64,000 nt of DNA from Thiobacillus sp. (GTDB taxonomy: Bacteria > Pseudomonadota > Gammaproteobacteria > Burkholderiales > Thiobacillaceae), in assembly GCA_021166845.1 (NCBI GenBank), contig JAJPEP010000013.1:1-64000 (forward strand), written 5' to 3'. How positions within the stretch are numbered: position 1 is the first letter of the stretch; each line of letters opens with the position of its first letter. Under the pieces are notes generated by a model. It made no database searches, was not told the DNA's origin, and worked only from the letters and a program-made list of their open reading frames with translations. Shown piece by piece: positions 1-64,000 of this stretch. Made by a program: the position numbers and the translations under genes.

Positions 1-114
1 TAGGAGCGGCTTCAGCCGCGATGCGGGCGGTAGCCCGCAAAGGTGGCGCGGCAAGACCCTGGCGAGCATTTGCTCTTTGCGCCTTGCGGCGCATCGCGGC
101 TGAAGCCGCTCCTA
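1..114. repeat. REP-like nested palindrome
   Basis: Positions 1-24 and 91-114 form a perfect 24-bp inverted repeat (TAGGAGCGGCTT... against its exact reverse complement). The left arm contains its own short palindrome at 6-19 (GCGGCTTCAGCCGC), and another lies just inside it at 23-38 (GCGGGC-GGTA-GCCCGC). The same core, a GCGGCTNNAGCCGC palindrome followed by GCTCC(T/C)AC, recurs at 28699-28916, and the GCCGCTCCTACA end recurs near 42264. This is typical of a dispersed REP/REPIN-type intergenic element. The element may run on to the left of the window. A terminator role for an upstream gene cannot be excluded. Confidence 0.8.
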
Positions 115-390
115 CAGGGCTGGCCGACACCAACAAATAACTGTGAAAGAGCCTAATGCAATGGACCATCCCCACTGGTACACCCTTTGCTGTCCCCTTC
201 GGCACATAGAATGACTACCATGCAACCCAAGATCCCTACTCCGTTTTCCGCGAAGCATCACCTGGCCAACCCATACCGGGTTGAGGCGATCCTCCCCAGT
301 CTGGCAAGCCCAATGCGGGCGCATGCAATCTCGTCACCCTCGACAAATACCCAACAGCCCTGCACGCCGAAGTCGGCCCATTCCTGACCC
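115..390. other. Upstream region of wzm, no convincing gene
   Basis: This 276-base gap holds short open frames on both strands, but none has a ribosome binding site, a recognisable protein sequence, or codon use like the neighbours. A TAGAAT hexamer at 207-212 could be a -10 box, but the best TTG-type -35 candidate at 187-192 is only 14 bases away, so I do not call a promoter. It presumably carries the promoter of the wzm/wzt operon. Confidence 0.4.
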
Positions 391-1209
391 ATGCTCACCA
401 TCGCCAAAAACCTCTACGACTACCGCGAACTTATGGCCACGATCGCGTGGAGAAACATCACCCTGCGCTACAAACAGGCTTACCTCGGCATTGCCTGGGC
501 CATCCTCAAGCCGATCGCGCTGATGCTGATCTTCACCCTGGTCAAAAGCTTCGTCGGCATCGAAAGCGGCGAGATTCCCTATCCCATCCTGGTGTTCGCC
601 GCACTCATGCCGTGGACCTTCTTTCAGGAATCCGCCTCCGAAGGCGTCAGCAGCGTCGTCAGCAACACCGCGCTGATCAAGAAGATCTACTTTCCGCGCG
701 AGATCTTTCCCATCACCTCGGTCCTCACAAAGCTGGTCGAACTGGGCATCAGCTTCATCATCCTGGCGGGGCTGATGGCGTGGTACGGCATGATGCCCAC
801 ACTTTATATCCTGTGGGTTCCGCTCATCATCGCTTACACAATATTGGCCGCACTGACCATTGCCTTCGTCGGCGCGGCCGTCAACGTGTATTACCGCGAC
901 GTGGGCCAGGCCCTGCCCGTGGTGCTGTCGCTGCTGATGTATGCCTCGCCGGTCATCTATCCTCTGCAACTGGTCAAGGACAAGTTGCTGGTGCAACAGG
1001 CCGCGGGCGAATGGTCCAATGCGCTCTACACCCTGTACACCCTCAACCCCCTGGCCGGCATCATCGACGCCTTCCAGAGCGTTGTTCTGCGGGGCGCGCC
1101 GCCGGACCTGAACGCCATGATCCCCGGCGCCATCATGATCGCCATCCTGCTGCCGCTGAGCTACCTATACTTCAAGCGTGCTGAAAGCTATTTCGCCGAT
1201 GTTATCTGA
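391..1209 (+). CDS. wzm: ABC-2 type polysaccharide/O-antigen export permease
   Basis: The 272-residue integral membrane protein would be the channel subunit of an ABC exporter that moves a lipid-linked glycan across the inner membrane. It has the ABC-2 layout: an amphipathic N-terminus, then about six hydrophobic segments (near residues 30-52, 65-80, 105-128, 140-165, 178-195 and 243-260). A typical family stretch, KKIYFPREIFP, lies near residues 96-106 and would contact the ATPase. Length matches Wzm/KpsM-type permeases. The ATPase gene follows 14 bases downstream, which supports the pairing. No clear Shine-Dalgarno precedes the ATG. The substrate cannot be read from the permease. Confidence 0.93.
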   Translation: MLTIAKNLYDYRELMATIAWRNITLRYKQAYLGIAWAILKPIALMLIFTLVKSFVGIESGEIPYPILVFAALMPWTFFQESASEGVSSVVSNTALIKKIYFPREIFPITSVLTKLVELGISFIILAGLMAWYGMMPTLYILWVPLIIAYTILAALTIAFVGAAVNVYYRDVGQALPVVLSLLMYASPVIYPLQLVKDKLLVQQAAGEWSNALYTLYTLNPLAGIIDAFQSVVLRGAPPDLNAMIPGAIMIAILLPLSYLYFKRAESYFADVI

Positions 1210-1223
1210 ACCCGAAGAAACCC

Positions 1224-2510
1224 ATGCCCGTCATTGAAGCCAGAAACCTCACCAAGGAATACCAACTGGGAGCCATGCAGGGATTCAAGCAAACCCTGCT
1301 CAACACGGCTGCTCGCCTGACTGGAAAAAACGTTGAAGAGCTCCCGCTCTTCAAGGCGCTAAACGACGTCAGCTTTTCCATCGAGCAGGGCGAGGTGGTC
1401 GGCATCATCGGCCACAACGGCGCCGGCAAGAGCACCCTGTTGAAGATGCTGGCGAAGATCAGCACCCCTACCCGCGGCTCCGTAAAGGTCAACGGCCGCA
1501 TCGCTCCCTTGATCGAGGTTGGTGCGGGTTTCGTCCCCAACTTCACGGGTCGTGAAAACGTCTACCTCAACGGCGCCATCCTCGGCATGTCGCGAAAGGA
1601 GATCGACAAGAAGTTCGACGAAATCGTCGACTTCGCCGAGATGGCCGAATTCATCGACACTCCGGTCAAGCGCTACAGCTCCGGCATGCAGGTCAAGCTC
1701 GCCTTCGCTGTGGCGACCAGCGTCGACGCGGAAATCCTGATCGTTGACGAAGTTTTGGCGGTGGGGGATCTGGCCTTCCAGCGCAAGTGCTTTGATCGAA
1801 TGGAAGAATTCATCAAGGGGAGCGACAGAACCGTTCTGCTTGTCAGCCACAACATCCGTCAGGTCGAGCGCATTTGCTCCCGGGTCATCATGATGGACCA
1901 CGGCAGAGTCCTGGCCGATGACATGCCATTAAAGGTAAGCGATTTGTATTATCGTCAGAGCAACGAAAGGATCGAAAACTTCCACCAGACACAAGGCGCA
2001 AGAAGACCCGTCCAGTCAACAGGGGAAGTCGATTTGGTTTCTATCGATGTGCTAGATGAGCAAGGCCAAGTTACAAATTCGATCCCATCCGGAGGGACGC
2101 TGAGAGTCCGCGCAAAGCTCAATTTCAATCGCCACCTGGAACGCCCAGAAATCATTGTAGGCACGCATACCACTGACTTCTTCTACCTCAGTGCATCCTC
2201 AACAGCAACACTGGAAAACCAGCCCGACCTCGAAATCGGCAGTCATGAATTTGAGTACATCGTGTCAAGCTTCCCTTTGGTGTCCGGGCAATACGGCGTA
2301 CGCTGCGCCGTATTCGATCAGAACCGCCGCAACATCTTTGCGGGGGAGAGCCTGAAGACCTTCAATGTATTGGCGCCCCCACTCGAAGTCCGTGAGCCTC
2401 CAGCGCGCAAGCTCAATCTGCAAACCCAATGGCGAGTGGACGGCAAAGCATGCAAAGCCCTAGCCAACACAAGCCCCGAATTGGCAGCAAACTTGGATTC
2501 ATTCCAATAG
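1224..2510 (+). CDS. wzt: ABC exporter ATPase with C-terminal carbohydrate-binding domain
   Basis: This is the ATPase partner of the permease just upstream. The N-terminal domain (about residues 1-245) has Walker A GHNGAGKS (63-70), the signature YSSGMQ (151-156), Walker B ILIVDE (171-176) and an H-loop SHN near 208. Residues from about 265 to 428 form an extra domain of the Wzt C-terminal type, which in characterised systems recognises the capped end of the finished glycan before export. That implies the chain is completed and terminally modified in the cytoplasm. The DNA becomes more A+T-rich from about position 1930, in the part encoding the sugar-recognition domain, as expected where that domain is swapped along with the glycan genes. 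Confidence 0.93.
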   Translation: MPVIEARNLTKEYQLGAMQGFKQTLLNTAARLTGKNVEELPLFKALNDVSFSIEQGEVVGIIGHNGAGKSTLLKMLAKISTPTRGSVKVNGRIAPLIEVGAGFVPNFTGRENVYLNGAILGMSRKEIDKKFDEIVDFAEMAEFIDTPVKRYSSGMQVKLAFAVATSVDAEILIVDEVLAVGDLAFQRKCFDRMEEFIKGSDRTVLLVSHNIRQVERICSRVIMMDHGRVLADDMPLKVSDLYYRQSNERIENFHQTQGARRPVQSTGEVDLVSIDVLDEQGQVTNSIPSGGTLRVRAKLNFNRHLERPEIIVGTHTTDFFYLSASSTATLENQPDLEIGSHEFEYIVSSFPLVSGQYGVRCAVFDQNRRNIFAGESLKTFNVLAPPLEVREPPARKLNLQTQWRVDGKACKALANTSPELAANLDSFQ

Positions 2511-2546
2511 CGGTTTTTCTCTACTTATCTTTTTCGACAACCCAAC

Positions 2547-3293
2547 ATGTTCTTTATCCTCAGCACTGGCCGATGCGGTAGCACCTCAATCGAGGACTTT
2601 CTCAACCAGTCTCCAGATTGCCATTGCGTCCATGAGCCCGAACCACAACTTATTTCCGAGGCCACACTGTATGCTTATCGCCAATACGATCATGACAAAC
2701 TGGTGGAACAGCTCAAATCCTCGCGACCTTGTCTTGTTGGAGGAAAACAATACGGTGAGTCACACCCGAAATTGTCTTTCGTGTTTCCCGCACTAAATGA
2801 AGCGTTTCCCACGGCCAAGTATATCTGGCTGCTCCGGGACGGCCGGGATACCGTGTCTTCTTTTCATGCCCGCGGGTGGTATACAGGCTCCAAGGAATTG
2901 CACGAATGGGAGGCCTGGCGAATTCAGGGCGACAAGATAGGTGATTTTTCCCCGAGGGAATGGGCCAATGCCACCCCCTTCGAGAAGTGCTGCTGGTACT
3001 GGACATATGTTAATCGCAGTATCCAGCGCAGCCTTGATAGCGTTGCCGAGCACTCTTTGCGTGTGAGATTGGAAAAACTTCAAGAGTCTTCATCCACTCT
3101 ATTCGGATTCCTCGACTTGAAACCCCCATCTGCACCGACACTAATCACGGCCAACAGAGCCATGCCGCATCATAAACCTTTGAAGTACCCTGACTGGAGC
3201 AAAGATCGGGTGGCAATATTTATGGATTACTGTGGCGCAGCAATGGACGAGTGGTATCCAGGATGGCGTGAAGCCGAATCACCGCGGGCTTAA
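2547..3293 (+). CDS. Sulfotransferase-family protein
   Basis: The 248-residue protein starts with a beta-strand and P-loop-like 5'-phosphosulfate-binding motif, STGRCGSTS (6-14). The second PAPS-contacting motif, RDGRDTVSS, lies at 97-105. Together these place it in the PAPS-dependent sulfotransferase superfamily, which transfers sulfate to hydroxyl or amino groups of sugars and lipids. There is no signal peptide, so it is probably cytoplasmic and acts on a glycan precursor. It follows wzt by 36 bases and precedes a methyltransferase-like gene, which fits a glycan-modifying role. The actual acceptor is unknown. No Shine-Dalgarno is evident. The region is more A+T-rich than the window average. 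Confidence 0.8.
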   Translation: MFFILSTGRCGSTSIEDFLNQSPDCHCVHEPEPQLISEATLYAYRQYDHDKLVEQLKSSRPCLVGGKQYGESHPKLSFVFPALNEAFPTAKYIWLLRDGRDTVSSFHARGWYTGSKELHEWEAWRIQGDKIGDFSPREWANATPFEKCCWYWTYVNRSIQRSLDSVAEHSLRVRLEKLQESSSTLFGFLDLKPPSAPTLITANRAMPHHKPLKYPDWSKDRVAIFMDYCGAAMDEWYPGWREAESPRA

Positions 3294-3328
3294 TTGAGAT
3301 TTCCATTCTTAATCCACTCAATACAAAT

Positions 3329-4126
3329 ATGCCCTCTTCTATGACATATAGCCTGCTTGCTGTCGCGCTCGCCCTGTCCCTACTCATCCTCGCAATATTG
3401 ACAGCTATTGCATTCAAGCTGCGCGGGTGGTTTTGGAATATTCATACCGACATCGCCAGTTTACACAGGGCACTCGAAGCGTCTAAAGAGGAGGTTAGGG
3501 CGAGGATTGCCGCCGCCACGCTCGAAATAATTAATGCAAACTCTCTCAATCAGTTGGGACAGACGTTTCCGGTGTTCCTCGGCGGCTGGAGTGTCGATGC
3601 CTTTCTAGGACGCTGGCTGATACAACATTTGGTGGAAGAACGTCCGAAGTGCATCCTTGAACTTGGCTCAGGTAGTTCTACCGTTCTCATCGCCCGCAGT
3701 CTTCAGCTGTTAGGCGAAGCCGATACTGCCCACATAGTGGTCGACCATGAGGTCAAGTATCTGGGTATAACCCGAGATATTTCGCAACTGAATGGCGTGG
3801 CAGACAACGTCGAATTCCTACATTGCCCGCTGGAAAATTATGCGTCGGTTGATAAACTTTGGTACGGCGGCCTTATTGAAAGGCTTGGCGCGCACAAGAT
3901 CGACTTGCTGATTATTGATGGCCCGCCTGGACCATTGCAGCCCATGTCTCGCTATCCCGCACTCCCTCTTCTCATGGAACACCTTGCGGAACATTGCACG
4001 ATCGTCTTGGATGATGCAGTTCGCGAGGAAGAACAGGAAATTGCCCGCCGCTGGATAAATGAAAATCCAGGCTTTGAGCTGACGGTATCCTTTGACGGAC
4101 ATGGTCTAGCCATTTTGAAACGTTAA
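3329..4126 (+). CDS. Membrane-anchored SAM-methyltransferase-like protein
   Basis: The 265-residue protein has one N-terminal hydrophobic helix (about residues 7-30), a charged linker of about 35 residues, and a class I Rossmann-fold methyltransferase domain. The SAM-binding motif I reads LELGSGSS near residue 111, and DGPPGP appears near 194, as in the Methyltransferase_24 group. It lies between a sulfotransferase and a glycosyltransferase, so it may methylate a sugar in the glycan. With the N-terminus as membrane anchor, the domain most likely faces the cytoplasm, where SAM is found. A second methyltransferase-like protein at 20610 shares the GSG-ST motif. The substrate is unknown. Confidence 0.65.
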   Translation: MPSSMTYSLLAVALALSLLILAILTAIAFKLRGWFWNIHTDIASLHRALEASKEEVRARIAAATLEIINANSLNQLGQTFPVFLGGWSVDAFLGRWLIQHLVEERPKCILELGSGSSTVLIARSLQLLGEADTAHIVVDHEVKYLGITRDISQLNGVADNVEFLHCPLENYASVDKLWYGGLIERLGAHKIDLLIIDGPPGPLQPMSRYPALPLLMEHLAEHCTIVLDDAVREEEQEIARRWINENPGFELTVSFDGHGLAILKR

Positions 4127-4235
4127 CGCGGGTGGTCAATGGAGTAGCGGCAAAGCAGGCCAGCGAACGGCTCCCCAGCCTGCCTCTTTTGGGACGACGA
4201 AGGGACTCTGGACGACGGTTAGCGTTTTGATATTT

Positions 4236-5369
4236 ATGAAAACAAACATTGTCATGTTCTGGTTCATGAACGATTGGGGTAAATTCGGTCGCGCCTACGA
4301 GAACATTGCCGAGAACCTGGCGACGCACCATGACATCGGGCGGGTGCTTTGCATTCTGCCCCCTAAAGTGATTCCCGCAGGGAAGTATTCCTGGCCTTTT
4401 GTTATAAACAAGCTTTCACCAAAACTCATCGTACTCCGCCAAGCGACACGACTCGTTCCTGAAAATCGCGCGCCGTTTCGACTAAGGGTCTGGGTGAACA
4501 GCGCCTTGCCCGGCTTCACCTTTCGTATGGTATTGAAGTTCTTGCGGTTCACCAAACGAAATACTTTGCTCTGGCTATATCCGCCTCATCGCCACATCGA
4601 AACCCTCCTCAGCTCGGTGCCTCATTTCAAGACCATCGTTCAGGTCGTCGACAACAATTCACACATGGAATCGGTTGACGAAGAGTATCGGCACTTTTCC
4701 AGGATTCAGTATGAATCCCTTGTGAAACAAGCGGATGAAGTCATTGTCTCCTCCGACGCGAACTATCAGGTTTTTTCGAAATTGAATCCCCGTTGCCACA
4801 AATTTGAAAATGCAGTGGACCGGATATTCCTGGCTCAAGCATCCGACTTGCCTTCACGCACCAAACACGCGAGACCGCGTCTCGGATATGTCGGATGGAT
4901 TTCCGAGAGAACGGATGCGAACTTGCTATTACATCTTGCGAAGGAGAGGCCGGATTACGACCTCATTCTGGCCGGTCCCGTCGGAGAGTCCGCCGATATT
5001 TCCGAGCTTGTGTCCCTGCCGAATGTGTCCTGGTGCGGCCCGGTCTTGTATCGTGATGTGCCCGCTTTTCTGGCATCTGTAGATGTCTGCCTTATTCCAC
5101 ATCGGGATACTCCTTATAGCAAGAGCATGAGTCCGCTGAAACTGTTTCAGTATCTGGGTTCCGGTCGGCCGATCGTGTCCACGCGAGTCGCAGGCATAGA
5201 AAGATGGAGGCATCTTGTGCAAGTTGCGGATAGCTACGAAGAGTTTGTAGAGGGTGTCGATAGATCGATCGAATTCGAAACGCTGGAGCATAGCAAGGCG
5301 CGCATCCAGGCCGCAACGCTGGAGACCTGGGACCGGCGTGTGGGCGAAATGGTGGTGGCGGTGATATAA
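4236..5369 (+). CDS. GT4-like glycosyltransferase
   Basis: The 377-residue protein resembles GT-B fold transferases. Its C-terminal half has GYVGWISER (sugar-nucleotide domain start), FLASVDVCLIPHR and PLKLFQYLGSGRPIVSTRVAG, in the place where GT4 enzymes bind the nucleotide sugar. The usual EX7E motif is not clean here, the first acid being replaced within SMSPLKLFQYL. This resembles the TuaH-like branch. I chose the ATG at 4236; an in-frame TTG lies nine bases upstream. The 109-base gap upstream has no gene. Donor and acceptor are unknown. Confidence 0.75.
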   Translation: MKTNIVMFWFMNDWGKFGRAYENIAENLATHHDIGRVLCILPPKVIPAGKYSWPFVINKLSPKLIVLRQATRLVPENRAPFRLRVWVNSALPGFTFRMVLKFLRFTKRNTLLWLYPPHRHIETLLSSVPHFKTIVQVVDNNSHMESVDEEYRHFSRIQYESLVKQADEVIVSSDANYQVFSKLNPRCHKFENAVDRIFLAQASDLPSRTKHARPRLGYVGWISERTDANLLLHLAKERPDYDLILAGPVGESADISELVSLPNVSWCGPVLYRDVPAFLASVDVCLIPHRDTPYSKSMSPLKLFQYLGSGRPIVSTRVAGIERWRHLVQVADSYEEFVEGVDRSIEFETLEHSKARIQAATLETWDRRVGEMVVAVI

Positions 5370-5470
5370 ATCCCAATTATGTAAACCAAAAAAGCATATT
5401 AGATTCATTCTTGATACTCGGCGGATGAGTAATCAAGCTATTTAAGAACCTAGCCAGAGGGACAGTTTTC

Positions 5471-7144
5471 ATGTCAGATGTGGTGGTGCGCGTGGCCCTG
5501 TTTGCCATGAAGCGAATTGCCTTTGGTCTAATAAAACTTTCGCTTCTTCTCATTGCCCTATCTGCGATAGCCGAAGACATGCCTCCGCGGCAATGGCGCG
5601 TGTCCGAACTGGTATTTACCGCCCGTGAGGAACATGTTTCGCCCATGTCATTGAACCTGACCGCAAATTTTGTTGGGCCCGGTGGCGTTCAGTACGAAGT
5701 TCCCGGGTTCTGGGATGGGGGAAATACCTGGCGGGTCCGCTTTTCTCCCCCCGCTCCCGGCGAATGGCGCTATCGCACTGCGGCGGCAGACAGCGGGGAT
5801 TCTGGGCTGGACGCGCAGACCGGCTCGTTTACGGCGCAGCGTGCCAGTGGTGTCAATCCCCTTTTTGTCCACGGGGGATTTCTTCGGGTTTCTCCAAGCA
5901 AGCGCTACCTCACCTATTCCGATGGAACGCCATTTTTCTGGTTGGGCGATACATGGTGGTACTGCCCAGGGAAGCTTTGTCCTATCGTCGGCTCATATGG
6001 GGGCCCTGGTGAATCGATGTTCAAGACCCTTGTAGATGCGCGGAAAGAACAAGGCTATACGGTTGCACAAATGCTGTTTGCTGGTTTACCTAAGGAAATG
6101 CCGGCATTGTTTAGTCCTCAGCAATGGAGGGAACGGGAGATTCGCCAATGGCGCATGATGGATGATTACTTCGTCTATGCCAATCAGCAGAGCATCGTTC
6201 CTTTCATTGGCATCGGGTTCTCCAAACCCCTCAATGAACCAGGTCTCGATGATTTGAAGCGGCTTTGGCGCTATGTTGTGGCCCGGTATGGCGCGTTTGC
6301 CGTGGGCTGGCTCATCGCTGGTGAATACAACAAGGACCACAAACAAGCGCGGGTAGAAAAACTCATGAGCCTGGGCCAATTCATCAAGGACATCGATCCT
6401 TACAGGCGCGCCATGAGCATTCACCCCTGGGTATATAAGAAAGACAAGCGGCAAGCGTGGGATCAACCCTGGCATGACTTCATCATGCTGCAGTGCGGCC
6501 ACAAGGACTGGGCTTTCAAGGGGGGGCCGCCGCCCACTTCTCTCTATCTGGACATATACCACCGCCGTCCTCGCAAACCGCTGCTCGAGGACGAGTGCGA
6601 TTATGAGGGTATCAAGGACATCGACGCGCAGCGGGTTCGATTGGTCGCGTATCGTGCGATTCAGTCGGGATCATTCGGTTTTACTTATGGCGCACACGGC
6701 ATTTGGCATCCCCTCCAGTCGTATGGCGAACGCCGGTTGACTCATTACGGGAATCCGGTTCCGTGGTGGGACGCGCTGGCCCGCCCAGGCGGCGCCCAGA
6801 TGGGCCACGTGCGACGGTTGTATGAGTCGGTCGACTGGTGGAAGCTTGAGCCGCGGCCGGACGCAGTGACTGCTACCGGGAACCTCCCCGAGAACAGGCA
6901 AGTGCTCGCCAAGGGCTTTGAAGACCGGCTTTTCGTGATTTACATACCATCGGATATTGAACCGGACAGCGAGCTCACGTTGCAAGGCACCAGCAGCCGC
7001 CTTCGATACAACATGACCTGGTTCAATCCCAGGGAAGGGAAATTCGAACAAATACCTCGTCGGCTGAATGGTTCACCAGGCAAGCTACTACTTCCTTCAA
7101 GACCTGATGATCAAGACTGGGTACTCGTTATGAGTGCCGACTAG
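5471..7144 (+). CDS. Secreted apiosidase-like glycoside hydrolase (DUF5060-DUF4038)
   Basis: The 557-residue protein has a signal peptide (basic residues 14-15, hydrophobic 16-33, cleavage near AIAE). It is followed by an immunoglobulin-like DUF5060 domain (about 38-122), a TIM-barrel DUF4038 domain (about 130-455; FFWLGDTWW at 155-163, GEYN at 284-287, LLEDE at 371-375) and a small C-terminal beta domain. This architecture is that of GH140-type apiosidases and related putative endoglucanases. Secretion and its place in a glycan-export cluster suggest it trims or remodels the exported polymer rather than feeding on plant material; this is inference. An AGAGGGA ribosome binding site eight bases upstream supports the ATG at 5471. 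A second ATG at 5507 would give a more normal signal peptide. Confidence 0.78.
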   Translation: MSDVVVRVALFAMKRIAFGLIKLSLLLIALSAIAEDMPPRQWRVSELVFTAREEHVSPMSLNLTANFVGPGGVQYEVPGFWDGGNTWRVRFSPPAPGEWRYRTAAADSGDSGLDAQTGSFTAQRASGVNPLFVHGGFLRVSPSKRYLTYSDGTPFFWLGDTWWYCPGKLCPIVGSYGGPGESMFKTLVDARKEQGYTVAQMLFAGLPKEMPALFSPQQWREREIRQWRMMDDYFVYANQQSIVPFIGIGFSKPLNEPGLDDLKRLWRYVVARYGAFAVGWLIAGEYNKDHKQARVEKLMSLGQFIKDIDPYRRAMSIHPWVYKKDKRQAWDQPWHDFIMLQCGHKDWAFKGGPPPTSLYLDIYHRRPRKPLLEDECDYEGIKDIDAQRVRLVAYRAIQSGSFGFTYGAHGIWHPLQSYGERRLTHYGNPVPWWDALARPGGAQMGHVRRLYESVDWWKLEPRPDAVTATGNLPENRQVLAKGFEDRLFVIYIPSDIEPDSELTLQGTSSRLRYNMTWFNPREGKFEQIPRRLNGSPGKLLLPSRPDDQDWVLVMSAD

Positions 7145-7241
7145 CCGACATGACACACTATAAGAATGAGAAGCTTGAAATGAGATTGGACAATCCAAAA
7201 GTGAGTGTGCCGATCGCCGGGCTGACCGCAGGCAACGAGCA

Positions 7242-8210
7242 ATGACTGCCCCCGTCGTCAGCATCCTGATGCCTGTTTTCAATGGCGCAGCCTATGTTGG
7301 CCAAGCCATCGAATCGGCGCTCGCCCAGTCTTACCCCGACTTTGAACTCATCATCGTCAACGACGGATCGACCGACAACAGCGCCGAAGTGATCCGCCCC
7401 TATCTCGCAGACCCACGGATCACGTACTTCGAGCAGCCGAATGGTGGCGTGGCCGCGGCCAGAAACGCTGCAATCCGCGTGGCGCACGGACGTTACATCG
7501 GCTTTCTGGATCAGGACGATCTCTGGTTGCCCGAGAAACTGAATCTCCAGGTGCAATATCTGCATGAGCACCCTGACGTCGGCCTGGTTCACGCCAATCA
7601 AAGCTACATCGATTCCGACGGCCGGCACACCCGCCTCCCCTTTGACGATGGGTTCGCCAGTGTCAGCGGCTGGTGTTTCAGGGACCTGTTCATCAGAAAC
7701 CGGATCGCCGTGCTGACCCTCCTGGCAAGAAAGTTCGCCCTGGATAGCGTCGGTCCCCTGAACGAGACCATACCCGGTGGTGACGATTACGAAATGTGGA
7801 TGCGAATCAGCAAACATTTTCCGATCGGTCACATGGACCAGGTCCTGGCGCACTATCGGACACATGGGAGCAATGTAAGCAACGATAATTTCAGGATGAC
7901 CCGGACGGACCTGGGCGCCATCCAATCCATATTGCGGAGATACCCGGAAGCGAGGAAGGAGCTTGGCGCAGACGTTGTGGACGCCCGTCTTTTCGAGCTG
8001 AATTATCAGCTGGGGGGCTGGTATATGTGGAAAGCGCAGGACCACGCCAGCGCCAGACATCATTACTGGCAAGCCATCCGGGCCCGGCCGTTTCACCTTA
8101 AAAGCTATCGGCGGTTTGTTTGGTGCGGCCTGAACGATTCGCAGCGGCGGATGCTGAGCTGGTACTGGCAGAGACTCAAGACCGCGCTGCGTATCGCGCC
8201 GCGTACATGA
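7242..8210 (+). CDS. GT2-family glycosyltransferase
   Basis: The 322-residue protein has the GT-A fold of family 2: SILMPVFNGA at the N-terminus, the VNDGSTDNS nucleotide-binding loop (39-47) and a metal-binding DQDD (90-93). GGDDYEMWMR near 179-188 forms the acceptor-side ED-type motif. There are no membrane helices, so it acts in the cytoplasm on a lipid-linked acceptor. The 97-base gap to the preceding hydrolase holds no gene. The start lacks a good Shine-Dalgarno, but the homologous N-terminus begins directly here. Sugar specificity cannot be assigned. Confidence 0.87.
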   Translation: MTAPVVSILMPVFNGAAYVGQAIESALAQSYPDFELIIVNDGSTDNSAEVIRPYLADPRITYFEQPNGGVAAARNAAIRVAHGRYIGFLDQDDLWLPEKLNLQVQYLHEHPDVGLVHANQSYIDSDGRHTRLPFDDGFASVSGWCFRDLFIRNRIAVLTLLARKFALDSVGPLNETIPGGDDYEMWMRISKHFPIGHMDQVLAHYRTHGSNVSNDNFRMTRTDLGAIQSILRRYPEARKELGADVVDARLFELNYQLGGWYMWKAQDHASARHHYWQAIRARPFHLKSYRRFVWCGLNDSQRRMLSWYWQRLKTALRIAPRT

Positions 8211-8241
8211 AACTGATGGGGATTCAGGTTATGGAGTCAGG

Positions 8242-9540
8242 ATGGACGTGACGGGATTTAACGTAATAGGCCCGGTGAACGGCAAGGTCGGGGTGAGCGT
8301 TCACGCCCGTTATCTGATCGAGTTGCTGCACGCCAATGGTCACCCGGTGGCTATCTTCGACTTCGATTCCGGCCCTGACGGCCCCGGTCCGGATCCGCGT
8401 TTCGCCGAGTTCTACGTCAACACACCTTCGGAACTGCCGTACAAGATCAATTTGTTCGTCTTCGACATCAGGACGCTCTGTGTTTTCCTGTCCAGGCATT
8501 CCGATTTCGCTTCCCGCCCCGACACCCTTAATACCGGCATCATCGTCTGGGAACTCACCGTGCTTCCAGAAATCTGGAAGCACGCCTTGAGGCATGTCGA
8601 TGTCATGTTGTGCGCCTCCGACTTCATTCGCGCCACTTTTGATACCTGCCTACCGGAAACCTTGACGCTTGATGCTCCCTGTCCTGTCGTGTTACCCGAT
8701 GGGATCGCCCCGGCGCGACGCGAGTTCGGCCTGCCCGAGGATCAGGTGCTGTTCATTTCCAGCCTGGATCTTGGCAGCAGCCCCGAACGAAAGAACCCTT
8801 TCGCGACAATCGAAGCATTCAACCAGGCATTTTCCGGTGATCGGCGAGCTGGGCTGGTACTCAAGCTCACAAACAACCGTCCCTGGGCTAAAGATGCGCA
8901 GCAGGGACTCGCAAAGCTTAAGCAACACATTCAGGAAAATCCGCAGATCCATGTGCTCGACCAAGCCCTGAGCTACCCAAAGGTTCTTTCTCTTTACGCA
9001 TCCTGTGACGTGTATGTGTCTTTGCACCGATCAGAGGGACTTGGCCTGGGCCTCATGGAAGCCATGCTGCTCGGCAAGCCTGTAATAGCGACAGCCTGGT
9101 CAGGAAACATGTCTTATATGGATTACACAAACTCGTGTCCCGTGAGATATGCCCTGATCAGGGTCCAAAGCACGCACCCCAATTTCGACGCAAGGTTTGT
9201 CGGTAATGACGCCTCATGGGCCGAACCAGACCTTAACCACGCCTCCGCGTGGATGAAGGCCTTGGTGGAAGATGGCGATCTGCGGGATCAGATCGGCAAG
9301 CGTGCGGCCACCGACATGACCAAGTACAACCGGGTATCGGGAGAGGCGAGTTTTGTCGAGGAACTGAAGGTGATTTGGGAATATCGGCGCTTCCTGCCAA
9401 GGCATCGAGGGGCTGTCCCCGTCGACGAAGATCTATTGTGGTGGGCAGCGCGTGGCCAACAACCCAGCTTCTGGGGCCGGACCTCACGCGAACTGAACAA
9501 GTTCTACGTAAAACATATCAAATGGCGCCTGAGTAAATGA
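8242..9540 (+). CDS. GT4-family glycosyltransferase
   Basis: The 432-residue GT-B enzyme carries the GT4 donor-site motif HRSEGLGLGLMEAMLLGKPVIA (E and E eight apart) in its C-terminal half. Its N-terminus reads VIGPVNGKVGVSVHARYL, as in transferases that start with a glycine-rich acceptor loop. GGAG-type Shine-Dalgarno sequence (TATGGAGTCAGG) precedes the ATG. About 60 extra residues at the C-terminus (from about 375) are not part of the usual catalytic core. It is 31 bases downstream of the GT2 gene and presumably adds a sugar to the same glycan. Confidence 0.85.
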   Translation: MDVTGFNVIGPVNGKVGVSVHARYLIELLHANGHPVAIFDFDSGPDGPGPDPRFAEFYVNTPSELPYKINLFVFDIRTLCVFLSRHSDFASRPDTLNTGIIVWELTVLPEIWKHALRHVDVMLCASDFIRATFDTCLPETLTLDAPCPVVLPDGIAPARREFGLPEDQVLFISSLDLGSSPERKNPFATIEAFNQAFSGDRRAGLVLKLTNNRPWAKDAQQGLAKLKQHIQENPQIHVLDQALSYPKVLSLYASCDVYVSLHRSEGLGLGLMEAMLLGKPVIATAWSGNMSYMDYTNSCPVRYALIRVQSTHPNFDARFVGNDASWAEPDLNHASAWMKALVEDGDLRDQIGKRAATDMTKYNRVSGEASFVEELKVIWEYRRFLPRHRGAVPVDEDLLWWAARGQQPSFWGRTSRELNKFYVKHIKWRLSK

Positions 9541-9633
9541 GTGCAAATCCGGGTTGCTCCCTGAAAATGCCCACATCGTCGCCGGTCTAGCCGTCAAACG
9601 AAGTTTAGAGTCAAAACGACCTTGCCAAAAACA

Positions 9634-11502
9634 ATGCATGGCTCCATCTTGAAAAACTTCTGCCCAAGCACTCTTTTTTGTAATGAAAACGAGCCGCTGC
9701 TGCGTCTGATCCGGGGACAGCGAGGTGTCGGTGATTTTGTCGACATGCAGAGTATGCTGGATGCCTTCGAGGATGCTGATTGCCTGTTTCTGCGGGGCTC
9801 AACAGCTTCGCAATTCCGGCTCGATGGCGATTACCGTCTGCAGCGCTGCGCGTCGGGCGGCTGGCTGCTGCACAACCGCGATTCCGCAGGGCCGAGCTAT
9901 TGGCTGCCCATGCCGGCGACGCTGCGACGCATCAGCGCACAAGGTCACATCCTGGAAGAGCGCGCGGCAGATCTGGACGAACTCGATCTGGATACGAGCG
10001 GCGTGAATATATCCTTCGCTTCAATCCCCGAAGGGTGGGCGCTCGATACTGTGATCTGGAAACTCGACGATGCTGCACTCATTGGCGAGTTGATGGCGCT
10101 GGCGCCTGTCGAGACCCAGGGCTGGTTCCTGCTCGGCTCGCACACGCGCTATGGCCAGCCCGCCGATCTGTACCGCCACCTGATCCACGGCTGGGTGTAC
10201 GAAGACCGCTATGCCTGGCCACACAAGCGCCGCATCTGCTCGGAGAACGACGCACATGCGTTGCACTTGATTTTCAGCGGTTTGCAGCGCGCCACCGGCA
10301 AGCGCATTTACGCGCTGCTCAAAGCCCAACTGCTGCTGTCGATACTTTATCGCCAAAGTGAGGACGGGGGCTTCCGTCATGGCGAGTGGACCGACAACAT
10401 GGAGTCGCACTACCGGCTGCACTGTTCGGCCATGCACCTGATGATGGATGCGCTGAGCGAGGATGACGACCCGGTTGTGCGTTCAGCGCTTGCGCACGGC
10501 ATGGCTTTCATTTCCGGCAAGCGCGATGCCACCGAAGTCGGAGCGTGGTTTTATCACGACGAGCTGGAAACGAGCGAGGCCGGGATGCGCCGCGCACCGT
10601 TCAAATGGTGGCCCGGCACGGCCTTGGGCAAGTCGCCGCAGAACATGCTGGTGCTGAATACGCAACTCGACACGCTGGTGGCGCTGGATCGTTACGGGGC
10701 GCTCACCGGAGATACGCAATACGTTCCTTTGGTCGAGTCAGGATACAAGGCGGCTCGTGCGGTGCTGTTACTGCGCCCGATGGAATGGCTTTACCGGCTG
10801 CTGTTTTCCGCCATCGACCTGACCCTGCTGCCAACCGAACAGGCGGCTCGTTTGCCGCTATGGAAACGCCTATGGAAGCGCATCGGCTGGCAGGTATTCA
10901 TCCCACGCTTGCCGCGTATCAAGACCCGTTTTCCGCGCCTGGCCATGCCAGGCGGCTATGTCGACCGCGAACTGAGCTTACAGACCTGGGCGTTCGACTA
11001 TCTGGCTGTGAACCTGATGGATTTAATGCGCGCGGCGAATGGTCCGCGCCGGTCGGATTTCATGCCTTACATTGACGGAATCCTCGAACATTGCACACGC
11101 ACTGGCATTGCGCGCCGCTGGCTGGAACACAAGGGCCGCGCGTATGCCGTCGGGTTTTACGCCGAAGCGCTGGTTTTGCTCAGCCTCGCTGCGCCGCGCC
11201 CCGGGACCGACGCCATGTTGGCCGATGCGCTGCATTTGTGCGTTCGCCAGGGCCTCGGCTTGCCGCCATCGATCAACGGCGGTAATGCCGAAGCGCAAGG
11301 CGCCTCACATCGTGTGCCCCAGCCCGCCCACGCCGATATCATCGTGGCAAATCTCTCTCGTGCTGAACACGCCGCCTGCCTGGTGGTGAATGCCGGGCAG
11401 CACGCCACCAAGCTGGATATCGCGCTGTGTGCCGTGCCAGACGGTTGGACGATCCCTACGGATGAATTGCGGCCGGGCGGCTGGGCACGGATCGAGGCAT
11501 GA
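9634..11502 (+). CDS. Large uncharacterised protein, possible alpha/alpha-toroid enzyme
   Basis: I do not recognise this protein of about 622 residues. No signal peptide or convincing membrane helix is seen. The sequence is rich in amphipathic helices with paired motifs such as ESHYRLHCSAMHLMMDAL, SPQNMLVLNTQLDTLVALDRY and ELSLQTWAFDYLAVNL. This periodicity is like that of (alpha/alpha)6-barrel sugar-processing enzymes (C5-epimerases, unsaturated glycoside hydrolases, heparinase-like lyases). That comparison is inference from pattern, not a family match. The C-terminal 80 residues look like a beta-sandwich. The gene overlaps the next glycosyltransferase by ATGA, so it belongs to the glycan operon. 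The start is uncertain: an in-frame TTG at 9622 precedes the ATG chosen. Confidence 0.6.
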   Translation: MHGSILKNFCPSTLFCNENEPLLRLIRGQRGVGDFVDMQSMLDAFEDADCLFLRGSTASQFRLDGDYRLQRCASGGWLLHNRDSAGPSYWLPMPATLRRISAQGHILEERAADLDELDLDTSGVNISFASIPEGWALDTVIWKLDDAALIGELMALAPVETQGWFLLGSHTRYGQPADLYRHLIHGWVYEDRYAWPHKRRICSENDAHALHLIFSGLQRATGKRIYALLKAQLLLSILYRQSEDGGFRHGEWTDNMESHYRLHCSAMHLMMDALSEDDDPVVRSALAHGMAFISGKRDATEVGAWFYHDELETSEAGMRRAPFKWWPGTALGKSPQNMLVLNTQLDTLVALDRYGALTGDTQYVPLVESGYKAARAVLLLRPMEWLYRLLFSAIDLTLLPTEQAARLPLWKRLWKRIGWQVFIPRLPRIKTRFPRLAMPGGYVDRELSLQTWAFDYLAVNLMDLMRAANGPRRSDFMPYIDGILEHCTRTGIARRWLEHKGRAYAVGFYAEALVLLSLAAPRPGTDAMLADALHLCVRQGLGLPPSINGGNAEAQGASHRVPQPAHADIIVANLSRAEHAACLVVNAGQHATKLDIALCAVPDGWTIPTDELRPGGWARIEA

Positions 11503-12659
11503 CGTTGCGAATCGGTCTTGTCACCTCAGAATTCCCCCCCGACCACGGCGGGGTTGAGACCTATGCCTGGCAACTGGCAAAAGCACTGGGGCAGCGCCCC
11601 GACATGCAGATTACGGTGTATGCCCCGCCCAACTCCGCAGGCATCGCCGCCCCACCCGGAATCACGATCAAGCCGGTTCTCAAGAGCTGCATGGGGCTGG
11701 ACTGGCCCAGGCTCAGGGACGAGCCCATTGATGTCTGGCATGCAATGTCCGCCTGCCACGCCTGGATCGCAGAAAAAAGCCGTCCAACGGTGGTTTCGGT
11801 GCATGGTAACGATTTTCTGGCGCCCTACCCGCTCACCATGCGCCCAGCGCTCACTCTGCCTGGTCTGCACGCATTGCGGCCGCTCTTGTGGCGCCGGCTG
11901 CGTCCCATTTGGCAGCGTGCGACGCATAAAATGCTGGCCCGCGCCCTGCCGCGCGCCACAGCCATCCTCGCCAACAGCCGCTATACCGCCGAGGTATTGC
12001 TGAAACGGCATCCCGCTTGTAAGGATAAAACACATGTCGCCTGGGCGGGCGTCGATCCGGCATTTTTCGGAGTGTCGCGTGAGCCGAGAAACAAAGTGCC
12101 GCAACTGCTCACTGTCAGCCGACTTTCGGAACCCCGTAAAAATGTCGATCTGGTTCTGCATGCCCTGGCAGGCTTGAAAGACCGCTTCGAATTCGAGTAC
12201 ACGGTCGCTGGCGAAGGCGGTTTGCGGCCCGAACTGGAACGACTGGCCGATTCGCTTGGACTCGGTGAGCGCGTGCGCTTTGTCGGGCGGGTCAGCGATT
12301 CGGTGTTGCGCAATCTGTATGGAAGCGCCGACCTTTTTGCGCTGACCGCATCCATCGTACCCGGCAGCCATGAAGGTTTCGGCATCGTATATCTTGAAGC
12401 TGCCGCAAGCGGTGTACCCAGCCTGGCCGCACGGCTGGCAGGCGCAGCCGAGGCAGTGGCTGAGGGCCGCTCAGGCTTTTTCGTCGACACGCCCGATGTC
12501 GCTTCCATCCGCGAAGCGCTGGCCCGTTTTCTGGCAGGGGAAATTCGCTTCAATGCTGATGTCTGCCGCGACTTTGCCCATGGTTTCGGCTGGAAACGCA
12601 TCGCCGATGTGTGCGAAAACGCCTATCGTAATGTGCCTGTGCGAGAATTTCGTCCATGA
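11499..12659 (+). CDS. GT4-family glycosyltransferase
   Basis: The 386-residue GT-B enzyme begins with RIGLVTSEFPPDHGGVETYAWQL, the typical GT4 acceptor-loop start. It has LLTVSRLSEPRKN at the start of the donor domain and GSHEGFGIVYLEAAASG as the EX7E donor motif. It overlaps the upstream gene by four bases (ATGA) and the downstream GT2 gene by four bases, so translation is probably coupled. It acts in the cytoplasm; specificity is unknown. Confidence 0.9.
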   Translation: MTLRIGLVTSEFPPDHGGVETYAWQLAKALGQRPDMQITVYAPPNSAGIAAPPGITIKPVLKSCMGLDWPRLRDEPIDVWHAMSACHAWIAEKSRPTVVSVHGNDFLAPYPLTMRPALTLPGLHALRPLLWRRLRPIWQRATHKMLARALPRATAILANSRYTAEVLLKRHPACKDKTHVAWAGVDPAFFGVSREPRNKVPQLLTVSRLSEPRKNVDLVLHALAGLKDRFEFEYTVAGEGGLRPELERLADSLGLGERVRFVGRVSDSVLRNLYGSADLFALTASIVPGSHEGFGIVYLEAAASGVPSLAARLAGAAEAVAEGRSGFFVDTPDVASIREALARFLAGEIRFNADVCRDFAHGFGWKRIADVCENAYRNVPVREFRP

Positions 12660-13621
12660 GCGAAACCTTCGTCCCGTCCCGCATCAGCGTCATCATGCCG
12701 TGCTACAACGCTGCTGCCTTTGTCGAGGAAGCGGTGAATTGCGTCATGAACCAAACCTACCCCGACGTGGATCTGGTCGTGGTGGACGACGGCTCAACCG
12801 ATGGCAGCGTGGAAATTCTGCAACAGCTTGCCACACGTTATTCCCCGCGCCTTACATTGTTGTTCCAGGAACATCTGGGGCCCTACCCCGCACGCAACCT
12901 GGGTCTGAAACATGCCCATGGCGGGTGTGTGGCGTTTCTCGACGCTGACGATTACTGGACCCCTGACTGTCTGGAAAAGCTCTCCGTGGCGATGGCCGAC
13001 GAGCAGGCCGACATTGTCTATTGCGGGTGGCAGAACGTCGGCCTGGGCGCTCCTGGTGCAGACCCCTACATTCCTCCTGATTACAGCCAGATGGATACGG
13101 CGGCGGAATTTCTGCGCAGTTGCCCTTGGCCCATCCACGCAGCCCTGGTGCGCCGGGACGCTATCGATGCAGTGAAGGGATTTTCGGAACGACGTTTCTC
13201 CGCGATGGACTACGACTTCTGGTTGCGGCTCTATGCGCACACCCAAAAAATCGTTCGCGTGCCGGAGGTAATGGCCTTTTACCGCTGGCACGACAAGGGG
13301 CAGATTTCCAAGACAAAATGGAAGCAGGTGCTGGATGCCTTGCAGGTGCGGCGCGATTTCGTCACGAATTATCCCGAACGTGTTGCCCATTTATCCAAGG
13401 ACCGGGTCTTCGAGCTGTCAGACGGATTCTTGCTGCGCGAGGCTTATCGCGCCTACTGGCAGCGCAATCTGACGGACGCACAAAAGCTCTTTCGCCGTGC
13501 GTTCACGCAGGGGCTGTGGAAAGCCGGCGACATGAAATATCTTCTCCCCGCCCTGCTCCCGCTCGCATGGTTTCAGTGGCTGGTTGCCCAATCAGACCGC
13601 CTGAAGGTGAAACGCACATGA
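12656..13621 (+). CDS. GT2-family glycosyltransferase
   Basis: The 321-residue GT-A protein has RISVIMPCYNAA near the N-terminus, VDDGSTDGS (43-51) and the metal motif DADD (96-99). SAMDYDFWLRL follows further on, where family 2 enzymes place their catalytic region. ATGA overlaps at both ends tie it to the GT4 gene before it and the deacetylase after it. It presumably elongates the same glycan; the sugar is unknown. Confidence 0.9.
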   Translation: MSETFVPSRISVIMPCYNAAAFVEEAVNCVMNQTYPDVDLVVVDDGSTDGSVEILQQLATRYSPRLTLLFQEHLGPYPARNLGLKHAHGGCVAFLDADDYWTPDCLEKLSVAMADEQADIVYCGWQNVGLGAPGADPYIPPDYSQMDTAAEFLRSCPWPIHAALVRRDAIDAVKGFSERRFSAMDYDFWLRLYAHTQKIVRVPEVMAFYRWHDKGQISKTKWKQVLDALQVRRDFVTNYPERVAHLSKDRVFELSDGFLLREAYRAYWQRNLTDAQKLFRRAFTQGLWKAGDMKYLLPALLPLAWFQWLVAQSDRLKVKRT

Positions 13622-14412
13622 ACGCCGTGCGCATCCCTGTTCTGATGTACCACCGCGTAGGCGAGGCGCACAACGACTGGGAACGTAAATATTGCGTCAG
13701 CCCACAGCGCTTTGCTGACCACATGCGCGCGCTGGCGCGCGCGGGTTGGCGCGCAGTATCGATCGAGGATTTCTTCGCCTGGCTGGATGGCCGCGCGGAA
13801 TTGCCGGAGCAGTCATTCCTGCTCACCTTCGACGACGGGTTCCTCGGCGTACATGAGCATGCCGCGCCGGTACTGACAGCACTCGGCTGGCCGGCGACCG
13901 TGTTCCTGGTGAGCCAGCTGATCGGCAAGCGCGACGACTGGTGCGAAGCCCACAATCCCAGCGGCGTCACCTATCCCCTGATGGATGCATCGCACATCCG
14001 CGAGCTGCGCGGGCAGGGATTCAGCTTTCATTCCCACACCCGCAACCATGCCGACCTGCCAATGCTTGACGATAGCCAGCTCCGCGACCAGCTCGCGGGC
14101 TCGCGCACAGACCTGCAGGCCCTGCTCGGCGAGGAGACGGCATACCTGGCTTATCCGTACGGCCACCATGATGATCGTGTGCTGCAAGCGGCCCAGGCAG
14201 CCGGGTACCAGGCGGCGTTTTCGGTGCAGCCCGGCTTCAATCGGCGCGACGTCGACCGCTTCCGCTTGCGCCGTCTGGATGTTTTCGGCACCGACAGTGC
14301 CGCAGCGCTCAGACGCAAGATCACGCTGGGCAGCAATGACGGCAGCCTCGGCCACAGCCTCCGATATGGCGCGGGCCGGGTGCTGGCACGGCTCGGATTG
14401 AACAACAATTAA
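13618..14412 (+). CDS. NodB-like polysaccharide deacetylase
   Basis: The 264-residue protein has the carbohydrate esterase 4 motifs: TFDDG (70-74, catalytic/metal Asp pair), the metal-binding SHTRNH (139-144), and AYPYGHHD further on. It would remove N- or O-acetyl groups from a sugar polymer. No signal peptide is visible, so it may act on the cytoplasmic side or on a lipid-linked intermediate, unlike secreted family members. The open frame extends further upstream, but the ATG at 13618 starts exactly where homology to the family begins and overlaps the preceding stop codon. Confidence 0.88.
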   Translation: MNAVRIPVLMYHRVGEAHNDWERKYCVSPQRFADHMRALARAGWRAVSIEDFFAWLDGRAELPEQSFLLTFDDGFLGVHEHAAPVLTALGWPATVFLVSQLIGKRDDWCEAHNPSGVTYPLMDASHIRELRGQGFSFHSHTRNHADLPMLDDSQLRDQLAGSRTDLQALLGEETAYLAYPYGHHDDRVLQAAQAAGYQAAFSVQPGFNRRDVDRFRLRRLDVFGTDSAAALRRKITLGSNDGSLGHSLRYGAGRVLARLGLNNN

Positions 14413-14427
14413 AGCACCCCGGACACC

Positions 14428-15345
14428 GTGACCCAACCGTTCATTACCGTTGCGCTATGTACGCATAACCATGCTGACCGGCTGGTGCGCACACTTGCCG
14501 ATCTCGCCCAGTTGAAGTCACCCGTATCGCCCTGGGAATTTCTCGTTATCGACAACGCCAGCACCGACACTACGCCAGCTTTGCTTGCTGCGAGTGACTG
14601 GCGGCTGGCAGGCATGGACATTAGAATCGTGCGCGAGGAAAAGCTCGGGCTGTCCAACGCGCGAAACCGTGCATTGCAGGAAGCGCGCGGCGAATACATC
14701 CTGTTCATGGATGACGATGAAACCCCCGACCCGGCTTGGCTCACCGCATACGAGGAAGCCATGCGCGAACACCATCCTGACGCACTGGGCGGTCGCATTG
14801 AAGTGTTTTTTGAGGATGGTGAACGCCCTGCCTGGCTGCAGGATGAATTGCTGGGATTCCTCGGCAAACTCGATCACGGTGAGGCGCGCTGGCTGACCGA
14901 ACGCACCACACCCATCTTCGGAGGCAATTTCGCTTTCCGTCGGGGTGTGTTCGAGCGCATCGGCAACTTCGACGCGCGGCTGGGCCGACAAGGCGCGGCC
15001 AACATCGGCGGCGAAGACACTGAAATCTACCGCCGGCTGCTCGAACATGAATGCAGGGTTCGCTGGGTGCCGCAAGCCATCATCAATCACCGTATCCAGA
15101 CCCCCAAACTGCGGCGCAACTATTTTCTCGATTTGCATTTCCGCCAGGGCCGCATGGAAGGTGCACGCAAGCGCGGGACAGGCGCACGCATCCCACCGCT
15201 GTATCTTTACCCCCAAGTAGCCCGTGCCTTCGGCCGTGCCCTGGCATTGCGCTTGCGCCAAGGGGATGGCCATTCGCTGAGGCTGGAGATGAACGCCGCG
15301 TATTTCACTGGATATTTGCTGGGCTGGATCAAGGACGCGGCATGA
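14428..15345 (+). CDS. GT2-family glycosyltransferase
   Basis: The 305-residue GT-A enzyme starts at a GTG. It carries TVALCTHNHADRL, VIDNASTD (40-47), a metal-binding DDD (95-97), GGNFAFRRGVFE and GGEDTEIYRRL, the last being the catalytic ED motif of one GT2 branch (also seen in the N-terminal half of the fusion protein at 16426). It lies 15 bases after the deacetylase. Function is sugar addition in the cytoplasm; specificity is unknown. Confidence 0.88.
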   Translation: MTQPFITVALCTHNHADRLVRTLADLAQLKSPVSPWEFLVIDNASTDTTPALLAASDWRLAGMDIRIVREEKLGLSNARNRALQEARGEYILFMDDDETPDPAWLTAYEEAMREHHPDALGGRIEVFFEDGERPAWLQDELLGFLGKLDHGEARWLTERTTPIFGGNFAFRRGVFERIGNFDARLGRQGAANIGGEDTEIYRRLLEHECRVRWVPQAIINHRIQTPKLRRNYFLDLHFRQGRMEGARKRGTGARIPPLYLYPQVARAFGRALALRLRQGDGHSLRLEMNAAYFTGYLLGWIKDAA

Positions 15346-15472
15346 TCCGGGGTTTCTTTCGCCCCGTCGGTTTTTTCGTGGCTTCGAACGGGGTGAGGGT
15401 GAAGGGCACTCTTACCGCTGCGCACGAAGCCAATCCTTCACGCACTGATGCGGCCATTTCGTTTTTCACATC

Positions 15473-16450
15473 ATGACGCTTCCACAACCCAGGGGGCCGG
15501 TTTTCATCGTCGGTGCACCACGTTCCGGCACGACCCTGCTGCAATACATGCTTCGCTCTCACCCGGCGCTCTCCCTGCCGACAGGGGAGTCGCATTTCTT
15601 TATTCCACTCTATCGCAACGCATCGCAATACGGTGATCTGTCGCAAGCCGACAACGTGAGGCGCGTGCTGCTGGCAATGGAAGCCCAAAGTGCGGAATTT
15701 CTCTACACTGACTTGCATGGTTTGCAGTTCGATGTGGAAACCCTGACACGGGAGTTCGTTGGCGAGGGACGCGGCAACATGCGCGACATTATTGGCGGGC
15801 TGTTCGAGAAAAATGCAGCCGGCGAGGGCAAGCCTCGCTGGGGCGACAAAACGCCCTACTACGTCTTGCACCTCCCCAAGCTGCTGGATTGGTGGCCGGA
15901 TGCGCAGGTCATCCATATTGTCCGCGACGGCCGCGATGTGGCTTTGTCGATGTTTGCTCGCCGCCACGATTTTGGCGCCTATAACACTTATCATGCCGCC
16001 CGCGAGTGGGAACACTATGTCGAGACAGGGCATGCCTTGGGCCAGGCAATACCAAAAGGACAATACCTGGAGCTGCGTTATGAAGACATGATCAGCGACC
16101 AGAAAACTGCTTTGCAGACTATTTGTGCATTCCTCGGGGAGTTGTACTCCGACGATCTGCTGGAATACAAAAAAGCCGGCATAGCCGGAAAGACTCCATT
16201 GCTCCAACAATCCATTCAGAAAGACAACCAGGACAAGTGGAAAAACGGAATGACATCCTGGCAGATTCGAATTTTTGAATCTGCTGCGGGATCGACCCTC
16301 AGGAAATTCGGTTACCCCCTGACCACCCCGGCCAAACGCCTGCCTTTACCTTTGCGCGCAATATTCCGCTGGCATCGCACGTTAGCCAAAAGCTGGTATC
16401 GCGCGTTTGGCCCAAAAAAGAAGCCATGGACGCCGCCCTCACACTCCTGA
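15473..16450 (+). CDS. Sulfotransferase-family protein
   Basis: The 325-residue protein has VGAPRSGTTLL (13-23), the 5'-phosphosulfate loop, WGDKTP (123-128), and IVRDGRDVALS (149-159), the 3'-phosphate site. This set is diagnostic of the PAPS-dependent bacterial sulfotransferase group. It has no signal sequence. The gene is preceded by a 127-base gap without a gene, and its last 25 bases overlap the start of the glycosyltransferase/sulfatase-fold fusion in another frame, so the two are probably co-expressed. It is likely to sulfate a sugar residue or a lipid-linked intermediate of this cluster; the acceptor is unproven. Confidence 0.85.
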   Translation: MTLPQPRGPVFIVGAPRSGTTLLQYMLRSHPALSLPTGESHFFIPLYRNASQYGDLSQADNVRRVLLAMEAQSAEFLYTDLHGLQFDVETLTREFVGEGRGNMRDIIGGLFEKNAAGEGKPRWGDKTPYYVLHLPKLLDWWPDAQVIHIVRDGRDVALSMFARRHDFGAYNTYHAAREWEHYVETGHALGQAIPKGQYLELRYEDMISDQKTALQTICAFLGELYSDDLLEYKKAGIAGKTPLLQQSIQKDNQDKWKNGMTSWQIRIFESAAGSTLRKFGYPLTTPAKRLPLPLRAIFRWHRTLAKSWYRAFGPKKKPWTPPSHS

Positions 16451-19400
16451 TCTGTACCCATAACCGGGTCGAATTACTCGAACGAGCGCTGGCTTCGCTC
16501 AATGCTGCAAAACGGCCCGCCATCCCGGTGCAAATCCTGGTGGCCGCGAATGCCTGTAGCGACGATACGGTTGCGAGAATGCAGGCATATCAGTCGCAAC
16601 AGATCGGCCGTGGCTGGCTACCGTTACGGCTGATCGAAGTGCCCACCCCCGGCAAGTCACATGCGCTCAATCGCGCGATCCCGGAAATCGACACCGAACT
16701 CACCGCGTTTGTCGATGACGATCACCGGGTCGATGAAAACTATCTGGTCGCCATCGAACAGGCGGCGCAAACCTGGCCGGATGCCGGACTGTATTGCGGC
16801 CGCATCCTGCCCGACTGGGACGGCAGCGAACCCGAATGGGTGCATGACAATGGGCCCTACCGGATTTATCCGCTTCCCATTCCGCGCTACGACCAGGCGG
16901 ACCAGCCCAAGACGATCACCGCCGAGGAAGGGCCCATCCCCGGCGGCGGCAATCTGGTGGTCCGCCGTCACGTATTTGAACTGGCCGGGGAGTTCTCCAC
17001 CGAACTGGGGCCGCACGGGCATGATCTGGGCGGCGGCGAGGACAGCGAATATGTGCTGCGCGCCATGAATCGCGGCGTGCGATGCCAATATACCCCGGAC
17101 ATGGTGCAGCACCATTACGTCGACAGCGAGCGGCTCCGGCTCGGTTATCTGCTGAAAAAAAGCTATCAGCGCACCCGCTCCACTTCACGCATTCACGGCA
17201 ACGGCCGGGTGCCGCTTTTCATGTGGCGCAAGCTTGCTGAATATGGGTTTCACAGCCTGTTCAGCCTGTCATGGGCCAGGCGCCGCTTCTACTGGATGCG
17301 GACAGCCGCCGCATTGGGCGAGGTCCAGGGGCGCCGTGAATCAGGTTTTCGTGGGCGAGGACTCGCCCTCCCCCCGGACCGCGGCATGCTGGGCGTTGAG
17401 GTCCTGGCACTGCTCGCCGGCGCCAGCGGCCTCATCGCCTGGATTGTCGCCGGCGACGCGCGCTGGGCCGGCATCCTGCCCGCACTAGGCGTCGCCGGCG
17501 TGGGGGCCGCAGCGTTGCTCGCCAAATCGCTGCTCGATTTTTCCCAGACCGGGCCGCGCATGCGCGAGGAAGTGCTCACCCATTACCGGCGCCACACCCT
17601 GTTTGCACTGGCACGCCTGACCGCCTGGGCGTTCGCGCTGATGCTGTTCACCGGCGGCGCGGGGGTGTTGCTGTACTTCATGCTCAACACCGTGCTCGGC
17701 GCGCCGTGGTCGACGGGCCTGGCCTTCATTGCCGCCATCCTGGGCGTGCTGGGCGCGTTCTCGCTGCAATTCATCCGCAAGCTGCGCTTCAACCCCGGCC
17801 TGCTGGTGGCATCGATGCACTACCGCATGAGCCGGCTGTACAGACTCTGGCAGTGGATGACCCCTGCCTTCATCACGGCCCTGCAATGGAGCGCCATGGG
17901 CCTGGTCGGACTGCTGTTCGCGGCCGCCAGCTGGCAGTTGTCGAAGGAGGGGCGTATCGGCGACCTGATGGCGCTGTGGGCTGCCATGCTGTTTGTTGCA
18001 GGAACCATCGCCTGGGCAGGCTGGCAGCCGCAGGCGCGCGCGCCGCGCAAACAGCCGGTGCGCGCAGCCGATGCGCCGCCCAACATCCTGATGATCGGCT
18101 CCGACACGCTGCGTGCCGACCGGCTGGGCGCGCTGGGCTACCATCGCGCGCTGACGCCGAACATCGATGCGCTGGCCGCGGCCGGTGCCCTGTTTGCCAA
18201 CTGCTACGTGCCATGCGCGCGTACCGCCCCCAGCCTGATCTCGATGCTGACCGGCACCTGGCCACATACCCACGGCGTTCGCGACAATTTCGTCAATGAT
18301 GAGGACACGCGGCTGAAGGTGGATGCCCTGCCCACGCTGCTGAAACAGGGGGGCTATCGCACCGCTGCGCTGTCGGACTGGTGCGGTAGCGACATGGGAA
18401 AGTTTTCCTTCGGTTTTGATTACACCGACCTGCCGGAAGACCAATGGAACCTGAAGTACCTGATTCGCCAGGGCCCCAAGGACCTGCGCCTGTACCTGTC
18501 CCTGTTCACCCACAACCGGCTGGGACGGCTGCTGCTGCCCGAGCTGTACTATCTGGGCGGGGTGCCGCTGACGCAGCCTATGGGCCGCCGCGCGCGGCGG
18601 CTGGTGTCGCGCCTGGCGGAAAACCCACAGCCGTTTTTTCTGAACGTGTTCTATTCCACCACTCACCCGCCGTTTGCATCGGAATGGCCGTGGTACACGC
18701 GCTTTGCCGACCCGAGGTATGCGGGCGAATCCAAGTTCGCCATGGCGCGGCTCACCGACCCGTTCGATATCATCCGCCGCCAGGGCGCGCCCAGGAAAGA
18801 ATTCGACCTCGATCAGATCATCGATCTGTACGACGGCTGCGTGGCGGAGTTCGACGACGAAGTGGGCAAGATGCTGGCCCATCTTGAAACCTGCGGCCTG
18901 GCCGGCAACACCATCGTCGTCGTCTATTCCGATCACGGCATGGAGTTTTTCGAGCACGACACCTGGGGCCAGGGCAACTCGGCCGTCGGCGAAGCCAGCC
19001 CGCGCATCCCGCTGGTGATCCGCGATCCGCGCCTGCCCGCCAAGGGAAAAACAGACCAGGTGGTGCGCTCGATCGACCTGGCGCCCACCCTGCTGGAACT
19101 CGCCGGCCAGCCATCGGCCACGGCAATGGACGGGGTATCGCTTGCGGAATGCCTGACGGGGAACCATGCCTGTCCCGAACTCGACGCCTTCAACGAAACC
19201 GGAATCTGGATCGCCGACATTCCCGGCCTGCCCGACGATCACCAGCGCTACCCGGATTTGCTGGAACTCATGGAAGCACCCGACCGTGCCAGCGGCACCC
19301 TGGCGATCAAGCCCGAATACTGCGAAGCCATCCTCGTTGCCAAAGACCGCATGATCCGGCGCGGCCGCTGGAAACTGGTGTATCAACCGCTGGAAACAGG

Positions 19401-19602
19401 CCACGCGCTCCAGTTGTTCGATCTGGCAAGCGACCCCGCCTGCATGCACAACGTCCTCGCCCAACAAGCCGAAATCGCCCAATCCCTGTGGCAGCAGCTC
19501 GGCGAGTGGATAAAACGGGAAGAGCGTGTGTCCACTCTCGGCGGCCAAATGCATCTATATACAGAAGATGCTCCGAATATCCGTCGTCATCCCCACGCAT
19601 AA
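16426..19602 (+). CDS. GT2 glycosyltransferase - membrane - sulfatase-fold fusion protein
   Basis: The 1058-residue protein joins two enzyme types. Residues 1-300 are a GT2 domain (TLLICTHNR at 6-14, DDDH at 97-100, GGGEDSEYVLR at 202-212). Residues about 322-535 hold five to six hydrophobic segments. Residues about 552-1035 are an alkaline-phosphatase/sulfatase-superfamily domain (NILMIGSDTLRAD at 553-565, LTGTWPHTHGV at 608-618, YSDHGMEFF at 834-842). The formylglycine site of true sulfatases (C/S-x-P-S-R) reads T600-A-P-S-L604 here, so a formylglycine nucleophile cannot form. A threonine could serve as in phosphoethanolamine or phosphoglycerol transferases. If the helices place the C-terminal domain outside, it would modify a glycan in the periplasm. 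The start overlaps the sulfotransferase by 25 bases. Confidence 0.88.
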   Translation: MDAALTLLICTHNRVELLERALASLNAAKRPAIPVQILVAANACSDDTVARMQAYQSQQIGRGWLPLRLIEVPTPGKSHALNRAIPEIDTELTAFVDDDHRVDENYLVAIEQAAQTWPDAGLYCGRILPDWDGSEPEWVHDNGPYRIYPLPIPRYDQADQPKTITAEEGPIPGGGNLVVRRHVFELAGEFSTELGPHGHDLGGGEDSEYVLRAMNRGVRCQYTPDMVQHHYVDSERLRLGYLLKKSYQRTRSTSRIHGNGRVPLFMWRKLAEYGFHSLFSLSWARRRFYWMRTAAALGEVQGRRESGFRGRGLALPPDRGMLGVEVLALLAGASGLIAWIVAGDARWAGILPALGVAGVGAAALLAKSLLDFSQTGPRMREEVLTHYRRHTLFALARLTAWAFALMLFTGGAGVLLYFMLNTVLGAPWSTGLAFIAAILGVLGAFSLQFIRKLRFNPGLLVASMHYRMSRLYRLWQWMTPAFITALQWSAMGLVGLLFAAASWQLSKEGRIGDLMALWAAMLFVAGTIAWAGWQPQARAPRKQPVRAADAPPNILMIGSDTLRADRLGALGYHRALTPNIDALAAAGALFANCYVPCARTAPSLISMLTGTWPHTHGVRDNFVNDEDTRLKVDALPTLLKQGGYRTAALSDWCGSDMGKFSFGFDYTDLPEDQWNLKYLIRQGPKDLRLYLSLFTHNRLGRLLLPELYYLGGVPLTQPMGRRARRLVSRLAENPQPFFLNVFYSTTHPPFASEWPWYTRFADPRYAGESKFAMARLTDPFDIIRRQGAPRKEFDLDQIIDLYDGCVAEFDDEVGKMLAHLETCGLAGNTIVVVYSDHGMEFFEHDTWGQGNSAVGEASPRIPLVIRDPRLPAKGKTDQVVRSIDLAPTLLELAGQPSATAMDGVSLAECLTGNHACPELDAFNETGIWIADIPGLPDDHQRYPDLLELMEAPDRASGTLAIKPEYCEAILVAKDRMIRRGRWKLVYQPLETGHALQLFDLASDPACMHNVLAQQAEIAQSLWQQLGEWIKREERVSTLGGQMHLYTEDAPNIRRHPHA

Positions 19603-20587
19603 TCGACCAGGATTGCTTCGCGAGGCCGTAGCCAGCATACAGAATCAGACATACCCTGACTGGGAGATCGTGATTGTGGACGATGGCTCGCAGCCGCCGG
19701 TAGACGCGGAATCTCTGCGGAAGGATTTTGGTTCGCGGATTCAGGTGGTGCGGAACGAGCGGCCCCTGAAGCAGCCGTATGCGCGGAATCAAGGCGTGCA
19801 GGCGGCGACCGGGGACGTGCTCATTCATCTTGACGATGACGACCTTCTTGCGCCGAAAGCATTGGAAATGGGTCTGGCCGCCCTTGAAAGCGATCACTCG
19901 CTTGAACTCGTCTATCTTGGCGTCCAGGGCTTCGGCAAAAGGGCGGCCCATTTTGATGAATCGCAGAAGCAGGCGATGCAGGCCGTACTCGGCCGGGCCA
20001 AAGGGCGTGAAACGCAAAGTGGCGTCATACGATTCGGCCCCGAACTGTTCGCGGCACTGCTCTACTCCGTCCCAATGGCGTTTCAACGATCCATCGAGTA
20101 TCGCAAGACCTGGAACAAAGTAAGCGCGCTGCGCCGGCGCGCCTATATGCGTGACCCGGATATCACGGACGAAGAGCAGGCGATGCGCAGGCTGCGGCCA
20201 CCGCTGCGAGAATCCGAATGGGCCCTATATGCCGCCGCATGCTGCAATACCGCCCTGCTTTTGGAACCCGTGTATCTGCAGCGATGTGAAACGCAAGGCT
20301 ATTTCTCGGTGGCCGCGCAAAGAGAGCGGGCAGTGCTGTCCGGGATTGATATCAAGGCGCACCTTCTTGAGGCAACCAATGGAATTGCCGACTTCGGTCA
20401 TTGGGGAGGCGAGATCCGAAGGAGTCTGGCTTCGGCGTACTTTGACCAGTCCTACTTCTATTTTCAAAATGGCCGGCGTTTTCCCGCCTACCGGGCACTG
20501 TTCAATGCGCTGAAGACCCACCCGGCCGCATCGTATCTGAAGTTCGGTCTGCGAATGCTGCTGCCGCGCGGCAGAGTCCCGGATTAG
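19568..20587 (+). CDS. GT2-family glycosyltransferase
   Basis: The 339-residue GT-A protein starts at an ATG whose first residues already match the fold (RISVVIPTHNRPGLL). It then shows IVDDGS (36-41) and an acidic DDDD (89-92) at the metal site. The first 35 bases overlap the 3' end of the fusion gene in another frame. A slightly longer frame from 19526 exists but adds no family-like sequence. The region after residue 150 is not familiar. It is likely to be cytoplasmic and to serve the same glycan. Confidence 0.86.
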   Translation: MLRISVVIPTHNRPGLLREAVASIQNQTYPDWEIVIVDDGSQPPVDAESLRKDFGSRIQVVRNERPLKQPYARNQGVQAATGDVLIHLDDDDLLAPKALEMGLAALESDHSLELVYLGVQGFGKRAAHFDESQKQAMQAVLGRAKGRETQSGVIRFGPELFAALLYSVPMAFQRSIEYRKTWNKVSALRRRAYMRDPDITDEEQAMRRLRPPLRESEWALYAAACCNTALLLEPVYLQRCETQGYFSVAAQRERAVLSGIDIKAHLLEATNGIADFGHWGGEIRRSLASAYFDQSYFYFQNGRRFPAYRALFNALKTHPAASYLKFGLRMLLPRGRVPD

Positions 20588-20609
20588 GTTTCGTGATTGG
20601 AGGAAGAAA

Positions 20610-21311
20610 ATGAAAGGTGAGTTCATTGCAACGAGGCTTGCCGCGGCAGGCCAGACTTTGCTGGGGAACCCGGGCGAACTGCGGTTTGCGCCGACATGGC
20701 TGTACTCGCTATTGCCTGGACACGGACCCGTGGCGGACCACCGTCCGTGGATGAATTTCAGGGTCATCAAGTGGCTGGAATCCACCCTGAAACCCGGGAT
20801 GCGCGTTTTTGAATATGGGTCGGGAGGATCAACGCTTTTTCTCGCGGAGCGTGTCGCACACGTGGTGAGCATTGAGCACGACGAAGGTTTCCATGCGTTC
20901 ATGACGAAACGGCTTCAGCATGAGGCGGCGCCGAACTGCACCTACCTGCTTAGCCCCCCCAAGCCAATGGAATCGGGTGGGGTTCCGCCCTATGGATGCG
21001 ACAGTTTTTCCTCCGACTGGCCAACGCAGAGAAGCATGAGCTTCGAAGCCTATGTCAGAACGATCGATGACTATCCGGACGGGAGCTTCGACCTCGTAAC
21101 GGTCGATGGCAGGGCGAGGCCCTCGTGCGCAATGCGCGCCCTGCCCAAGATCAAGGAAGGCGGGTGGCTGCTGGTGGACAACATGGAAAGATCGCGCTAC
21201 GCGATCATCCGGAACCTTCTGGCGCCACACCAATCCCTTGATTTTTTCGGTGTGGTACCGTATGAAATTCGCCCCCAACGCACCACTGTCTGGCGGATCG
21301 CCGCTCACTAA
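20610..21311 (+). CDS. SAM-methyltransferase-like protein
   Basis: The 233-residue soluble protein has a class I SAM motif, VFEYGSGGST near residues 66-75, SIEHD at the end of the second strand, and DLVTVDGRAR near 160-169. It ends the plus-strand glycan cluster. The Shine-Dalgarno GGAGG lies seven bases before the ATG, the best in this region. It may methylate a sugar (for example as a chain-terminating cap of the kind Wzt C-terminal domains recognise), but this is inference. It converges with the TPR gene on the other strand; the 47-base gap shows no terminator hairpin. Confidence 0.7.
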   Translation: MKGEFIATRLAAAGQTLLGNPGELRFAPTWLYSLLPGHGPVADHRPWMNFRVIKWLESTLKPGMRVFEYGSGGSTLFLAERVAHVVSIEHDEGFHAFMTKRLQHEAAPNCTYLLSPPKPMESGGVPPYGCDSFSSDWPTQRSMSFEAYVRTIDDYPDGSFDLVTVDGRARPSCAMRALPKIKEGGWLLVDNMERSRYAIIRNLLAPHQSLDFFGVVPYEIRPQRTTVWRIAAH

Positions 21312-21358
21312 TGGATTCACTAATGGATGCGCGCTTACGGGCAAACTGAACTTCCAGT

Positions 21359-22096
21359 TCAATCAGGACAGAATCGGCAGTAAGGATTGGTCGGCGAGCC
21401 GATTGGGGGTTCGGCGACGGGCTCTACCGGCGCAAGCGGAGCTATGGTTGGGCTTGCTGCAGACTCAACCGAACTTGGGATGGGGGTAGGCGGCTCTTCC
21501 AGTTTTGCGGCCTCGGCTTCGATGGCCGGCTTTGGTTCGATGGGCTCGGGATACGGCAGCTTGCCGCCCAATTCCGTGTAGCGGCGTTTTAGCCCTCTTG
21601 AGTCAGGATGGCGTCGCATACCTTCAGTGGCCATTTCTAATGCCTTTGCCTTGTTGTTTATCTCCATATAATGGTCTGCCAATGCTTGATACGCATCTGG
21701 AGAACCAACTTCATAACGAAGTGCTTTGTTGAATTCGGCAACAGCTTCAGCTTTTTTTCCCAGTAATTTCAAGGCCCGTGCCTTGTTAACGTGTACCTCA
21801 CCACGCATGACGTAATCTTCCTTGGTATGACTCAACACGTAATCAAAGTTATTGATGGCCACACCTAATTTATAATTCATGTCCGACTTATTACCCATAG
21901 CGGAATAGGCTCGATTCAGAAAACGCAGGCCAGAGCAATAGTGGTGCATGTGCATTGTGTTTTCGTCACGTTCTCCCAGCCGGGAATAAACCCGGGCTTG
22001 GCACATTTCCGCCTCAGCCGGAGTCGGTGCAAACGGCTCTACTGCCCAAGCAGGCATGGCTGTCAGCAGCAGCGCCCCGATCAAGTAATTCTTCAT
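21359..22096 (-). CDS. Exported TPR protein with proline-rich C-terminus
   Basis: The 245-residue protein has a signal peptide (residues 1-18, ending PAWA), then helices that look like about three tetratricopeptide repeats (roughly 70-165, e.g. HVNKARALKLLGKKAEAVAEFNKAL and AYQALADHYMEINNKAKAL). A linker rich in P, E and A follows (about 180-235), and the protein ends in NPYCRFCPD, a CxxC tail. TPR proteins mediate protein contacts; an envelope scaffold for glycan assembly is possible. Its ATG overlaps the stop of the upstream GT4 gene, so it is the last gene of the minus-strand operon. The DNA is more A+T-rich than its neighbours. I do not recognise a named family. Confidence 0.7.
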   Translation of the reverse strand: MKNYLIGALLLTAMPAWAVEPFAPTPAEAEMCQARVYSRLGERDENTMHMHHYCSGLRFLNRAYSAMGNKSDMNYKLGVAINNFDYVLSHTKEDYVMRGEVHVNKARALKLLGKKAEAVAEFNKALRYEVGSPDAYQALADHYMEINNKAKALEMATEGMRRHPDSRGLKRRYTELGGKLPYPEPIEPKPAIEAEAAKLEEPPTPIPSSVESAASPTIAPLAPVEPVAEPPIGSPTNPYCRFCPD

Positions 22097-23256
22097 GTTT
22101 TGTCACTCCTCGTCATTTTTTGGGATAGGGCAAGCGTCTTTTTCGCTACCCTTTCCCATGCAAATTCCATCTGTACGCGCTTCCAGCCGCTTTGCCCAAT
22201 TTTCATAGCGTCATCTTTTTCAGACAGCAATCGGGTCAAACCAATTGCCACGGTCTCGACCGAGGCGCCGTCCACCCTGAGTCCAGTCTGCTCATGCAGC
22301 ACCGCCGACCCGGTTCCGCCCGCCTCTCCAGCCAGGCTGGGCTTGCCACAGGCCGCCGCTTCGATGAACACCATGCCGAAGCCTTCGTTGTCGCCGTTGA
22401 TGTCGCGGTTGGGCATGGCCAAAACATCGCAGGCATTCATCCAGCGCGGCAGGTCGGCCTCGCTCACGGCGCCTATGCGATGAACGATGCCTTGTGCATT
22501 ATGTTCCGCGACCAGGCCGTCGAGATAGTCCGCATCTTCACCGATGCCGGCGATGACGTAGCGCAGCGGGGTGCCTTCGGCGCGTAATTTCGCGACGGCG
22601 CGGATCACCTGGTCGAAGCCCTTGCGGCGCGACAGGCGTCCGACCGAGAAGACCAGTTTTTCATCGGGGCGGATGCCGAGGCTTTCGCGCAGACCCGTGG
22701 TGTCGAGGCCTGGGCGGAAGACCGACACGTCGACGCCCGGGTAGATGATGGTGATATGCGCCGGATCGATGCCCATTTCCAGCAATGTGTCGCGCGTATG
22801 CTCGCTGTTGGCGACCACCCTGTCGGCATGGCGCAGGGCGAAGCGCATGGCCTTGAATTTTCCGCCGCGTCCCCACGTGGTGAGTTCCTCTCCATGCGCA
22901 TAGATCGCCACCGGACGAAACGTCAGCCGCGCCACGGCCCATGCGACCAGGCCTTCGGGCAGGGCGCGGAAGGCGTGGATGGCATCGAAGCGGTGGGTGA
23001 GCGCCAGCGCCAGCGACTTGAAGAAGAAGCGCGCGTACATCGCCAGGGACTCGGGGCGCAGCCAGGGGATGCGCTTGAGGTCGAGGCGGTGGATGGCATT
23101 TGGATGCGCCGCGTCGACCGCGTCCGCACCCGGCACGTCGGCGGTGACGATGTGGATTTCCTTGCCGCCCAGGCGCTTGTAGACCTCGGCTGCCCACACG
23201 GCGGTGCCGCCCTTGGTGGGGAGGAAGAGCTCAGTGAGGACGAGCAGGCGGTTCAT
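22093..23256 (-). CDS. GT4-family glycosyltransferase
   Basis: The 387-residue GT-B enzyme begins LLVLTELFLPTKGGTAVWA (acceptor loop). It has VFSVGRLSRRKGFDQVI at the start of the donor domain and NEGFGMVFIEAAACGKP as the EX7E donor motif, followed by GEAGGTGSAV. It belongs to the mannosyl/glucosyl transferase-like part of GT4, but the donor is unknown. It lies 92 bases downstream of a GT2 gene and overlaps the TPR gene by four bases. Confidence 0.9.
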   Translation of the reverse strand: MNRLLVLTELFLPTKGGTAVWAAEVYKRLGGKEIHIVTADVPGADAVDAAHPNAIHRLDLKRIPWLRPESLAMYARFFFKSLALALTHRFDAIHAFRALPEGLVAWAVARLTFRPVAIYAHGEELTTWGRGGKFKAMRFALRHADRVVANSEHTRDTLLEMGIDPAHITIIYPGVDVSVFRPGLDTTGLRESLGIRPDEKLVFSVGRLSRRKGFDQVIRAVAKLRAEGTPLRYVIAGIGEDADYLDGLVAEHNAQGIVHRIGAVSEADLPRWMNACDVLAMPNRDINGDNEGFGMVFIEAAACGKPSLAGEAGGTGSAVLHEQTGLRVDGASVETVAIGLTRLLSEKDDAMKIGQSGWKRVQMEFAWERVAKKTLALSQKMTRSDKT

Positions 23257-23348
23257 GGTTATCGGTTTAATGATCTAGCTGGGTCGCCACGGCCCCTTGG
23301 GCCTCGCGATGACGAAGCAACCCAGGCGTGCAGATTGTTCATAGCACA

Positions 23349-24275
23349 TCACCCCCTGATCATCGAGAGGATGTCGCGCAGGGCTCGCCAATTGGGGCGC
23401 ACGGTTATGGCGGGCAGCACGGCCTTGACTGCGGCGATGCGCTGGCCGTTTTTGCTCAAGGCGCAGCCGAGGTTGTAACGGGCGCTTTGCATCCTATCCG
23501 CCACGCCCTGCCGGACCGGCGACGGAAAGTTCTTCGCCAGCCGGGAAAGGTCGATCAGCGTACGCACGTTCTCGCGTTGCGCCGCCACCGGGTCGCGGCG
23601 GGTGGCGCTGCCGCCGTGGATCACGTAGACGCCGAGGCTCTGGCAGACCACGCCGATGCGGCGGCTCTTCGCCACCAGCCGGGTCAGAAAGTGCACGTCT
23701 TCGCACACCTTGTAGCCAATGGGGTAGCCGCCCAGCTCGATGAAGCGCGCGCGCGGCACCGACAGCGTGTGGGTGTCGCCGAAGTGGTCGGCGACGAAGG
23801 CGGCGATCTCGGCGGGGGTTTCGATCACCACCCGCGCCGCGCCCCCAGCCTTGTTCAGCATCGTGCGGCCCGACTCGTGCTGCGCCATCGAGGTGCCGAG
23901 CAGGGCGCCGGCTTCGTCGCGGTATTCGTAATCGCCGGTCAGGCAATCGAGCGCCGCGTCCTCGGCGATCCACTCGGCATGCAGCTTGATGCGGTCGGGG
24001 GCATACCAGTCGTCGGCGTCGAGAAACGCCAGCCAGTCGCCGGTTGCGGCTGCCGCGCCGGCGTTGCGGGCGACCGAGACGCCGCTGTTTTTTTGCCGGA
24101 TCAGGCGCACGCCGTCGAAGCCGGCCGCGATTTCCGCGGTGGCATCGGTCGAGCCGTCGTCTACGACGATGATTTCGTGCGCCGGCCAGTTTTGCGCGCG
24201 CACCGATTCGATGGCGCGCGCCAGCGTGGCGGCGGAATTGAAGGCGGGGATGACGACCGAGAAGCGCGGGTTCAT
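23349..24275 (-). CDS. GT2-family glycosyltransferase
   Basis: The 308-residue GT-A protein shows FSVVIPAFNSAATL, VVDDGSTDA (37-45) and DADD (86-89). Its ATG overlaps the stop of the deacetylase-like gene upstream (ATGA), which couples the two. It has no membrane helices. It is a cytoplasmic sugar transferase for the product of this minus-strand operon; specificity is unknown. Confidence 0.89.
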   Translation of the reverse strand: MNPRFSVVIPAFNSAATLARAIESVRAQNWPAHEIIVVDDGSTDATAEIAAGFDGVRLIRQKNSGVSVARNAGAAAATGDWLAFLDADDWYAPDRIKLHAEWIAEDAALDCLTGDYEYRDEAGALLGTSMAQHESGRTMLNKAGGAARVVIETPAEIAAFVADHFGDTHTLSVPRARFIELGGYPIGYKVCEDVHFLTRLVAKSRRIGVVCQSLGVYVIHGGSATRRDPVAAQRENVRTLIDLSRLAKNFPSPVRQGVADRMQSARYNLGCALSKNGQRIAAVKAVLPAITVRPNWRALRDILSMIRG

Positions 24276-25465
24276 GCGCGGCCTCCCAGCAAAGCCAGCG
24301 GCAAGGCCAGGCCGCTTAATTGCGACAGGCGGCGAAAACGCGGGATTTCGTCCAGCCGCGCGCGCCAGGCGGCGAGCCGCGGCCTGAGCCGGGTCTCGAT
24401 CCAGGCCGGGTCGCGCTGCCGGATCGCGCGCGCGAGTTCGATCGGGGCGGCAAAGCGCAGGTCGGGACAGTTTGCGAGGGCTTCGCGCAGGCCGGTTTCG
24501 AGGGCGGCAAGGCTGGCGCCCGACGCCTGCAGGAAATTGAAGCGGTGGGTCTCGACCAGGCAGGCGCGTCCCTGCCGGGTGCGCGCCTGCAGGCCGTCAA
24601 CCAGGCGCTGCGGCGCATGTCCCAGCGCCGGCTCGAAATACACGTCGCGCACCAGCCAGGTTTGACCTGAGAGTGAACGCTCGCCTGTCAGCATGGTGGC
24701 ATCCACGCAGCCCGGTTGGCCGGCGTCATTGCGGCAGGTGGCGCGGCGGCCAGGGGTGATGATCGCCTCGACGCCGGTCTGCGCCCAGGCGGCTTCGACG
24801 GCGTCGTTCCAGATGAAGGTGGTGGCGACAGCCACCTGCGGCGCGCTGCCGAACAGGGCCTGGTAGTCGTGTGCTTCGGTGGCTGCGGCCTGGCGGATCG
24901 CGTCGGGCGTCAGCGCGTGCGACGGCAGGCTGCTTGCATCGACCCAGCGGCTTTGCAGGGGCGAAGGCAGGTTTTCGGTGGGCGCGGGGTCGGGGGCGGT
25001 GAGCCAGTCGCGAACGATCGGGTTGTCCTGCGCTGCCGCCATCAGCGCGGGCGGCCAGTAATGGCACTGTCCGTGCAGCTGCGGGGCGAATACGCCGGAC
25101 CGGATGCCGGCCTGGATGGCCGCGCGCACGGCGTCGAAGTGGGGATCGGACAGGGGCAGCGCGTGGTATTCGGTGCAGTGGGTGGCGGCGATGCGGGGGC
25201 CGTCTGGGACCTCCAGGATGACGCCGAGGGTCATGACTGCCGGCCGGCCGCGCTGGTCGCGGATGCCTTGCAGGGTGCCGGCCAGGCGCGTCAATGCGTC
25301 GGCCTGCTGCAAGGGGCCGGCGCCCCAGTCGTCGCTTTCGACGATGAGGACGGGGCGGCGCAGGACGGGTTCGCGCCAGCGGGCGGCGAGCGGGCTTGCG
25401 AAGGCGAGCAGGACGGCGGCCCATAGCAGGAGGATGGCGGCTAGGGCGAGGGCCGGCATCGTCAC
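24272..25465 (-). CDS. Membrane-anchored polysaccharide-deacetylase-like protein
   Basis: The 397-residue protein has one N-terminal hydrophobic helix (about 4-25) and then a sequence that looks like a divergent NodB/glycoside-hydrolase-deacetylase barrel. ESDDWG (43-48) would supply the catalytic/metal aspartates and HGQCHYWP (131-138) the H-x3-H metal pair. Late motifs of the family are hard to see, so activity is uncertain. The helix would tether the domain to the outer face of the inner membrane. It is followed by GT2 (ATGA overlap) and lies 111 bases downstream of a sulfotransferase gene. Confidence 0.65.
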   Translation of the reverse strand: MTMPALALAAILLLWAAVLLAFASPLAARWREPVLRRPVLIVESDDWGAGPLQQADALTRLAGTLQGIRDQRGRPAVMTLGVILEVPDGPRIAATHCTEYHALPLSDPHFDAVRAAIQAGIRSGVFAPQLHGQCHYWPPALMAAAQDNPIVRDWLTAPDPAPTENLPSPLQSRWVDASSLPSHALTPDAIRQAAATEAHDYQALFGSAPQVAVATTFIWNDAVEAAWAQTGVEAIITPGRRATCRNDAGQPGCVDATMLTGERSLSGQTWLVRDVYFEPALGHAPQRLVDGLQARTRQGRACLVETHRFNFLQASGASLAALETGLREALANCPDLRFAAPIELARAIRQRDPAWIETRLRPRLAAWRARLDEIPRFRRLSQLSGLALPLALLGGRA

Positions 25466-25485
25466 CGGGGCGCCTCCTTCATGAC

Positions 25486-25554
25486 GTCATTCCGGCGGAC
25501 GCCGGAATCCAGTTTGACAAGAGCGCTGGATTGCCGCGCTTCGCTCGCAACGAT
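25486..25554. repeat. Dispersed palindromic repeat
   Basis: The gap between two minus-strand genes contains GTCATTCCGGCGGACGCCGG followed by AATCCAG, then CTGGATTGCCGCGCTTCGCT. The second half matches the arm of the inverted repeat at 35087-35191, and the first half matches the short palindrome at 26697-26718 (GATTCCGGC...GGAATGAC). This is a mosaic of two widely dispersed intergenic repeat families. Confidence 0.65.
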
Positions 25555-25576
25555 ATTGGGGATGCCAGCACGCCCA

Positions 25577-26494
25577 TCAATACCCCATCCTCGCCGCCAC
25601 ATCCGCCACCCGCGGCAGCACGCGCTCGATCTTTTCCCGGTTGCGGCCGTCTTTCCATTTGTCCAGGCGGATTTCGGAGAAGGCGTTGTAGGGGATGTCG
25701 AGCACTTCGGCGCAGTGCGCCTGCAAGCGGGCGTCGAATGCCAGGCCACAGCCTTCGAATACCTGGCGAAAGGTGGCCGCCGGGTCGCGCAGGAAGTCCT
25801 CGTAGAACACATCGACCCATTGCCCGACGGGCACGCTTGCCTTCGCGTCGAGGATGGCCTGGTTGATGGCGGCGTACTGGAAGGCGGCGACGTCTTCGAC
25901 CGGCGCATTCACATACCCGCGCCAGCCGTCGGCGAGGAAGAAGCACCACTTGGTCAGGGCGCCGTTTTCCACCGCCACCGTCGCCGGCAGGTCGTTCGAC
26001 CAGGTGGCGAATTCGTCAGGCTTGCGCCAGCCTTCGATCAGCGAATTGAGGTTGTCGCCCGGGCTGCGCTTGACGAAGACGAACACGGCATCGGGAAACA
26101 GCGCCTGCAGATAGGGCACGCACAGGCCGTTCTGGTTGTTCTTGTCGATCCAGCGATGCAGCCCGGTCCAGCTGTAGAAATAACGGCTGACGGTGTCGCG
26201 ATCCGCCGGACTGGCGTCGCCGGCATCCAGCGCATGGGTGTCCCAACGCTTGTCGGCCGGCGGATGCAGGTCGGTCCAGTAATCGTGGGTTTCGCGCTGC
26301 AGGCTGCCGATCTCGTGCGATTCGGACAGGGTCTTGTAGACCAGCGTGGTGCCGGCGCGCGAGCAGCCGACCACGATGATCGGGCGCTGCGCAGGTCGCC
26401 GCGCAAGCGCCCAGCGCAAACTGCGCACGCCACGTTGAGCGCGCCGCGCATGGTAGGCCAGTGTTTTGCTTACTTTGATCAGGAATTCATTCAA
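25577..26494 (-). CDS. Sulfotransferase-family protein
   Basis: The 305-residue protein has IIVVGCSRAGTTLVY (39-53), the phosphosulfate loop of sulfotransferases. VFVKRSPGDNLNSL further on stands in place of the usual R-D-x-R-D...S site, so the 3'-phosphate site is altered (K-R-S-P-G-D-N-L-N-S). It is a member of the sulfotransferase superfamily, but PAPS use is less certain than for the copies at 15473 and 31746. It appears to be the first gene of the operon that runs down to 21359. The 339 bases upstream are mostly repeats. Confidence 0.75.
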   Translation of the reverse strand: MNEFLIKVSKTLAYHARRAQRGVRSLRWALARRPAQRPIIVVGCSRAGTTLVYKTLSESHEIGSLQRETHDYWTDLHPPADKRWDTHALDAGDASPADRDTVSRYFYSWTGLHRWIDKNNQNGLCVPYLQALFPDAVFVFVKRSPGDNLNSLIEGWRKPDEFATWSNDLPATVAVENGALTKWCFFLADGWRGYVNAPVEDVAAFQYAAINQAILDAKASVPVGQWVDVFYEDFLRDPAATFRQVFEGCGLAFDARLQAHCAEVLDIPYNAFSEIRLDKWKDGRNREKIERVLPRVADVAARMGY

Positions 26495-26560
26495 CGGCTT
26501 GGGCTTTCTGACAATAGGGCAACGGGTATGGCCGCATCAAATACGGAGCCGCAGGAACCT

Positions 26561-26718
26561 GATTTAACCCGGATTGTTTATTGGGGCGCGAGATGCTGCT
26601 TGGCGTAGGGTGCACTCCGTGCACCTTCGGGCAATCGGTGCACGGAGTGCACCCTACGCGCTACAAATTGCCTAATGAACAATCCCGGTTTAACTCGATT
26701 CCGGCAGGCCGGAATGAC
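26561..26718. repeat. MITE-like nested inverted repeat in a 339-base intergenic region
   Basis: Between the divergent genes at 26494 and 26834 lies a perfect 23-bp inverted repeat (26603-26625 and 26637-26659, GCGTAGGGTGCACTCC... and its complement, 11-base loop). It is enclosed by an imperfect outer inverted repeat: TTAACCCGGATTGTTTATT near 26563-26581 against AATGAACAATCCCGGTTTAA near 26673-26692. A further palindrome, GATTCCGGC-AG-GCCGGAATGAC, abuts it at 26697-26718. The nesting of terminal and internal palindromes without coding capacity is what small non-autonomous transposable elements look like. The rest of the gap (26719-26833) shows no gene and presumably holds the promoter of the next gene. 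Confidence 0.7.
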
Positions 26719-26833
26719 GAAATCATCGGTGCCGCATCGCGAACTCAACATAACGCAACATACAGGTTTCGTGCCAAGCGGCAGGCTCGTTTATATTGGT
26801 AGATTATCCTGTATCACTCTGGCACACGACACC

Positions 26834-28660
26834 ATGGATGGCATTTTTGGCTGGCTGGGCGACCACGGCGCGCATCAGGACTTGATCAAGCATATGGGGC
26901 AGGCGGCACGCCCATCTTCAGAAGGGCTGCGGCACGAGCACAGCAGCCAGATGCTGGGGGTAGCGGCCTGCTCGCGCTTTGGCAAGGCCGAAATCCACGT
27001 GGAGAACGGGCTGGCTGCGGCGCTGCACGGGCGACCGCGCTTTCTCGATGCGGATCTGGCCTTCATTGCCCGCGACCAGAATCCGGCCATGGCAGTGGCG
27101 CGCGGCTGGGTCCGCTTCGGCGAAGTACTGCCCACGCTGATGCAGGGCAACTTCGCTTTTGCCGTGCTTGAACCATTGAAGAAAAAAGCCTTTCTGGCGC
27201 TCGACCGCGTCGGCGCCGAACGCCTGTGTTACGCCAAGCACGGCGACCAGCTGGTGTTCGGAAGCAGCGTGCAAAGCGTGGCGGCCCACCCCGCCGTCGG
27301 CCCCGTCATCGACCCGCAGGCGATCTACGACTATCTCTATTTTCATACCATTCCCGCGCCGCGCAGCCTGTATCAGAGCGTACACAAGCTGCTGCCCGGG
27401 CAAGCCCTCACCCTGAAAAACGGCCAGCTCGTTGCCGCGTTTTACTGGCAGGCGGACTACACCCCGGTCGATGCCGGCTTCGACCCCCTCCGCCGCGATT
27501 TCCGCAACCTGCTGGAGCAGGCGGTGCGCGATGCCGATGCGCCGGCCACCGCGGCGTTTCTTTCCGGCGGCACCGATAGCTCGACCATCGTCGGCGCCCT
27601 CACGGCCGCGCGGGGCGCGCCGGTCAACACCTTTTCCATCGGCTTCGACGCCGACGGCTTCGACGAAATGGAATACGCGCGCTGCGCCGCCGAGCGCTAC
27701 GGCAGCCGCAGCCACGAGTATTACCTGAAGCCGGCCGACATCGCGACCGCGATTCCCATCATCGCGCGCGAATACGACGAGCCCTTCGGCAACGACTCGG
27801 CGGCGCCGACCTATTTCTGCGCCAGGGCCGCGCGCGAGGCGGGATTCGAGAACATGCTCGCCGGCGACGGCGGCGATGAAATATTCGGCGGCAATGCGCG
27901 CTACGCCAAGCAGCGCCTGTTCGAGGCCTATGCCCGCCTGCCCGCCGTGCTGCGGCGCGGGCTGATCGAGCCGGTTGCAAACGCGCCGGGGCTGTCGAAC
28001 CGATTTCCGCTGTCCAAGCTGAAAAGCTATGTCGCCCAGGCCCATGTCAGGCTGCCGCTGCGACTGGAAAGCTACAACTTCCTGCACCGCACCCCGCTCG
28101 ACCAGATATTTGCGGCGGATTTCATTCGTGCCGTCGACCCCTCCTCGACGGATGCCGCTCTCAACGAAGTCTACGCCCGCACCAGCTCCGACCATTACAT
28201 CAACCGCCTGATGCACCTGGACCTGAAGTTCACCCTGGCCGACAACGACCTGCGCAAGGTCGGCGCCATGACGGAAGCGGCTGGAATCGAGGTGCATTAC
28301 CCCCTGCTCGACGACCGCCTGGTGGCGTTTGCCAATCATCTGCCGGTGGACTACAAGGTGCGCGGGCAAAAGCTGCGCTGGTTCTTCAAGAAGGCCCTGG
28401 ACGACCTGCTGCCGGAAAAGATCATCAACAAGAGCAAGCACGGCTTCGGGTTGCCGTTCGGCGTGTGGAGCACGCAATACGCTCCGCTCGGCGACCTCGT
28501 CGGCGACAGCCTGTCGGACTTCAAGAAGCGCGGCTTGATCCAGCCGGCGTATCTGGACCACATGCTGGCCATGCAGCGCGGCCAGCATGCAAGTTATTAC
28601 GGGGTGATGATCTGGGTGGTGATGATGCTGGAGCAGTGGCTGACGGCGAACGAGCACTGA
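26834..28660 (+). CDS. Asparagine-synthetase-like amidotransferase lacking the glutaminase cysteine
   Basis: The 608-residue protein has the two-domain layout of AsnB-type enzymes: an N-terminal Ntn-hydrolase-like domain (1-190) and a C-terminal ATP-pyrophosphatase domain with the PP-loop SGGTDSS (244-250). The expected Met-Cys-Gly-Ile start reads Met-Asp-Gly-Ile, and the NGEIYN glutamine-binding motif is replaced by HGRPRF. Glutamine hydrolysis should therefore be lost. The synthetase half looks intact (DNDLRKVG and HYPLLDDRLV present). Such enzymes may use ammonia or form other amide bonds, for example on sugar acids. The open frame extends upstream, but family similarity begins at this ATG. 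It stands alone on the plus strand between two minus-strand operons. Confidence 0.88.
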   Translation: MDGIFGWLGDHGAHQDLIKHMGQAARPSSEGLRHEHSSQMLGVAACSRFGKAEIHVENGLAAALHGRPRFLDADLAFIARDQNPAMAVARGWVRFGEVLPTLMQGNFAFAVLEPLKKKAFLALDRVGAERLCYAKHGDQLVFGSSVQSVAAHPAVGPVIDPQAIYDYLYFHTIPAPRSLYQSVHKLLPGQALTLKNGQLVAAFYWQADYTPVDAGFDPLRRDFRNLLEQAVRDADAPATAAFLSGGTDSSTIVGALTAARGAPVNTFSIGFDADGFDEMEYARCAAERYGSRSHEYYLKPADIATAIPIIAREYDEPFGNDSAAPTYFCARAAREAGFENMLAGDGGDEIFGGNARYAKQRLFEAYARLPAVLRRGLIEPVANAPGLSNRFPLSKLKSYVAQAHVRLPLRLESYNFLHRTPLDQIFAADFIRAVDPSSTDAALNEVYARTSSDHYINRLMHLDLKFTLADNDLRKVGAMTEAAGIEVHYPLLDDRLVAFANHLPVDYKVRGQKLRWFFKKALDDLLPEKIINKSKHGFGLPFGVWSTQYAPLGDLVGDSLSDFKKRGLIQPAYLDHMLAMQRGQHASYYGVMIWVVMMLEQWLTANEH

Positions 28661-29020
28661 GGTTGGGGGCGTTGGGCTTGTTGGCTTAACCTACGGTAGC
28701 TTCAGCCGCGATCGGTAGGCTATCGGGGCTGAAGCCCCTCCCACAAAAAACCCTGCGACCTCTCCAAAACCGGACTGCCGCTGTACCTGTGGGAGGGGTT
28801 TCAGCCCCGATCGCGAAATCCGATCGCGGCTAAAGCCGCTCCCACCACCCCTCCTCCGCTTGCTTATGGGCTTCAGCCCAATGGCGCGACCCGATCGCGG
28901 CTCAAGCCGCCCCTTCGGTGAATGCGGCAGATCCGTGCTGCTGTGGGAGGGTCGCCCCCGGCCGATGAAGTGGCGATTGCGACGGCGCGAAAATCAACCC
29001 AGGGCGACCCGCCTTCCGGC
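28661..29020. repeat. Intergenic cluster of REP-like palindromes
   Basis: This 360-base gap between convergent genes has no credible coding sequence. It holds at least four copies of a REP-type palindrome: GCTTCAGCCGCGATCG (28699-28714), GGGGCTGAAGCCCC (28725-28738) with its inverted mate in 28789-28814, GATCGCGGCTAAAGCCGC (28822-28839) and GATCGCGGCTCAAGCCGC (28893-28910). A separate inverted repeat GGGTCGCCC / GGGCGACCC occupies 28949-28957 and 29002-29010. The copies are related to the element at 1-114. With two genes converging here, some of the hairpins could act as bidirectional terminators. Confidence 0.75.
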
Positions 29021-30346
29021 CTATATGCGCCGCCCAGCACTTTCATGGCCTAACCTGCTGGACGGATGCGGCGGCGGGTTTTTCGCCGGGGCCATCGTGG
29101 GCGTGGCCCAGGTCTTGTCAAGCACGCCCGAGAACCTGGCCGCCATCACAAGAATAATCATCAGGTGATACGTCAGGTCGAAATAGGCCAGCCCCAGGAA
29201 TACCCCTCCCACCCCGTATCCGACCAGACTGACCTGGATCATCGCGGCCAGGTCGGCCGCCCATTTTCGCTCGGGGTCATTTTTGCACGCACGGATGACC
29301 TGATTGGCGCGCAACCAGGCGAACACCGCCAGCAGGATGAACATGCCGAACCCGATGAAGCCGTGCTCGCCCATCACCTCGAAGTAGATGCTGTGCACGT
29401 CGTGCACCCTGAAGGGCTCTGGAGCGTACTGGCGGAAGGTCGGCGCCCTGAACATTTCGAACCCGCCGCCGGTGATCCGGTCCTTCGCCACATTGAATGC
29501 GGTATGCCAGGCATTGATGCGCCCCAAGGCCGAAGTGTCTTCCTCGTAGGTCTTGATCGTATTCATGCGGTCATACCATTCCTGCGGCATCACCGATGCC
29601 ATGATCGCGACCGCGACCACCATGTAGATCGTCATGACGAACTTGTGGCGGCTCTTGAACCACAGGAACAGGCCCATGGCGGCCATGGCCACCAGCCCGC
29701 CACGTGATTGACTGCCGATCGCAGCAACCCCGGATAACACCATGGCGGACGCCAGGCCCCAACGGACCCACTGCTGGGTCGCCTGCAGATGTAGATAGCG
29801 AATCAGCGGGATAAGCATCGCCAGCACCAGCGCCATTTCGTTGTTGCCGGAAAAAAAGGTGCCAGTCGGCCCCTGAACCCTGAACTGGCCGCCGTGAAGG
29901 ATGGTGAAAATGCCGCCCTTGACTCCGTAGTACCCCAATGACAGCGCAATGACCCAGATCATCCAGTGCAGATGCTGGCGTTCCTTGATGATCATGGCGG
30001 TGAGAAACACCATGAGCTGGATTTTCCAGACCTTGTTCCACTGGAGCCAGGCCGCATCGGGGTAGAACGAAAAAAACGTGGTGATGAACATCCAGCCAAT
30101 GAACATCAGCAGCAATATCGTCTCGCGCGTCCAGATCATTTCCTTCTTCTCTTTCGAGAACATGAAGGCCGTGATGGTGACGATGCCCGTGATGAAGGCA
30201 AACGGCATATCGTAGGCAAAGCCCCAGGCCTGCCGGTGCGGGTTCATGTAGCCGAGCCAGCACCACAGCAGGATGCCGATCCAGGGTCGCTTGAATATGA
30301 AGGGCAGCACCCCGAACACAACTGCGGTAACAAAGATGTCTCTCAT
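29021..30346 (-). CDS. O-antigen-ligase-like protein, exosortase A system-associated
   Basis: The 441-residue membrane protein has about ten hydrophobic segments and a large soluble loop (about 255-325). The opening (RDIFVTAVVFGVLPFIFKRPWIG) and GSQSRGGLVAMAAM are characteristic of the putative O-glycosylation ligases found beside exosortase A. Ligases of this superfamily (WaaL, PglL) transfer a lipid-linked glycan to an acceptor on the periplasmic side. It is the last gene of the long XrtA-locus transcript and overlaps the upstream ligase-like gene by four bases. The true acceptor (lipid or protein) is unknown. Confidence 0.87.
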   Translation of the reverse strand: MRDIFVTAVVFGVLPFIFKRPWIGILLWCWLGYMNPHRQAWGFAYDMPFAFITGIVTITAFMFSKEKKEMIWTRETILLLMFIGWMFITTFFSFYPDAAWLQWNKVWKIQLMVFLTAMIIKERQHLHWMIWVIALSLGYYGVKGGIFTILHGGQFRVQGPTGTFFSGNNEMALVLAMLIPLIRYLHLQATQQWVRWGLASAMVLSGVAAIGSQSRGGLVAMAAMGLFLWFKSRHKFVMTIYMVVAVAIMASVMPQEWYDRMNTIKTYEEDTSALGRINAWHTAFNVAKDRITGGGFEMFRAPTFRQYAPEPFRVHDVHSIYFEVMGEHGFIGFGMFILLAVFAWLRANQVIRACKNDPERKWAADLAAMIQVSLVGYGVGGVFLGLAYFDLTYHLMIILVMAARFSGVLDKTWATPTMAPAKNPPPHPSSRLGHESAGRRI

Positions 30347-31749
30347 GCGGACTCGACTTTCTCGGCCATGGACGGCACAACAGCCTGCGCCAGCCCGTTC
30401 TGCAGGGGAACGTGACTGACGACATATCGATGCTTGCCCGAGGCTTCGGGGGCAATGGCATCCAGCAGTTTCAGTTCGACAGCCCCCGTTGCGCCCAGAC
30501 GCGCACGCAGGCCCTGACTGACCGCTTCGCGCGCGGCATCGTTCCAGCGCGCGTCCGGCACCACCTGCACTTCCAGCCGGTCGACCGTGTGCTGAATCAG
30601 CTTGAACTGGCCGATGCCGGGGATCGCACGCAGCACATAAATCACCGCCAGCGCATGCATGATGCGGCCGTCGGCGGCGACGATGAAATCGGTCTGCCGC
30701 CCAACGACGGCATCCAGCACGTCGAGGCCGCGCCCGCCGGGATCGGTCTTGCCCGCACGCCGGACCACGTCCCCGGTGCGGTAGCGGATGAAGGGCTGCG
30801 CCTCGGATGCCAGGCTGGTGATCACCGCCTCGCCTTCTTCCGCCGGATTGCCGGCGTCATCGAGCACTTCGATGATATGGGTTTCGCTCATTTGCAGCAG
30901 GGTGCCGTCCGGCGATTGCAGCGCCATCAGGCCGGCATCTCGCGCGCCGTATTCGACCGAGACCGGCACGCCGAACCCCCGTTCGATCAGTTCGCGCTGG
31001 TGGGGAAACAGCGGCTCGCCGGTAGTGCTCACCACACGCAATGCGGGCAGCCTGGGACGGATGCCGCGCGATTCGGCGTACGCGGCAAGCAGCGCCAGAC
31101 TGCTGGCATAGCCGTAGATCGCCTTCGGGTTCCAGGCCTGCATCGCCGCCAGATAGTCGTCCATGCGCGCGGGCGACATCTCGAACGCATTCAGAAGCAG
31201 CTGATTCACCAGGCGGTCGCGCAGGGTCTTGATGCGGTCGGTCTTGTTCAGTTCCACCGGCGCGCCCCACAGATACACCTCGCGTTCGCCCGGCTGCACG
31301 CCCCACCAGCGGCGTGCACGCAGTCGCCCCGCGGCATCGGCGGCCTGGCGTGCACGGCCGAAATAGAAGATCAGCGGCTCGCCGCTGGAACCGCCGGTGG
31401 TGTATCTGAACGCCCCGCCCGGCGCCTCGCGCCACACCAGCTGCTCGACATTGTCGCTGGCGTCGCGCTTGTTCATGGTGGGCAAGCGGGCCAGGTCAGC
31501 CAGCGTCGCACGGCCCGCATGTACCGCATCATCCAGCGATGCTGCACGCAGGCGGTCGGCGTGCCAGGGGCTGTGCGCCAGAGCGCTTTGCAACAGTGCG
31601 TTGAGGCGGCCTGCCTGATAGTCGCGCATTGCATCGTGCGACAGCCATTGGGTGCGCTCAAGTTCAGCGAGCATCGCGAAGGTGGGGCGGCGCATGGCCG
31701 CTTCCTGCGCGCGGAAGACGCTGCGAGCGAACCAGGCAGGGAAGCTCAT
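30343..31749 (-). CDS. CapK/PaaK-like AMP-forming ligase
   Basis: The 468-residue protein is in the phenylacetate-CoA-ligase-like (CapK) branch of adenylate-forming enzymes. It has TTGGSSGEP (about 116-124, ATP-binding P-loop), STTGEPLFPHQ, EYGARDAGLMA and RYRTGDVV in family order. In glycan clusters these proteins are thought to activate an acyl or amino acid group for attachment to a sugar; the substrate is unknown. Exosortase A loci more often carry a different AMP-forming acyl-CoA ligase with an acyl carrier protein, and no carrier gene is seen here. ATGA overlaps link it to both neighbours. Confidence 0.85.
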   Translation of the reverse strand: MSFPAWFARSVFRAQEAAMRRPTFAMLAELERTQWLSHDAMRDYQAGRLNALLQSALAHSPWHADRLRAASLDDAVHAGRATLADLARLPTMNKRDASDNVEQLVWREAPGGAFRYTTGGSSGEPLIFYFGRARQAADAAGRLRARRWWGVQPGEREVYLWGAPVELNKTDRIKTLRDRLVNQLLLNAFEMSPARMDDYLAAMQAWNPKAIYGYASSLALLAAYAESRGIRPRLPALRVVSTTGEPLFPHQRELIERGFGVPVSVEYGARDAGLMALQSPDGTLLQMSETHIIEVLDDAGNPAEEGEAVITSLASEAQPFIRYRTGDVVRRAGKTDPGGRGLDVLDAVVGRQTDFIVAADGRIMHALAVIYVLRAIPGIGQFKLIQHTVDRLEVQVVPDARWNDAAREAVSQGLRARLGATGAVELKLLDAIAPEASGKHRYVVSHVPLQNGLAQAVVPSMAEKVESA

Positions 31750-32591
31750 GCCGGCTCCTGGCGGGGCAACGCCCGGAAGCGTGCCAGCAGTTCATCGCAC
31801 AAAGCCGCCACGGCAGGCGCGATGTCCGGCGGGCTGCGATGCTTGACCGAGCGCGCGTGAATACGTCCGGCAACCTGCCGATTGAAACCCTGCAAGCCGA
31901 GGAAATCATAGACCCCCGCCACTTCACGCAAGGAATGCCGCACCAGTCCTTCGTAAAACACCACGCGCACACGCGGATCGGCGGCCAGCTGCTGCTCGTA
32001 AAACAGCGCATTGCGATAAAACCACATGATCGCTGCCCCCTCGGCCTCACTGGCGTCCGGGTGGTACAGCGCAGCGAGCAATTCGCGGGTGGCGCCCGAC
32101 ATGCCGCGTCCGCGCCAGTCGCTCGAATCTCCGTGCGCCAGCCGCTTCCATTGCGGCACGAAGTTGCCGAAGGATTTGATCGCCGAGTGGACGCTGTCGC
32201 GCCAGTCGCGCACGACCCACAGCGTTTTCGCGGGTGCGAAGGTATTCATCAAGAGCTTGATGCGATCGAGTTCGCACAGCGCCTTGATCACGAACACCGG
32301 CGCCGGACATTGCTTCGCAAGCTGCCGGATTACGGCCAGATCGCGCATCTCGTAACGTTCGAAGGCGCGGGGGTCGGTTTCGTGGAACACCTGGGTATCC
32401 GCACTGGCATCCAGCACATCCATCAAGAGGTTTGTTCCTGAACGCTGCACGCCGGCAACAAACACATGCTGGGCGACAGGTCGCGGCTGGATGCGCTGGC
32501 GCAAGACCTTGCCGTGCCGCCAGATCGCATGGCGAATGCGCGTGGGCAGGCCGCGTGCATCGTGTCCGGTGGCGGGTTTGGCTTGGCTCAT
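31746..32591 (-). CDS. Sulfotransferase-family protein
   Basis: The 281-residue protein has VFVAGVQRSGTNLLMDVL (43-60), the phosphosulfate loop, and LWVVRDWRDSVHSAI as the 3'-phosphate site (R-D..R-D...S). Acceptor binding would use the HETDPRAFERY region. No signal peptide is visible. It is embedded in the exosortase A operon with four-base overlaps on both sides, which ties sulfation (if that is the activity) to the XrtA-linked exopolysaccharide rather than to the ABC cluster alone. Confidence 0.82.
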   Translation of the reverse strand: MSQAKPATGHDARGLPTRIRHAIWRHGKVLRQRIQPRPVAQHVFVAGVQRSGTNLLMDVLDASADTQVFHETDPRAFERYEMRDLAVIRQLAKQCPAPVFVIKALCELDRIKLLMNTFAPAKTLWVVRDWRDSVHSAIKSFGNFVPQWKRLAHGDSSDWRGRGMSGATRELLAALYHPDASEAEGAAIMWFYRNALFYEQQLAADPRVRVVFYEGLVRHSLREVAGVYDFLGLQGFNRQVAGRIHARSVKHRSPPDIAPAVAALCDELLARFRALPRQEPA

Positions 32592-33844
32592 CGTTTGGCG
32601 GCTGCCGGAGCAGACCGTTCAGGACGGGGGGCGATGGCGAGCAAGGGCTCATAGGCCCGCAGCAATTGCGCCACGCGCTTGTCCCAATGGTTGTCACGGG
32701 CGTAATCGAGGATCGCGGCGCGGTCCCAGCCCTTGCCCAGCGCGGCATCCAGCGCCTGCTGCAAGGCGGCGCTGTCGCCGAACGGGACGATGCTGCCGAG
32801 TTCCTCGCGGCACACCACTTCGGCGTTGCCGCCGACATCGGTTGAAATCACCGGCAGGCCGCAGGCCATGGCTTCCAGGAAGACATTCGCCCAGCCTTCG
32901 TTGCGGGTGGCGAGCACGAAGACGTCGGAAGCCGACAACGGCCATTTGAGTTCGTCCGGCGGCAGCGCGCCGAGGAAATGCACGCGATCGGCCAGCCCCA
33001 GCCGCGCCACCTGGGCGGTGAGTTCGGCACGGTTGTCGCCTTCGGGACTGGCGCCGCCGACGATGAGGTAGTGCAGGTCAGGGTGATGTTCGAGCAGCGC
33101 CGGCAGGACCTCGATGACGCGGTGCATGCCCTTGCGCTCGACCAGCCCGCCCACCGAGATCAGCACCTTCGCGTCGTCCGGCAGGCCGAAGCGGGCGCGC
33201 GCGGCGGCGCGGGCCACCGGCTGGAAGCGCTCGGTGTCGATGCCGTTGCCGACGACTTCGGTTTTATCAACGGCAGCGCCCAGGTCGATCGCCAGCCGGC
33301 GCAGGGAATCGGAAACGGAGAACACCCGGGCCGCGGATTTCAGGGTGCGCGACAGCCGCGGGCGCAGCACGGGGTTCCTGCTGTGCGGCGCTTCGGTGCC
33401 GCGCAGGGTGACCGTCGCCGGCAGGCCCAGCCAGCGACCCAGCCGGGTGGCGGCTTCGCCGTCGGGGTAGGTGAAATGGGCGTCGATCAGCTGCGCGCCC
33501 TGGCGCTTCAGCTTTCGCATCAGACCGACGCTCGCCAGCGCCATCGACCAGCCGTCGAACTGGCGCAGCAGGCCGGGAACCGACAGATAGCGCGGGTGGT
33601 AGACGCGGATGCCCTGCTGGATTTCCAGCGCCGGGGCCTGCGGCCGGTAGCCGGGGCGCAGTCTGCGGATCAGCGACTGCCCGGGAAACCACGGTTGCGG
33701 CGAGACAACGGCGAGCGGGCGATGCTGGGCGACGCGGAACATGCGCTCGCGAATGAACAGCCCGGCGCCGGGGCGCGCCGCGCTGGGGAAGAGCGCGCTG
33801 AACACGACCAGGTCGATGCGGTCGGATGTGCGATCTTCAGCCAA
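32588..33844 (-). CDS. GT4-family glycosyltransferase
   Basis: The 418-residue GT-B enzyme has LVVFSALFPSAARPGAGLFI at the N-terminus, LISVGGLVERKGMHRVI at the donor-domain start and ATRNEGWANVFLEAMACGLP as the EX7E motif. The most likely start is the TTG at 33844, which overlaps the end of the upstream glycosyltransferase gene. The longer frame to 33904 runs inside that gene and adds unrelated sequence. This rare start codon could lower its expression. It is part of the XrtA operon. Confidence 0.83.
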   Translation of the reverse strand: MAEDRTSDRIDLVVFSALFPSAARPGAGLFIRERMFRVAQHRPLAVVSPQPWFPGQSLIRRLRPGYRPQAPALEIQQGIRVYHPRYLSVPGLLRQFDGWSMALASVGLMRKLKRQGAQLIDAHFTYPDGEAATRLGRWLGLPATVTLRGTEAPHSRNPVLRPRLSRTLKSAARVFSVSDSLRRLAIDLGAAVDKTEVVGNGIDTERFQPVARAAARARFGLPDDAKVLISVGGLVERKGMHRVIEVLPALLEHHPDLHYLIVGGASPEGDNRAELTAQVARLGLADRVHFLGALPPDELKWPLSASDVFVLATRNEGWANVFLEAMACGLPVISTDVGGNAEVVCREELGSIVPFGDSAALQQALDAALGKGWDRAAILDYARDNHWDKRVAQLLRAYEPLLAIAPRPERSAPAAAKR

Positions 33845-35063
33845 GCGCGGCCTCCACCCCGAACTTGACGAGGCTGCCGTAGACGCCGCGGTAGCGTGCC
33901 ACACTGGCAGCCCAGGTGCGCTCGGACTCGACGAACTGGCGGCCGTTTTTCTTCATGCCGTCCCAACCCTGCCCGTATTTCAGCAAACCCACCACCTTGC
34001 TGGCGAGATCGCCCGCATTGCCGGCGCGGAACAGCACGCCGGTCTTGCCGTCCCGGATCAGCTCCTTGTGGCCGCCGACGTCTGAGGCCACCATCAGGCG
34101 GCCCTGCGCCATGGCTTCCAGCGGCTTCAGCGGGGTGACCAACTCGGTCAGCCGCATCGGGTGGCGCGCGTAGACCAGCACGTCGACCAGGTCGTAATAG
34201 CGGTTGACGGCGGCGTGCGGCACGCGCCCGGTGAACACCACGCGGTCCTTCAGGTCGAGCGCCATCACCTGCTGCTTCAGCGCGGCATCCTGCGGCCCGC
34301 CGCCGACCAGCAGCAGCTTGACGTCGGGCACATGTTTGAGAATGGCGGGCAGCGCGGCGATCAGCAGATCGAGTCCCTCGTAGGCGTAGAACGAGCCGAT
34401 GAAGCCGAGCACGCGGCTGCCGCCGAGGCCGAGTTTCATTTTCAGTTCGGCATCGGGCTTGCCGCCGACGGCGAACTGGTCGACGTCGACCGCGTTGGGG
34501 ATGACGGTGATCTTGCCCGGCGGGATGCCGCGCGCGACAAGATCGTTGCGCAGTCCTTCGCAGATGACGGTGACGGCGTCGGCGTTCTTCACCGCCCAGG
34601 TTTCCAGCGCACGGGTGAGCTTGTAGCGCAGGCTGCCTTCCTGGGTGCTGCCGTGGTCGACCGCGGCGTCTTCCCAGAAGGCGCGGATTTCATAGACCAC
34701 GGGGATGCCGAGTTTGTGGCCGACGCGGATTGCCGGCACCGCGTCGAGCACCGGTGAATGCGCGTGGATGATGTCGGGTTGCAGTTCCTTCGCCAGGCCC
34801 AGCAGGCGTTTTTCGATCACGCGCATCACCGCGAAGGGGTCGCCGCCGGGCAGCCTGGCGAGCAGGCCGGCGGGCTTTGGGGTGCGGTAGAAATGCAGGC
34901 CGTCGGCGTCTTCTTCCATCGCGTCGCAGTGAAGTTGCTTGGGACCGGACAGGTGACAGGTATCCCAGCCCATTTTCCGCTGGTTGCGCAGGATGGCGGC
35001 GCTGCGGAAGGTATAGCCCGAATGCAGCGGCAGCGTGTGGTCGAAGACGTGGAGGATTTTCAT
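33837..35063 (-). CDS. Exosortase A-associated glycosyltransferase (Daro_2409 type)
   Basis: The 408-residue GT4 protein opens with KILHVFDHTLPLHSGYTFRS, the hallmark of the glycosyltransferase group found only near exosortase A. It also has YEIRAFWEDAAVD, LGFIGSFYAYEGLDLLI and the donor-site stretch RLTELVTPLKPLEAMAQGR. It adds a sugar to the XrtA-linked exopolysaccharide; the donor is unknown. It is separated from the upstream amidotransferase gene by 145 bases containing an inverted repeat, so a partial transcriptional break is possible here. Confidence 0.9.
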   Translation of the reverse strand: MKILHVFDHTLPLHSGYTFRSAAILRNQRKMGWDTCHLSGPKQLHCDAMEEDADGLHFYRTPKPAGLLARLPGGDPFAVMRVIEKRLLGLAKELQPDIIHAHSPVLDAVPAIRVGHKLGIPVVYEIRAFWEDAAVDHGSTQEGSLRYKLTRALETWAVKNADAVTVICEGLRNDLVARGIPPGKITVIPNAVDVDQFAVGGKPDAELKMKLGLGGSRVLGFIGSFYAYEGLDLLIAALPAILKHVPDVKLLLVGGGPQDAALKQQVMALDLKDRVVFTGRVPHAAVNRYYDLVDVLVYARHPMRLTELVTPLKPLEAMAQGRLMVASDVGGHKELIRDGKTGVLFRAGNAGDLASKVVGLLKYGQGWDGMKKNGRQFVESERTWAASVARYRGVYGSLVKFGVEAALG

Positions 35064-35086
35064 GGGGTGTCAGCTTATTTCATGCC

Positions 35087-35191
35087 GTCATTGCGAGCGC
35101 AGCGCGGCAATCCAGAATGGTTGCGCAGCAGAGACTTGGTTCCGAGCTTCGCAGCATGGCGACTGGATTGCTTCGCTGCGCTCACAATGAC
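35087..35191. repeat. Imperfect 29-bp inverted repeat
   Basis: Arms at 35087-35115 (GTCATTGCGAGCGCAGCG...) and 35163-35191 (...CGCTGCGCTCACAATGAC) match with three mismatches and enclose 47 bases. The element fills the gap between the asparagine-synthetase gene and the next glycosyltransferase. The arm also occurs in the mosaic repeat at 25486-25554. It is a dispersed intergenic repeat and could fold in the transcript, acting as a processing or attenuation site. Confidence 0.75.
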
Positions 35192-35208
35192 GGGTATAGC
35201 GGTTGCGC

Positions 35209-37128
35209 TCATGCTGCCTGCCGCTCCGTTTCGTCCATACCCAACACCTGGCCGAGGAAGGCGTCGAACATCAGCACGGTCCACAGGATCACCGAATAAT
35301 CGCGGCGGCCGGACTGGTGGGCCTCGACCACTTCGCGCAGGAAATCCTGGTTGAACATGCCGGTGGATGCCAGCCGTTCGCCCAGCACCACGTTGCGGAT
35401 GACGGCGGCCAGCGGGCCGCGGAACCACGCGGCGAGCGGTACCGAAAAGCCCATTTTCCTGCGGTACAGCACGTCGTTCGGCAGATAGGGTTCCATCGCC
35501 TTTTTCAGCAGGTATTTGCCTTCTGTGCCGCGCAGCTTGAGATCGACCGGCAGACCGGAGACCCAGCCCGTCAGCTCATGATCGAGCAGCGGCTCGCGCA
35601 CTTCGAGCGCGTGCGCCATGCTGGCGCGATCGACCTTGGTGAGGATGTCGCCGACCAGGTAGGTTTTGATGTCGAGATACTGCACCAGTGACAGCGGGTC
35701 GTCGGTGGGCGCCACCGCAGCGTGGCGGCGCAGCACCTCCACCGCCTGGTAGCCCTGTAGTTCGCGCGTAAAGGCCGGCGAGAACAGCTGCCGGCGCTGC
35801 GCGTCGGACAGGAGCGAGACGCCGTGAAAATAGCCTTCGACGGTGTCGCGCGCCAGCGACTCGAAGGTGGTCTTGGCACGGAATACCTTGGGCGCCCAGT
35901 CGGCCTTGGGATAGAGCTTGCCGAGCGTGCCGAACAGCGGACGGCGCAGCGCCAGCGGCATCACCGCGCGCATCCGTTCCTCGTAGCGGAACCAGCGATA
36001 GCGTCGGTAGCCGGCGAAATGCTCGTCGCCGCCGTCACCCGACAGTGCAACCTTGACGTGCTTGCGCGCCAGTTCGCACACCCGGTAGGTCGGCAGCGCG
36101 GATGAATCGGCGTAGGGCTCGTCGTACACGCCGGCAAGCTTGTCGACCAGGCTGAAGTCGTTGGAGGCGACGGTCTCGACGTGGTGATTCGTCTTGTAGC
36201 GGTCGGCGACCCGCCGGGCGAATTCGATTTCATTGAAGGCCGGGGCGTCGAAGCCGATCGAGCAAGTGTTCACCGGCGTGGCCGACTGCGTCGCCATCAG
36301 CGCCACCACCGCGCTGGAATCGACGCCGCCCGACAGGAACGCGCCCAGCGGCACGTCGGCAATCATGCGCAGGCGGATCGATTCCTGCATGCGCTCGACC
36401 AGCTCGTCCATCGCGCCGGCCTCATCCGTAACCTTTACCGGGGTGAACGGCATGTCCCAGTACTGCTTCGGCAGCGCGCGCGCCTCGCCGCGCTTGAGGG
36501 TGAGCGTGAATCCCGGCGGCAGCTTGCAGGCGCGCTTGAAAATGGTGCGCGGCTCGGGCACGTAGCCGTAGGCGAAATACTCCTCGACCGCCAGCGGATC
36601 GATGTCGCGCGCCAGGCCGGGATGCATCATCAGCGACTTCAGCTCGGAACCGAAAATGAATTCTCCGGTGTCGAGGAAGGCGTAATACAGCGGCTTGACA
36701 CCGAAGCGGTCGCGCACCACGAACAGGGTTTCCTGCTTGCGGTCCCACAGCACAAACGCGAACATGCCGCGAAAGCGCGCGACGCAGGCTTCGCCCCAGG
36801 CTTCCCAGGCATGGACGATGACTTCGGTATCGGAATGGGTGCGGAAGGTGTGGCCGAGCGCCTCGAGTTCGGGCACCAGTTCCTGGAAGTTGTAGATTTC
36901 GCCGTTGAACACGACGACGACGCTGCCGTCCTCGTTGAACAGCGGTTGCTGGCCGCTGGACAGGTCGATGATCGACAGGCGCCGGTGCCCCAGCCCCAAC
37001 CCCGGCTCCAGATGCAGGCCGCCCTCGTCGGGACCGCGGTGAAACTGGCTCTCGTTCATGCGATGCAACAGTTCGCGTGAAATCTCGTCCACGCCGCGGG
37101 TATCGAAAATGCCGGTTATGCCGCACAT
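35209..37128 (-). CDS. Asparagine synthetase (glutamine-hydrolysing), exosortase A system type
   Basis: The 639-residue protein has an intact glutaminase domain: the nucleophile Cys2 in MCGITGIF, RRLSIID (49-55), NGEIYN (75-80) and THSDTEV (98-104). The synthetase domain has the PP-loop SGGVDSS (266-272). It would transfer ammonia to an AMP-activated carboxylate; in this family, asparagine formation or amidation of a sugar acid in the exopolysaccharide are both possible. Members of this form accompany exosortase A. The frame continues upstream to 37449, but the Met-Cys start fixes the gene. Compare the cysteine-less paralogue at 26834. Confidence 0.92.
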   Translation of the reverse strand: MCGITGIFDTRGVDEISRELLHRMNESQFHRGPDEGGLHLEPGLGLGHRRLSIIDLSSGQQPLFNEDGSVVVVFNGEIYNFQELVPELEALGHTFRTHSDTEVIVHAWEAWGEACVARFRGMFAFVLWDRKQETLFVVRDRFGVKPLYYAFLDTGEFIFGSELKSLMMHPGLARDIDPLAVEEYFAYGYVPEPRTIFKRACKLPPGFTLTLKRGEARALPKQYWDMPFTPVKVTDEAGAMDELVERMQESIRLRMIADVPLGAFLSGGVDSSAVVALMATQSATPVNTCSIGFDAPAFNEIEFARRVADRYKTNHHVETVASNDFSLVDKLAGVYDEPYADSSALPTYRVCELARKHVKVALSGDGGDEHFAGYRRYRWFRYEERMRAVMPLALRRPLFGTLGKLYPKADWAPKVFRAKTTFESLARDTVEGYFHGVSLLSDAQRRQLFSPAFTRELQGYQAVEVLRRHAAVAPTDDPLSLVQYLDIKTYLVGDILTKVDRASMAHALEVREPLLDHELTGWVSGLPVDLKLRGTEGKYLLKKAMEPYLPNDVLYRRKMGFSVPLAAWFRGPLAAVIRNVVLGERLASTGMFNQDFLREVVEAHQSGRRDYSVILWTVLMFDAFLGQVLGMDETERQAA

Positions 37129-37213
37129 GGGATCGGGTCTGGGTGAGATTGCATGGGCGCCCGCAAGGGGGTGGTCGTGTCGATATCCCGGTTCAATCGA
37201 TGGCTCGCCGTCG

Positions 37214-38335
37214 TCATTTTCTCTCCAGGGTTTTGTCGTACACCTTAGTGTAGGCCTCGGCCATGACCGGAATACCGAAGCGCCGCACGGCGTGCCGGCG
37301 CGCATTCTGCCCGTGTTCGGCAATGCGCGCCGGGGTGTCCAGATAAGCGAGCAAGGCCTGCGCCATGCCACCCACATCGCCCGGCTGAACCAGCATTCCG
37401 TTGACGCCCTCTTCCACCAGTTCGAGGTTGCCGCCCGCCGCGGTGGCAATCACCGGCAGACCGCTCGCCAGCGCTTCCAGGATGGTATTGGAAATCCCCT
37501 CGTTTTTGGACGGCAGCACGAACACGTCGAGTACCTGCATGATGTCCGCGATGTCGTCGCGCACGCCCGGCAGCCAGGCCAGGTGCGCCAGGCCGGCGGC
37601 CTGCAGCAGGTCGAGGCAGGTCTTGCGGGCCGGGCCCTCGCCGACGATGACCAGGCGCGCGCGCGCGGCACGTTCGGGCTGCTGGCGCACCAGTTGGATG
37701 AAGGCCCGCGTGAGTGTGGGGTAATCCTTGACCGCGACCATGCGCCCCACCGAGCCGAACACGATGCTGTCGGGATGGGCGAACGCCGGCCGCGCACCTT
37801 CGCGCGGATGGAATTTTTCGCTGTCGACGCCGTTGTAGATCTGGTGCAACTTGCGCGGCGGCACGCGAATGGCCAGGCGCAGCCACGTCTCGAGATCCTG
37901 GCTCACGGCGATGTAGTTCGACACGAAGGGCTTGGCGGCGCGGCGCAGCAGGTTGTATTTCCAGTTCTGGCCATAGAGGTCGAACACGTCGCGGCCATGC
38001 TCGCCGTGCACGGTGGCGCGGATGCCGGCGGCCGCAGCGACGAACTGCGCCTCCAGCGCCGCCAGGTTGCGGGTGTGCACCAGATCGGGCTTGAGGCTTC
38101 GCAGCAGCTTCCATAAGCGCACCGTCCAGCCGAAGCCATGCCCGGGGGCGCGGTGCAGCGCATGGAATTCGACCGGCTGCGCGGTAATTCGCTGGCGGAA
38201 ATCGCCGTAGTCGGTGAGCGCCACCACGGTGTGCCGGTAGCGTTCCGGCGACAGGGTGTTGAACAGGTTGACCATGCCGTTTTCCATGCCGCCGGTATCG
38301 AAGCGGTGGACGATATGCACGATGTGTGCGGTCAC
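37214..38335 (-). CDS. Sugar transferase of the PEP-CTERM/XrtA system (second type)
   Basis: The 373-residue GT4 enzyme has IVHIVHRFDTGGMENGMVNL at the N-terminus, the mark of the second XrtA-associated sugar-transferase family. It also has FGSVGRMVAVKDYPTL and SKNEGISNTILEALASGLP (EX7E). The start is a GTG whose last two bases form part of the exosortase stop codon (GTGA), so translation is coupled to xrtA. A much longer open frame through xrtA is a shadow. It assembles the XrtA-linked exopolysaccharide in the cytoplasm. Confidence 0.92.
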   Translation of the reverse strand: MTAHIVHIVHRFDTGGMENGMVNLFNTLSPERYRHTVVALTDYGDFRQRITAQPVEFHALHRAPGHGFGWTVRLWKLLRSLKPDLVHTRNLAALEAQFVAAAAGIRATVHGEHGRDVFDLYGQNWKYNLLRRAAKPFVSNYIAVSQDLETWLRLAIRVPPRKLHQIYNGVDSEKFHPREGARPAFAHPDSIVFGSVGRMVAVKDYPTLTRAFIQLVRQQPERAARARLVIVGEGPARKTCLDLLQAAGLAHLAWLPGVRDDIADIMQVLDVFVLPSKNEGISNTILEALASGLPVIATAAGGNLELVEEGVNGMLVQPGDVGGMAQALLAYLDTPARIAEHGQNARRHAVRRFGIPVMAEAYTKVYDKTLERK

Positions 38336-39894
38336 TTCCCGTCGACCTGATCGAGCGCGCGCCCGATTGCAGGCTCCATGTCGGCGGCAAAGCGCGCCAG
38401 GGTGGCGACCGCGGTCGCGTGTTCCGCCGCGTCGTACGGGGTGGCGATCAGCACCGACAGGCCGTCGTCGCGCTGCAGCCGCACGCGGTCGAGCGCCAGG
38501 ATCAGCTTGGCCGCATGGTCGTTGACGGTGGGACGCTGGTTGATCAGGTTCCACTGCCACACCAGCAGGCGCTGGCCATTGCTGCCGCGCATTTTCGCCT
38601 GGCGTACCTGGCGCGATTGGCCGCCGATCCGCACGGTGGCGAGGGTTTCGCCGACGTTCGACCAGGCCGGGTCCTTCTGCCGGATCATGAAGTTCTGCGA
38701 GTTGATGAGCTCGGCATCCTGCCGCTGGGTGGCGTAGTAATTCAGCTCCAGCAATACCTTGCGCCCGGCCTGCGTATAGGGCTGGCGCAGCTGGCGGTCG
38801 GCGCCGACCCAATGCGGCGTCCAGCTGGTGAAGGTCTCGGCCGGCTGCCAGCCGCCCTGCGACTCGACCTGCAATTCCGGCACGGCCGGCAGCGGGCGCG
38901 CGGCGAGCCAGCTGGCGTAGGCCGGCCACAGCCCCGCGACCAGCAAAACCGCGATCGCCACCGGCAGGCGCGGCGGCGCCGGCCGGTCTGCCGACGCCGC
39001 GACGGGCGATGCGACACCGGATTGAGACTGGCTGGGCTCGGGCTGGTCGTCCTCGCGCCAGAAGCTGCCGATCCAGAACAGCAGCAGCATGACCACTCCA
39101 AAGAACACCCAGCCGTAGATGTAGTGATCGACGCCGAGCGCCAGTTTCATGTCGGACAGATGGGCGATCATCACGATCATGTAGGCGCGCCCGCTGTTGG
39201 CGAAGATCGGCACGACGATGGCGGCGATCGAAAACAGCAGCCGCCGTTTCCACGAGCGGTAGGTGAGGTAGGCGTAGAGCACGCCGAGCGTAACCGAGGC
39301 GATCAGATAGCGCAGCCCGGAGCAGCCTTCGACCACCGACCAGTCGCCGCTGGGGATGCTGAAGAACGTGCCCTCGCGGTACACCGGGATGCCTGTGGCC
39401 TGCAGCATCGCCACGGTGAAATCGGCCGTCACCCCCATCAGCGGCTGGATCAGGAATTCGCCCACCGGCACCGCGAAGAACAGGAACATCAGCGGAAAGA
39501 ATGCCGCCCGGACGAAGGCCCGGCCGAGCAGCGTCCACACCGCTGCAATCAGCATGACAATGAATGCGTATTGCGCGATGACGTTGACGCTGCCTGCGTC
39601 GGCCAGCAGCCAGCCGGCGCCGGCGGCGGCCAGCAGGATCAGTCCGCGCAGGTCAGGCCGCGGCTGCACCTGTGCCAGCTCATGGCGCTGGCGCCAGAGG
39701 AGCCAGGCGCTGATGGGAAAAATGAGATAGCCGTGGGTGAAGGTCTCCGAGCGCTCCCATATTTCGATCATCGAGTAGAACGTCGACCAGAATACGCCGG
39801 CCAGGATCAGCAGGACGCCGAAGGTCAGCGCACCCGGCAGCAGCCAGTTGCTGCGCGGGGAAACGGCGGGGAGGGCGTCGGGCAAAGCACTCAT
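38332..39894 (-). CDS. xrtA: Exosortase A with C-terminal EpsI domain
   Basis: The 520-residue protein is an integral-membrane cysteine protease/transpeptidase that cuts PEP-CTERM sorting signals and is thought to attach the proteins to a lipid-linked acceptor. Residues about 1-285 have eight or so helices and the catalytic triad: Cys191 in VEGCSGLRY, Arg236 in NSGRAYM, His257 in VDHYIYGW. Residues about 310-520 form the periplasmic EpsI-type domain, fused as is usual for this branch. The ATG at 39894 overlaps the stop of the upstream sugar transferase; an in-frame TTG nine bases earlier is less likely. No PEP-CTERM substrate gene is in the window. Confidence 0.96.
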   Translation of the reverse strand: MSALPDALPAVSPRSNWLLPGALTFGVLLILAGVFWSTFYSMIEIWERSETFTHGYLIFPISAWLLWRQRHELAQVQPRPDLRGLILLAAAGAGWLLADAGSVNVIAQYAFIVMLIAAVWTLLGRAFVRAAFFPLMFLFFAVPVGEFLIQPLMGVTADFTVAMLQATGIPVYREGTFFSIPSGDWSVVEGCSGLRYLIASVTLGVLYAYLTYRSWKRRLLFSIAAIVVPIFANSGRAYMIVMIAHLSDMKLALGVDHYIYGWVFFGVVMLLLFWIGSFWREDDQPEPSQSQSGVASPVAASADRPAPPRLPVAIAVLLVAGLWPAYASWLAARPLPAVPELQVESQGGWQPAETFTSWTPHWVGADRQLRQPYTQAGRKVLLELNYYATQRQDAELINSQNFMIRQKDPAWSNVGETLATVRIGGQSRQVRQAKMRGSNGQRLLVWQWNLINQRPTVNDHAAKLILALDRVRLQRDDGLSVLIATPYDAAEHATAVATLARFAADMEPAIGRALDQVDGK

Positions 39895-41114
39895 GCGGGG
39901 CAAGTCTCCAGAACGGGAGCCGCGGCGGACGCCGCTTCAAACAGCGGATCGACCGTGCTCAGATTGCGCGCCCAGTCGTAGTGGGCGAGGATGCGGTCGC
40001 GCGCGGGCGCGGCGGAAGAGAGGGTCTGCAATTGGGCCACGACGGCGTGCGCGAATTCGGCCTCTCCCTGCGCCAGCGTGAAGTCGCGCCCGGCCTCGGC
40101 GCGGATGCCTTCGGCGGCCTGGGCGCTGGCGACGACGGGACGCGCCATCGCCATCGCTTCGAGCACCTTGTTCTGCACGCCGCGTGCGATGCGCAGCGGG
40201 GCGACCGCGCAGGCGGCATGGGCCAGCCAGGGCCGCACGTCGGGCACGCCGCCGGTGACGACCACGCCGGGCTGGCGTGCCAGCGCCCGAACCGCTTCAC
40301 CGGGTCGGCTGCCGACGACGGTGAACTGCGCGCCCGGCACCGCCGCGCGGACGGCGGGAAAAATCCGTTCGGCAAACCAGCTGACGGCATCGATGTTCGG
40401 CCAGTAATCCATGGCGCCGGTGAACACCACGCCCTGAACGTCGGCCGGATATGGATTCGGGTAGTCGCGCGCGGGCGAGAAATAATCGGCATCGACGCCG
40501 TTCTCGAAGGCGCCGATCTTGTGCCGCGCGGCCGGCGCGCGCTGCTGCAGCAGCGCCGCCTCGGCGTTCGACACCAGCAGGGTGGCGTCGAAATCCTGCG
40601 CCATTCGCGCCTCCCATGCCGCCAGCTTGCGGCCTTCGCGGGCGTACACCCACGACAGCGGCCAGCGCTGGGTCGGCGCGTATTGGGTCCATTTGTCGGA
40701 ATCGACATCGACCATGTCGAGCACGCGGCGCGCGAGGCCGGCCGGCATGAACTGCGCCATCGCCGAAGAGAACGCCAGCCCGCGCGTCACCGCGCCGGAG
40801 GCGGCGAGTTCGTGCGCCCAGCGGGCAAGTTCGCGGTTGCGGTAATACGGCAAGGTCAGTGCCTCGCCAGTCAGCAGGCCGGCCAGGCTTGCCAGTTTGG
40901 CGCGGCGCGGATGCAGCGACAGCAGCTTGATCGATGCGCAATACGGTTTCAGCGCGTCCCGGTACTGCCAGTCGTCGGGATCGTCGACGAAGGCGCCAAG
41001 GTGAATGGCATAGCGCATGGAGAGATGCCGCAGCAAGTGAAACGAGCGGATCTTGTCGCCCTTGCTGGGGGGAAACGGAATGCGGTGCGCGAGAAACAGC
41101 AGGCCTTCCTTCAC
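39891..41114 (-). CDS. Sugar transferase of the PEP-CTERM/XrtA system (first type)
   Basis: The 407-residue GT4 enzyme starts EGLLFLAHRIPFPPSKGDKIRSF, the signature of the first XrtA-associated sugar-transferase family. It also has FTGAMDYWPNIDAV and ARGVQNKVLEAMAMARPVVAS at the donor site. It lies three bases after the FemAB-like gene and overlaps xrtA by four bases. It builds the XrtA-linked exopolysaccharide; the sugar is unknown. Confidence 0.93.
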   Translation of the reverse strand: MKEGLLFLAHRIPFPPSKGDKIRSFHLLRHLSMRYAIHLGAFVDDPDDWQYRDALKPYCASIKLLSLHPRRAKLASLAGLLTGEALTLPYYRNRELARWAHELAASGAVTRGLAFSSAMAQFMPAGLARRVLDMVDVDSDKWTQYAPTQRWPLSWVYAREGRKLAAWEARMAQDFDATLLVSNAEAALLQQRAPAARHKIGAFENGVDADYFSPARDYPNPYPADVQGVVFTGAMDYWPNIDAVSWFAERIFPAVRAAVPGAQFTVVGSRPGEAVRALARQPGVVVTGGVPDVRPWLAHAACAVAPLRIARGVQNKVLEAMAMARPVVASAQAAEGIRAEAGRDFTLAQGEAEFAHAVVAQLQTLSSAAPARDRILAHYDWARNLSTVDPLFEAASAAAPVLETCPA

Positions 41115-41117
41115 GCC

Positions 41118-42134
41118 TTACCCCAGGTTCTTCACGATATGCGGCCCGATCGCGTTGGCGAGCGCCAGCGGCATTTTTTTCCAGGCCAGGATGAACAGGC
41201 GGTACTTGGGGTTGAGTGGATTGATTTCCGGGACTTCGCTGTCGGTCACCAGACAATACTCGTAATACAGCGGCGCCGGCTCGAAGCCCCAGTTCTTCTT
41301 GAAGTCGAACGAGCCGGCGCCGCGCTTGCTGCGGCCGAAATCGAACACGCGCAGCCCGCGCTCGCAGGCGCGCCGCATCAGGTCCCAGTACATGAAGTCG
41401 TTGCCGGCCACCGCGCGCGCGGCATCCACCCCGCCGCCGTAATACGGCAGCACCTCGTCGCGGAAATAGAACGACATCACGCTGGAGATCACCTTGCCAC
41501 CGAGTGTGATGGTCAGCACTTCGCAATCGTCGCCGAACTCATCCTTCAGCAGGCGAAAAAAACGGCGCGAGAAAACCGGCGTGCCGAGGCGATGAACGCT
41601 TGCCGAATAAGCCTGGAAGAATCGCGTGGTGTCGGCGTCGATTTCGCCAGTCAGACCGGCCTTGATGCCCTTCCTCACCATTGCCCGCTGTTTGCGCGGG
41701 ATGGCGTTCATGTTGGCCTCGATTTCGGGTTCGATGGCCTTCTTGAAGGTGACGTACAGATCCTTGGTCGGCCAGTGCGCATGCTGCGCGGCCTGGTTGC
41801 GGTATTCGAGCGCACCCACTCCGAGCTTCTTGGCGAGCGCCTGGGCCGCTTCGTCAAGCGCGCGATACGCCGCGTCGTGGTCGGCGAGGATGCCGCCGTA
41901 GGCGCAGAACGGCAGCGAACCGAGGCCGTGGCCGAACAGCCGGCTGTTGATTTCGGCCAGCGGCAAAACCCCCACCACTTCGCCACCGCGCTCGGCCAGC
42001 AGAAAATGCGTGCGATGGCCGAACGCCTCCTCGATCACCCGGCGCCAGCCGGCGCGGTGAAAGAAGGTCGCGTCCGGATGTAGATGAACGTAGGCGTCCC
42101 AGCGCGCGAGGTCATTCGCCTGCAGCATGCGCAC
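41118..42134 (-). CDS. FemAB-like acyltransferase of the PEP-CTERM/XrtA system
   Basis: The protein of about 338 residues contains VHLHPDATFFHRAGWRRVIEEAFG, LSEINSRLF-like and YYGGGVDAARAVAGNDFMYW segments of the GNAT-fold FemAB/peptidoglycan-bridge-type family seen in XrtA loci. It presumably transfers an aminoacyl or acyl group to a sugar or lipid acceptor. The open frame runs to 42290, but its first 50 or so residues come from intergenic repeat sequence. The GTG at 42134 (GGAAG 11 bases upstream) or the ATG at 42128 fit the family start. The gap to the deacetylase gene upstream is about 150 bases. Confidence 0.87.
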   Translation of the reverse strand: MRMLQANDLARWDAYVHLHPDATFFHRAGWRRVIEEAFGHRTHFLLAERGGEVVGVLPLAEINSRLFGHGLGSLPFCAYGGILADHDAAYRALDEAAQALAKKLGVGALEYRNQAAQHAHWPTKDLYVTFKKAIEPEIEANMNAIPRKQRAMVRKGIKAGLTGEIDADTTRFFQAYSASVHRLGTPVFSRRFFRLLKDEFGDDCEVLTITLGGKVISSVMSFYFRDEVLPYYGGGVDAARAVAGNDFMYWDLMRRACERGLRVFDFGRSKRGAGSFDFKKNWGFEPAPLYYEYCLVTDSEVPEINPLNPKYRLFILAWKKMPLALANAIGPHIVKNLG

Positions 42135-42235
42135 CGTGACATTTGCTTCCGCAGGCGCACCCGCAAAGGGTAGGCCGTGGTTGTATAGCCGACAAGTCGG
42201 CAACGACCGCGCACCGGCGTCCACGCCGCGATTGC

Positions 42236-42275
42236 CACCCGCATTCGCGGCGAGGACGCCGCTCCTACAAAATTG
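42236..42275. repeat. Partial REP-like repeat upstream of the FemAB gene
   Basis: The bases around 42240-42275 (ATTCGCGGCGAGGACGCCGC then TCCTACAAAA) repeat the GCCGCTCCTACA end of the element at 1-114 with a changed stem (GCGGCG-AGGA-CGCCGC). It lies in the roughly 150-base gap between two genes of the XrtA operon and keeps the reading frame open by chance, giving the next gene a false N-terminal extension. Confidence 0.6.
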
Positions 42276-42286
42276 TTCGGCCAGAT

Positions 42287-43129
42287 TCATTGGTCAGCGA
42301 GGAACACGCGGTCCACGCGGTCCCATTCAAAGTCGTTCAGTAATTTTCGTAGTCTGCCCGGCATGCGTTGCAAATTGACGTAATGGCGAAAGCGCGTTTT
42401 GGCGGAAATGCCGTGCTGGCGCGGCTGCCCGGCGTCGAGTTCCCAGGGATGGAAATAGAACATGCACGGCGCCTGGTCCCGCGCGTTGACGCGCCGCAGC
42501 ATCCAGCGCGACACCTCGTACGGCAGCAGGCGGAACCAGCCGCCGCCGGCAGCGGGCAGGTTGCGGCCCAGCAACGGCAGCGTGGTCGGCGGCAGTTCGA
42601 GGATGCCGGCCTCGCCATTGGGCCGGTGCGGAAAGCGCGGCGCGTCGGGCATGCCGTAGTGATCGTGTTTGACCGGATAGATGCTGGAGCTGTACGCGTA
42701 ACCGGCGTTTTCCAGTTCCTCGACCGCCCACCAGTTGTCCTGGCCGATGGAAAAGCTCGGCGCGCGGTAGCCGCGGATGGCGACGCCGCCGAGGTCTTCG
42801 AGGAGCGATTTGGCACGGGTAATGTCGTCGCGGAATGCGGCCGGCGTGAGGTCGGATGCGCGCTGGTGGCCGTAGCCGTGGCTGGCGAGTTCGTGGCCGC
42901 CGTCGATGATGCGCCGCACCACCTGCGGGTAGCGCTCGGCGATCCAGCCGAGGGTGAAGAAGGTGGCACGAACATCGGCCTCATCGAGCAGGCCGAGGAT
43001 CGCGTCGACGTTGCGCTCGACCCGGCACGGCAGGCTGTCCCAGTCTTCGCGGCGGATGTGCGGGGCGAACGCCGAGACCTGGAAATAGTCCTCGACGTCG
43101 ACCGACATGGCATTTTTAATGCCCGCCAT
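42287..43129 (-). CDS. Polysaccharide deacetylase, exosortase A system type (DUF3473)
   Basis: The 280-residue protein has MSVDVEDYFQV (8-18, catalytic/metal Asp pair D11 and D14), SHGYGHQR (83-90, metal His H84 and H88) and RAPSFSI. The C-terminal DUF3473 extension has FYFHPWELD and is specific to PEP-CTERM-linked members. It would deacetylate an amino sugar of the exopolysaccharide. There is no signal peptide. The start at 43129 directly follows wecB; a start at the Met of MSVDVED is also possible. Confidence 0.93.
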   Translation of the reverse strand: MAGIKNAMSVDVEDYFQVSAFAPHIRREDWDSLPCRVERNVDAILGLLDEADVRATFFTLGWIAERYPQVVRRIIDGGHELASHGYGHQRASDLTPAAFRDDITRAKSLLEDLGGVAIRGYRAPSFSIGQDNWWAVEELENAGYAYSSSIYPVKHDHYGMPDAPRFPHRPNGEAGILELPPTTLPLLGRNLPAAGGGWFRLLPYEVSRWMLRRVNARDQAPCMFYFHPWELDAGQPRQHGISAKTRFRHYVNLQRMPGRLRKLLNDFEWDRVDRVFLADQ

Positions 43130-44251
43130 TTACGCCGCCTTGATGCCAGAAATGGCGCTGGCGCCCTTCCGCTGCGGCAGCCAGCCTTTCAGCGTATAGG
43201 CAATGCGTATCGCCGCGCGGCCGTCCCAGTATTCGGGAATGCGCCCGGCCTTGCCGCCGCGGGTCATGACTTCGTTGAACGCCGCCCGGATCGCGGCGGG
43301 ATCGGCGCCGACCAGGGTGTTGGTGCCTTCGTCGAGAGTGATCGGACGTTCGGTGTTCTCGCGCAGGGTGAGGCAAGGCACGCCCAGCGCGGTGGTCTCT
43401 TCCTGGATCCCGCCGGAATCGGTGAGCACCAGTCTGGCATCGCGCATCAGGCCGAGCATTTCGAGATAACCCACCGGCGGCAGGATGTGCAGGCCGTCGA
43501 GCCTGGCGGTGAAGCCGAACTTTTCGATGTTGCCGCGGGTGCGCGGATGCAACGGCATCACCACCGGAAGGCTGCGGTTGATTTCGCCGATCGCGTCGAG
43601 CAGGCCGGCAAGCGTGGCGGGGTCGTCGACGTTGGACGGCCGATGCAGCGTCAGCACCGCATACTGCGGCAGCCTCGTGCCGAGGGTCCGGCTGGCCGGC
43701 ACCGCATGTTCGAGGTTGCGATACAGGGTGTCGATCATCACGTTGCCGACGAACTCGACGCGCGCGGGGTCGATGCCTTCGCGCACGAGGTTGGCGAGCG
43801 CGCTCTTTTCGGTGATGAACAGCAGGTCGGAAATCTGGTCGGTGAGCACGCGGTTGATTTCTTCCGGCATGCCGCGGTCGTAGCTCCTGAGGCCGGCTTC
43901 GACATGGATCACCCGCACCCCGCGCTTGGCCGCCACCAGGGCGCAGGCGAGGGTGGAATTGACGTCGCCCACCACCAGGATCGCCCGCGGCTGCACGCTT
44001 TCGAGCACCGGTTCGAAGCGCTTCATCACCTCGGCGGTCTGCACCGCGTGGCTGCCGGAGCCGACCTCCAGATGATGGTCGGGACGCGGGATGCCGAGGT
44101 CGGCAAAGAAGCTGTCGCTCATGGCCGCGTCGTAATGCTGGCCGGTGTGCAGCAGCTGGGCGGCGATCCCGGTCTCGGCCAGCGCGGCCATCACCGGGGC
44201 GATTTTCATGAAATTCGGGCGCGCGCCCGCGACGCATAAGACCTGGGTCAT
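43130..44251 (-). CDS. wecB: UDP-N-acetylglucosamine 2-epimerase (non-hydrolysing)
   Basis: The 373-residue enzyme interconverts UDP-GlcNAc and UDP-ManNAc. It has GARPNFMKIAPV at the N-terminus, LLHTGQHYD, HVEAGLRSYDRGMPEE, LTLHRPSNVDD, LTDSGGIQEE and LRENTERPIT, in the order found in WecB/MnaA. Length is normal. Its presence in the XrtA operon implies that ManNAc or a derivative (such as ManNAcA) is part of the exopolysaccharide, and the next gene's deacetylase could act on such a sugar. Confidence 0.95.
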   Translation of the reverse strand: MTQVLCVAGARPNFMKIAPVMAALAETGIAAQLLHTGQHYDAAMSDSFFADLGIPRPDHHLEVGSGSHAVQTAEVMKRFEPVLESVQPRAILVVGDVNSTLACALVAAKRGVRVIHVEAGLRSYDRGMPEEINRVLTDQISDLLFITEKSALANLVREGIDPARVEFVGNVMIDTLYRNLEHAVPASRTLGTRLPQYAVLTLHRPSNVDDPATLAGLLDAIGEINRSLPVVMPLHPRTRGNIEKFGFTARLDGLHILPPVGYLEMLGLMRDARLVLTDSGGIQEETTALGVPCLTLRENTERPITLDEGTNTLVGADPAAIRAAFNEVMTRGGKAGRIPEYWDGRAAIRIAYTLKGWLPQRKGASAISGIKAA

Positions 44252-44254
44252 GGC

Positions 44255-45289
44255 TTAGTGTGTGCTGTCTTGGTTGTCTGCCGGCGCAGCTTCGTCCGCC
44301 GCCGCGTCGCGCTCGCTCACGGTGTAGAGAATCTTGCGCACGATGGGCAGGATGCGGTTGACCGAGCGCTCCATCTGCTCGACCCGATGGGTCAACAGCG
44401 CGGTATCTTCGTTGTGCGGCATGCCGCCGTTGGGCGCGCTGCCGTTGATGCCGGTGGCGCCGTGAAAATCCTGGTGCGCGACCTCGTTCTTCAGGTCGGC
44501 GATGACCTCGTTGACCTCGGCCTCGTCGAAATGGGTCTTCTCTTCAAGAAAGCCGAACAGCAGCAGACGGTCGCAGGTGGTGTTGATGCGGCGCGGGATG
44601 CCACCGGTAAAACGGTGCAACGCGGCAAAAGCTTTCGCATCGAAGCCGGGGTTGCCCTGCCAGCCGACGGTGCGCAGGCGATGCTCGATGTAGCCGCGCG
44701 TCTCGTCCGCATCGATCGGCCCCAGGTGATACGAGGCCACCACGCGCTGGCGCAGTTGCTGCATGTCGGGGCTTTGCAGGATGCCGCGGAACTCGGGCTG
44801 GCCCAGCAGAAAGGTCTGGATCAGCGAGCGCTCGTTGTTCTGGTAGTTGGACAGCATGCGCAGTTCCTCGACCGCGCGCGGGGTGAGGTTCTGCGCTTCG
44901 TCGACCACCAGCAGCGCACGCTTGCCCTGGCGGGTGGCCGCGATCAGAAAGTCTTCCAGGTTCTTCAGCAGCGCCGACTTGGTCAGGCCCTCGTGCTCCA
45001 GCCCGAACGAGGCCGCGACGCTGCGCAGCGTGTCTTCGGCATCCAGCTGCGTCGACACCAGCTGCGCGGCGATCAGGTTGTGGGCTTCGAGCTGGCGAAA
45101 CAGATTGCGCACCAGCGTGGTCTTGCCGGCGCCGACCTCGCCGGTGATGACGATGAAGCCCTCACCGAGCGACAGGCCGTAATCGAGATACGCCATCGCC
45201 CGCTTGTGCCCCTTGGAGCCATAGAAAAAACGCGGGTCGGGGTTGAGCTGAAAGGGTTTGGCACTGAAGCGGTAGTAATCTTCGTACAT
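44255..45289 (-). CDS. ATPase of the PEP-CTERM/XrtA system
   Basis: The 344-residue ExeA/GspA-like AAA ATPase has GEVGAGKTT (50-58, Walker A), LLVVDEAQNL (Walker B) and GGIPRRINTTCDRLL (sensor region). The N-terminus YYRFSAKPFQLNPDPRFFY is the mark of the XrtA-linked form. A C-terminal tail of about 70 residues is variable. It may drive assembly or secretion of the polysaccharide machinery; its role is not established. The ATG at 45289 matches the family start; a GTG 27 bases upstream is in frame. Confidence 0.91.
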   Translation of the reverse strand: MYEDYYRFSAKPFQLNPDPRFFYGSKGHKRAMAYLDYGLSLGEGFIVITGEVGAGKTTLVRNLFRQLEAHNLIAAQLVSTQLDAEDTLRSVAASFGLEHEGLTKSALLKNLEDFLIAATRQGKRALLVVDEAQNLTPRAVEELRMLSNYQNNERSLIQTFLLGQPEFRGILQSPDMQQLRQRVVASYHLGPIDADETRGYIEHRLRTVGWQGNPGFDAKAFAALHRFTGGIPRRINTTCDRLLLFGFLEEKTHFDEAEVNEVIADLKNEVAHQDFHGATGINGSAPNGGMPHNEDTALLTHRVEQMERSVNRILPIVRKILYTVSERDAAADEAAPADNQDSTH

Positions 45290-45310
45290 GAACGGTCCGT
45301 TTTCTGAGAG

Positions 45311-45356
45311 TGGCACAGCCCGTGTGCACGCAGGATGCGAAGCAACGGCTGTGCCA
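45311..45356 (-). other. Intercistronic hairpin
   Basis: In the 81-base gap between the outer-membrane protein gene and the ATPase gene, TGGCACAGCC (45311-45320) and GGCTGTGCCA (45347-45356) form a perfect 10-bp stem with a 26-base loop. No U-run follows, so it is not a classic terminator. It could be an mRNA-stability or processing element that changes the ratio of export proteins to the downstream enzymes. Confidence 0.45.
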
Positions 45357-45370
45357 TGCCGGAAGACTGG

Positions 45371-46900
45371 TCAGAAGCGCATGTTGACCGAGGCCGTGAG
45401 GCGGTTTTCTTCGTAGTCGGCATCCGCCACGTTCGAATCCCGCTGGATGTGGCGGAAGGCCAATGCGCCGCTCAAATCGGCGGCGAATTGATGGTTGATG
45501 CCAAGCGAAAGGGTGAGCAGGTCGTCCTCCCGATCGGCGGCGCCGGAGAGGGTGGCAGGCACTTCGTTGCGGGTCAGGCCGACGCTGCCGATAACGTTGG
45601 TCTTGGGAGCGTAGCGGTAATTCACCGCGCCGGTGACGCCGCGGCTGCGATCCTCGCTGTCGAGCAGCTGGTAGTCGCGGCGGCTGTCGAATGCACTCAG
45701 CGAATAGTTGAGCTTGCCTTTCCCCCAACTCACCCCTGCGCGCAGGGTTTTTGAGACGAAGACGCCGTTGCGCAAATCGAACAGCAGGCCGGGCCTTGCA
45801 TTGAAGCTCACGCAGTTCGTAGGGGCAGGCGGAAAGCTGAATGGCCAATCCTCGAAGATTTGAATCTCTCCATCCACAAGACACTGATAGTCATGCATCG
45901 TGCCGGTCGTTCCCAGAAACTGGCTGATGTCGCTGACATCTTCGACATAACTCAGATTCCAGTTCGAGGCGCGGGTGCGGTGACGTGCCGTCGCGCTGTA
46001 GGTATTGCCGAAGAAGCGCTCGCCGACCGAGGCTTCGAGGCTGGTGCGGCGCGTGGGCGCCCAGCCGGCGCCCACGCTCCAGGAAGATCCATCGGTTTCG
46101 GTGGCGCTCAGGAAATCGTTCCATTCCTGCCCGACGCTGCCGAATACGCGAAACTTGCGGCTCAGGACATAACCCGCCGAGGCCGTCACGCGCTCGAAGG
46201 TCGAATCGCCGACATTCTCGTCGCGGTTGTCGACCTCACGGATCGAGTAGCTCAGCCCCCAGCTCAGGTCGGTGAAGCGGGTGCCGCTGTTGAGCGAGGC
46301 ATTGAACGCATTGCTGGTCGCGTCGGACGCGACATCGTTTTCGAAAATGGCGCCGGAATTGGTGTAGCGCGCCTGCGCATTGGCGAAGGCGCCGATGCGC
46401 TGCTGGATGTAGGGACTGATGGTATAGGTGCCGACAGTGGCGCGGTTACGGTCGTTGATCTCGGCGTCGGCCGGCGAACCCAGCAGCGAAATCAGTTCCT
46501 GCGAGATGCGGGCGCTGCCGTCGATGAACAGGAAGTCATCGATCAACTCGGCTTTGCCCATGGCGTTGAGGTTGTGATGGAGGTCGGTGCGATCGTCCTC
46601 GCCGGAGCGTGCCACCCCTGTCAGGCCATATTGCAGGGTGGCCTGCACCCGCCGCGACCCCAGGGAGCGCAGCGTAAAACTCGGGGTCACGCTGAGGATC
46701 AGCGCATTTTCCGGGTCCGTCGCGCTTTGATTGACATTGTCGGTAAAGCTGGCCGACGCGCTGACGCTGCGCTCAAGGCGCCAGTCGAGGGCGTGCGCGG
46801 GCATTGCAAAAGCCATCGCCATGAAAATACAGCCCGCGCCTGCCGGGAAAGCCGGGCTGCGCGGGCAGGGCTTATTTGCCGTAACTGCCATAGTAGCCAT
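45371..46900 (-). CDS. Outer-membrane beta-barrel protein of the PEP-CTERM/XrtA system
   Basis: The protein of up to 509 residues has a signal peptide ending near FAMPAHA (about residue 37), then alternating strands rich in aromatic and polar residues, and a C-terminal Phe (SVNMRF), as in outer-membrane barrels. It matches the pattern of the hypothetical barrel found in XrtA loci (opening with LDWRLERSVSASASFTDNVN). It may form the polysaccharide exit pore in place of a Wza-type channel. The first 29 bases overlap the 3' end of the kinase gene. Starts at 46900 or 46891 are both possible, and neither has a good Shine-Dalgarno. Confidence 0.88.
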   Translation of the reverse strand: MATMAVTANKPCPRSPAFPAGAGCIFMAMAFAMPAHALDWRLERSVSASASFTDNVNQSATDPENALILSVTPSFTLRSLGSRRVQATLQYGLTGVARSGEDDRTDLHHNLNAMGKAELIDDFLFIDGSARISQELISLLGSPADAEINDRNRATVGTYTISPYIQQRIGAFANAQARYTNSGAIFENDVASDATSNAFNASLNSGTRFTDLSWGLSYSIREVDNRDENVGDSTFERVTASAGYVLSRKFRVFGSVGQEWNDFLSATETDGSSWSVGAGWAPTRRTSLEASVGERFFGNTYSATARHRTRASNWNLSYVEDVSDISQFLGTTGTMHDYQCLVDGEIQIFEDWPFSFPPAPTNCVSFNARPGLLFDLRNGVFVSKTLRAGVSWGKGKLNYSLSAFDSRRDYQLLDSEDRSRGVTGAVNYRYAPKTNVIGSVGLTRNEVPATLSGAADREDDLLTLSLGINHQFAADLSGALAFRHIQRDSNVADADYEENRLTASVNMRF

Positions 46901-47816
46901 AGTAATAATCTGCGCCCGGGGTCGGTGTGGTCTTGTTCAGCAACATGCCCACCACTTCGCATGACTGGATGTGGCTCAAGGCTTCGCGAACGGCCTCCTG
47001 CGAGGTCCGCTCGGCTTCCACCACCATGACGATCTGTCCCATGTGGGTGGCCAGCACGCTCGACTCGCTGGTCGCCAGCAGCGGTGGCGAATCGAAAAGA
47101 ATGATGCGGTCCGGGTAGCGGTTGCCGATATCCTCGATCAGGCGGGTCATGGCGGCGCTCGCCAGCAGTTCGGTCGCGCGCTTATAGGTGCGGCCGGCGG
47201 GCAGCACGGTCAGCTTGGAGATGTCGGTGCGGATCAGCACGTCGGACAGCTTCAGGTCCTTGTCCTGCAGCACGTCGAGCAAGCCCTTGTCGGCGTGAAT
47301 GCCGAGATACTCGGGAATGCGCGGCTTGGCGACGTCGGCGTCGATCAGCAGCACGGTACGATCCATTTCCATCGCCATCGAAATGGCCAGGTTGATGGCG
47401 CAGAAGCTCTTGCCCTCCCCCGGCAGCGAACTGGTGATCATGATGAGGTTGCCGTTCTTGACCCGCGCGGCGCCCTGGCCGAAGGCGTTGGCGATGAGCG
47501 GACGCTTGATGATGCGGAACTCTTCGGCGATCTGGCTTTTCTCGGCGTCCGGCGACACCACGCCCATGCGGTGCAGGCGCGCAAGGTTGATCGACTGCAC
47601 CTGGCTGTTGCCTTCCAGCACCGCGTCGGCATCCGACGCATTGAACATCGGCTCGACCGGGGTGGCGACAAAAGGGGCGGCGTGGCCGCTGCGCTGCTTG
47701 TTGAGCGCATTCTCGATCAGACTGGCGTCGCGGCCGGAATCGCCGTTGCCGCCATCGGACGCCGGACGGGATACGCCCGCGCCAATCTTGCCGGCTGCTT
47801 GTTCAATAATGCTCAT
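46872..47816 (-). CDS. Tyrosine autokinase of the PEP-CTERM/XrtA system
   Basis: The 314-residue bacterial tyrosine kinase (Wzc/CpsD cytoplasmic domain type) has Walker A SSLPGEGKS (129-137), Walker A' VLLIDAD (155-161) and ILFDSPPLL (Walker B). A C-terminal tyrosine cluster (YYYGYYGSYGK, last 11-12 residues) is the autophosphorylation site. It works with the chain-length determinant just upstream to control polymer length. As in this family, the membrane part is a separate protein. A Ser/Gly-rich N-terminus (about 1-50) may be flexible. Confidence 0.94.
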   Translation of the reverse strand: MSIIEQAAGKIGAGVSRPASDGGNGDSGRDASLIENALNKQRSGHAAPFVATPVEPMFNASDADAVLEGNSQVQSINLARLHRMGVVSPDAEKSQIAEEFRIIKRPLIANAFGQGAARVKNGNLIMITSSLPGEGKSFCAINLAISMAMEMDRTVLLIDADVAKPRIPEYLGIHADKGLLDVLQDKDLKLSDVLIRTDISKLTVLPAGRTYKRATELLASAAMTRLIEDIGNRYPDRIILFDSPPLLATSESSVLATHMGQIVMVVEAERTSQEAVREALSHIQSCEVVGMLLNKTTPTPGADYYYGYYGSYGK

Positions 47817-47824
47817 GGTTTCTC

Positions 47825-49357
47825 CTAGCCTGCGCGCGACACAAGCAGCTGCAGGATCATCACGGCGCCATACGCGCCGATCAGGCTGCCCAATGCGGCC
47901 AGATAGGCCAGCAAGCCCTTGCGCTTGCGGCGGCGGGACTCGTCGGTTTCCACCCGCGATACTGCGCCGAGCAGCGGCAACCCGGTCAGCTCGCGCAGGG
48001 CGCGGCGGTCGGTCACGGTGCGGCGAAGCTGGCTCAGCAGGAAGGCCACCGCGATACCGGCGCCGAGTCCGCCCAGCGTCACCAGCGACAGCAGCAGCGG
48101 ACGATCCGGCCCCGCCGGCTGACTCGGCACGAAGGGCGGGTCGATCACGCGGAAGTCGACGGTGTCGGTCTTGCTTTCGACCTCGCCCGACATGGTGACC
48201 GATTCGCGGCGCTTCAGCAGCGCATCGTAGTTTTGCCGGTAGACGTCGTAGTCACGCATCAGCTGGGTGTAATCCTGCTCCACCTGCGGAATCATGTTGG
48301 ACGCATTGCGCAACTCGCTATAGCGGCGCTGGTATTCGGCCACCCGGGCGCTCAGCGAAGACACCGTGGCATCCGCCTCGGCGATGGCGATGGTCAGCTG
48401 CTGATAGACCGGATTCTGGATTCGTGCCCCGGCCGGATCGGCCTTGCGCCCGGCCAGATCGATTTTCTTCTGTTCTTCCAGCCTTTCAATCAGGCGCCTG
48501 GTCGACTGGATATCGGGATGCAGGTCGGTATATTTCATGCGCAACTGATCCATCTGCTTTTCCAGCGCCTGAATGCGGCCGTCGATCTCGCTGTTACTCG
48601 ATGCCATCGCCGCGGCGGTGAGCTCGGGCTCTTCGTCTTCCAGCTGGCGCTTGAGCTGGTTGCGGCGGTTGACGGCTTCCTGCTGGTCCAACTGCGCCTG
48701 GCGCAGCAGCGCCGAAGTTTCGGCCAGCTTGGCGTAGTAGCCGCCGCCCTGCCCCGGCATCATGCCGATGTGCGTCCGCTTGAATTCCGTGAGCGCGGTT
48801 TCGGCGTCGGTGAGCTTCTGCTGGTATTGCTGCAGCTGGTCCTCGATGAAGCGCTGCGAGCTGGAAATGTCCTGGCGGGTCTTGCCGAGGCTGGTTTCCA
48901 CAAAAATGGTCAGCAGCGACTGCACGACCTTCTTGGCCAGATCGCCATCGGGATCCTGATAGCTGATGGTGTAGAGGTTTTCGCGGCCGGCGTCGGCGAT
49001 GGCAATCCTGCTCGCCAGTCCGTTCAGCAATGCCTCGGTCTGCTCGGGTGTTTTGGCCCTCACGTCGAGGTCGGTCATGCGCGCGACCTTTTCCAGGGTC
49101 GGCCGGCTGACCAGCTGGCGCGTCATCATCTTGATCTGCTGCTGCACATTGGGCTCAGCCGCCAGTCCCGCCAGCAGCGGCTTCAACAAGGTTTGGGTAT
49201 CCACATAGACGCGCGCCGACGCCTCATAACGGTCGGGGATCGTCATCACCCAGGTCCAGCCGACGATGCACACCAGCCAGGCCACCACTACGCCCCACCA
49301 GCGGCGCCGCCAGGTAGCCTTGGCATAACCCAGTATTTGTTGAAGTATTTGATCCAT
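47825..49357 (-). CDS. Polysaccharide chain-length determinant of the XrtA system
   Basis: The 510-residue polysaccharide co-polymerase has an N-terminal helix (about 19-38), a long periplasmic region with coiled coil (about 145-390) and a proline-rich stretch VIDPPFVPSQPAGPDRP (about 407-423). A second helix follows at 425-448, and another hydrophobic stretch near the end (about 485-507). This is Wzz/Wzc-like without a kinase domain; the kinase is the next gene, eight bases downstream. It sets the length of the exopolysaccharide. Confidence 0.94.
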   Translation of the reverse strand: MDQILQQILGYAKATWRRRWWGVVVAWLVCIVGWTWVMTIPDRYEASARVYVDTQTLLKPLLAGLAAEPNVQQQIKMMTRQLVSRPTLEKVARMTDLDVRAKTPEQTEALLNGLASRIAIADAGRENLYTISYQDPDGDLAKKVVQSLLTIFVETSLGKTRQDISSSQRFIEDQLQQYQQKLTDAETALTEFKRTHIGMMPGQGGGYYAKLAETSALLRQAQLDQQEAVNRRNQLKRQLEDEEPELTAAAMASSNSEIDGRIQALEKQMDQLRMKYTDLHPDIQSTRRLIERLEEQKKIDLAGRKADPAGARIQNPVYQQLTIAIAEADATVSSLSARVAEYQRRYSELRNASNMIPQVEQDYTQLMRDYDVYRQNYDALLKRRESVTMSGEVESKTDTVDFRVIDPPFVPSQPAGPDRPLLLSLVTLGGLGAGIAVAFLLSQLRRTVTDRRALRELTGLPLLGAVSRVETDESRRRKRKGLLAYLAALGSLIGAYGAVMILQLLVSRAG

Positions 49358-49403
49358 AACGGCGTTCCATCAAGAAGCGCCGCAAAATGCGGCGCAGAAA
49401 ACC

Positions 49404-50027
49404 TTAGAACAAACTTTCAGGCACCACCAGCACATCGCCCGGGCGCATGTCGACGTTGGCTGAAATGTCGCCGCCTCGCAGCAGGTCTTCCAGACGCACG
49501 CCGAGACGTTCCTGCTTGCCGTTTTCGGTACGCAGGATGTATGCCTTGTTGCCCGCGGCAAAATCGGTGAGGCCGCCGACCGCGATCATCAGGTCGATCA
49601 GGCTCATTTTTTCACGATAGTTGAGCGCCTGCGGCTTGGCCGCCTCGCCGACCACGCGGAGCTGCTGGTCGAACGGACCGACGCCGCCGCCGACGATGAC
49701 GGTGACGATGGGTTCCTGGATGTATTTGGCCAGCGCTTTTTCAATGTCGCGTGCCAGCTGGGTGGGGGTCTTGCCGGAGGCCTGCAGGTCCTCGATCAGG
49801 TTCATGGTCATCTTGCCGTCGGGGCGCACCGGGAAGCTGCCGGACACCTCGGGATTGCGCCAGACAAACACATTGACCGAGTCGCCCGGGCCGACCAGGT
49901 AATTCCAGTCGAACTGCCCGGTGCGTTCGGGCGCAGGCGGATAGGTCGGCGTGCCGGCGCAGCCCGCCATGGCAGCAACGGCCAGCACCACGCCGGCGCG
50001 TGCGATATGCTTGTTGATCGAAAACAT
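49404..50027 (-). CDS. Polysaccharide export lipoprotein of the XrtA system
   Basis: The 207-residue protein has a lipoprotein signal (AAMAGC, Cys23). It is followed by a polysaccharide biosynthesis/export domain (about 40-120, YLVGPGDSVNVFVWR) and one SLBB domain (about 125-200, VVGEAAKPQALNY). It is shorter than E. coli Wza, with no C-terminal helix, so the outer-membrane pore is probably supplied by the barrel protein downstream. The ATG at 50027 has GGGAG seven bases upstream, and a GTG at 50033 is less likely. It is the first gene of the XrtA operon and lies downstream of a sigma-54-type promoter sequence. Confidence 0.93.
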   Translation of the reverse strand: MFSINKHIARAGVVLAVAAMAGCAGTPTYPPAPERTGQFDWNYLVGPGDSVNVFVWRNPEVSGSFPVRPDGKMTMNLIEDLQASGKTPTQLARDIEKALAKYIQEPIVTVIVGGGVGPFDQQLRVVGEAAKPQALNYREKMSLIDLMIAVGGLTDFAAGNKAYILRTENGKQERLGVRLEDLLRGGDISANVDMRPGDVLVVPESLF

Positions 50028-50105
50028 GTCCACACTCCCTTTTAATATGCAGTTAATCCGCTGGCATTATGCCTGAGCGAGTTACACCCATCGCCTGGGA
50101 CTATA

Positions 50106-50121
50106 AGCAAGCCCCAAGCCA
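50106..50121 (-). promoter_or_regulatory. Putative sigma-54 (-24/-12) promoter of the XrtA operon
   Basis: On the minus strand these bases read TGGCTTGGGGCTTGCT. They match the RpoN consensus TGGCACG-N4-TTGCW with the invariant GG and GC dinucleotides exactly ten bases apart; only two bases of the TGGCACG block differ. A start site near 50094 would leave a leader of about 65 bases before the ATG at 50027. PEP-CTERM/XrtA systems commonly carry the PrsK/PrsR two-component pair, whose PrsR is a sigma-54 activator, so this is the expected type of promoter. Confidence 0.72.
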
Positions 50122-50185
50122 GACTATAGACGTTCCGGCCGGCTTGTTAAGCAAGGGCCGCACGCCGGCCAGGGCGTCGGCAACC

Positions 50186-50199
50186 CGACACGGGTGTCG
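50186..50199. promoter_or_regulatory. Candidate activator-binding palindrome
   Basis: CGACAC-GG-GTGTCG is a perfect 6-bp dyad with a two-base centre, lying 65-78 bases upstream of the -24 element for the XrtA operon. Position and symmetry suit an enhancer-binding protein such as PrsR. Only one site is seen, and it is also only 36 bases before the divergent gene at 50235, so it could act on that gene. Confidence 0.35.
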
Positions 50200-50234
50200 T
50201 ACGCCCGCCGCCTGTCGCGGTATCATGCCGCCCC

Positions 50235-50603
50235 ATGAGCCCTCACGAAATCGACAACCTCGACACCCTGCGTCTGCGCATCCGCGAATTCGCCCGGGCA
50301 CGCGCATGGGAAAGCTACCATACGCCCAAGAACCTGGTCATGGCGCTCTCCGTTGAAGCGGCGGAACTGCTGGAACCCTTCCAGTGGCTGACCCCGGAGC
50401 AAAGCCAGCACCTGAGCGCCGAGCAGTACGAGGCAGTGCGCCAGGAAATCGCCGACGTGCTGATCTACCTGACCCGGCTGGCCGATCTGCTGGGCATCGA
50501 CCTGCTCGATGCCGCCGCCGACAAGCTGGCGCTCAATGCGCGAAAATACCCGGTCGAAAAATCGCACGGCAATGCCCTCAAATATTCGGAATTCGAGAAA
50601 TGA
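50235..50603 (+). CDS. MazG-like nucleotide pyrophosphohydrolase
   Basis: The 122-residue protein has the all-alpha NTP pyrophosphatase metal site: E41 and E44 in SVEAAELLE, E71 and D74 in QEIADVLIYL. It belongs to the RS21-C6/dCTPase-like single-domain group, which removes pyrophosphate from (often non-canonical) nucleotides. It is divergent from the XrtA operon and overlaps the 2Fe-2S gene by four bases (ATGA). The ATG has no clear Shine-Dalgarno. Confidence 0.9.
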   Translation: MSPHEIDNLDTLRLRIREFARARAWESYHTPKNLVMALSVEAAELLEPFQWLTPEQSQHLSAEQYEAVRQEIADVLIYLTRLADLLGIDLLDAAADKLALNARKYPVEKSHGNALKYSEFEK

Positions 50604-50917
50604 CTGACCTGTATTACAAGCACCACGTCTTTTTCTGCACCAACCTGCGCGAGGACGGCGCCAAATGCTGCGGCGCCTCGGGCGGCCAGCACATGCGCGA
50701 CTACCTGAAGAAGAAGGTCAAGCAGGCCGACCTCAACGGCGAAGGCAAATGCCGCATCAACAGCGCCGGCTGCCTCGACCGCTGCGACGAGGGCCCGCTG
50801 CTGGTGGTGTATCCGGAAGGTGTCTGGTACACCTACGTGGACGAGACCGACATCGACGAAATCTTCGAGGTCCACCTCAAAGAGGGGCGTATCGTCGAGC
50901 GTCTGCAACTGAAGTGA
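50600..50917 (+). CDS. Thioredoxin-like 2Fe-2S ferredoxin
   Basis: The 105-residue protein has cysteines at 13, 23, 24, 51, 58 and 62 in the context FFCTNLRE, KCCGASGG and CRINSAGCLDRCDEGP. This fits the thioredoxin-like (2Fe-2S) ferredoxin family, whose ligands are two early and two later cysteines. Electron partners are unknown. It sits in a short operon with overlapping start and stop codons on both sides (ATGA, then GTGA). Confidence 0.9.
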   Translation: MTDLYYKHHVFFCTNLREDGAKCCGASGGQHMRDYLKKKVKQADLNGEGKCRINSAGCLDRCDEGPLLVVYPEGVWYTYVDETDIDEIFEVHLKEGRIVERLQLK

Positions 50918-51543
50918 AACGGACGGGCGAAGCGGCCAAAATAAAACGCTATAAGCTGCGCATTCCGGTTTCAGTCGGCAAGCTGGAAACCGTGATCGAC
51001 GACCCCGAGACCGATCGCCGCGGCCTGCTGCTGGTGGCCCATCCGCATCCGCTGCACGGCGGCAGCCTCGACAACAAGGTCGTCACCACCCTGGCCCGCG
51101 CAGCCAACGAGGCCGGCTGGGTCAGCGTGCGGCCGAACTTTCGCGGCGTCGGCATGAGCGACGGCGAATTCGACGCCGGGATGGGCGAAACCGACGACCT
51201 GCTGGCGGTCGCCCGCTTCGTCGAAGCGAGCTATCCCGGCCTGCCGTGGGCGCTGGCCGGATTCTCGTTCGGCGCCTTCGTGCAGCACCGGCTGCGCCAG
51301 GAACTGCACGCCAAGCGCCTGATCCTGGTCGCCCCGGCGGTCACCATGTACGAGTTCGACCCGGTGCCGGCGGACACCGTGGTGATCTATGGCGACGCCG
51401 ACGAACTCATCCCGCCCGCCGCGATCCGCCTGTGGGCCGAGCAGCAAAAATTGACCGTAAAATCGATCCCCGATGCCGGCCATTTTTTCCACGGCAAGCT
51501 GAAGGAACTGAAGCAGGCGTTTCTGGAGGCATGCCCGTGCTGA
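50914..51543 (+). CDS. Alpha/beta hydrolase
   Basis: The 209-residue protein has [15 protein letters not shown] (43-57), the nucleophile elbow GFSFGAF with Ser118, Asp163 in [10 protein letters not shown] and His190 in DAGHFFHGK, a complete catalytic triad. It belongs to the COG2945-type serine hydrolases, whose substrates are unknown. The start is a GTG overlapping the ferredoxin stop. The last 13 bases overlap the ABC ATPase gene. Confidence 0.9.
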
Positions 51544-52442
51544 AGGTACGCGGCCTGACGAAAAGATACGGCGACACCGAGGTGGTGCGCGGCCTCGACC
51601 TGAGCGTGCGGCGCGGCGAATGCTTCGGCCTTTTGGGCCCCAACGGCGCCGGCAAGACCACCACGCTGAGGCTGCTGCTGGGGCTGATCGAGCCCGACGC
51701 CGGCAGCATCGAACTGGCCGGCATCGCGGTGCCGCGGCATGCGCGCGAGGCGCGCATGAAGGTCGGCGTGGTGCCGCAGATGGACAACCTAGACCCGGAC
51801 TTTTCGGTGCGCGAAAACCTGCTCGCCTACGGCCGCTATTTCGGCATGGACAAGGCCGCCATTGCCGCGCGATTGCCCGAACTGCTGGAATTCGCCGGGC
51901 TCGCCAGCAAGGCCGACGCGCAGATCGCCCAGCTGTCGGGCGGCATGAAGCGACGGCTGACGCTGGCGCGCGCGCTGGTGCACGACCCCGACATCCTGTT
52001 TCTCGACGAGCCCACCACCGGCCTCGACCCGCAGGCGCGCCACCTCATCTGGCAGGGCCTGCGGCGGCTGATCGCGGACGGCAAGACCATCGTGCTGACC
52101 ACGCATTTCATGGAGGAAGCCGAACGCCTCACCGACCGGCTGGCCATCCTCGACCATGGCTGCCTGGTGGCCGAAGGCGCGCCGCGCGCGCTGATCGAAT
52201 CGCACATCGAGCCGGCCGTGGTCGAGGTCTACGGCGAGGGGCTGGACGCCTGGAGGCGCGATCACGCCGGCGGGGTCTGCCAGCGCTTTGAGACCGTCGG
52301 CGAAACCCTGTTCTGCTACACCTGTAATGCCGAGCAGGTGATCGACGCGCTGAAGCGGGCGCCCGCGCTGCGCTACCTGCACCGACCGTCCAACCTGGAG
52401 GACGTGTTCCTCAAGCTCACCGGGCGGGATCTGCGGGATTAG
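51531..52442 (+). CDS. ABC-2 type transporter ATPase (NodI/YadG-like)
   Basis: The 303-residue ATPase has GPNGAGKT (36-43), VPQMDNLD (Q-loop), LSGGMK (135-140) and ILFLDE (155-160). The C-terminal part has the [20 protein letters not shown] ending typical of the NodI group. With the next gene it forms a two-component exporter; in rhizobia NodIJ exports lipo-oligosaccharides, but most relatives have unknown substrates. The ATG overlaps the hydrolase gene, with TGGAGG just upstream. Confidence 0.92.
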
Positions 52443-53237
52443 ATGATGAAAATGCGTTCCAACCTGCGACTCCCTCGCCTGTCCTGGCGCTTCATCCCGG
52501 TGTGGCAGCGCAACTACCTGGTGTGGAGGAAGCTCGCCATTCCGTCCATCCTCGGCAACCTGGCCGACCCGATGCTCTACATGCTGGGCCTCGGCTACGG
52601 CCTCGGCAGCCTCTTGCCCGATGTCGGCGGCATGCCCTACCTCACCTTCCTCGCCGCCGGCACGGTCGCCTACAGCACGATGAATGCCGCCACCTTCGAG
52701 GTGCTGTATTCGAGCTTCTCGCGCATGCACGTACAGCGCACCTGGGACGCCATCCTCAACGCGCCGATGACGCTCGACGACGTCATGCTGGGCGAACTCA
52801 CCTGGGCGGTGGCGAAAAGCCTGCTCTCCGGGGTGGCGATTCTGGCGGTGATCTGGGGGCTGGGCCTCTACGGCAACTTCTGGATGACGCTGTGGATCGT
52901 CCCGGTGGTGGCGCTGGTCGGCTTCTGCTTCGGCGGCCTGGGGCTGGTGATGAACGCGGTGTCGCCCAGCTACGACTTTTTCCTCTACTACTTCACCCTG
53001 GTGATCACGCCGATGGTACTTCTGTGCGGCGTGTTCTTCCCGGTGTCGCAACTGCCTCTGCCGGTGCAGGCGGTGTCGGCCTGGCTGCCGCTCACCCACG
53101 CCATCGACCTGGCGCGCCCGCTGGTCGTCGGCAACATGCCCGGCAACATCGCGCTGCACGTCGTGGCGCTGCTGATTTACGGCAGCCTGGGCTATGTCAT
53201 CGCGCTGGCGCTGACGCGGAAACGGCTGCTGAAATGA
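52443..53237 (+). CDS. ABC-2 type transporter permease (NodJ/YadH-like)
   Basis: The 264-residue membrane protein begins immediately after the ATPase stop codon. It has the NodJ-type N-terminus (VWQRNYLVWRKLAIPSILGNLADP), about six membrane segments, and SPSYDFFLYYFTLVITPMVLLCGVFFP. It forms the channel of the transporter. It converges with lipA after a 14-base gap, and no terminator hairpin is visible. Confidence 0.92.
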   Translation: MMKMRSNLRLPRLSWRFIPVWQRNYLVWRKLAIPSILGNLADPMLYMLGLGYGLGSLLPDVGGMPYLTFLAAGTVAYSTMNAATFEVLYSSFSRMHVQRTWDAILNAPMTLDDVMLGELTWAVAKSLLSGVAILAVIWGLGLYGNFWMTLWIVPVVALVGFCFGGLGLVMNAVSPSYDFFLYYFTLVITPMVLLCGVFFPVSQLPLPVQAVSAWLPLTHAIDLARPLVVGNMPGNIALHVVALLIYGSLGYVIALALTRKRLLK

Positions 53238-53251
53238 TCAGCCCGGAATAA

Positions 53252-54178
53252 TCAGACGCCTGCGGCCTGCTGGTCGGCGTGGTAGCTCGACCGCACCATC
53301 GGCCCGCAGGCCGCATGCTTGAAACCCATCGCCAACGCTTCCTGCTCGAACTGGGCGAAGCGTTCGGGGGTCACGAAGCGCAGCACCGGCAGATGATGCT
53401 GCGAGGGCTGCAGGTACTGGCCGAGGGTGAGCATGTCGACGCCGTGTGCGCGCAGGTCGCGCATCACCTGCAGAATCTCGTCGTCTTCCTCGCCCAGGCC
53501 CAGCATCAGGCCGGATTTGGTGACGATGTCCGGATGGCGCGTCTTGAAGTCCTGCAGCAATTTCAGCGAGTGCGCGTAGTCGGCGCCGGGGCGCGCCGCC
53601 TTGTACAGGCGTGGCACGGTTTCCAGATTGTGGTTCATCACATCGGGCGGCGCACGATCGAGCATGGCGAGCGCCTTGTCGAGGCGGCCGCGGAAATCCG
53701 GGGTGAGGATTTCGATGCGGGTAGCCGGTGAGGCTTCGCGCACCGCCGCGATGCACAGCGCAAAATGCCCGGCGCCGCCATCGCGCAGGTCGTCGCGGTC
53801 GACGCTGGTGATCACCACGTATTTCAGCGCCATCAGCGCGATTGTTTCGGCCAGATGGCGCGGCTCGTCCACGTCCGGCGGAAGCGGGGTGCCGTGGCCG
53901 ACGTCGCAGAACGGGCAGCGCCGCGTACACAGGTCGCCGAGGATCATGAAGGTGGCGATGCCGTGGCCGAAGCATTCACCCAGATTGGGGCACGAGGCTT
54001 CCTCGCACACGGTGTGCAGCTTCGCCTCGCGCAGGATATCCTTCAGGCGCCCGACATTGGGCACGTTGGACGATTTGGCGCGAATCCACGACGGCAACCT
54101 CATCCGGGGTTGCGGTACGATCTTGATCGGGATGCGTGCGGTCTTCGCCGCGCCTTTGTGCTGGGTGGGATCTGCCAT
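53252..54178 (-). CDS. lipA: Lipoyl synthase
   Basis: The 308-residue radical-SAM enzyme inserts two sulfurs into octanoyl groups on lipoate-dependent enzymes. It has both iron-sulfur sites: auxiliary cluster C58, C63, C69 ([13 protein letters not shown]) and radical-SAM C84, C88, C91 (CTRRCPFC). The C-terminal RSSYHAD holds the serine that binds the auxiliary cluster. Length is normal. It is separated from lipB by two plus-strand genes, so the two lip genes are not one operon here. Confidence 0.97.
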
Positions 54179-54216
54179 AATCTGCTCGGAACAACGTTGA
54201 GTTCGAATTTTATCCT

Positions 54217-54780
54217 ATGCGACGACTGCCCCTGACCCTGCTGGCCATGTGGAGTGCTGCATCTCTTGCCGGCACCGAGACCAGCGTGGATGCTGAAACC
54301 GGGCTCGCCACCTGGCAAACCGAAACCGCCGGAATCCAGGTGCGCCTGACCCAGATCAGTCCGGACCAGGCACGCGGTTTTTATCAGGCGCGCGGATTCT
54401 CGCCCGAAGCGGCGGAACGCTACGCCGCCGAGTGCGTCTTCATGACCGTGGTGCGCAATGTCGGCGACGCGCCGATCCGCCACCGGCTGGCCGACTGGCG
54501 CTATGAACCGGCCGGGCAGCCGCCGCGCGCCATCCGCAGCAAGACCCAGTGGGAACGCCTCTGGAAGCGGCAGGGCGTTCCGGAATCGGCGCGTATCGCC
54601 TTTGCCTGGGCGCAGTTCCCCGCCACGCAAACCTTTGCGCCGGGCGACTGGAACCAGGGCATGACGAGCTACAGCGTGCCGCGCGGCGGCGCGTTCACGC
54701 TGCGCTTCGTCTGGCGCGCCGACGGCAAGCAACATTCAGGAAAACTCGAACAGGTGAGGTGTGCGGATGAAAATGCGTAA
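54217..54780 (+). CDS. Exported conserved hypothetical protein
   Basis: The 187-residue protein has a short signal peptide (MRRLPLTLLAMWSAASLAGT). The mature part is predicted to be mostly beta and contains RLTQISPDQARGFYQARGFS, AECVFMTVVRN and an ending FTLRFVWRADGKQHSGKLEQVRC. The two cysteines (in AAECVF and QVRCAD) could form a disulfide in the periplasm. It overlaps the next gene, a thioredoxin-like protein, by 14 bases, so the two may work together in periplasmic redox or assembly. Function is unknown. Confidence 0.75.
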   Translation: MRRLPLTLLAMWSAASLAGTETSVDAETGLATWQTETAGIQVRLTQISPDQARGFYQARGFSPEAAERYAAECVFMTVVRNVGDAPIRHRLADWRYEPAGQPPRAIRSKTQWERLWKRQGVPESARIAFAWAQFPATQTFAPGDWNQGMTSYSVPRGGAFTLRFVWRADGKQHSGKLEQVRCADENA

Positions 54781-55315
54781 TCGATTGGCGAGCATGGCGT
54801 TTGCCGTGCTTTGTTTGCCGGGCGTGCCGGTGGTGAGCGCCATTGCGGCCGACCTGCCGCCCCTGTCCCACAGCCTGACCAGGCAGGCGCCCAAGCCCGC
54901 CCCGGCGCTCAAGCTCAAAGACCTCGACGGCCAGCCGTACGACCTCGCGCAACTCAAAGGCAAGGTCGTACTGATCAATTTCTGGGCCACCTGGTGTCCG
55001 CCGTGCCGGCGCGAAATGCCGTCGATGGAACGCCTGTCGCAGACACTCAAGGGCGAGGCCTTCAGCGTGCTGGCGGTGGATGTCGGCGAGAATGCCGACA
55101 CCATCGAGACCTTCACCGGCCAGCTCGACACCACCCTGACCTTCCCCATCCTGCTCGACACCCGCAGCCGCACCATGCAGGCGTGGAAAGTGGCGGGGCT
55201 GCCGACCACCTTCCTGGTCGACAAGCAGGGGCGCATCGTCGCCAGCGCCATCGGCGGGCGCGAATTCGATCATCCGGAAATGATCCGGGCGATCCGGGAG
55301 TTGCTGGGGAGGTAG
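54767..55315 (+). CDS. TlpA/ResA-type periplasmic thioredoxin
   Basis: The 182-residue protein has a signal sequence (1-28, ending SAIAA) and a thioredoxin fold with WATWCPPC (C77 and C80). The cis-Pro loop GLPTTFLVDKQG and the insert DVGENADTIETF are typical of the TlpA/ResA group. It reduces disulfides in the periplasm, often for cytochrome c maturation. GAGGT six bases before the ATG at 54767 supports that start over a GTG at 54761. Confidence 0.9.
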   Translation: MKMRNRLASMAFAVLCLPGVPVVSAIAADLPPLSHSLTRQAPKPAPALKLKDLDGQPYDLAQLKGKVVLINFWATWCPPCRREMPSMERLSQTLKGEAFSVLAVDVGENADTIETFTGQLDTTLTFPILLDTRSRTMQAWKVAGLPTTFLVDKQGRIVASAIGGREFDHPEMIRAIRELLGR

Positions 55316-55360
55316 GGTCAGGGGTCAGGGGTCAGGGGCCAGGGGCCAGGGGCCAGGGAA
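55316..55360. repeat. Short tandem repeat
   Basis: About six copies of a 7-base unit (CAGGGGT, then CAGGGGC) follow the TlpA-like gene, in the gap before the convergent lipB gene. The unit drifts from T to C along the array. Such arrays are prone to slippage; no coding role is seen. Confidence 0.75.
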
Positions 55361-55406
55361 GACTACAGGGGCATCCCAATCGGGAAAGCCTTTGGCTGAA
55401 AATCAG

Positions 55407-56066
55407 TCAGGAATAAATCGTGTCGAGCAAGGCTTGGGCGAGCGCCTGCCCGGCCTGCGGCGGGGACAACTTCACGCCGAGATCGCGGCATTGCGTCACC
55501 GGCATCCCGGCGTAGCCGCACGGGTTGATCGCGGCGAACGGCGCCAGGTCCATGTCGACGTTGAATGCCAGGCCGTGATAGGTGCAGCCGTGCTTGACGC
55601 GCAGGCCGAGCGCGGCGATTTTGGCGCCGTCGACATAGATGCCGGGGGCGCCGGCCAGCCGCGCGGCAGTCACCCCCTGGGCCGCCAGCACGTTGATGAC
55701 AGCCTGTTCCATGCGCGCCACCAGTTCGCGGATGCCATAGCCGCGCCGCCGCAGGTCTACCAGCACATAGGCCACCACCTGCCCCGGCCCGTGGTAGGTG
55801 ATCTGGCCGCCGCGGTCGATCGACACCACGGGGACCTCAGTGGCGGCGATCAGATGCTCGGCACGGCCGGCCTGCCCCTGGGTATAGACCGGCGGATGCT
55901 CCAGCAGCCACAGCTCGTCCGGGGTGTCGGCCGTGCGCCGCGCGGTGAAATCCTGCATCGCCCGCCAGGTCGGCTCGTACTCGACCCGCCCCAACTCCCG
56001 GATCAGCGCCCGCTCCCCGCCCTCCGCTCTCGGCTCTCCGCTCTCTACTCTCCGCCCTCCGCTCAC
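55407..56066 (-). CDS. lipB: Octanoyltransferase
   Basis: The 219-residue enzyme moves octanoyl from acyl carrier protein to lipoyl domains. It has RGGQITYHGPGQ, Lys149 in DGAKIAALG and the acyl-binding Cys183 in NPCGYAGM, in family order. The start is most likely the GTG at 56066, which overlaps the DUF493 stop codon (GTGA). This gives about 22 extra residues encoded by a CT-rich simple repeat before the conserved LIRELGRVEYEPTW. A TTG start nearer the conserved part is possible. Confidence 0.94.
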   Translation of the reverse strand: MSGGRRVESGEPRAEGGERALIRELGRVEYEPTWRAMQDFTARRTADTPDELWLLEHPPVYTQGQAGRAEHLIAATEVPVVSIDRGGQITYHGPGQVVAYVLVDLRRRGYGIRELVARMEQAVINVLAAQGVTAARLAGAPGIYVDGAKIAALGLRVKHGCTYHGLAFNVDMDLAPFAAINPCGYAGMPVTQCRDLGVKLSPPQAGQALAQALLDTIYS

Positions 56067-56329
56067 AACGCCATCTTCACCCACGGATGCGCCGTGATCT
56101 CGCGATACAGCGCATCGAGCTGCGCCTTCGAGGTGGCGCGCACCACGCAGGTCACCGACAGGTAGTTGCCGCCGCTGGACGCCCGCATCTCGATGGTTTC
56201 GGCCCTGAAATCGGGGGCGTGGCGCAGCACCAGTTCGACCATGGCCTGCGCGAAGTCGTCGCGCCGCTCGCCCATGATCTTGACCGGGAAATCGGTGGGG
56301 AATTTCAGCAGCGTCTCTTCTTCGCTCAT
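56063..56329 (-). CDS. DUF493 (YbeD-like) protein
   Basis: The 88-residue protein has LLKFPTDFPVKIMGERRDDF at the N-terminus and GGNYLSVTCVVRATSKAQLDALYREI, the ACT-like alpha/beta fold of DUF493. It is regularly found next to lipB and may regulate lipoate metabolism; its function is not established. It overlaps both neighbours (ATGA, GTGA). Longer in-frame sequence upstream lies inside the aminotransferase gene. Confidence 0.92.
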   Translation of the reverse strand: MSEEETLLKFPTDFPVKIMGERRDDFAQAMVELVLRHAPDFRAETIEMRASSGGNYLSVTCVVRATSKAQLDALYREITAHPWVKMAL

Positions 56330-57189
56330 GCGCGCATGACCTGCTGCTTGAAAGTTTGATACAAGCCGTCCATCCGCTGCGCCAGCGGTCCCGGCACGCC
56401 GGCGCCGACCGGCACGCCGTCGAGCTTCACAATGGCCATGATTTCCTTGGTCGAGGAGGTCATCCACAGCTCGTCGGCACTGCGCACCTCGGCCTCGGAA
56501 ATCGCCCGTACCTCATGCGGAATGCCGTGCGCGGCGGCAAGTTCCAGCACCACGTCGTAGGTGACGCCGGTCAACATCAGGCTGGACGGCGGCGGCGCCC
56601 GCAGCACGCCGTCCTTCGCCACGAAAATATTGCTTGCCGCGCCTTCGGTCAGGAAGCCGTCGCGCAGCATCACGGTTTCGGCACAGTCGGCGTCGACCGC
56701 CTGCTGCCGCAGCAGGATGTTGGCCAGCAGCGAGATCGCCTTGATGTTGCAGCGCAGCCAGCGGTTGTCGACGGCGCTGACGGCGCACACCCCGGCGGCC
56801 TTTTGGGCGGGAGTGGACGTCACCAGCGGCTGTGAGAACATGAAGACGGTCGGCGGCACGCCCCGCGGAAAGGCATGATCGCGCGGCGGCTGCCCTTGAA
56901 CAGGCGTGCCGCGCGTCACCTGGATGTAGACCGACTGGTCGGCGAAGTCCTGCAGTTCGACCAGCCGCAGGATCAATTCGTGCCAAGCCCCGGTTTCATG
57001 CGGGTTGGCCAGGCGAATGCCGTCGAGGCTGCCCTGCAGGCGGCGCAGGTGTTCGTCGAGCCGGAACGGCTTCTTCGAGTACACCGGAATCAGTTCGTAG
57101 ACGCCGTCGCCGAAGACAAAGCCGCGGTCGAGCACCGAAACCTTCGCTTCGGCAAGCGGCAGGAACCGGCCGTTGAGATAAGCGCTCAT
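56326..57189 (-). CDS. Class IV PLP aminotransferase (D-amino-acid transaminase type)
   Basis: The 287-residue protein has GFVFGDGVYELIPVY (23-37), the PLP lysine K150 in CNIKAISLL, and EGAASNIFVAKDG with TGVTYDVVLELA. It matches D-alanine aminotransferase/branched-chain-type class IV enzymes. Its place between lipB/DUF493 and a PBP5-like gene suggests D-amino acid supply for cell-wall metabolism, though 4-amino-4-deoxychorismate lyase-like activity cannot be excluded. Its ATG overlaps the PBP5-like gene's stop. Confidence 0.91.
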   Translation of the reverse strand: MSAYLNGRFLPLAEAKVSVLDRGFVFGDGVYELIPVYSKKPFRLDEHLRRLQGSLDGIRLANPHETGAWHELILRLVELQDFADQSVYIQVTRGTPVQGQPPRDHAFPRGVPPTVFMFSQPLVTSTPAQKAAGVCAVSAVDNRWLRCNIKAISLLANILLRQQAVDADCAETVMLRDGFLTEGAASNIFVAKDGVLRAPPPSSLMLTGVTYDVVLELAAAHGIPHEVRAISEAEVRSADELWMTSSTKEIMAIVKLDGVPVGAGVPGPLAQRMDGLYQTFKQQVMRA

Positions 57190-58301
57190 TTCGCGAAGAA
57201 GAGCCGGATCGAATCCCAGCCGCGCCCGAAGATGCCGGCCACGGCGACATCGTGCAGCGCGACCAGGGGATAGTCGCCGACCGGCTTGCCGTCGAGTACC
57301 AGCCGCAGCGTCCCCATGCGCTGGCCTCTGCGCACCGGCGCCACGATCGGCTGCCGGGTGATGACTTCGGCCTTGACGCGAACAGCGCTGCCCGTGGGAA
57401 CCAGCAAATGGAAATCCTGCGCAAACCCCATGCTCACCATCGAACGCGCGCCGCGGTAGAGGGGCGCCACCTTGACCGGCTGCTGCGCGCGGTAGAGCCG
57501 CACGCTTTCGAAATTCTCGAAGCCGTAATTGAGCAAGCGCAGGGCATCCTGGGTGCGCTGGGCGTCGGACCGACCGCCCAGCACCACGGCGATGCGGCGC
57601 TGGTCGCCGCGCCGGGCCGACGCAGCCATGCAGAAACCGGCCTGGACGGTGCGCCCGACCTTGAGTCCGGTCACCGTGCTGTCGCGCCACAACAGGCGAT
57701 TGCCGTTGTAGTACGTAATGCCCTTGAAGGCCAGTTCCTTTTGCGTGAATAAATCCTTCCGCTCGGGAAAATCGCGCAACAGCGCGCGCGACAGCACGGC
57801 GAGGTCGCGGGCGCTCGATTCGTGCCCCGGCTCGGTCAATCCGGTGGCGTTCATGAAGCGGGTTTTGGCCATGCCGAGCCGCTTGGCTTCGCGGTTCATG
57901 CGTTCGACAAACGCCGCCTCGCTGCCGTCGGCCGCGGCCACCAGCGCAAGCGTGGCATCGCTGGCCGACTGCACCAGCATCGCCTGCAGCAGGATGTCGA
58001 CGCTCACCTGTTCGCCCGCCTTGAGAAACACGCGTGCGCCGTCGGCCTCGGTGGCGGATTCCGGCACGGTCAGCGCCTCGCCCAGGCTCAACTTGTTCTT
58101 GCGGATATCGCCCAACAGCACATAGGCCGTCATCAGTTGCGTCAGCGAGGCCGGCGCCAGCGGCAGATCGGCCTGATACGAAGCCAGCTCGCGTCCGCTG
58201 GTCTGGTCGATCACCACCCAGGCGCGCGCCATGATGCCGGCAGGCGCCGCCCAGGCCGATGTGGAAAGCAGGAGCGCCAGCCCCAGCCAAAAGATCTTCA
58301 T
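57186..58301 (-). CDS. PBP5/6-like D,D-carboxypeptidase homologue with altered active site
   Basis: The 371-residue protein has a signal peptide (1-19), a peptidase S11 domain (about 25-255), a PBP5 C-terminal beta domain and the usual amphipathic C-terminal anchor (GRGWDSIRLFFAK). The three catalytic motifs are changed: SxxK reads S52-L-T-Q55, SxN reads S112-A-S114, and KTG reads K214-V-G216. The DNA codon for residue 55 is CAA, so this is not a reading error in translation. Without the lysine it should not acylate, so it may be a non-catalytic binding protein. The gene is full length and embedded in a conserved cell-wall operon, so it is not an obvious pseudogene. Confidence 0.93.
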   Translation of the reverse strand: MKIFWLGLALLLSTSAWAAPAGIMARAWVVIDQTSGRELASYQADLPLAPASLTQLMTAYVLLGDIRKNKLSLGEALTVPESATEADGARVFLKAGEQVSVDILLQAMLVQSASDATLALVAAADGSEAAFVERMNREAKRLGMAKTRFMNATGLTEPGHESSARDLAVLSRALLRDFPERKDLFTQKELAFKGITYYNGNRLLWRDSTVTGLKVGRTVQAGFCMAASARRGDQRRIAVVLGGRSDAQRTQDALRLLNYGFENFESVRLYRAQQPVKVAPLYRGARSMVSMGFAQDFHLLVPTGSAVRVKAEVITRQPIVAPVRRGQRMGTLRLVLDGKPVGDYPLVALHDVAVAGIFGRGWDSIRLFFAK

Positions 58302-58315
58302 GCCTGGCCCTTAAA

Positions 58316-59140
58316 TCAATCGCGTCTGACCAAGACAGCATTCAGGTCGAGACGTTCCCGCACCCGCGCGCGATCCGCCTGCGCCGCGTCGTCAGCGGGA
58401 TAAGGCCCGAGCTGCACGCGGTGCAGGGCGTCATTGAGCACCACACGGCTGCGGCCGGCGTCGAGATCGAGCGCGCGCCTCAGGCGGGCAAGCAATTGCT
58501 GCGCATGATCGGCGTACGAAAACGCGCCCACCTGCAGGTAGATCCCTTCTTTCAACGCCTCGCCCTGCGTGTCATAGGCGGCCGGGTCGAGGCTTTCCAC
58601 CCGTACCCGGGTGCTGCCGCGCTTCAGGTAGCCGAGCTTGTGGGCGGCGGTGTACGACAGGTCGATGACGCGCTTGCCGTGAAACGGGCCACGATCGTTG
58701 ATGCGCACCACCACGGACTTGCCGTTGTCGAGCGCGGTGACCCGCGCGTAACTCGGGATCGGCAGGGTGGGATGCGCGGCGGTCATGGCATACATGTCGT
58801 AGACCTCGCCCGATGCGGTTTTTTTGCCGTGGAAGCGGCGGCCGTACCACGAGGCCAGGCCTTCCTCGCTGTGCGCGCGGCGTTCGGTCTGCGGCGTGTA
58901 GGTATTGCCCAGCACGGCATAGGTGCGATTGGCGAAGCGGTGCAGCGGTTCGTCGCGCGGCACCGCATCGGGAACGGCATCCAGATTAGCCGGCGGGCGG
59001 GCCCCGGGACCGTCGTCGAGGTAGTATCCGCCGTTTTTTGGCGCGCTGGTGGCCTGCTTGGCGGGTGGCGAGCTGCCGCAACCGGTGAGCGCCAGCACGA
59101 AGGCAAGCATGCCCAGGATCGGTATCGATATCTTGTTCAT
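58316..59140 (-). CDS. rlpA: RlpA septal-ring lipoprotein
   Basis: The 274-residue lipoprotein has a lipobox LALTGC (Cys21), a double-psi beta-barrel (about 93-180; SWYGRRFHGKKTASGE and RINDRGPF) and a C-terminal SPOR domain (about 195-270). RlpA-type proteins are lytic transglycosylases acting on peptidoglycan lacking stem peptides at the septum. It lies between the PBP5-like gene and rodA, as in many betaproteobacteria. Confidence 0.95.
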   Translation of the reverse strand: MNKISIPILGMLAFVLALTGCGSSPPAKQATSAPKNGGYYLDDGPGARPPANLDAVPDAVPRDEPLHRFANRTYAVLGNTYTPQTERRAHSEEGLASWYGRRFHGKKTASGEVYDMYAMTAAHPTLPIPSYARVTALDNGKSVVVRINDRGPFHGKRVIDLSYTAAHKLGYLKRGSTRVRVESLDPAAYDTQGEALKEGIYLQVGAFSYADHAQQLLARLRRALDLDAGRSRVVLNDALHRVQLGPYPADDAAQADRARVRERLDLNAVLVRRD

Positions 59141-59157
59141 GGCTGCATTTTAACGCG

Positions 59158-60258
59158 TCACGATTTGTTGAGCTGGCGATGCGTCGCCACGCTCATCAGG
59201 ATGCCCATCCCCAGCAGCAGCGTGATGAGCGCGGTGCCGCCGTAGCTCATCAGCGGCAACGGCACGCCGACCACCGGCAGGATGCCCGACACCATGCCCA
59301 TGTTGACGAATGCGTAGGTGAACAGATTGAGGCTCAGCGTGGCCGCCATCAGCCGGCCGAACAGCGTCGGCGCCCGCGCCGCGATGACCAGGCCGCGCGC
59401 GACAATGGCCAGATACAGCCCCACCAGGAAAATCGCCCCGACGTAGCCGAATTCCTCGCCGAACACGGCAAACACGAAATCGGTTGTCCGCTCCGGAATG
59501 AAATCAAGCTGGCTTTGCGAGCCCTGCATCCAGCCCTTGCCGAACATCCCGCCCGAGCCGATCGCGATGGTGGACTGGATGATGTGGTAGCCGGCGCCCA
59601 GCGGGTCGGACGCGGGATCGAGCAAAGTCAGCACACGGCGCTGCTGGTAGTCGTGCAGAACCCCCCACACCACGGGCAGGCTGGCCGCGCCAAGCACCCC
59701 GCCGCCGAGAATCACCTTCCACGGCAGGCCGGCGAAGAACAGCAGATAGAAGCCCGAGGCGCCGATCATCAGCGCCGTGCCGAGATCGGGCTGGCGCAGG
59801 ATCAGCAGCAGAGGCACCAGAACCAGCACGCCACCGACCAGATAGTGCTTCGCGCGCAGCACCGCCTCGTTGCGCTGGAAATACCAGGCCAGCGTCAAGG
59901 GCAGCGCCAGCTTCAGCAGTTCCGACGGCTGGAACGCCATGAAGCCAAGGTTCAGCCAGCGCCGCGAGCCGTTGCGGACCTCGCCGAACAGCGCCACGCC
60001 GACCAGCAGCACCACGCCCGCGACAAACAAGGGCGGCCCCACCCTGGACAGCAGATGCGGCGGCACATTGGCCATCACCACCATCACCCCCAGCGCCAGC
60101 CCGATGTTGACCAGGTGGCCGCTGATGCGCGCCGGGCTCTGTCCCGAGGCGCTCGTCACCACCGCCAGGCTGATGCCCAGCAACACGAGCACAAGGGCCA
60201 GCAGAATGCCGTCCAGGTGGCTCAGCCTGCGCACGATCCAGTGGCTAGTCCGCGTCAT
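59158..60258 (-). CDS. rodA: Rod-shape peptidoglycan polymerase RodA
   Basis: The 366-residue SEDS-family glycosyltransferase has about ten membrane segments. RRWLNLGFMAFQPSELLKLALP, PDLGTALM and FPERTTDFVFAVFGEEFG-like segments are diagnostic (here DFIPERTTDFVFAVFG). It polymerises lipid II for side-wall growth with PBP2, whose gene overlaps it by 14 bases upstream. Confidence 0.97.
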   Translation of the reverse strand: MTRTSHWIVRRLSHLDGILLALVLVLLGISLAVVTSASGQSPARISGHLVNIGLALGVMVVMANVPPHLLSRVGPPLFVAGVVLLVGVALFGEVRNGSRRWLNLGFMAFQPSELLKLALPLTLAWYFQRNEAVLRAKHYLVGGVLVLVPLLLILRQPDLGTALMIGASGFYLLFFAGLPWKVILGGGVLGAASLPVVWGVLHDYQQRRVLTLLDPASDPLGAGYHIIQSTIAIGSGGMFGKGWMQGSQSQLDFIPERTTDFVFAVFGEEFGYVGAIFLVGLYLAIVARGLVIAARAPTLFGRLMAATLSLNLFTYAFVNMGMVSGILPVVGVPLPLMSYGGTALITLLLGMGILMSVATHRQLNKS

Positions 60259-62137
60259 TTTCCGCCTCCAGTTTCATGCCGCCGGGTCGCTTCCCGGTCA
60301 GGTAATAATCGAGCACCGCGCGCGCGATCGGCGCCGCGGTGCCGCTGCCCGAGCCGCCGTTTTCCACCATTACCGCCACCGCGATGGTGGGATTCTCGGC
60401 CGGGGCATAGGCAATGAACAGCGCATGGTCGAGATGCTTCCGGGCCAGCCGGTCGGCGTCGTAGCGCGCGCCCTGCTTGATGCCGACCACCTGCGCGGTG
60501 CCGGTCTTGCCGGCGATGGTATACGGCGCGCCGGCCGCCGAGCTGGCCGCGGTGCCGCCCGGGCGCATCACGTCCATCATGCCTTCGCGTACGACCTCCA
60601 GGTGTTTCGGAGTGATCGCCAGCTGGGCGCGCGCGCCACCCGGCTGCGGCTGCCAGGTATGGGTAAGCGGGTCGCGTACCGCCTGCACCAGGCGCGGCTC
60701 GATCCGCACGCCGCCGTTGGCAAGCATGGCCGCCGCCGCCGCCAGTTGCAGCGGGGTGGTCAGGTGATAACCCTGACCGATGCCGGCAATCACCGTCTCG
60801 CCGGGATACCAGGGCTGCTTGAAGCGGCGCTGCTTCCAGTCGCGCGAGGGGAGCAGCCCGGATGACTCGCCGTCCAGGTCGATGCCGGTTTTTTCACCCA
60901 GGCCGAACTGCGCCAGGTAGTCGTGCATGCGATCGACCCCCATGTCCACCGCCAGCTTGTAATAATAGACATCGCACGACTGGGAGATGGATCGGCGCAG
61001 ATCGACGACCCCATGCCCGCCGCGCTTCCAGTCACGGAACTGATGGCTGCTGTTGGGCAGACTGAAAAAGCCGGGATCGTTGATGCTGTCCGACGGCTTG
61101 CGCAGCCCCAGTTCGAGGCCGGCCAGCGCCATAAATGGCTTGATCGTCGAACCGGGGGGGTAGATGCCGCGCAGGGCGCGGTTCACCATCGGCCGGTCCG
61201 GCGATTCGTTGAGCGACTTCCAGGTTTCCGGGTCGATGCCGTCGACGAACAGGTTGGGGTCGAATCCGGGCCGGGAGACCAGCGCCAGCACCCCGCCGGT
61301 ATTGGGGTCGAGCGCCACCAGCCCGCCGAGGTAATCGCCGAACGCACGTTCGGCCACCGCCTGCAACGCCGCATCGAGATGCAGGCGCAGATCCTTGCCC
61401 GGTACCGGCGGAATCCGCGACAGCATGCGCACCGCCCGGCCGCTGGCGTCGGTCTCCATCTGGTCGAAGCCGGTGCGGCCGTGCAGCAGGGTTTCGTAGC
61501 TTTGCTCCAACCCGGTCTTGCCGATATGGGCGCTGCCCTTGTAGTTCTGCTCGCGGCCATCGTCGCGCAGCTGCTGCAGGTCGCGATCGTTGATGCGGCC
61601 GACAAACCCCAGCACGTGCGCCATGCCTGGCCCGGCCTGGTAGTTGCGGAACAGCCGCGCCTTCACTTCCACCCCCGGCAGGCGATAGCGGTTGGCGGCG
61701 ACAATCGCCACCTCCTCGTCGGTCAACTTGCTTTTCAGCGGCACGGTTTCGAACTCGTGCGACTCGCTCAATAAGCGGCGAAAACGCCGCAGCTGCCCCG
61801 GCGTGATCTCGATCAGCGTGCCCACCTCGGTCAGCGTGGCCTCCAGGTTGTCGGTCCGCGCCCGCGTCAGTTCCAGCGTATAGGCCGAATAGTTTTCCGC
61901 CAGGATGCGATCGTTGCGATCGAGGATCAGCCCGCGGTTGGGCGCGGTGGGCACCCGCGAAATACGGTTGCTTTCGGCGCGCTGGATATAGTGCTCGTGC
62001 TGCACGACCTGCAGATAAAACCCGCGCGCCAGCAGCGCGGCAGCCAGCAGCGCGACAAGGGCCGCACCCGCTTTCAGCCGTCCATGAAAGCGGGCCAGTT
62101 CACGATCCAGGTTTTTCAGTTGCGTGGCGAAACCCAT
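60245..62137 (-). CDS. mrdA: Penicillin-binding protein 2
   Basis: The 630-residue class B PBP has one N-terminal membrane helix (about 23-45), a PBP dimerisation domain (60-235) and a transpeptidase domain with S330-T-I-K333, S387-C-D389 and AGKTGTAQV. All active-site motifs are normal, unlike the PBP5 homologue in the same operon. It cross-links peptidoglycan of the side wall in the elongasome with RodA and MreBCD. Confidence 0.97.
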   Translation of the reverse strand: MGFATQLKNLDRELARFHGRLKAGAALVALLAAALLARGFYLQVVQHEHYIQRAESNRISRVPTAPNRGLILDRNDRILAENYSAYTLELTRARTDNLEATLTEVGTLIEITPGQLRRFRRLLSESHEFETVPLKSKLTDEEVAIVAANRYRLPGVEVKARLFRNYQAGPGMAHVLGFVGRINDRDLQQLRDDGREQNYKGSAHIGKTGLEQSYETLLHGRTGFDQMETDASGRAVRMLSRIPPVPGKDLRLHLDAALQAVAERAFGDYLGGLVALDPNTGGVLALVSRPGFDPNLFVDGIDPETWKSLNESPDRPMVNRALRGIYPPGSTIKPFMALAGLELGLRKPSDSINDPGFFSLPNSSHQFRDWKRGGHGVVDLRRSISQSCDVYYYKLAVDMGVDRMHDYLAQFGLGEKTGIDLDGESSGLLPSRDWKQRRFKQPWYPGETVIAGIGQGYHLTTPLQLAAAAAMLANGGVRIEPRLVQAVRDPLTHTWQPQPGGARAQLAITPKHLEVVREGMMDVMRPGGTAASSAAGAPYTIAGKTGTAQVVGIKQGARYDADRLARKHLDHALFIAYAPAENPTIAVAVMVENGGSGSGTAAPIARAVLDYYLTGKRPGGMKLEAENDAD

Positions 62138-62143
62138 TCGGAA

Positions 62144-62644
62144 TCAGGCCCGATCCTGCATCCCCTTGCCGTGCCACAGACGCACAAACAGGGCAATCAG
62201 ATACCACAGCACGGTGCTGCTCAACACCGGCAGCAACATGGCCAGGCCGGTCGGCGGATTGACCGCCAGCCAGCCGATCAGCAGCACCAACAGCTGCACC
62301 GCCAGCAGAATGGGGAACAGCTGCGCGGCCTGGCGGAGCGGATCGAACTGCAGCAACCGCAGGCGCAGAAACAGCACCAGATAGACGCCGGCCACATAGG
62401 CGATGGCATGCTGGCCGAACACCGCGCCATCCTGGAAATCGGCCAGCAGACCAAGAAAAAATGCCGCGCCGAAGCTGATGCGCGCGGGCTGGTGCAGGGT
62501 CCAGAACAGCACGCCGACCAGCACGAAGTCCGGCCGCAGGGCCAGTGCCGGGCCCGACCACGGCAGCTGCTCCAGCAGCACCGCCAGAGTCAGTGTGCCG
62601 AGGATGCGGCGCCAGTTGCCTGCCGTATGGGTAGCCACGTTCAT
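62144..62644 (-). CDS. mreD: Rod-shape-determining protein MreD
   Basis: The 166-residue protein has about five membrane segments and RPDFVLVGVLFWTLHQP and GLLADFQDGAVFGQHA, typical of MreD. It bridges MreC and the cytoplasmic elongation proteins. Its ATG overlaps the mreC stop codon, and mrdA follows six bases later. A longer in-frame start lies inside mreC and is rejected. Confidence 0.94.
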   Translation of the reverse strand: MNVATHTAGNWRRILGTLTLAVLLEQLPWSGPALALRPDFVLVGVLFWTLHQPARISFGAAFFLGLLADFQDGAVFGQHAIAYVAGVYLVLFLRLRLLQFDPLRQAAQLFPILLAVQLLVLLIGWLAVNPPTGLAMLLPVLSSTVLWYLIALFVRLWHGKGMQDRA

Positions 62645-63486
62645 GGCTGGGTCACCTGCGGATCGGCGATCAGCACCAGCACGGCACGGGAGCGGTCGAG
62701 GCCCGCCAACGGCAGGCATTCCACCCGCAAATATGGGCTGGCTTGCGAACGGGAAACCCGGCTGACGCGCGCCACCGGAATGCCGGCCGGATACAGCCGG
62801 TCAATGCCCGACGTCAGCAGACGGTCGCCTGGCCGGATATCGGTCTGCGCCGGCATGTAACGCAGGTCCATCTGGCTGCGCCCGTTGCCGGCGACCAGTC
62901 CGCGCTGGCCGGTACGCTCGACCAGCACCGGGGTCAACTGCCCCGGACTGCTCACCAGCATGACTTCGCTCGATCCCGGATACACCCGGCTCACCTGCCC
63001 CACCAGACCGCTGGCATCGACCACCGGCAGGCCCCGGCGCAGCCCCGCGCCGCCGCCCTGGTCGAGGGTGATGCGCTGGGCAAACCAGTCGTGCCCCCGA
63101 TACAGCAGGGCAGCGTGGACCACCCTTTGGCCGGGGCGCGATTGCAATTGCAGCAGGGTACGCAATTCGGCGTTTTCGCGAACCAGTTCTTGCGCGGTGT
63201 TCACATCGACCAGAAGCCGCGCACGTTCGGTCATCAGGGCATCGCGCTCTTTTTGCAGAAGGCGGTGGCGGACGAAGAAACCGCCGAGTTCGGCCGCGAT
63301 GTCGAGGGGGGTGCGCATGATCGCGCGGACGGGCTGCAGCACCAGCGAAAATCCGCTGCGCAAGCCATCGAGCGCGTGATAACGGGTATCGATCGCCACA
63401 CAGGATGCGCCGACCAGGAGCCAGATCAACAGGCGTGCCATCGGCCCCAGCCGGCGGGCGAACATGAGCTGGCCTGGCATCGCCAT
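62641..63486 (-). CDS. mreC: Rod-shape-determining protein MreC
   Basis: The 281-residue protein has one N-terminal membrane helix (about 17-33), a coiled coil (about 70-105) and two small beta-barrel domains. Typical segments are GLVGQVSRVYPGSSEVMLV and DLRYMPAQTDIRPGDRLLTSG. It activates PBP2 in the elongasome. It lies 37 bases after mreB. Confidence 0.95.
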   Translation of the reverse strand: MAMPGQLMFARRLGPMARLLIWLLVGASCVAIDTRYHALDGLRSGFSLVLQPVRAIMRTPLDIAAELGGFFVRHRLLQKERDALMTERARLLVDVNTAQELVRENAELRTLLQLQSRPGQRVVHAALLYRGHDWFAQRITLDQGGGAGLRRGLPVVDASGLVGQVSRVYPGSSEVMLVSSPGQLTPVLVERTGQRGLVAGNGRSQMDLRYMPAQTDIRPGDRLLTSGIDRLYPAGIPVARVSRVSRSQASPYLRVECLPLAGLDRSRAVLVLIADPQVTQP

Positions 63487-63523
63487 CAGTCGTTCCCGTC
63501 AGCCGTGCCGCGCGGAGCTACAT

Positions 63524-64000
<477 letters not shown>

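Follow-up and report, generated by a model that had tools for sequence, protein, structure and literature searches.

A conserved glycosyltransferase–sulfatase-fold fusion in XrtA-associated exopolysaccharide clusters, with threonine at the formylglycine position and both domains predicted to be cytoplasmic

A single Thiobacillus sp. protein joins a family 2 glycosyltransferase (GT2) domain to a sulfatase-fold domain by way of six predicted membrane helices. The fusion is a conserved family and belongs to the exopolysaccharide cluster associated with exosortase A (XrtA). In the reading that we prefer – and whose chances we judge to be evenly balanced – it is a bifunctional inner-membrane enzyme of that cluster: its two catalytic domains would lie on the cytoplasmic side, and threonine-based phospho chemistry would be directed at a shared glycan. 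The features on which the argument turns are listed below by their positions in the window, that is, in the whole stretch of 64,000 nucleotides that was analysed.

14428..15345, + strand: GT2 gene, recurrent upstream neighbour (label in 66 of 80 loci)
15473..16450, + strand: sulfotransferase (PF13469, Pfam), its end overlapping the start of the fusion by 25 bases
16426..19602, + strand: GT2–six-helix membrane region–sulfatase-fold fusion protein, ATG start, 1058 aa
16444..16896, + strand: GT2 catalytic domain (Pfam match, residues 7-157; D97-D99, then E205-D206 conserved)
17380..18021, + strand: six predicted membrane helices (AlphaFold2 secondary structure and hydropathy)
18079..19107, + strand: sulfatase-fold domain (PF00884, residues 552-894; fold matches)
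18103..18105, + strand: D560, predicted metal ligand (alignments, conservation)
18223..18237, + strand: T600-A-P-S-L604, Thr replacing the formylglycine Cys/Ser and Leu replacing Arg (alignments, conservation)
18427..18576, + strand: residues 668-717, DQWN...RQGPKD..., conserved stretch (alignment, two structure models)
18664..18666, + strand: H747, active-site histidine (alignments, conservation)
18931..18936, + strand: D836-H837, predicted metal ligands (alignments, conservation)
39052..39825, - strand: exosortase A (XrtA), same cluster (TIGR03109, 367.1 bits, cut-off 208)

That GT2 domain, membrane helices and sulfatase fold lie in one protein of 1058 residues, as the original prediction held, is borne out by the reading frame, by Pfam and by recurrence in relatives. 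The GT2 metal motif is of the Asp-x-Asp type; such a motif is present, along with a PF00535 match above cut-off (residues 7-157, 44.6 bits against 23.3). The PF00884 Sulfatase match covers residues 552-894 (161.8 bits, cut-off 25), conserved sequence extends in the alignment to about residue 1035, and PF13641, PF01663 and PF16347 also match the protein. Within the sulfatase-fold domain the motifs SDTLRAD, TAPSL and DHGME start at residues 559, 600 and 836, respectively, and the predicted helices occupy residues 319-341, 345-370, 381-424, 430-455, 480-507 and 511-532 (AlphaFold2 secondary structure, hydropathy). The start codon fits the relatives, because their alignments to the protein begin at residues 1-5. 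A chimeric reading frame or assembly error is ruled out: the fusion recurs across many genomes.

A search of 300 genomes of the order recovered the full-length fusion in eight further genomes, in one of which (G243) the gene carries two in-frame TGA codons. In a second set, drawn from named genomes, the fusion is complete in 65 of the 80 kept loci, these being the ones listed of 152 confirmed relatives; the two sets overlap (for example G167/L033, G014/L081 and G286/L088). Named carriers include Thiobacillus thioparus DSM 505, Thauera aminoaromatica S2 and Aromatoleum. A plasmid-borne gene is rejected, since the plasmid collection held no match at E 1e-30. Exosortase A is present in 14/14 family carriers as against 59/286 other genomes among the 300, which answers the call in the original prediction to seek the same fusion in other XrtA genomes, and the window itself holds XrtA-type biosynthesis genes, with matches above cut-off to TIGR03097, 03088, 03087, 03019, 03006, 03015, 03016, 03018, 03108 and 04063. 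Both the fusion and its XrtA linkage are computed results. We know of no activity for any member of the family.

One issue is the chemistry of the sulfatase-fold domain. The formylglycine motif of S1 sulfatases is Cys or Ser followed by x-P-x-R, and two lysines also belong to the active site. Conservation was read from 73 rows (the window, 65 fusions, two separate and five alternative-GT proteins), eight of the 80 kept loci being omitted as incomplete, frame-broken or masked. The residues D560, T600, D651, W652, K659, H747, D836, H837, E843, W847, Q849 and N851 are invariant in all 73, although at D651, W652, K659 and D836-H837-G838 the conservation is partly enforced by the search, whose seed patterns contained them. 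In 13 rows from a genome search made without peptide seeds, T600, D651, K659, H747, D836, H837 and Q849 are again invariant. Threonine thus stands at position 600 in every row, and the missing formylglycine site of the original prediction is upheld. Outside the family matters are different: among 15 outside relatives position 600 is Cys in 14 and position 604 Arg in 14, while positions 651 and 849 – the lysine positions as taken from the alignment – are Lys in 13 and 12, where the fusion has D651 and Q849. Like the conservation of the site, the loss is computed: by alignment the sulfatase site is lost, its Cys, Arg and two lysines replaced by Thr, Leu, Asp and Gln, and on comparison with these 15 relatives we reject an active sulfatase. 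By the same alignments the predicted metal site (D560, D836, H837) is retained together with H747; D560, H747 and D836 are common to all 15 outside relatives, H837 to most. Profile alignment (hhalign) pairs D560/T600/H747/D836-H837 with E/T/H/D-H of an LtaS-like protein encoded in the same genome.

From this site and from the glycosyltransferase family we infer both the chemistry and the shared substrate, and our best guess is a threonine-based transfer or hydrolysis of a phospho group that takes place, prior to export, on the lipid-linked glycan being lengthened by the GT half. The GT domain would add a sugar to a polyprenyl-diphosphate-linked glycan, as its GT2 membership suggests. D560, D836 and H837 would then bind a divalent metal that activates T600, which may attack a phosphorus centre to give a phospho-threonine intermediate; the phospho group could afterwards be passed to the lipid-linked glycan just made, or to water, before flipping or export. 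Phospholipid head groups of the inner leaflet, or CDP-alcohols, would be accessible at the cytoplasmic face. The two halves would thus probably act at one location, building and modifying the same polysaccharide.

A competing explanation that we consider unlikely, if not strikingly so, is a cytoplasmic phosphohydrolase or diphosphatase that strips a phosphate-containing group from the lipid-linked glycan or a nucleotide, or sets that glycan or nucleotide free, in proofreading or chain-length control. A match to PF01663 (type I phosphodiesterase / nucleotide pyrophosphatase) is found at 7e-15, its best stretch being 555-629, phosphonate monoester hydrolases are among the nearest folds, and the best solved relatives are hydrolases; but the combination of a nucleophilic threonine and one such set of metal ligands is the pattern of the transferase LtaS.

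A further issue is the side of the membrane on which the domain lies. The original prediction had it probably periplasmic, with sugar added inside and the chain decorated or released outside. Six helices are called by hydropathy in 65 of the 66 fusions, and six helices together with a cytoplasmic GT domain place the sulfatase-fold domain in the cytoplasm as well. Lysines and arginines near the helices point the same way, with counts of 17.2 on the side of the GT and 2.46 on the other, and with the same direction in all 65 rows. Part of this difference is an effect of length, since the loops on the opposite side have only 5, 10 and 8 residues; per residue, the K+R content of loops 343-347 and 503-510 roughly equals that of the inside loops. 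Loop 451-480 is net positive in 66/66 fusions, and a basic linker (532-551; mean K+R 4.03) just ahead of the sulfatase-fold domain is so in 57/66. As a control, the LtaS-like protein of the same genome gives 11 versus 3 for N-in/C-out. One fusion (L103) had seven helices called and a K+R count of 10 versus 8.

Related arrangements were informative to varying degrees. In all five alternative-GT proteins the sulfatase-fold domain is on the K+R-rich side; they have 7, 7, 7, 8 and 9 helices called and do not settle the GT part. Of five separate sulfatase proteins examined, only L104 and L106 gave a clear charge answer. These two lie adjacent to their GT gene, lack the fusion's first helix and are called with five helices each, and their charges (3 versus 13 and 0 versus 8) read N-out/C-in; a cytoplasmic GT fused to them would need one extra crossing, which is present in the fusion. 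For L012 the count was 3 versus 4 and helix calling failed.

Hydropathy and charge therefore suggest that both domains lie on the side of the GT, the cytoplasmic one. The six helices and the shared side are predictions, but as such they turn against the periplasmic placement and against the division of labour between inside and outside; the original prediction had itself named a same-side topology as a result that would count against it. A cytoplasmic GT with a periplasmic sulfatase-fold domain, as in EptA and LtaS, would require that only five of the six hydrophobic segments cross the membrane, and strikes us as distinctly improbable. In its favour, the membrane-anchored relatives LtaS, EptA and YejM are described as having their catalytic domain outside the cytoplasm, the threonine-type outside relative L117 is N-in/C-out (12 versus 6), the separate protein L016 is undecided (8 versus 8), and L013, for which the caller failed with only four helices, would literally have its domain outside. 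Against it stand the helix number, the charge difference and the basic linker immediately before the domain.

The domain might conceivably have ceased to be an enzyme and act as a scaffold on which the GT and the sulfotransferase encoded beside it dock, which we hold to be very improbable. Several sulfatase residues are indeed lost, and one conserved stretch seems to fold only in the context of the whole protein: residues 668-717 have block pLDDT values of 38-57 in a model of the isolated domain, and 671-720 reach 81-93 in the full-length model, a comparison between alignments of unequal depth (61 and 38 rows). The structure alignments were A2, the window with 60 of 63 non-redundant references (L056, L072 and L102 dropped, two X-containing sequences excluded earlier), and A4, with 38 of 59 rows. 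By these models the stretch seems to be coupled to the membrane part, a point that also speaks for the preferred reading. The metal ligands, nucleophile and H747, however, are kept in 73/73 rows, including end branches of more than two changes per column.

Just as improbable is a sulfate chemistry that dispenses with formylglycine, in which a sulfate placed by the adjacent sulfotransferase would be removed again or handed on. In 20/80 loci the closest labelled gene upstream is a homologue of the window's sulfotransferase, and in the deep split form L106 such a homologue directly precedes the separate GT gene; but the two sulfatase-site lysines are Asp and Gln, and the sulfotransferase label was not found in 58/80 loci, although contig ends truncate many loci. 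The label's detection in only 22/80, with the same reservation, also leads us to reject a tie between the fusion and one sulfotransferase.

In the GT half, D97 is present in 71/71 rows having a letter there, and D98 and D99 in 66, the remaining five being alternative-GT rows, in which – again a computed result – an unrelated GT2 is joined to the same membrane-sulfatase half. These five loci occupy four places in the tree of that half (56 of 73 rows, 17 deep or long-branch rows having been removed), and in L104 and L106 the two halves are adjacent separate genes. Tentatively, then, and with doubt outweighing belief, the membrane-sulfatase half may be a fixed decoration module, a threonine-type transferase of the alkaline-phosphatase superfamily at the cytoplasmic face, with GTs swapped by recombination so that the same modification is made on whatever sugar the strain adds.

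The known membrane-anchored phospho-decorating enzymes of the superfamily, LtaS and EptA, act outside the cytoplasm. If the bifunctional cytoplasmic-face enzyme that we prefer is real, a conserved cytoplasmic family with a threonine site, joined to a GT, would couple phospho-decoration of a glycan to sugar addition before export. The family offers a handle, in named strains, on the make-up of XrtA/PEP-CTERM polysaccharides, and the variety of its GT halves provides a natural experiment on whether the GT or the sulfatase-fold half sets the substrate. Among the open-access PMC papers listed, judged by title and opening lines of the abstract, none dealt with a GT–sulfatase fusion.

Among known systems, the GT domain matches exopolysaccharide glycosyltransferases of the HpsE/EpsD type below the cut-offs of both models, which have 307 and 325 positions and no sulfatase part; the HpsE match spans only residues 5-244. 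The EptA/LtaS-like chemistry of the original prediction stands as regards the place of the threonine nucleophile and the likeness of the metal site to the LtaS type, but not as regards overall sequence and fold. EptA and LtaS are absent from the best 50 folds listed, of 1200 and 793 matches (E up to 10), and the sulfatase-fold domain matches an LtaS model at E 2.8e-05 and an arylsulfatase model at 4.3e-39; on this sequence ranking and fold list a plain EptA or LtaS homologue is rejected. In Listeria LtaS the metal is coordinated by Glu, Asp, His and the Thr, and phosphate is bound by another His (PMC4192460). The fusion resembles LtaS in having a nucleophilic threonine, an Asp-His pair at the metal, an additional active-site His and a membrane anchor; LtaS differs in having Glu as first ligand, where the family has D560 in 73/73 rows, and a catalytic domain outside the cytoplasm, where that of the fusion is predicted to be cytoplasmic with a GT attached. 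EptA/MCR likewise has a nucleophilic Thr together with a single acidic ligand and Asp-His, and EptA has five helices (PMC10525099). EptA differs from the fusion in this helix number, in its periplasmic catalytic domain and in Glu240, which is Asp here; its second zinc site is His383 and His465. By sequence and fold the domain is nearest not to EptA/LtaS but to S1 sulfatases and phosphonate monoester hydrolases (PF00884; 6hhm, 7lha, 4uph, 2vqr), which share its fold and give the best sequence matches. From these it differs by T600, L604, D651, Q849, the membrane anchor and the fused GT: the nucleophile of phosphonate monoester hydrolases is formylglycine, and its position is that of T600 in the fusion.

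A glycosyltransferase (GT) of the GT2 family and a sulfatase-fold domain are encoded by one reading frame, arranged with its nearest landmarks as follows:

16426-19602, + strand: GT-sulfatase fusion gene, encoding 1058 residues
Residues 7-157: GT2 domain, Pfam match over cut-off
Residues 552-894: Sulfatase domain, Pfam match over cut-off
Residues 600-604: T600-A-P-S-L604, standing at the position of the formylglycine motif
15473-16450: sulfotransferase gene; the fusion gene begins 25 bases within its end
39052-39825: exosortase A (XrtA), 19.5 kb away from the fusion gene

The original prediction of a GT2 domain fused to a sulfatase-fold domain devoid of the formylglycine site thus stands. The fusion's cluster also holds ten more kinds of XrtA-type genes over NCBIfam cut-offs. 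Separately, one asparagine-synthase-like protein (35209-37449) exceeds the XrtA amidotransferase cut-off at 1131.8 bits and another (26675-28660) falls under it (291.6 vs 816.9). Among the matches listed in the open-access literature we found no paper on a GT-sulfatase fusion.

The membrane-sulfatase half – the predicted helices together with the sulfatase-fold domain – is present in 14 of 300 genomes of the order. Nine of the 14 carry the full-length fusion (counting the window's own genome, and G243 with two in-frame TGA), two have one gene for the GT and another for the membrane-sulfatase half (G088, G201), one has a membrane-sulfatase ORF without a fused GT (G206) and in two the gene is cut by a contig end (G045, G266); G129, additional to the 14, gave a good match to the GT half only. 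All 14 carriers are among the 73 genomes of this sample with exosortase A over cut-off, and none is found among the 227 others (Fisher p 9e-10, overstated because the genomes are related); the fusion does, then, recur in other XrtA genomes. In ten of the 14 carriers this gene and that for exosortase A lie on one contig, with 16.7 to 26.6 kb between them. A search of 398 genomes of the phylum at E 1e-20 detected the family in the window's own genome only; the 15 other matching genomes show 26-35% identity, within the sulfatase part.

Of 210 candidate stretches in named genomes, 152 encode relatives, and the best 80 of these 152 were retained; this set overlaps the order sample (G167 with L033, G014 with L081, G286 with L088). 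The loci span Thiobacillus, Candidatus Nitrotoga, Sulfuricella, Sulfuriferula, Thauera, Aromatoleum, Methylophilaceae, Chromatiaceae and Cellvibrionales, the nearest relative within the best 80 of 152 being a Thiobacillus MAG at 95% identity, which makes a Thiobacillus the probable source of the window. Complete fusions account for 65 of the 80; two (L104, L106) have adjacent separate GT and sulfatase genes, the break falling between residues 306 and 344-351; five carry a different GT on the membrane-sulfatase half, and eight are incomplete, frame-broken or masked.

The neighbourhood of these 80 loci, covering at most 8 kb per side and in many cases cut by contig ends, is recurrent. Homologues were found of the window's TPR gene (68/80), GT4 at 22093-23256 (66/80), GT2 at 14428-15345 (66/80), the gene at 24272-25465 (54/80), GT2 at 23349-24275 (52/80), the sulfotransferase at 25577-26494 (52/80), the asparagine-synthase-like gene (38/80) and the sulfotransferase at 15473-16450 (22/80), labels being best BLAST hits and hence approximate for paralogous GTs. 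It follows that the fusion is a standing part of one exopolysaccharide cluster type.

Several other features of the window deserve record. The TPR protein (21359-22096, - strand) ends in NPYCRFCPD, and its relatives at L012 and L013 have NPWCRFC and NPFCRFC close to the C-terminus. The presence of three Sulfotransfer_3 genes (2547-3293, 15473-16450, 25577-26494) suggests that the polysaccharide is sulfated; according to a 2021 source (PMC8205485), cyanobacteria were the only bacteria from which sulfated extracellular polysaccharides had been reported. ABC-2 permease and Wzt-like ATPase genes at 391-2510 are possibly an acquired export module; GC in their stretch is lower, 0.515-0.58 over 1-10 kb vs 0.557-0.694 beyond. 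A 626-residue protein (9622-11502, + strand) has relatives at 4 of the 80 loci and matches neither Pfam nor NCBIfam at E 0.01.

In the five proteins with a different GT (L070, L074, L075, L079, L086) the membrane-sulfatase half is 72-85% identical to the window's, and the GT of L075 is 70-91% identical to those of the other four. Pfam places it in GT2, as it does that of L070 (the two scanned), and a comparison with the usual fusion GT gave no significant similarity (best E 0.47). On the tree of the membrane-sulfatase half these proteins occupy four places, calling for four changes, at least three of them forced by supported branches; grouping the five in one clade is rejected (p-AU 5e-54, on a tree of 56 of the 73 rows, 17 deep ones being set aside, and for a group defined after the sequences had been inspected). 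Our reading of these positions is that the GT half has been exchanged repeatedly, by putative recombination at the junction preceding helix 1.

On which side of the membrane does the sulfatase-fold domain lie? Membership of GT2 requires a cytoplasmic GT domain. By hydropathy, 65 of 66 fusions (the window's and 65 others) have six helices, the exception being L103 with 7; AlphaFold2 likewise shows six for the window's protein, and an even number would return the sulfatase-fold domain to the cytoplasm. K+R near helix ends point the same way in 65 of 65 rows, with a mean of 17.2 on the GT side (296-320, 4.8; 369-394, 3.8; 451-480, 4.8; 532-551, 4.0) vs 2.46 opposite (343-347, 0.8; 421-430, 0.3; 503-510, 1.3), a contrast that is partly an effect of length, the opposite loops being short (5, 10 and 8 residues) and two of them equalling inside loops per residue. 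As a control, the LtaS-like protein of the same genome was N-in/C-out as expected (11 vs 3). The five alternative-GT proteins all place the sulfatase domain on the K+R-rich side (18:2, 17:2, 17:2, 21:4, 24:8), with helices called as 7, 7, 7, 8 and 9. For membrane-sulfatase proteins encoded separately, the alignment begins at the fusion's helix 2; L104 (3 vs 13) and L106 (0 vs 8) read as N-out/C-in which, if right, gives the fusion one extra crossing at the junction, as a cytoplasmic GT needs. The remainder are even (L016, 8 vs 8) or unusable through faulty helix calling (L012, 3 vs 4; L013, 2 vs 6 with four helices called), although L013 taken at face value would speak against a cytoplasmic domain. 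Helix number and K+R distribution together predict both domains on the cytoplasmic side, leaving the proposed division of labour – sugar added inside, sulfatase-fold domain acting outside – unsupported.

The AlphaFold2 model of the full-length protein has a mean pLDDT of 84.6 and pTM of 0.76 (61 alignment rows), that of the isolated sulfatase-fold domain 78.8 and 0.85 (38 rows); the best 50 Foldseek matches per model are sulfatases, phosphonate monoester hydrolases and a sulfamidase. Residues 668-717, strongly conserved within the family, reach a block pLDDT of 38-57 in the isolated domain vs 81-93 (671-720) in the full-length model, a difference which suggests that the stretch packs against the membrane or GT part, the models also differing in alignment depth.

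Twelve residues – D560, T600, D651, W652, K659, H747, D836, H837, E843, W847, Q849 and N851 – are invariant in 73 of 73 aligned rows, a conservation partly built in, since two spans, D651-W652 to K659 and D836-H837-G838 to E843, were used to seed the scan. Ten of the twelve (T600, D651, W652, K659, H747, D836, H837, W847, Q849 and N851) are likewise invariant across 13 rows recovered by a search that used no such seeds, and D560 is present wherever a row extends to it (L015 does not). The phylum search supplied 15 relatives outside the family. Relative to these, the family has lost Cys (14/15; T600 instead), Arg (14/15), and Lys at 651 (13/15) and 849 (12/15); common to both are D560, H747 and D836 (15/15) and H837 (12/15). 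The sole Thr-bearing outside relative, L117 (1213-3231, - strand), also has hydrophobic N-terminal helices, five by prediction, with a predicted topology opposite to the fusion's.

Assignment of the fusion to LtaS, EptA, S1 sulfatases or PMH fails in each case on at least one tested feature. The chemistry originally proposed, Thr-based phospho-transfer or phosphodiesterase activity, is the likeliest for the domain, given T600 in every row and an LtaS/EptA-like residue set. In hhalign, D560, T600, H747 and D836-H837 align with E, T, H and D-H of the own-genome LtaS-like protein. PMC4192460 gives the metal ligands of Listeria LtaS as Glu-263, Asp-481, His-482 and phospho-Thr-307, with His-422 contributing to phosphate binding; PMC10525099 gives those of EptA as Glu240, Thr280, Asp452 and His453. 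In both the first metal ligand is thus Glu, whereas the fusion family has Asp (D560) at that place. This pairing, taken with the known ligands, points to a predicted site that would function most like LtaS or EptA, Asp replacing Glu, on a sulfatase frame.
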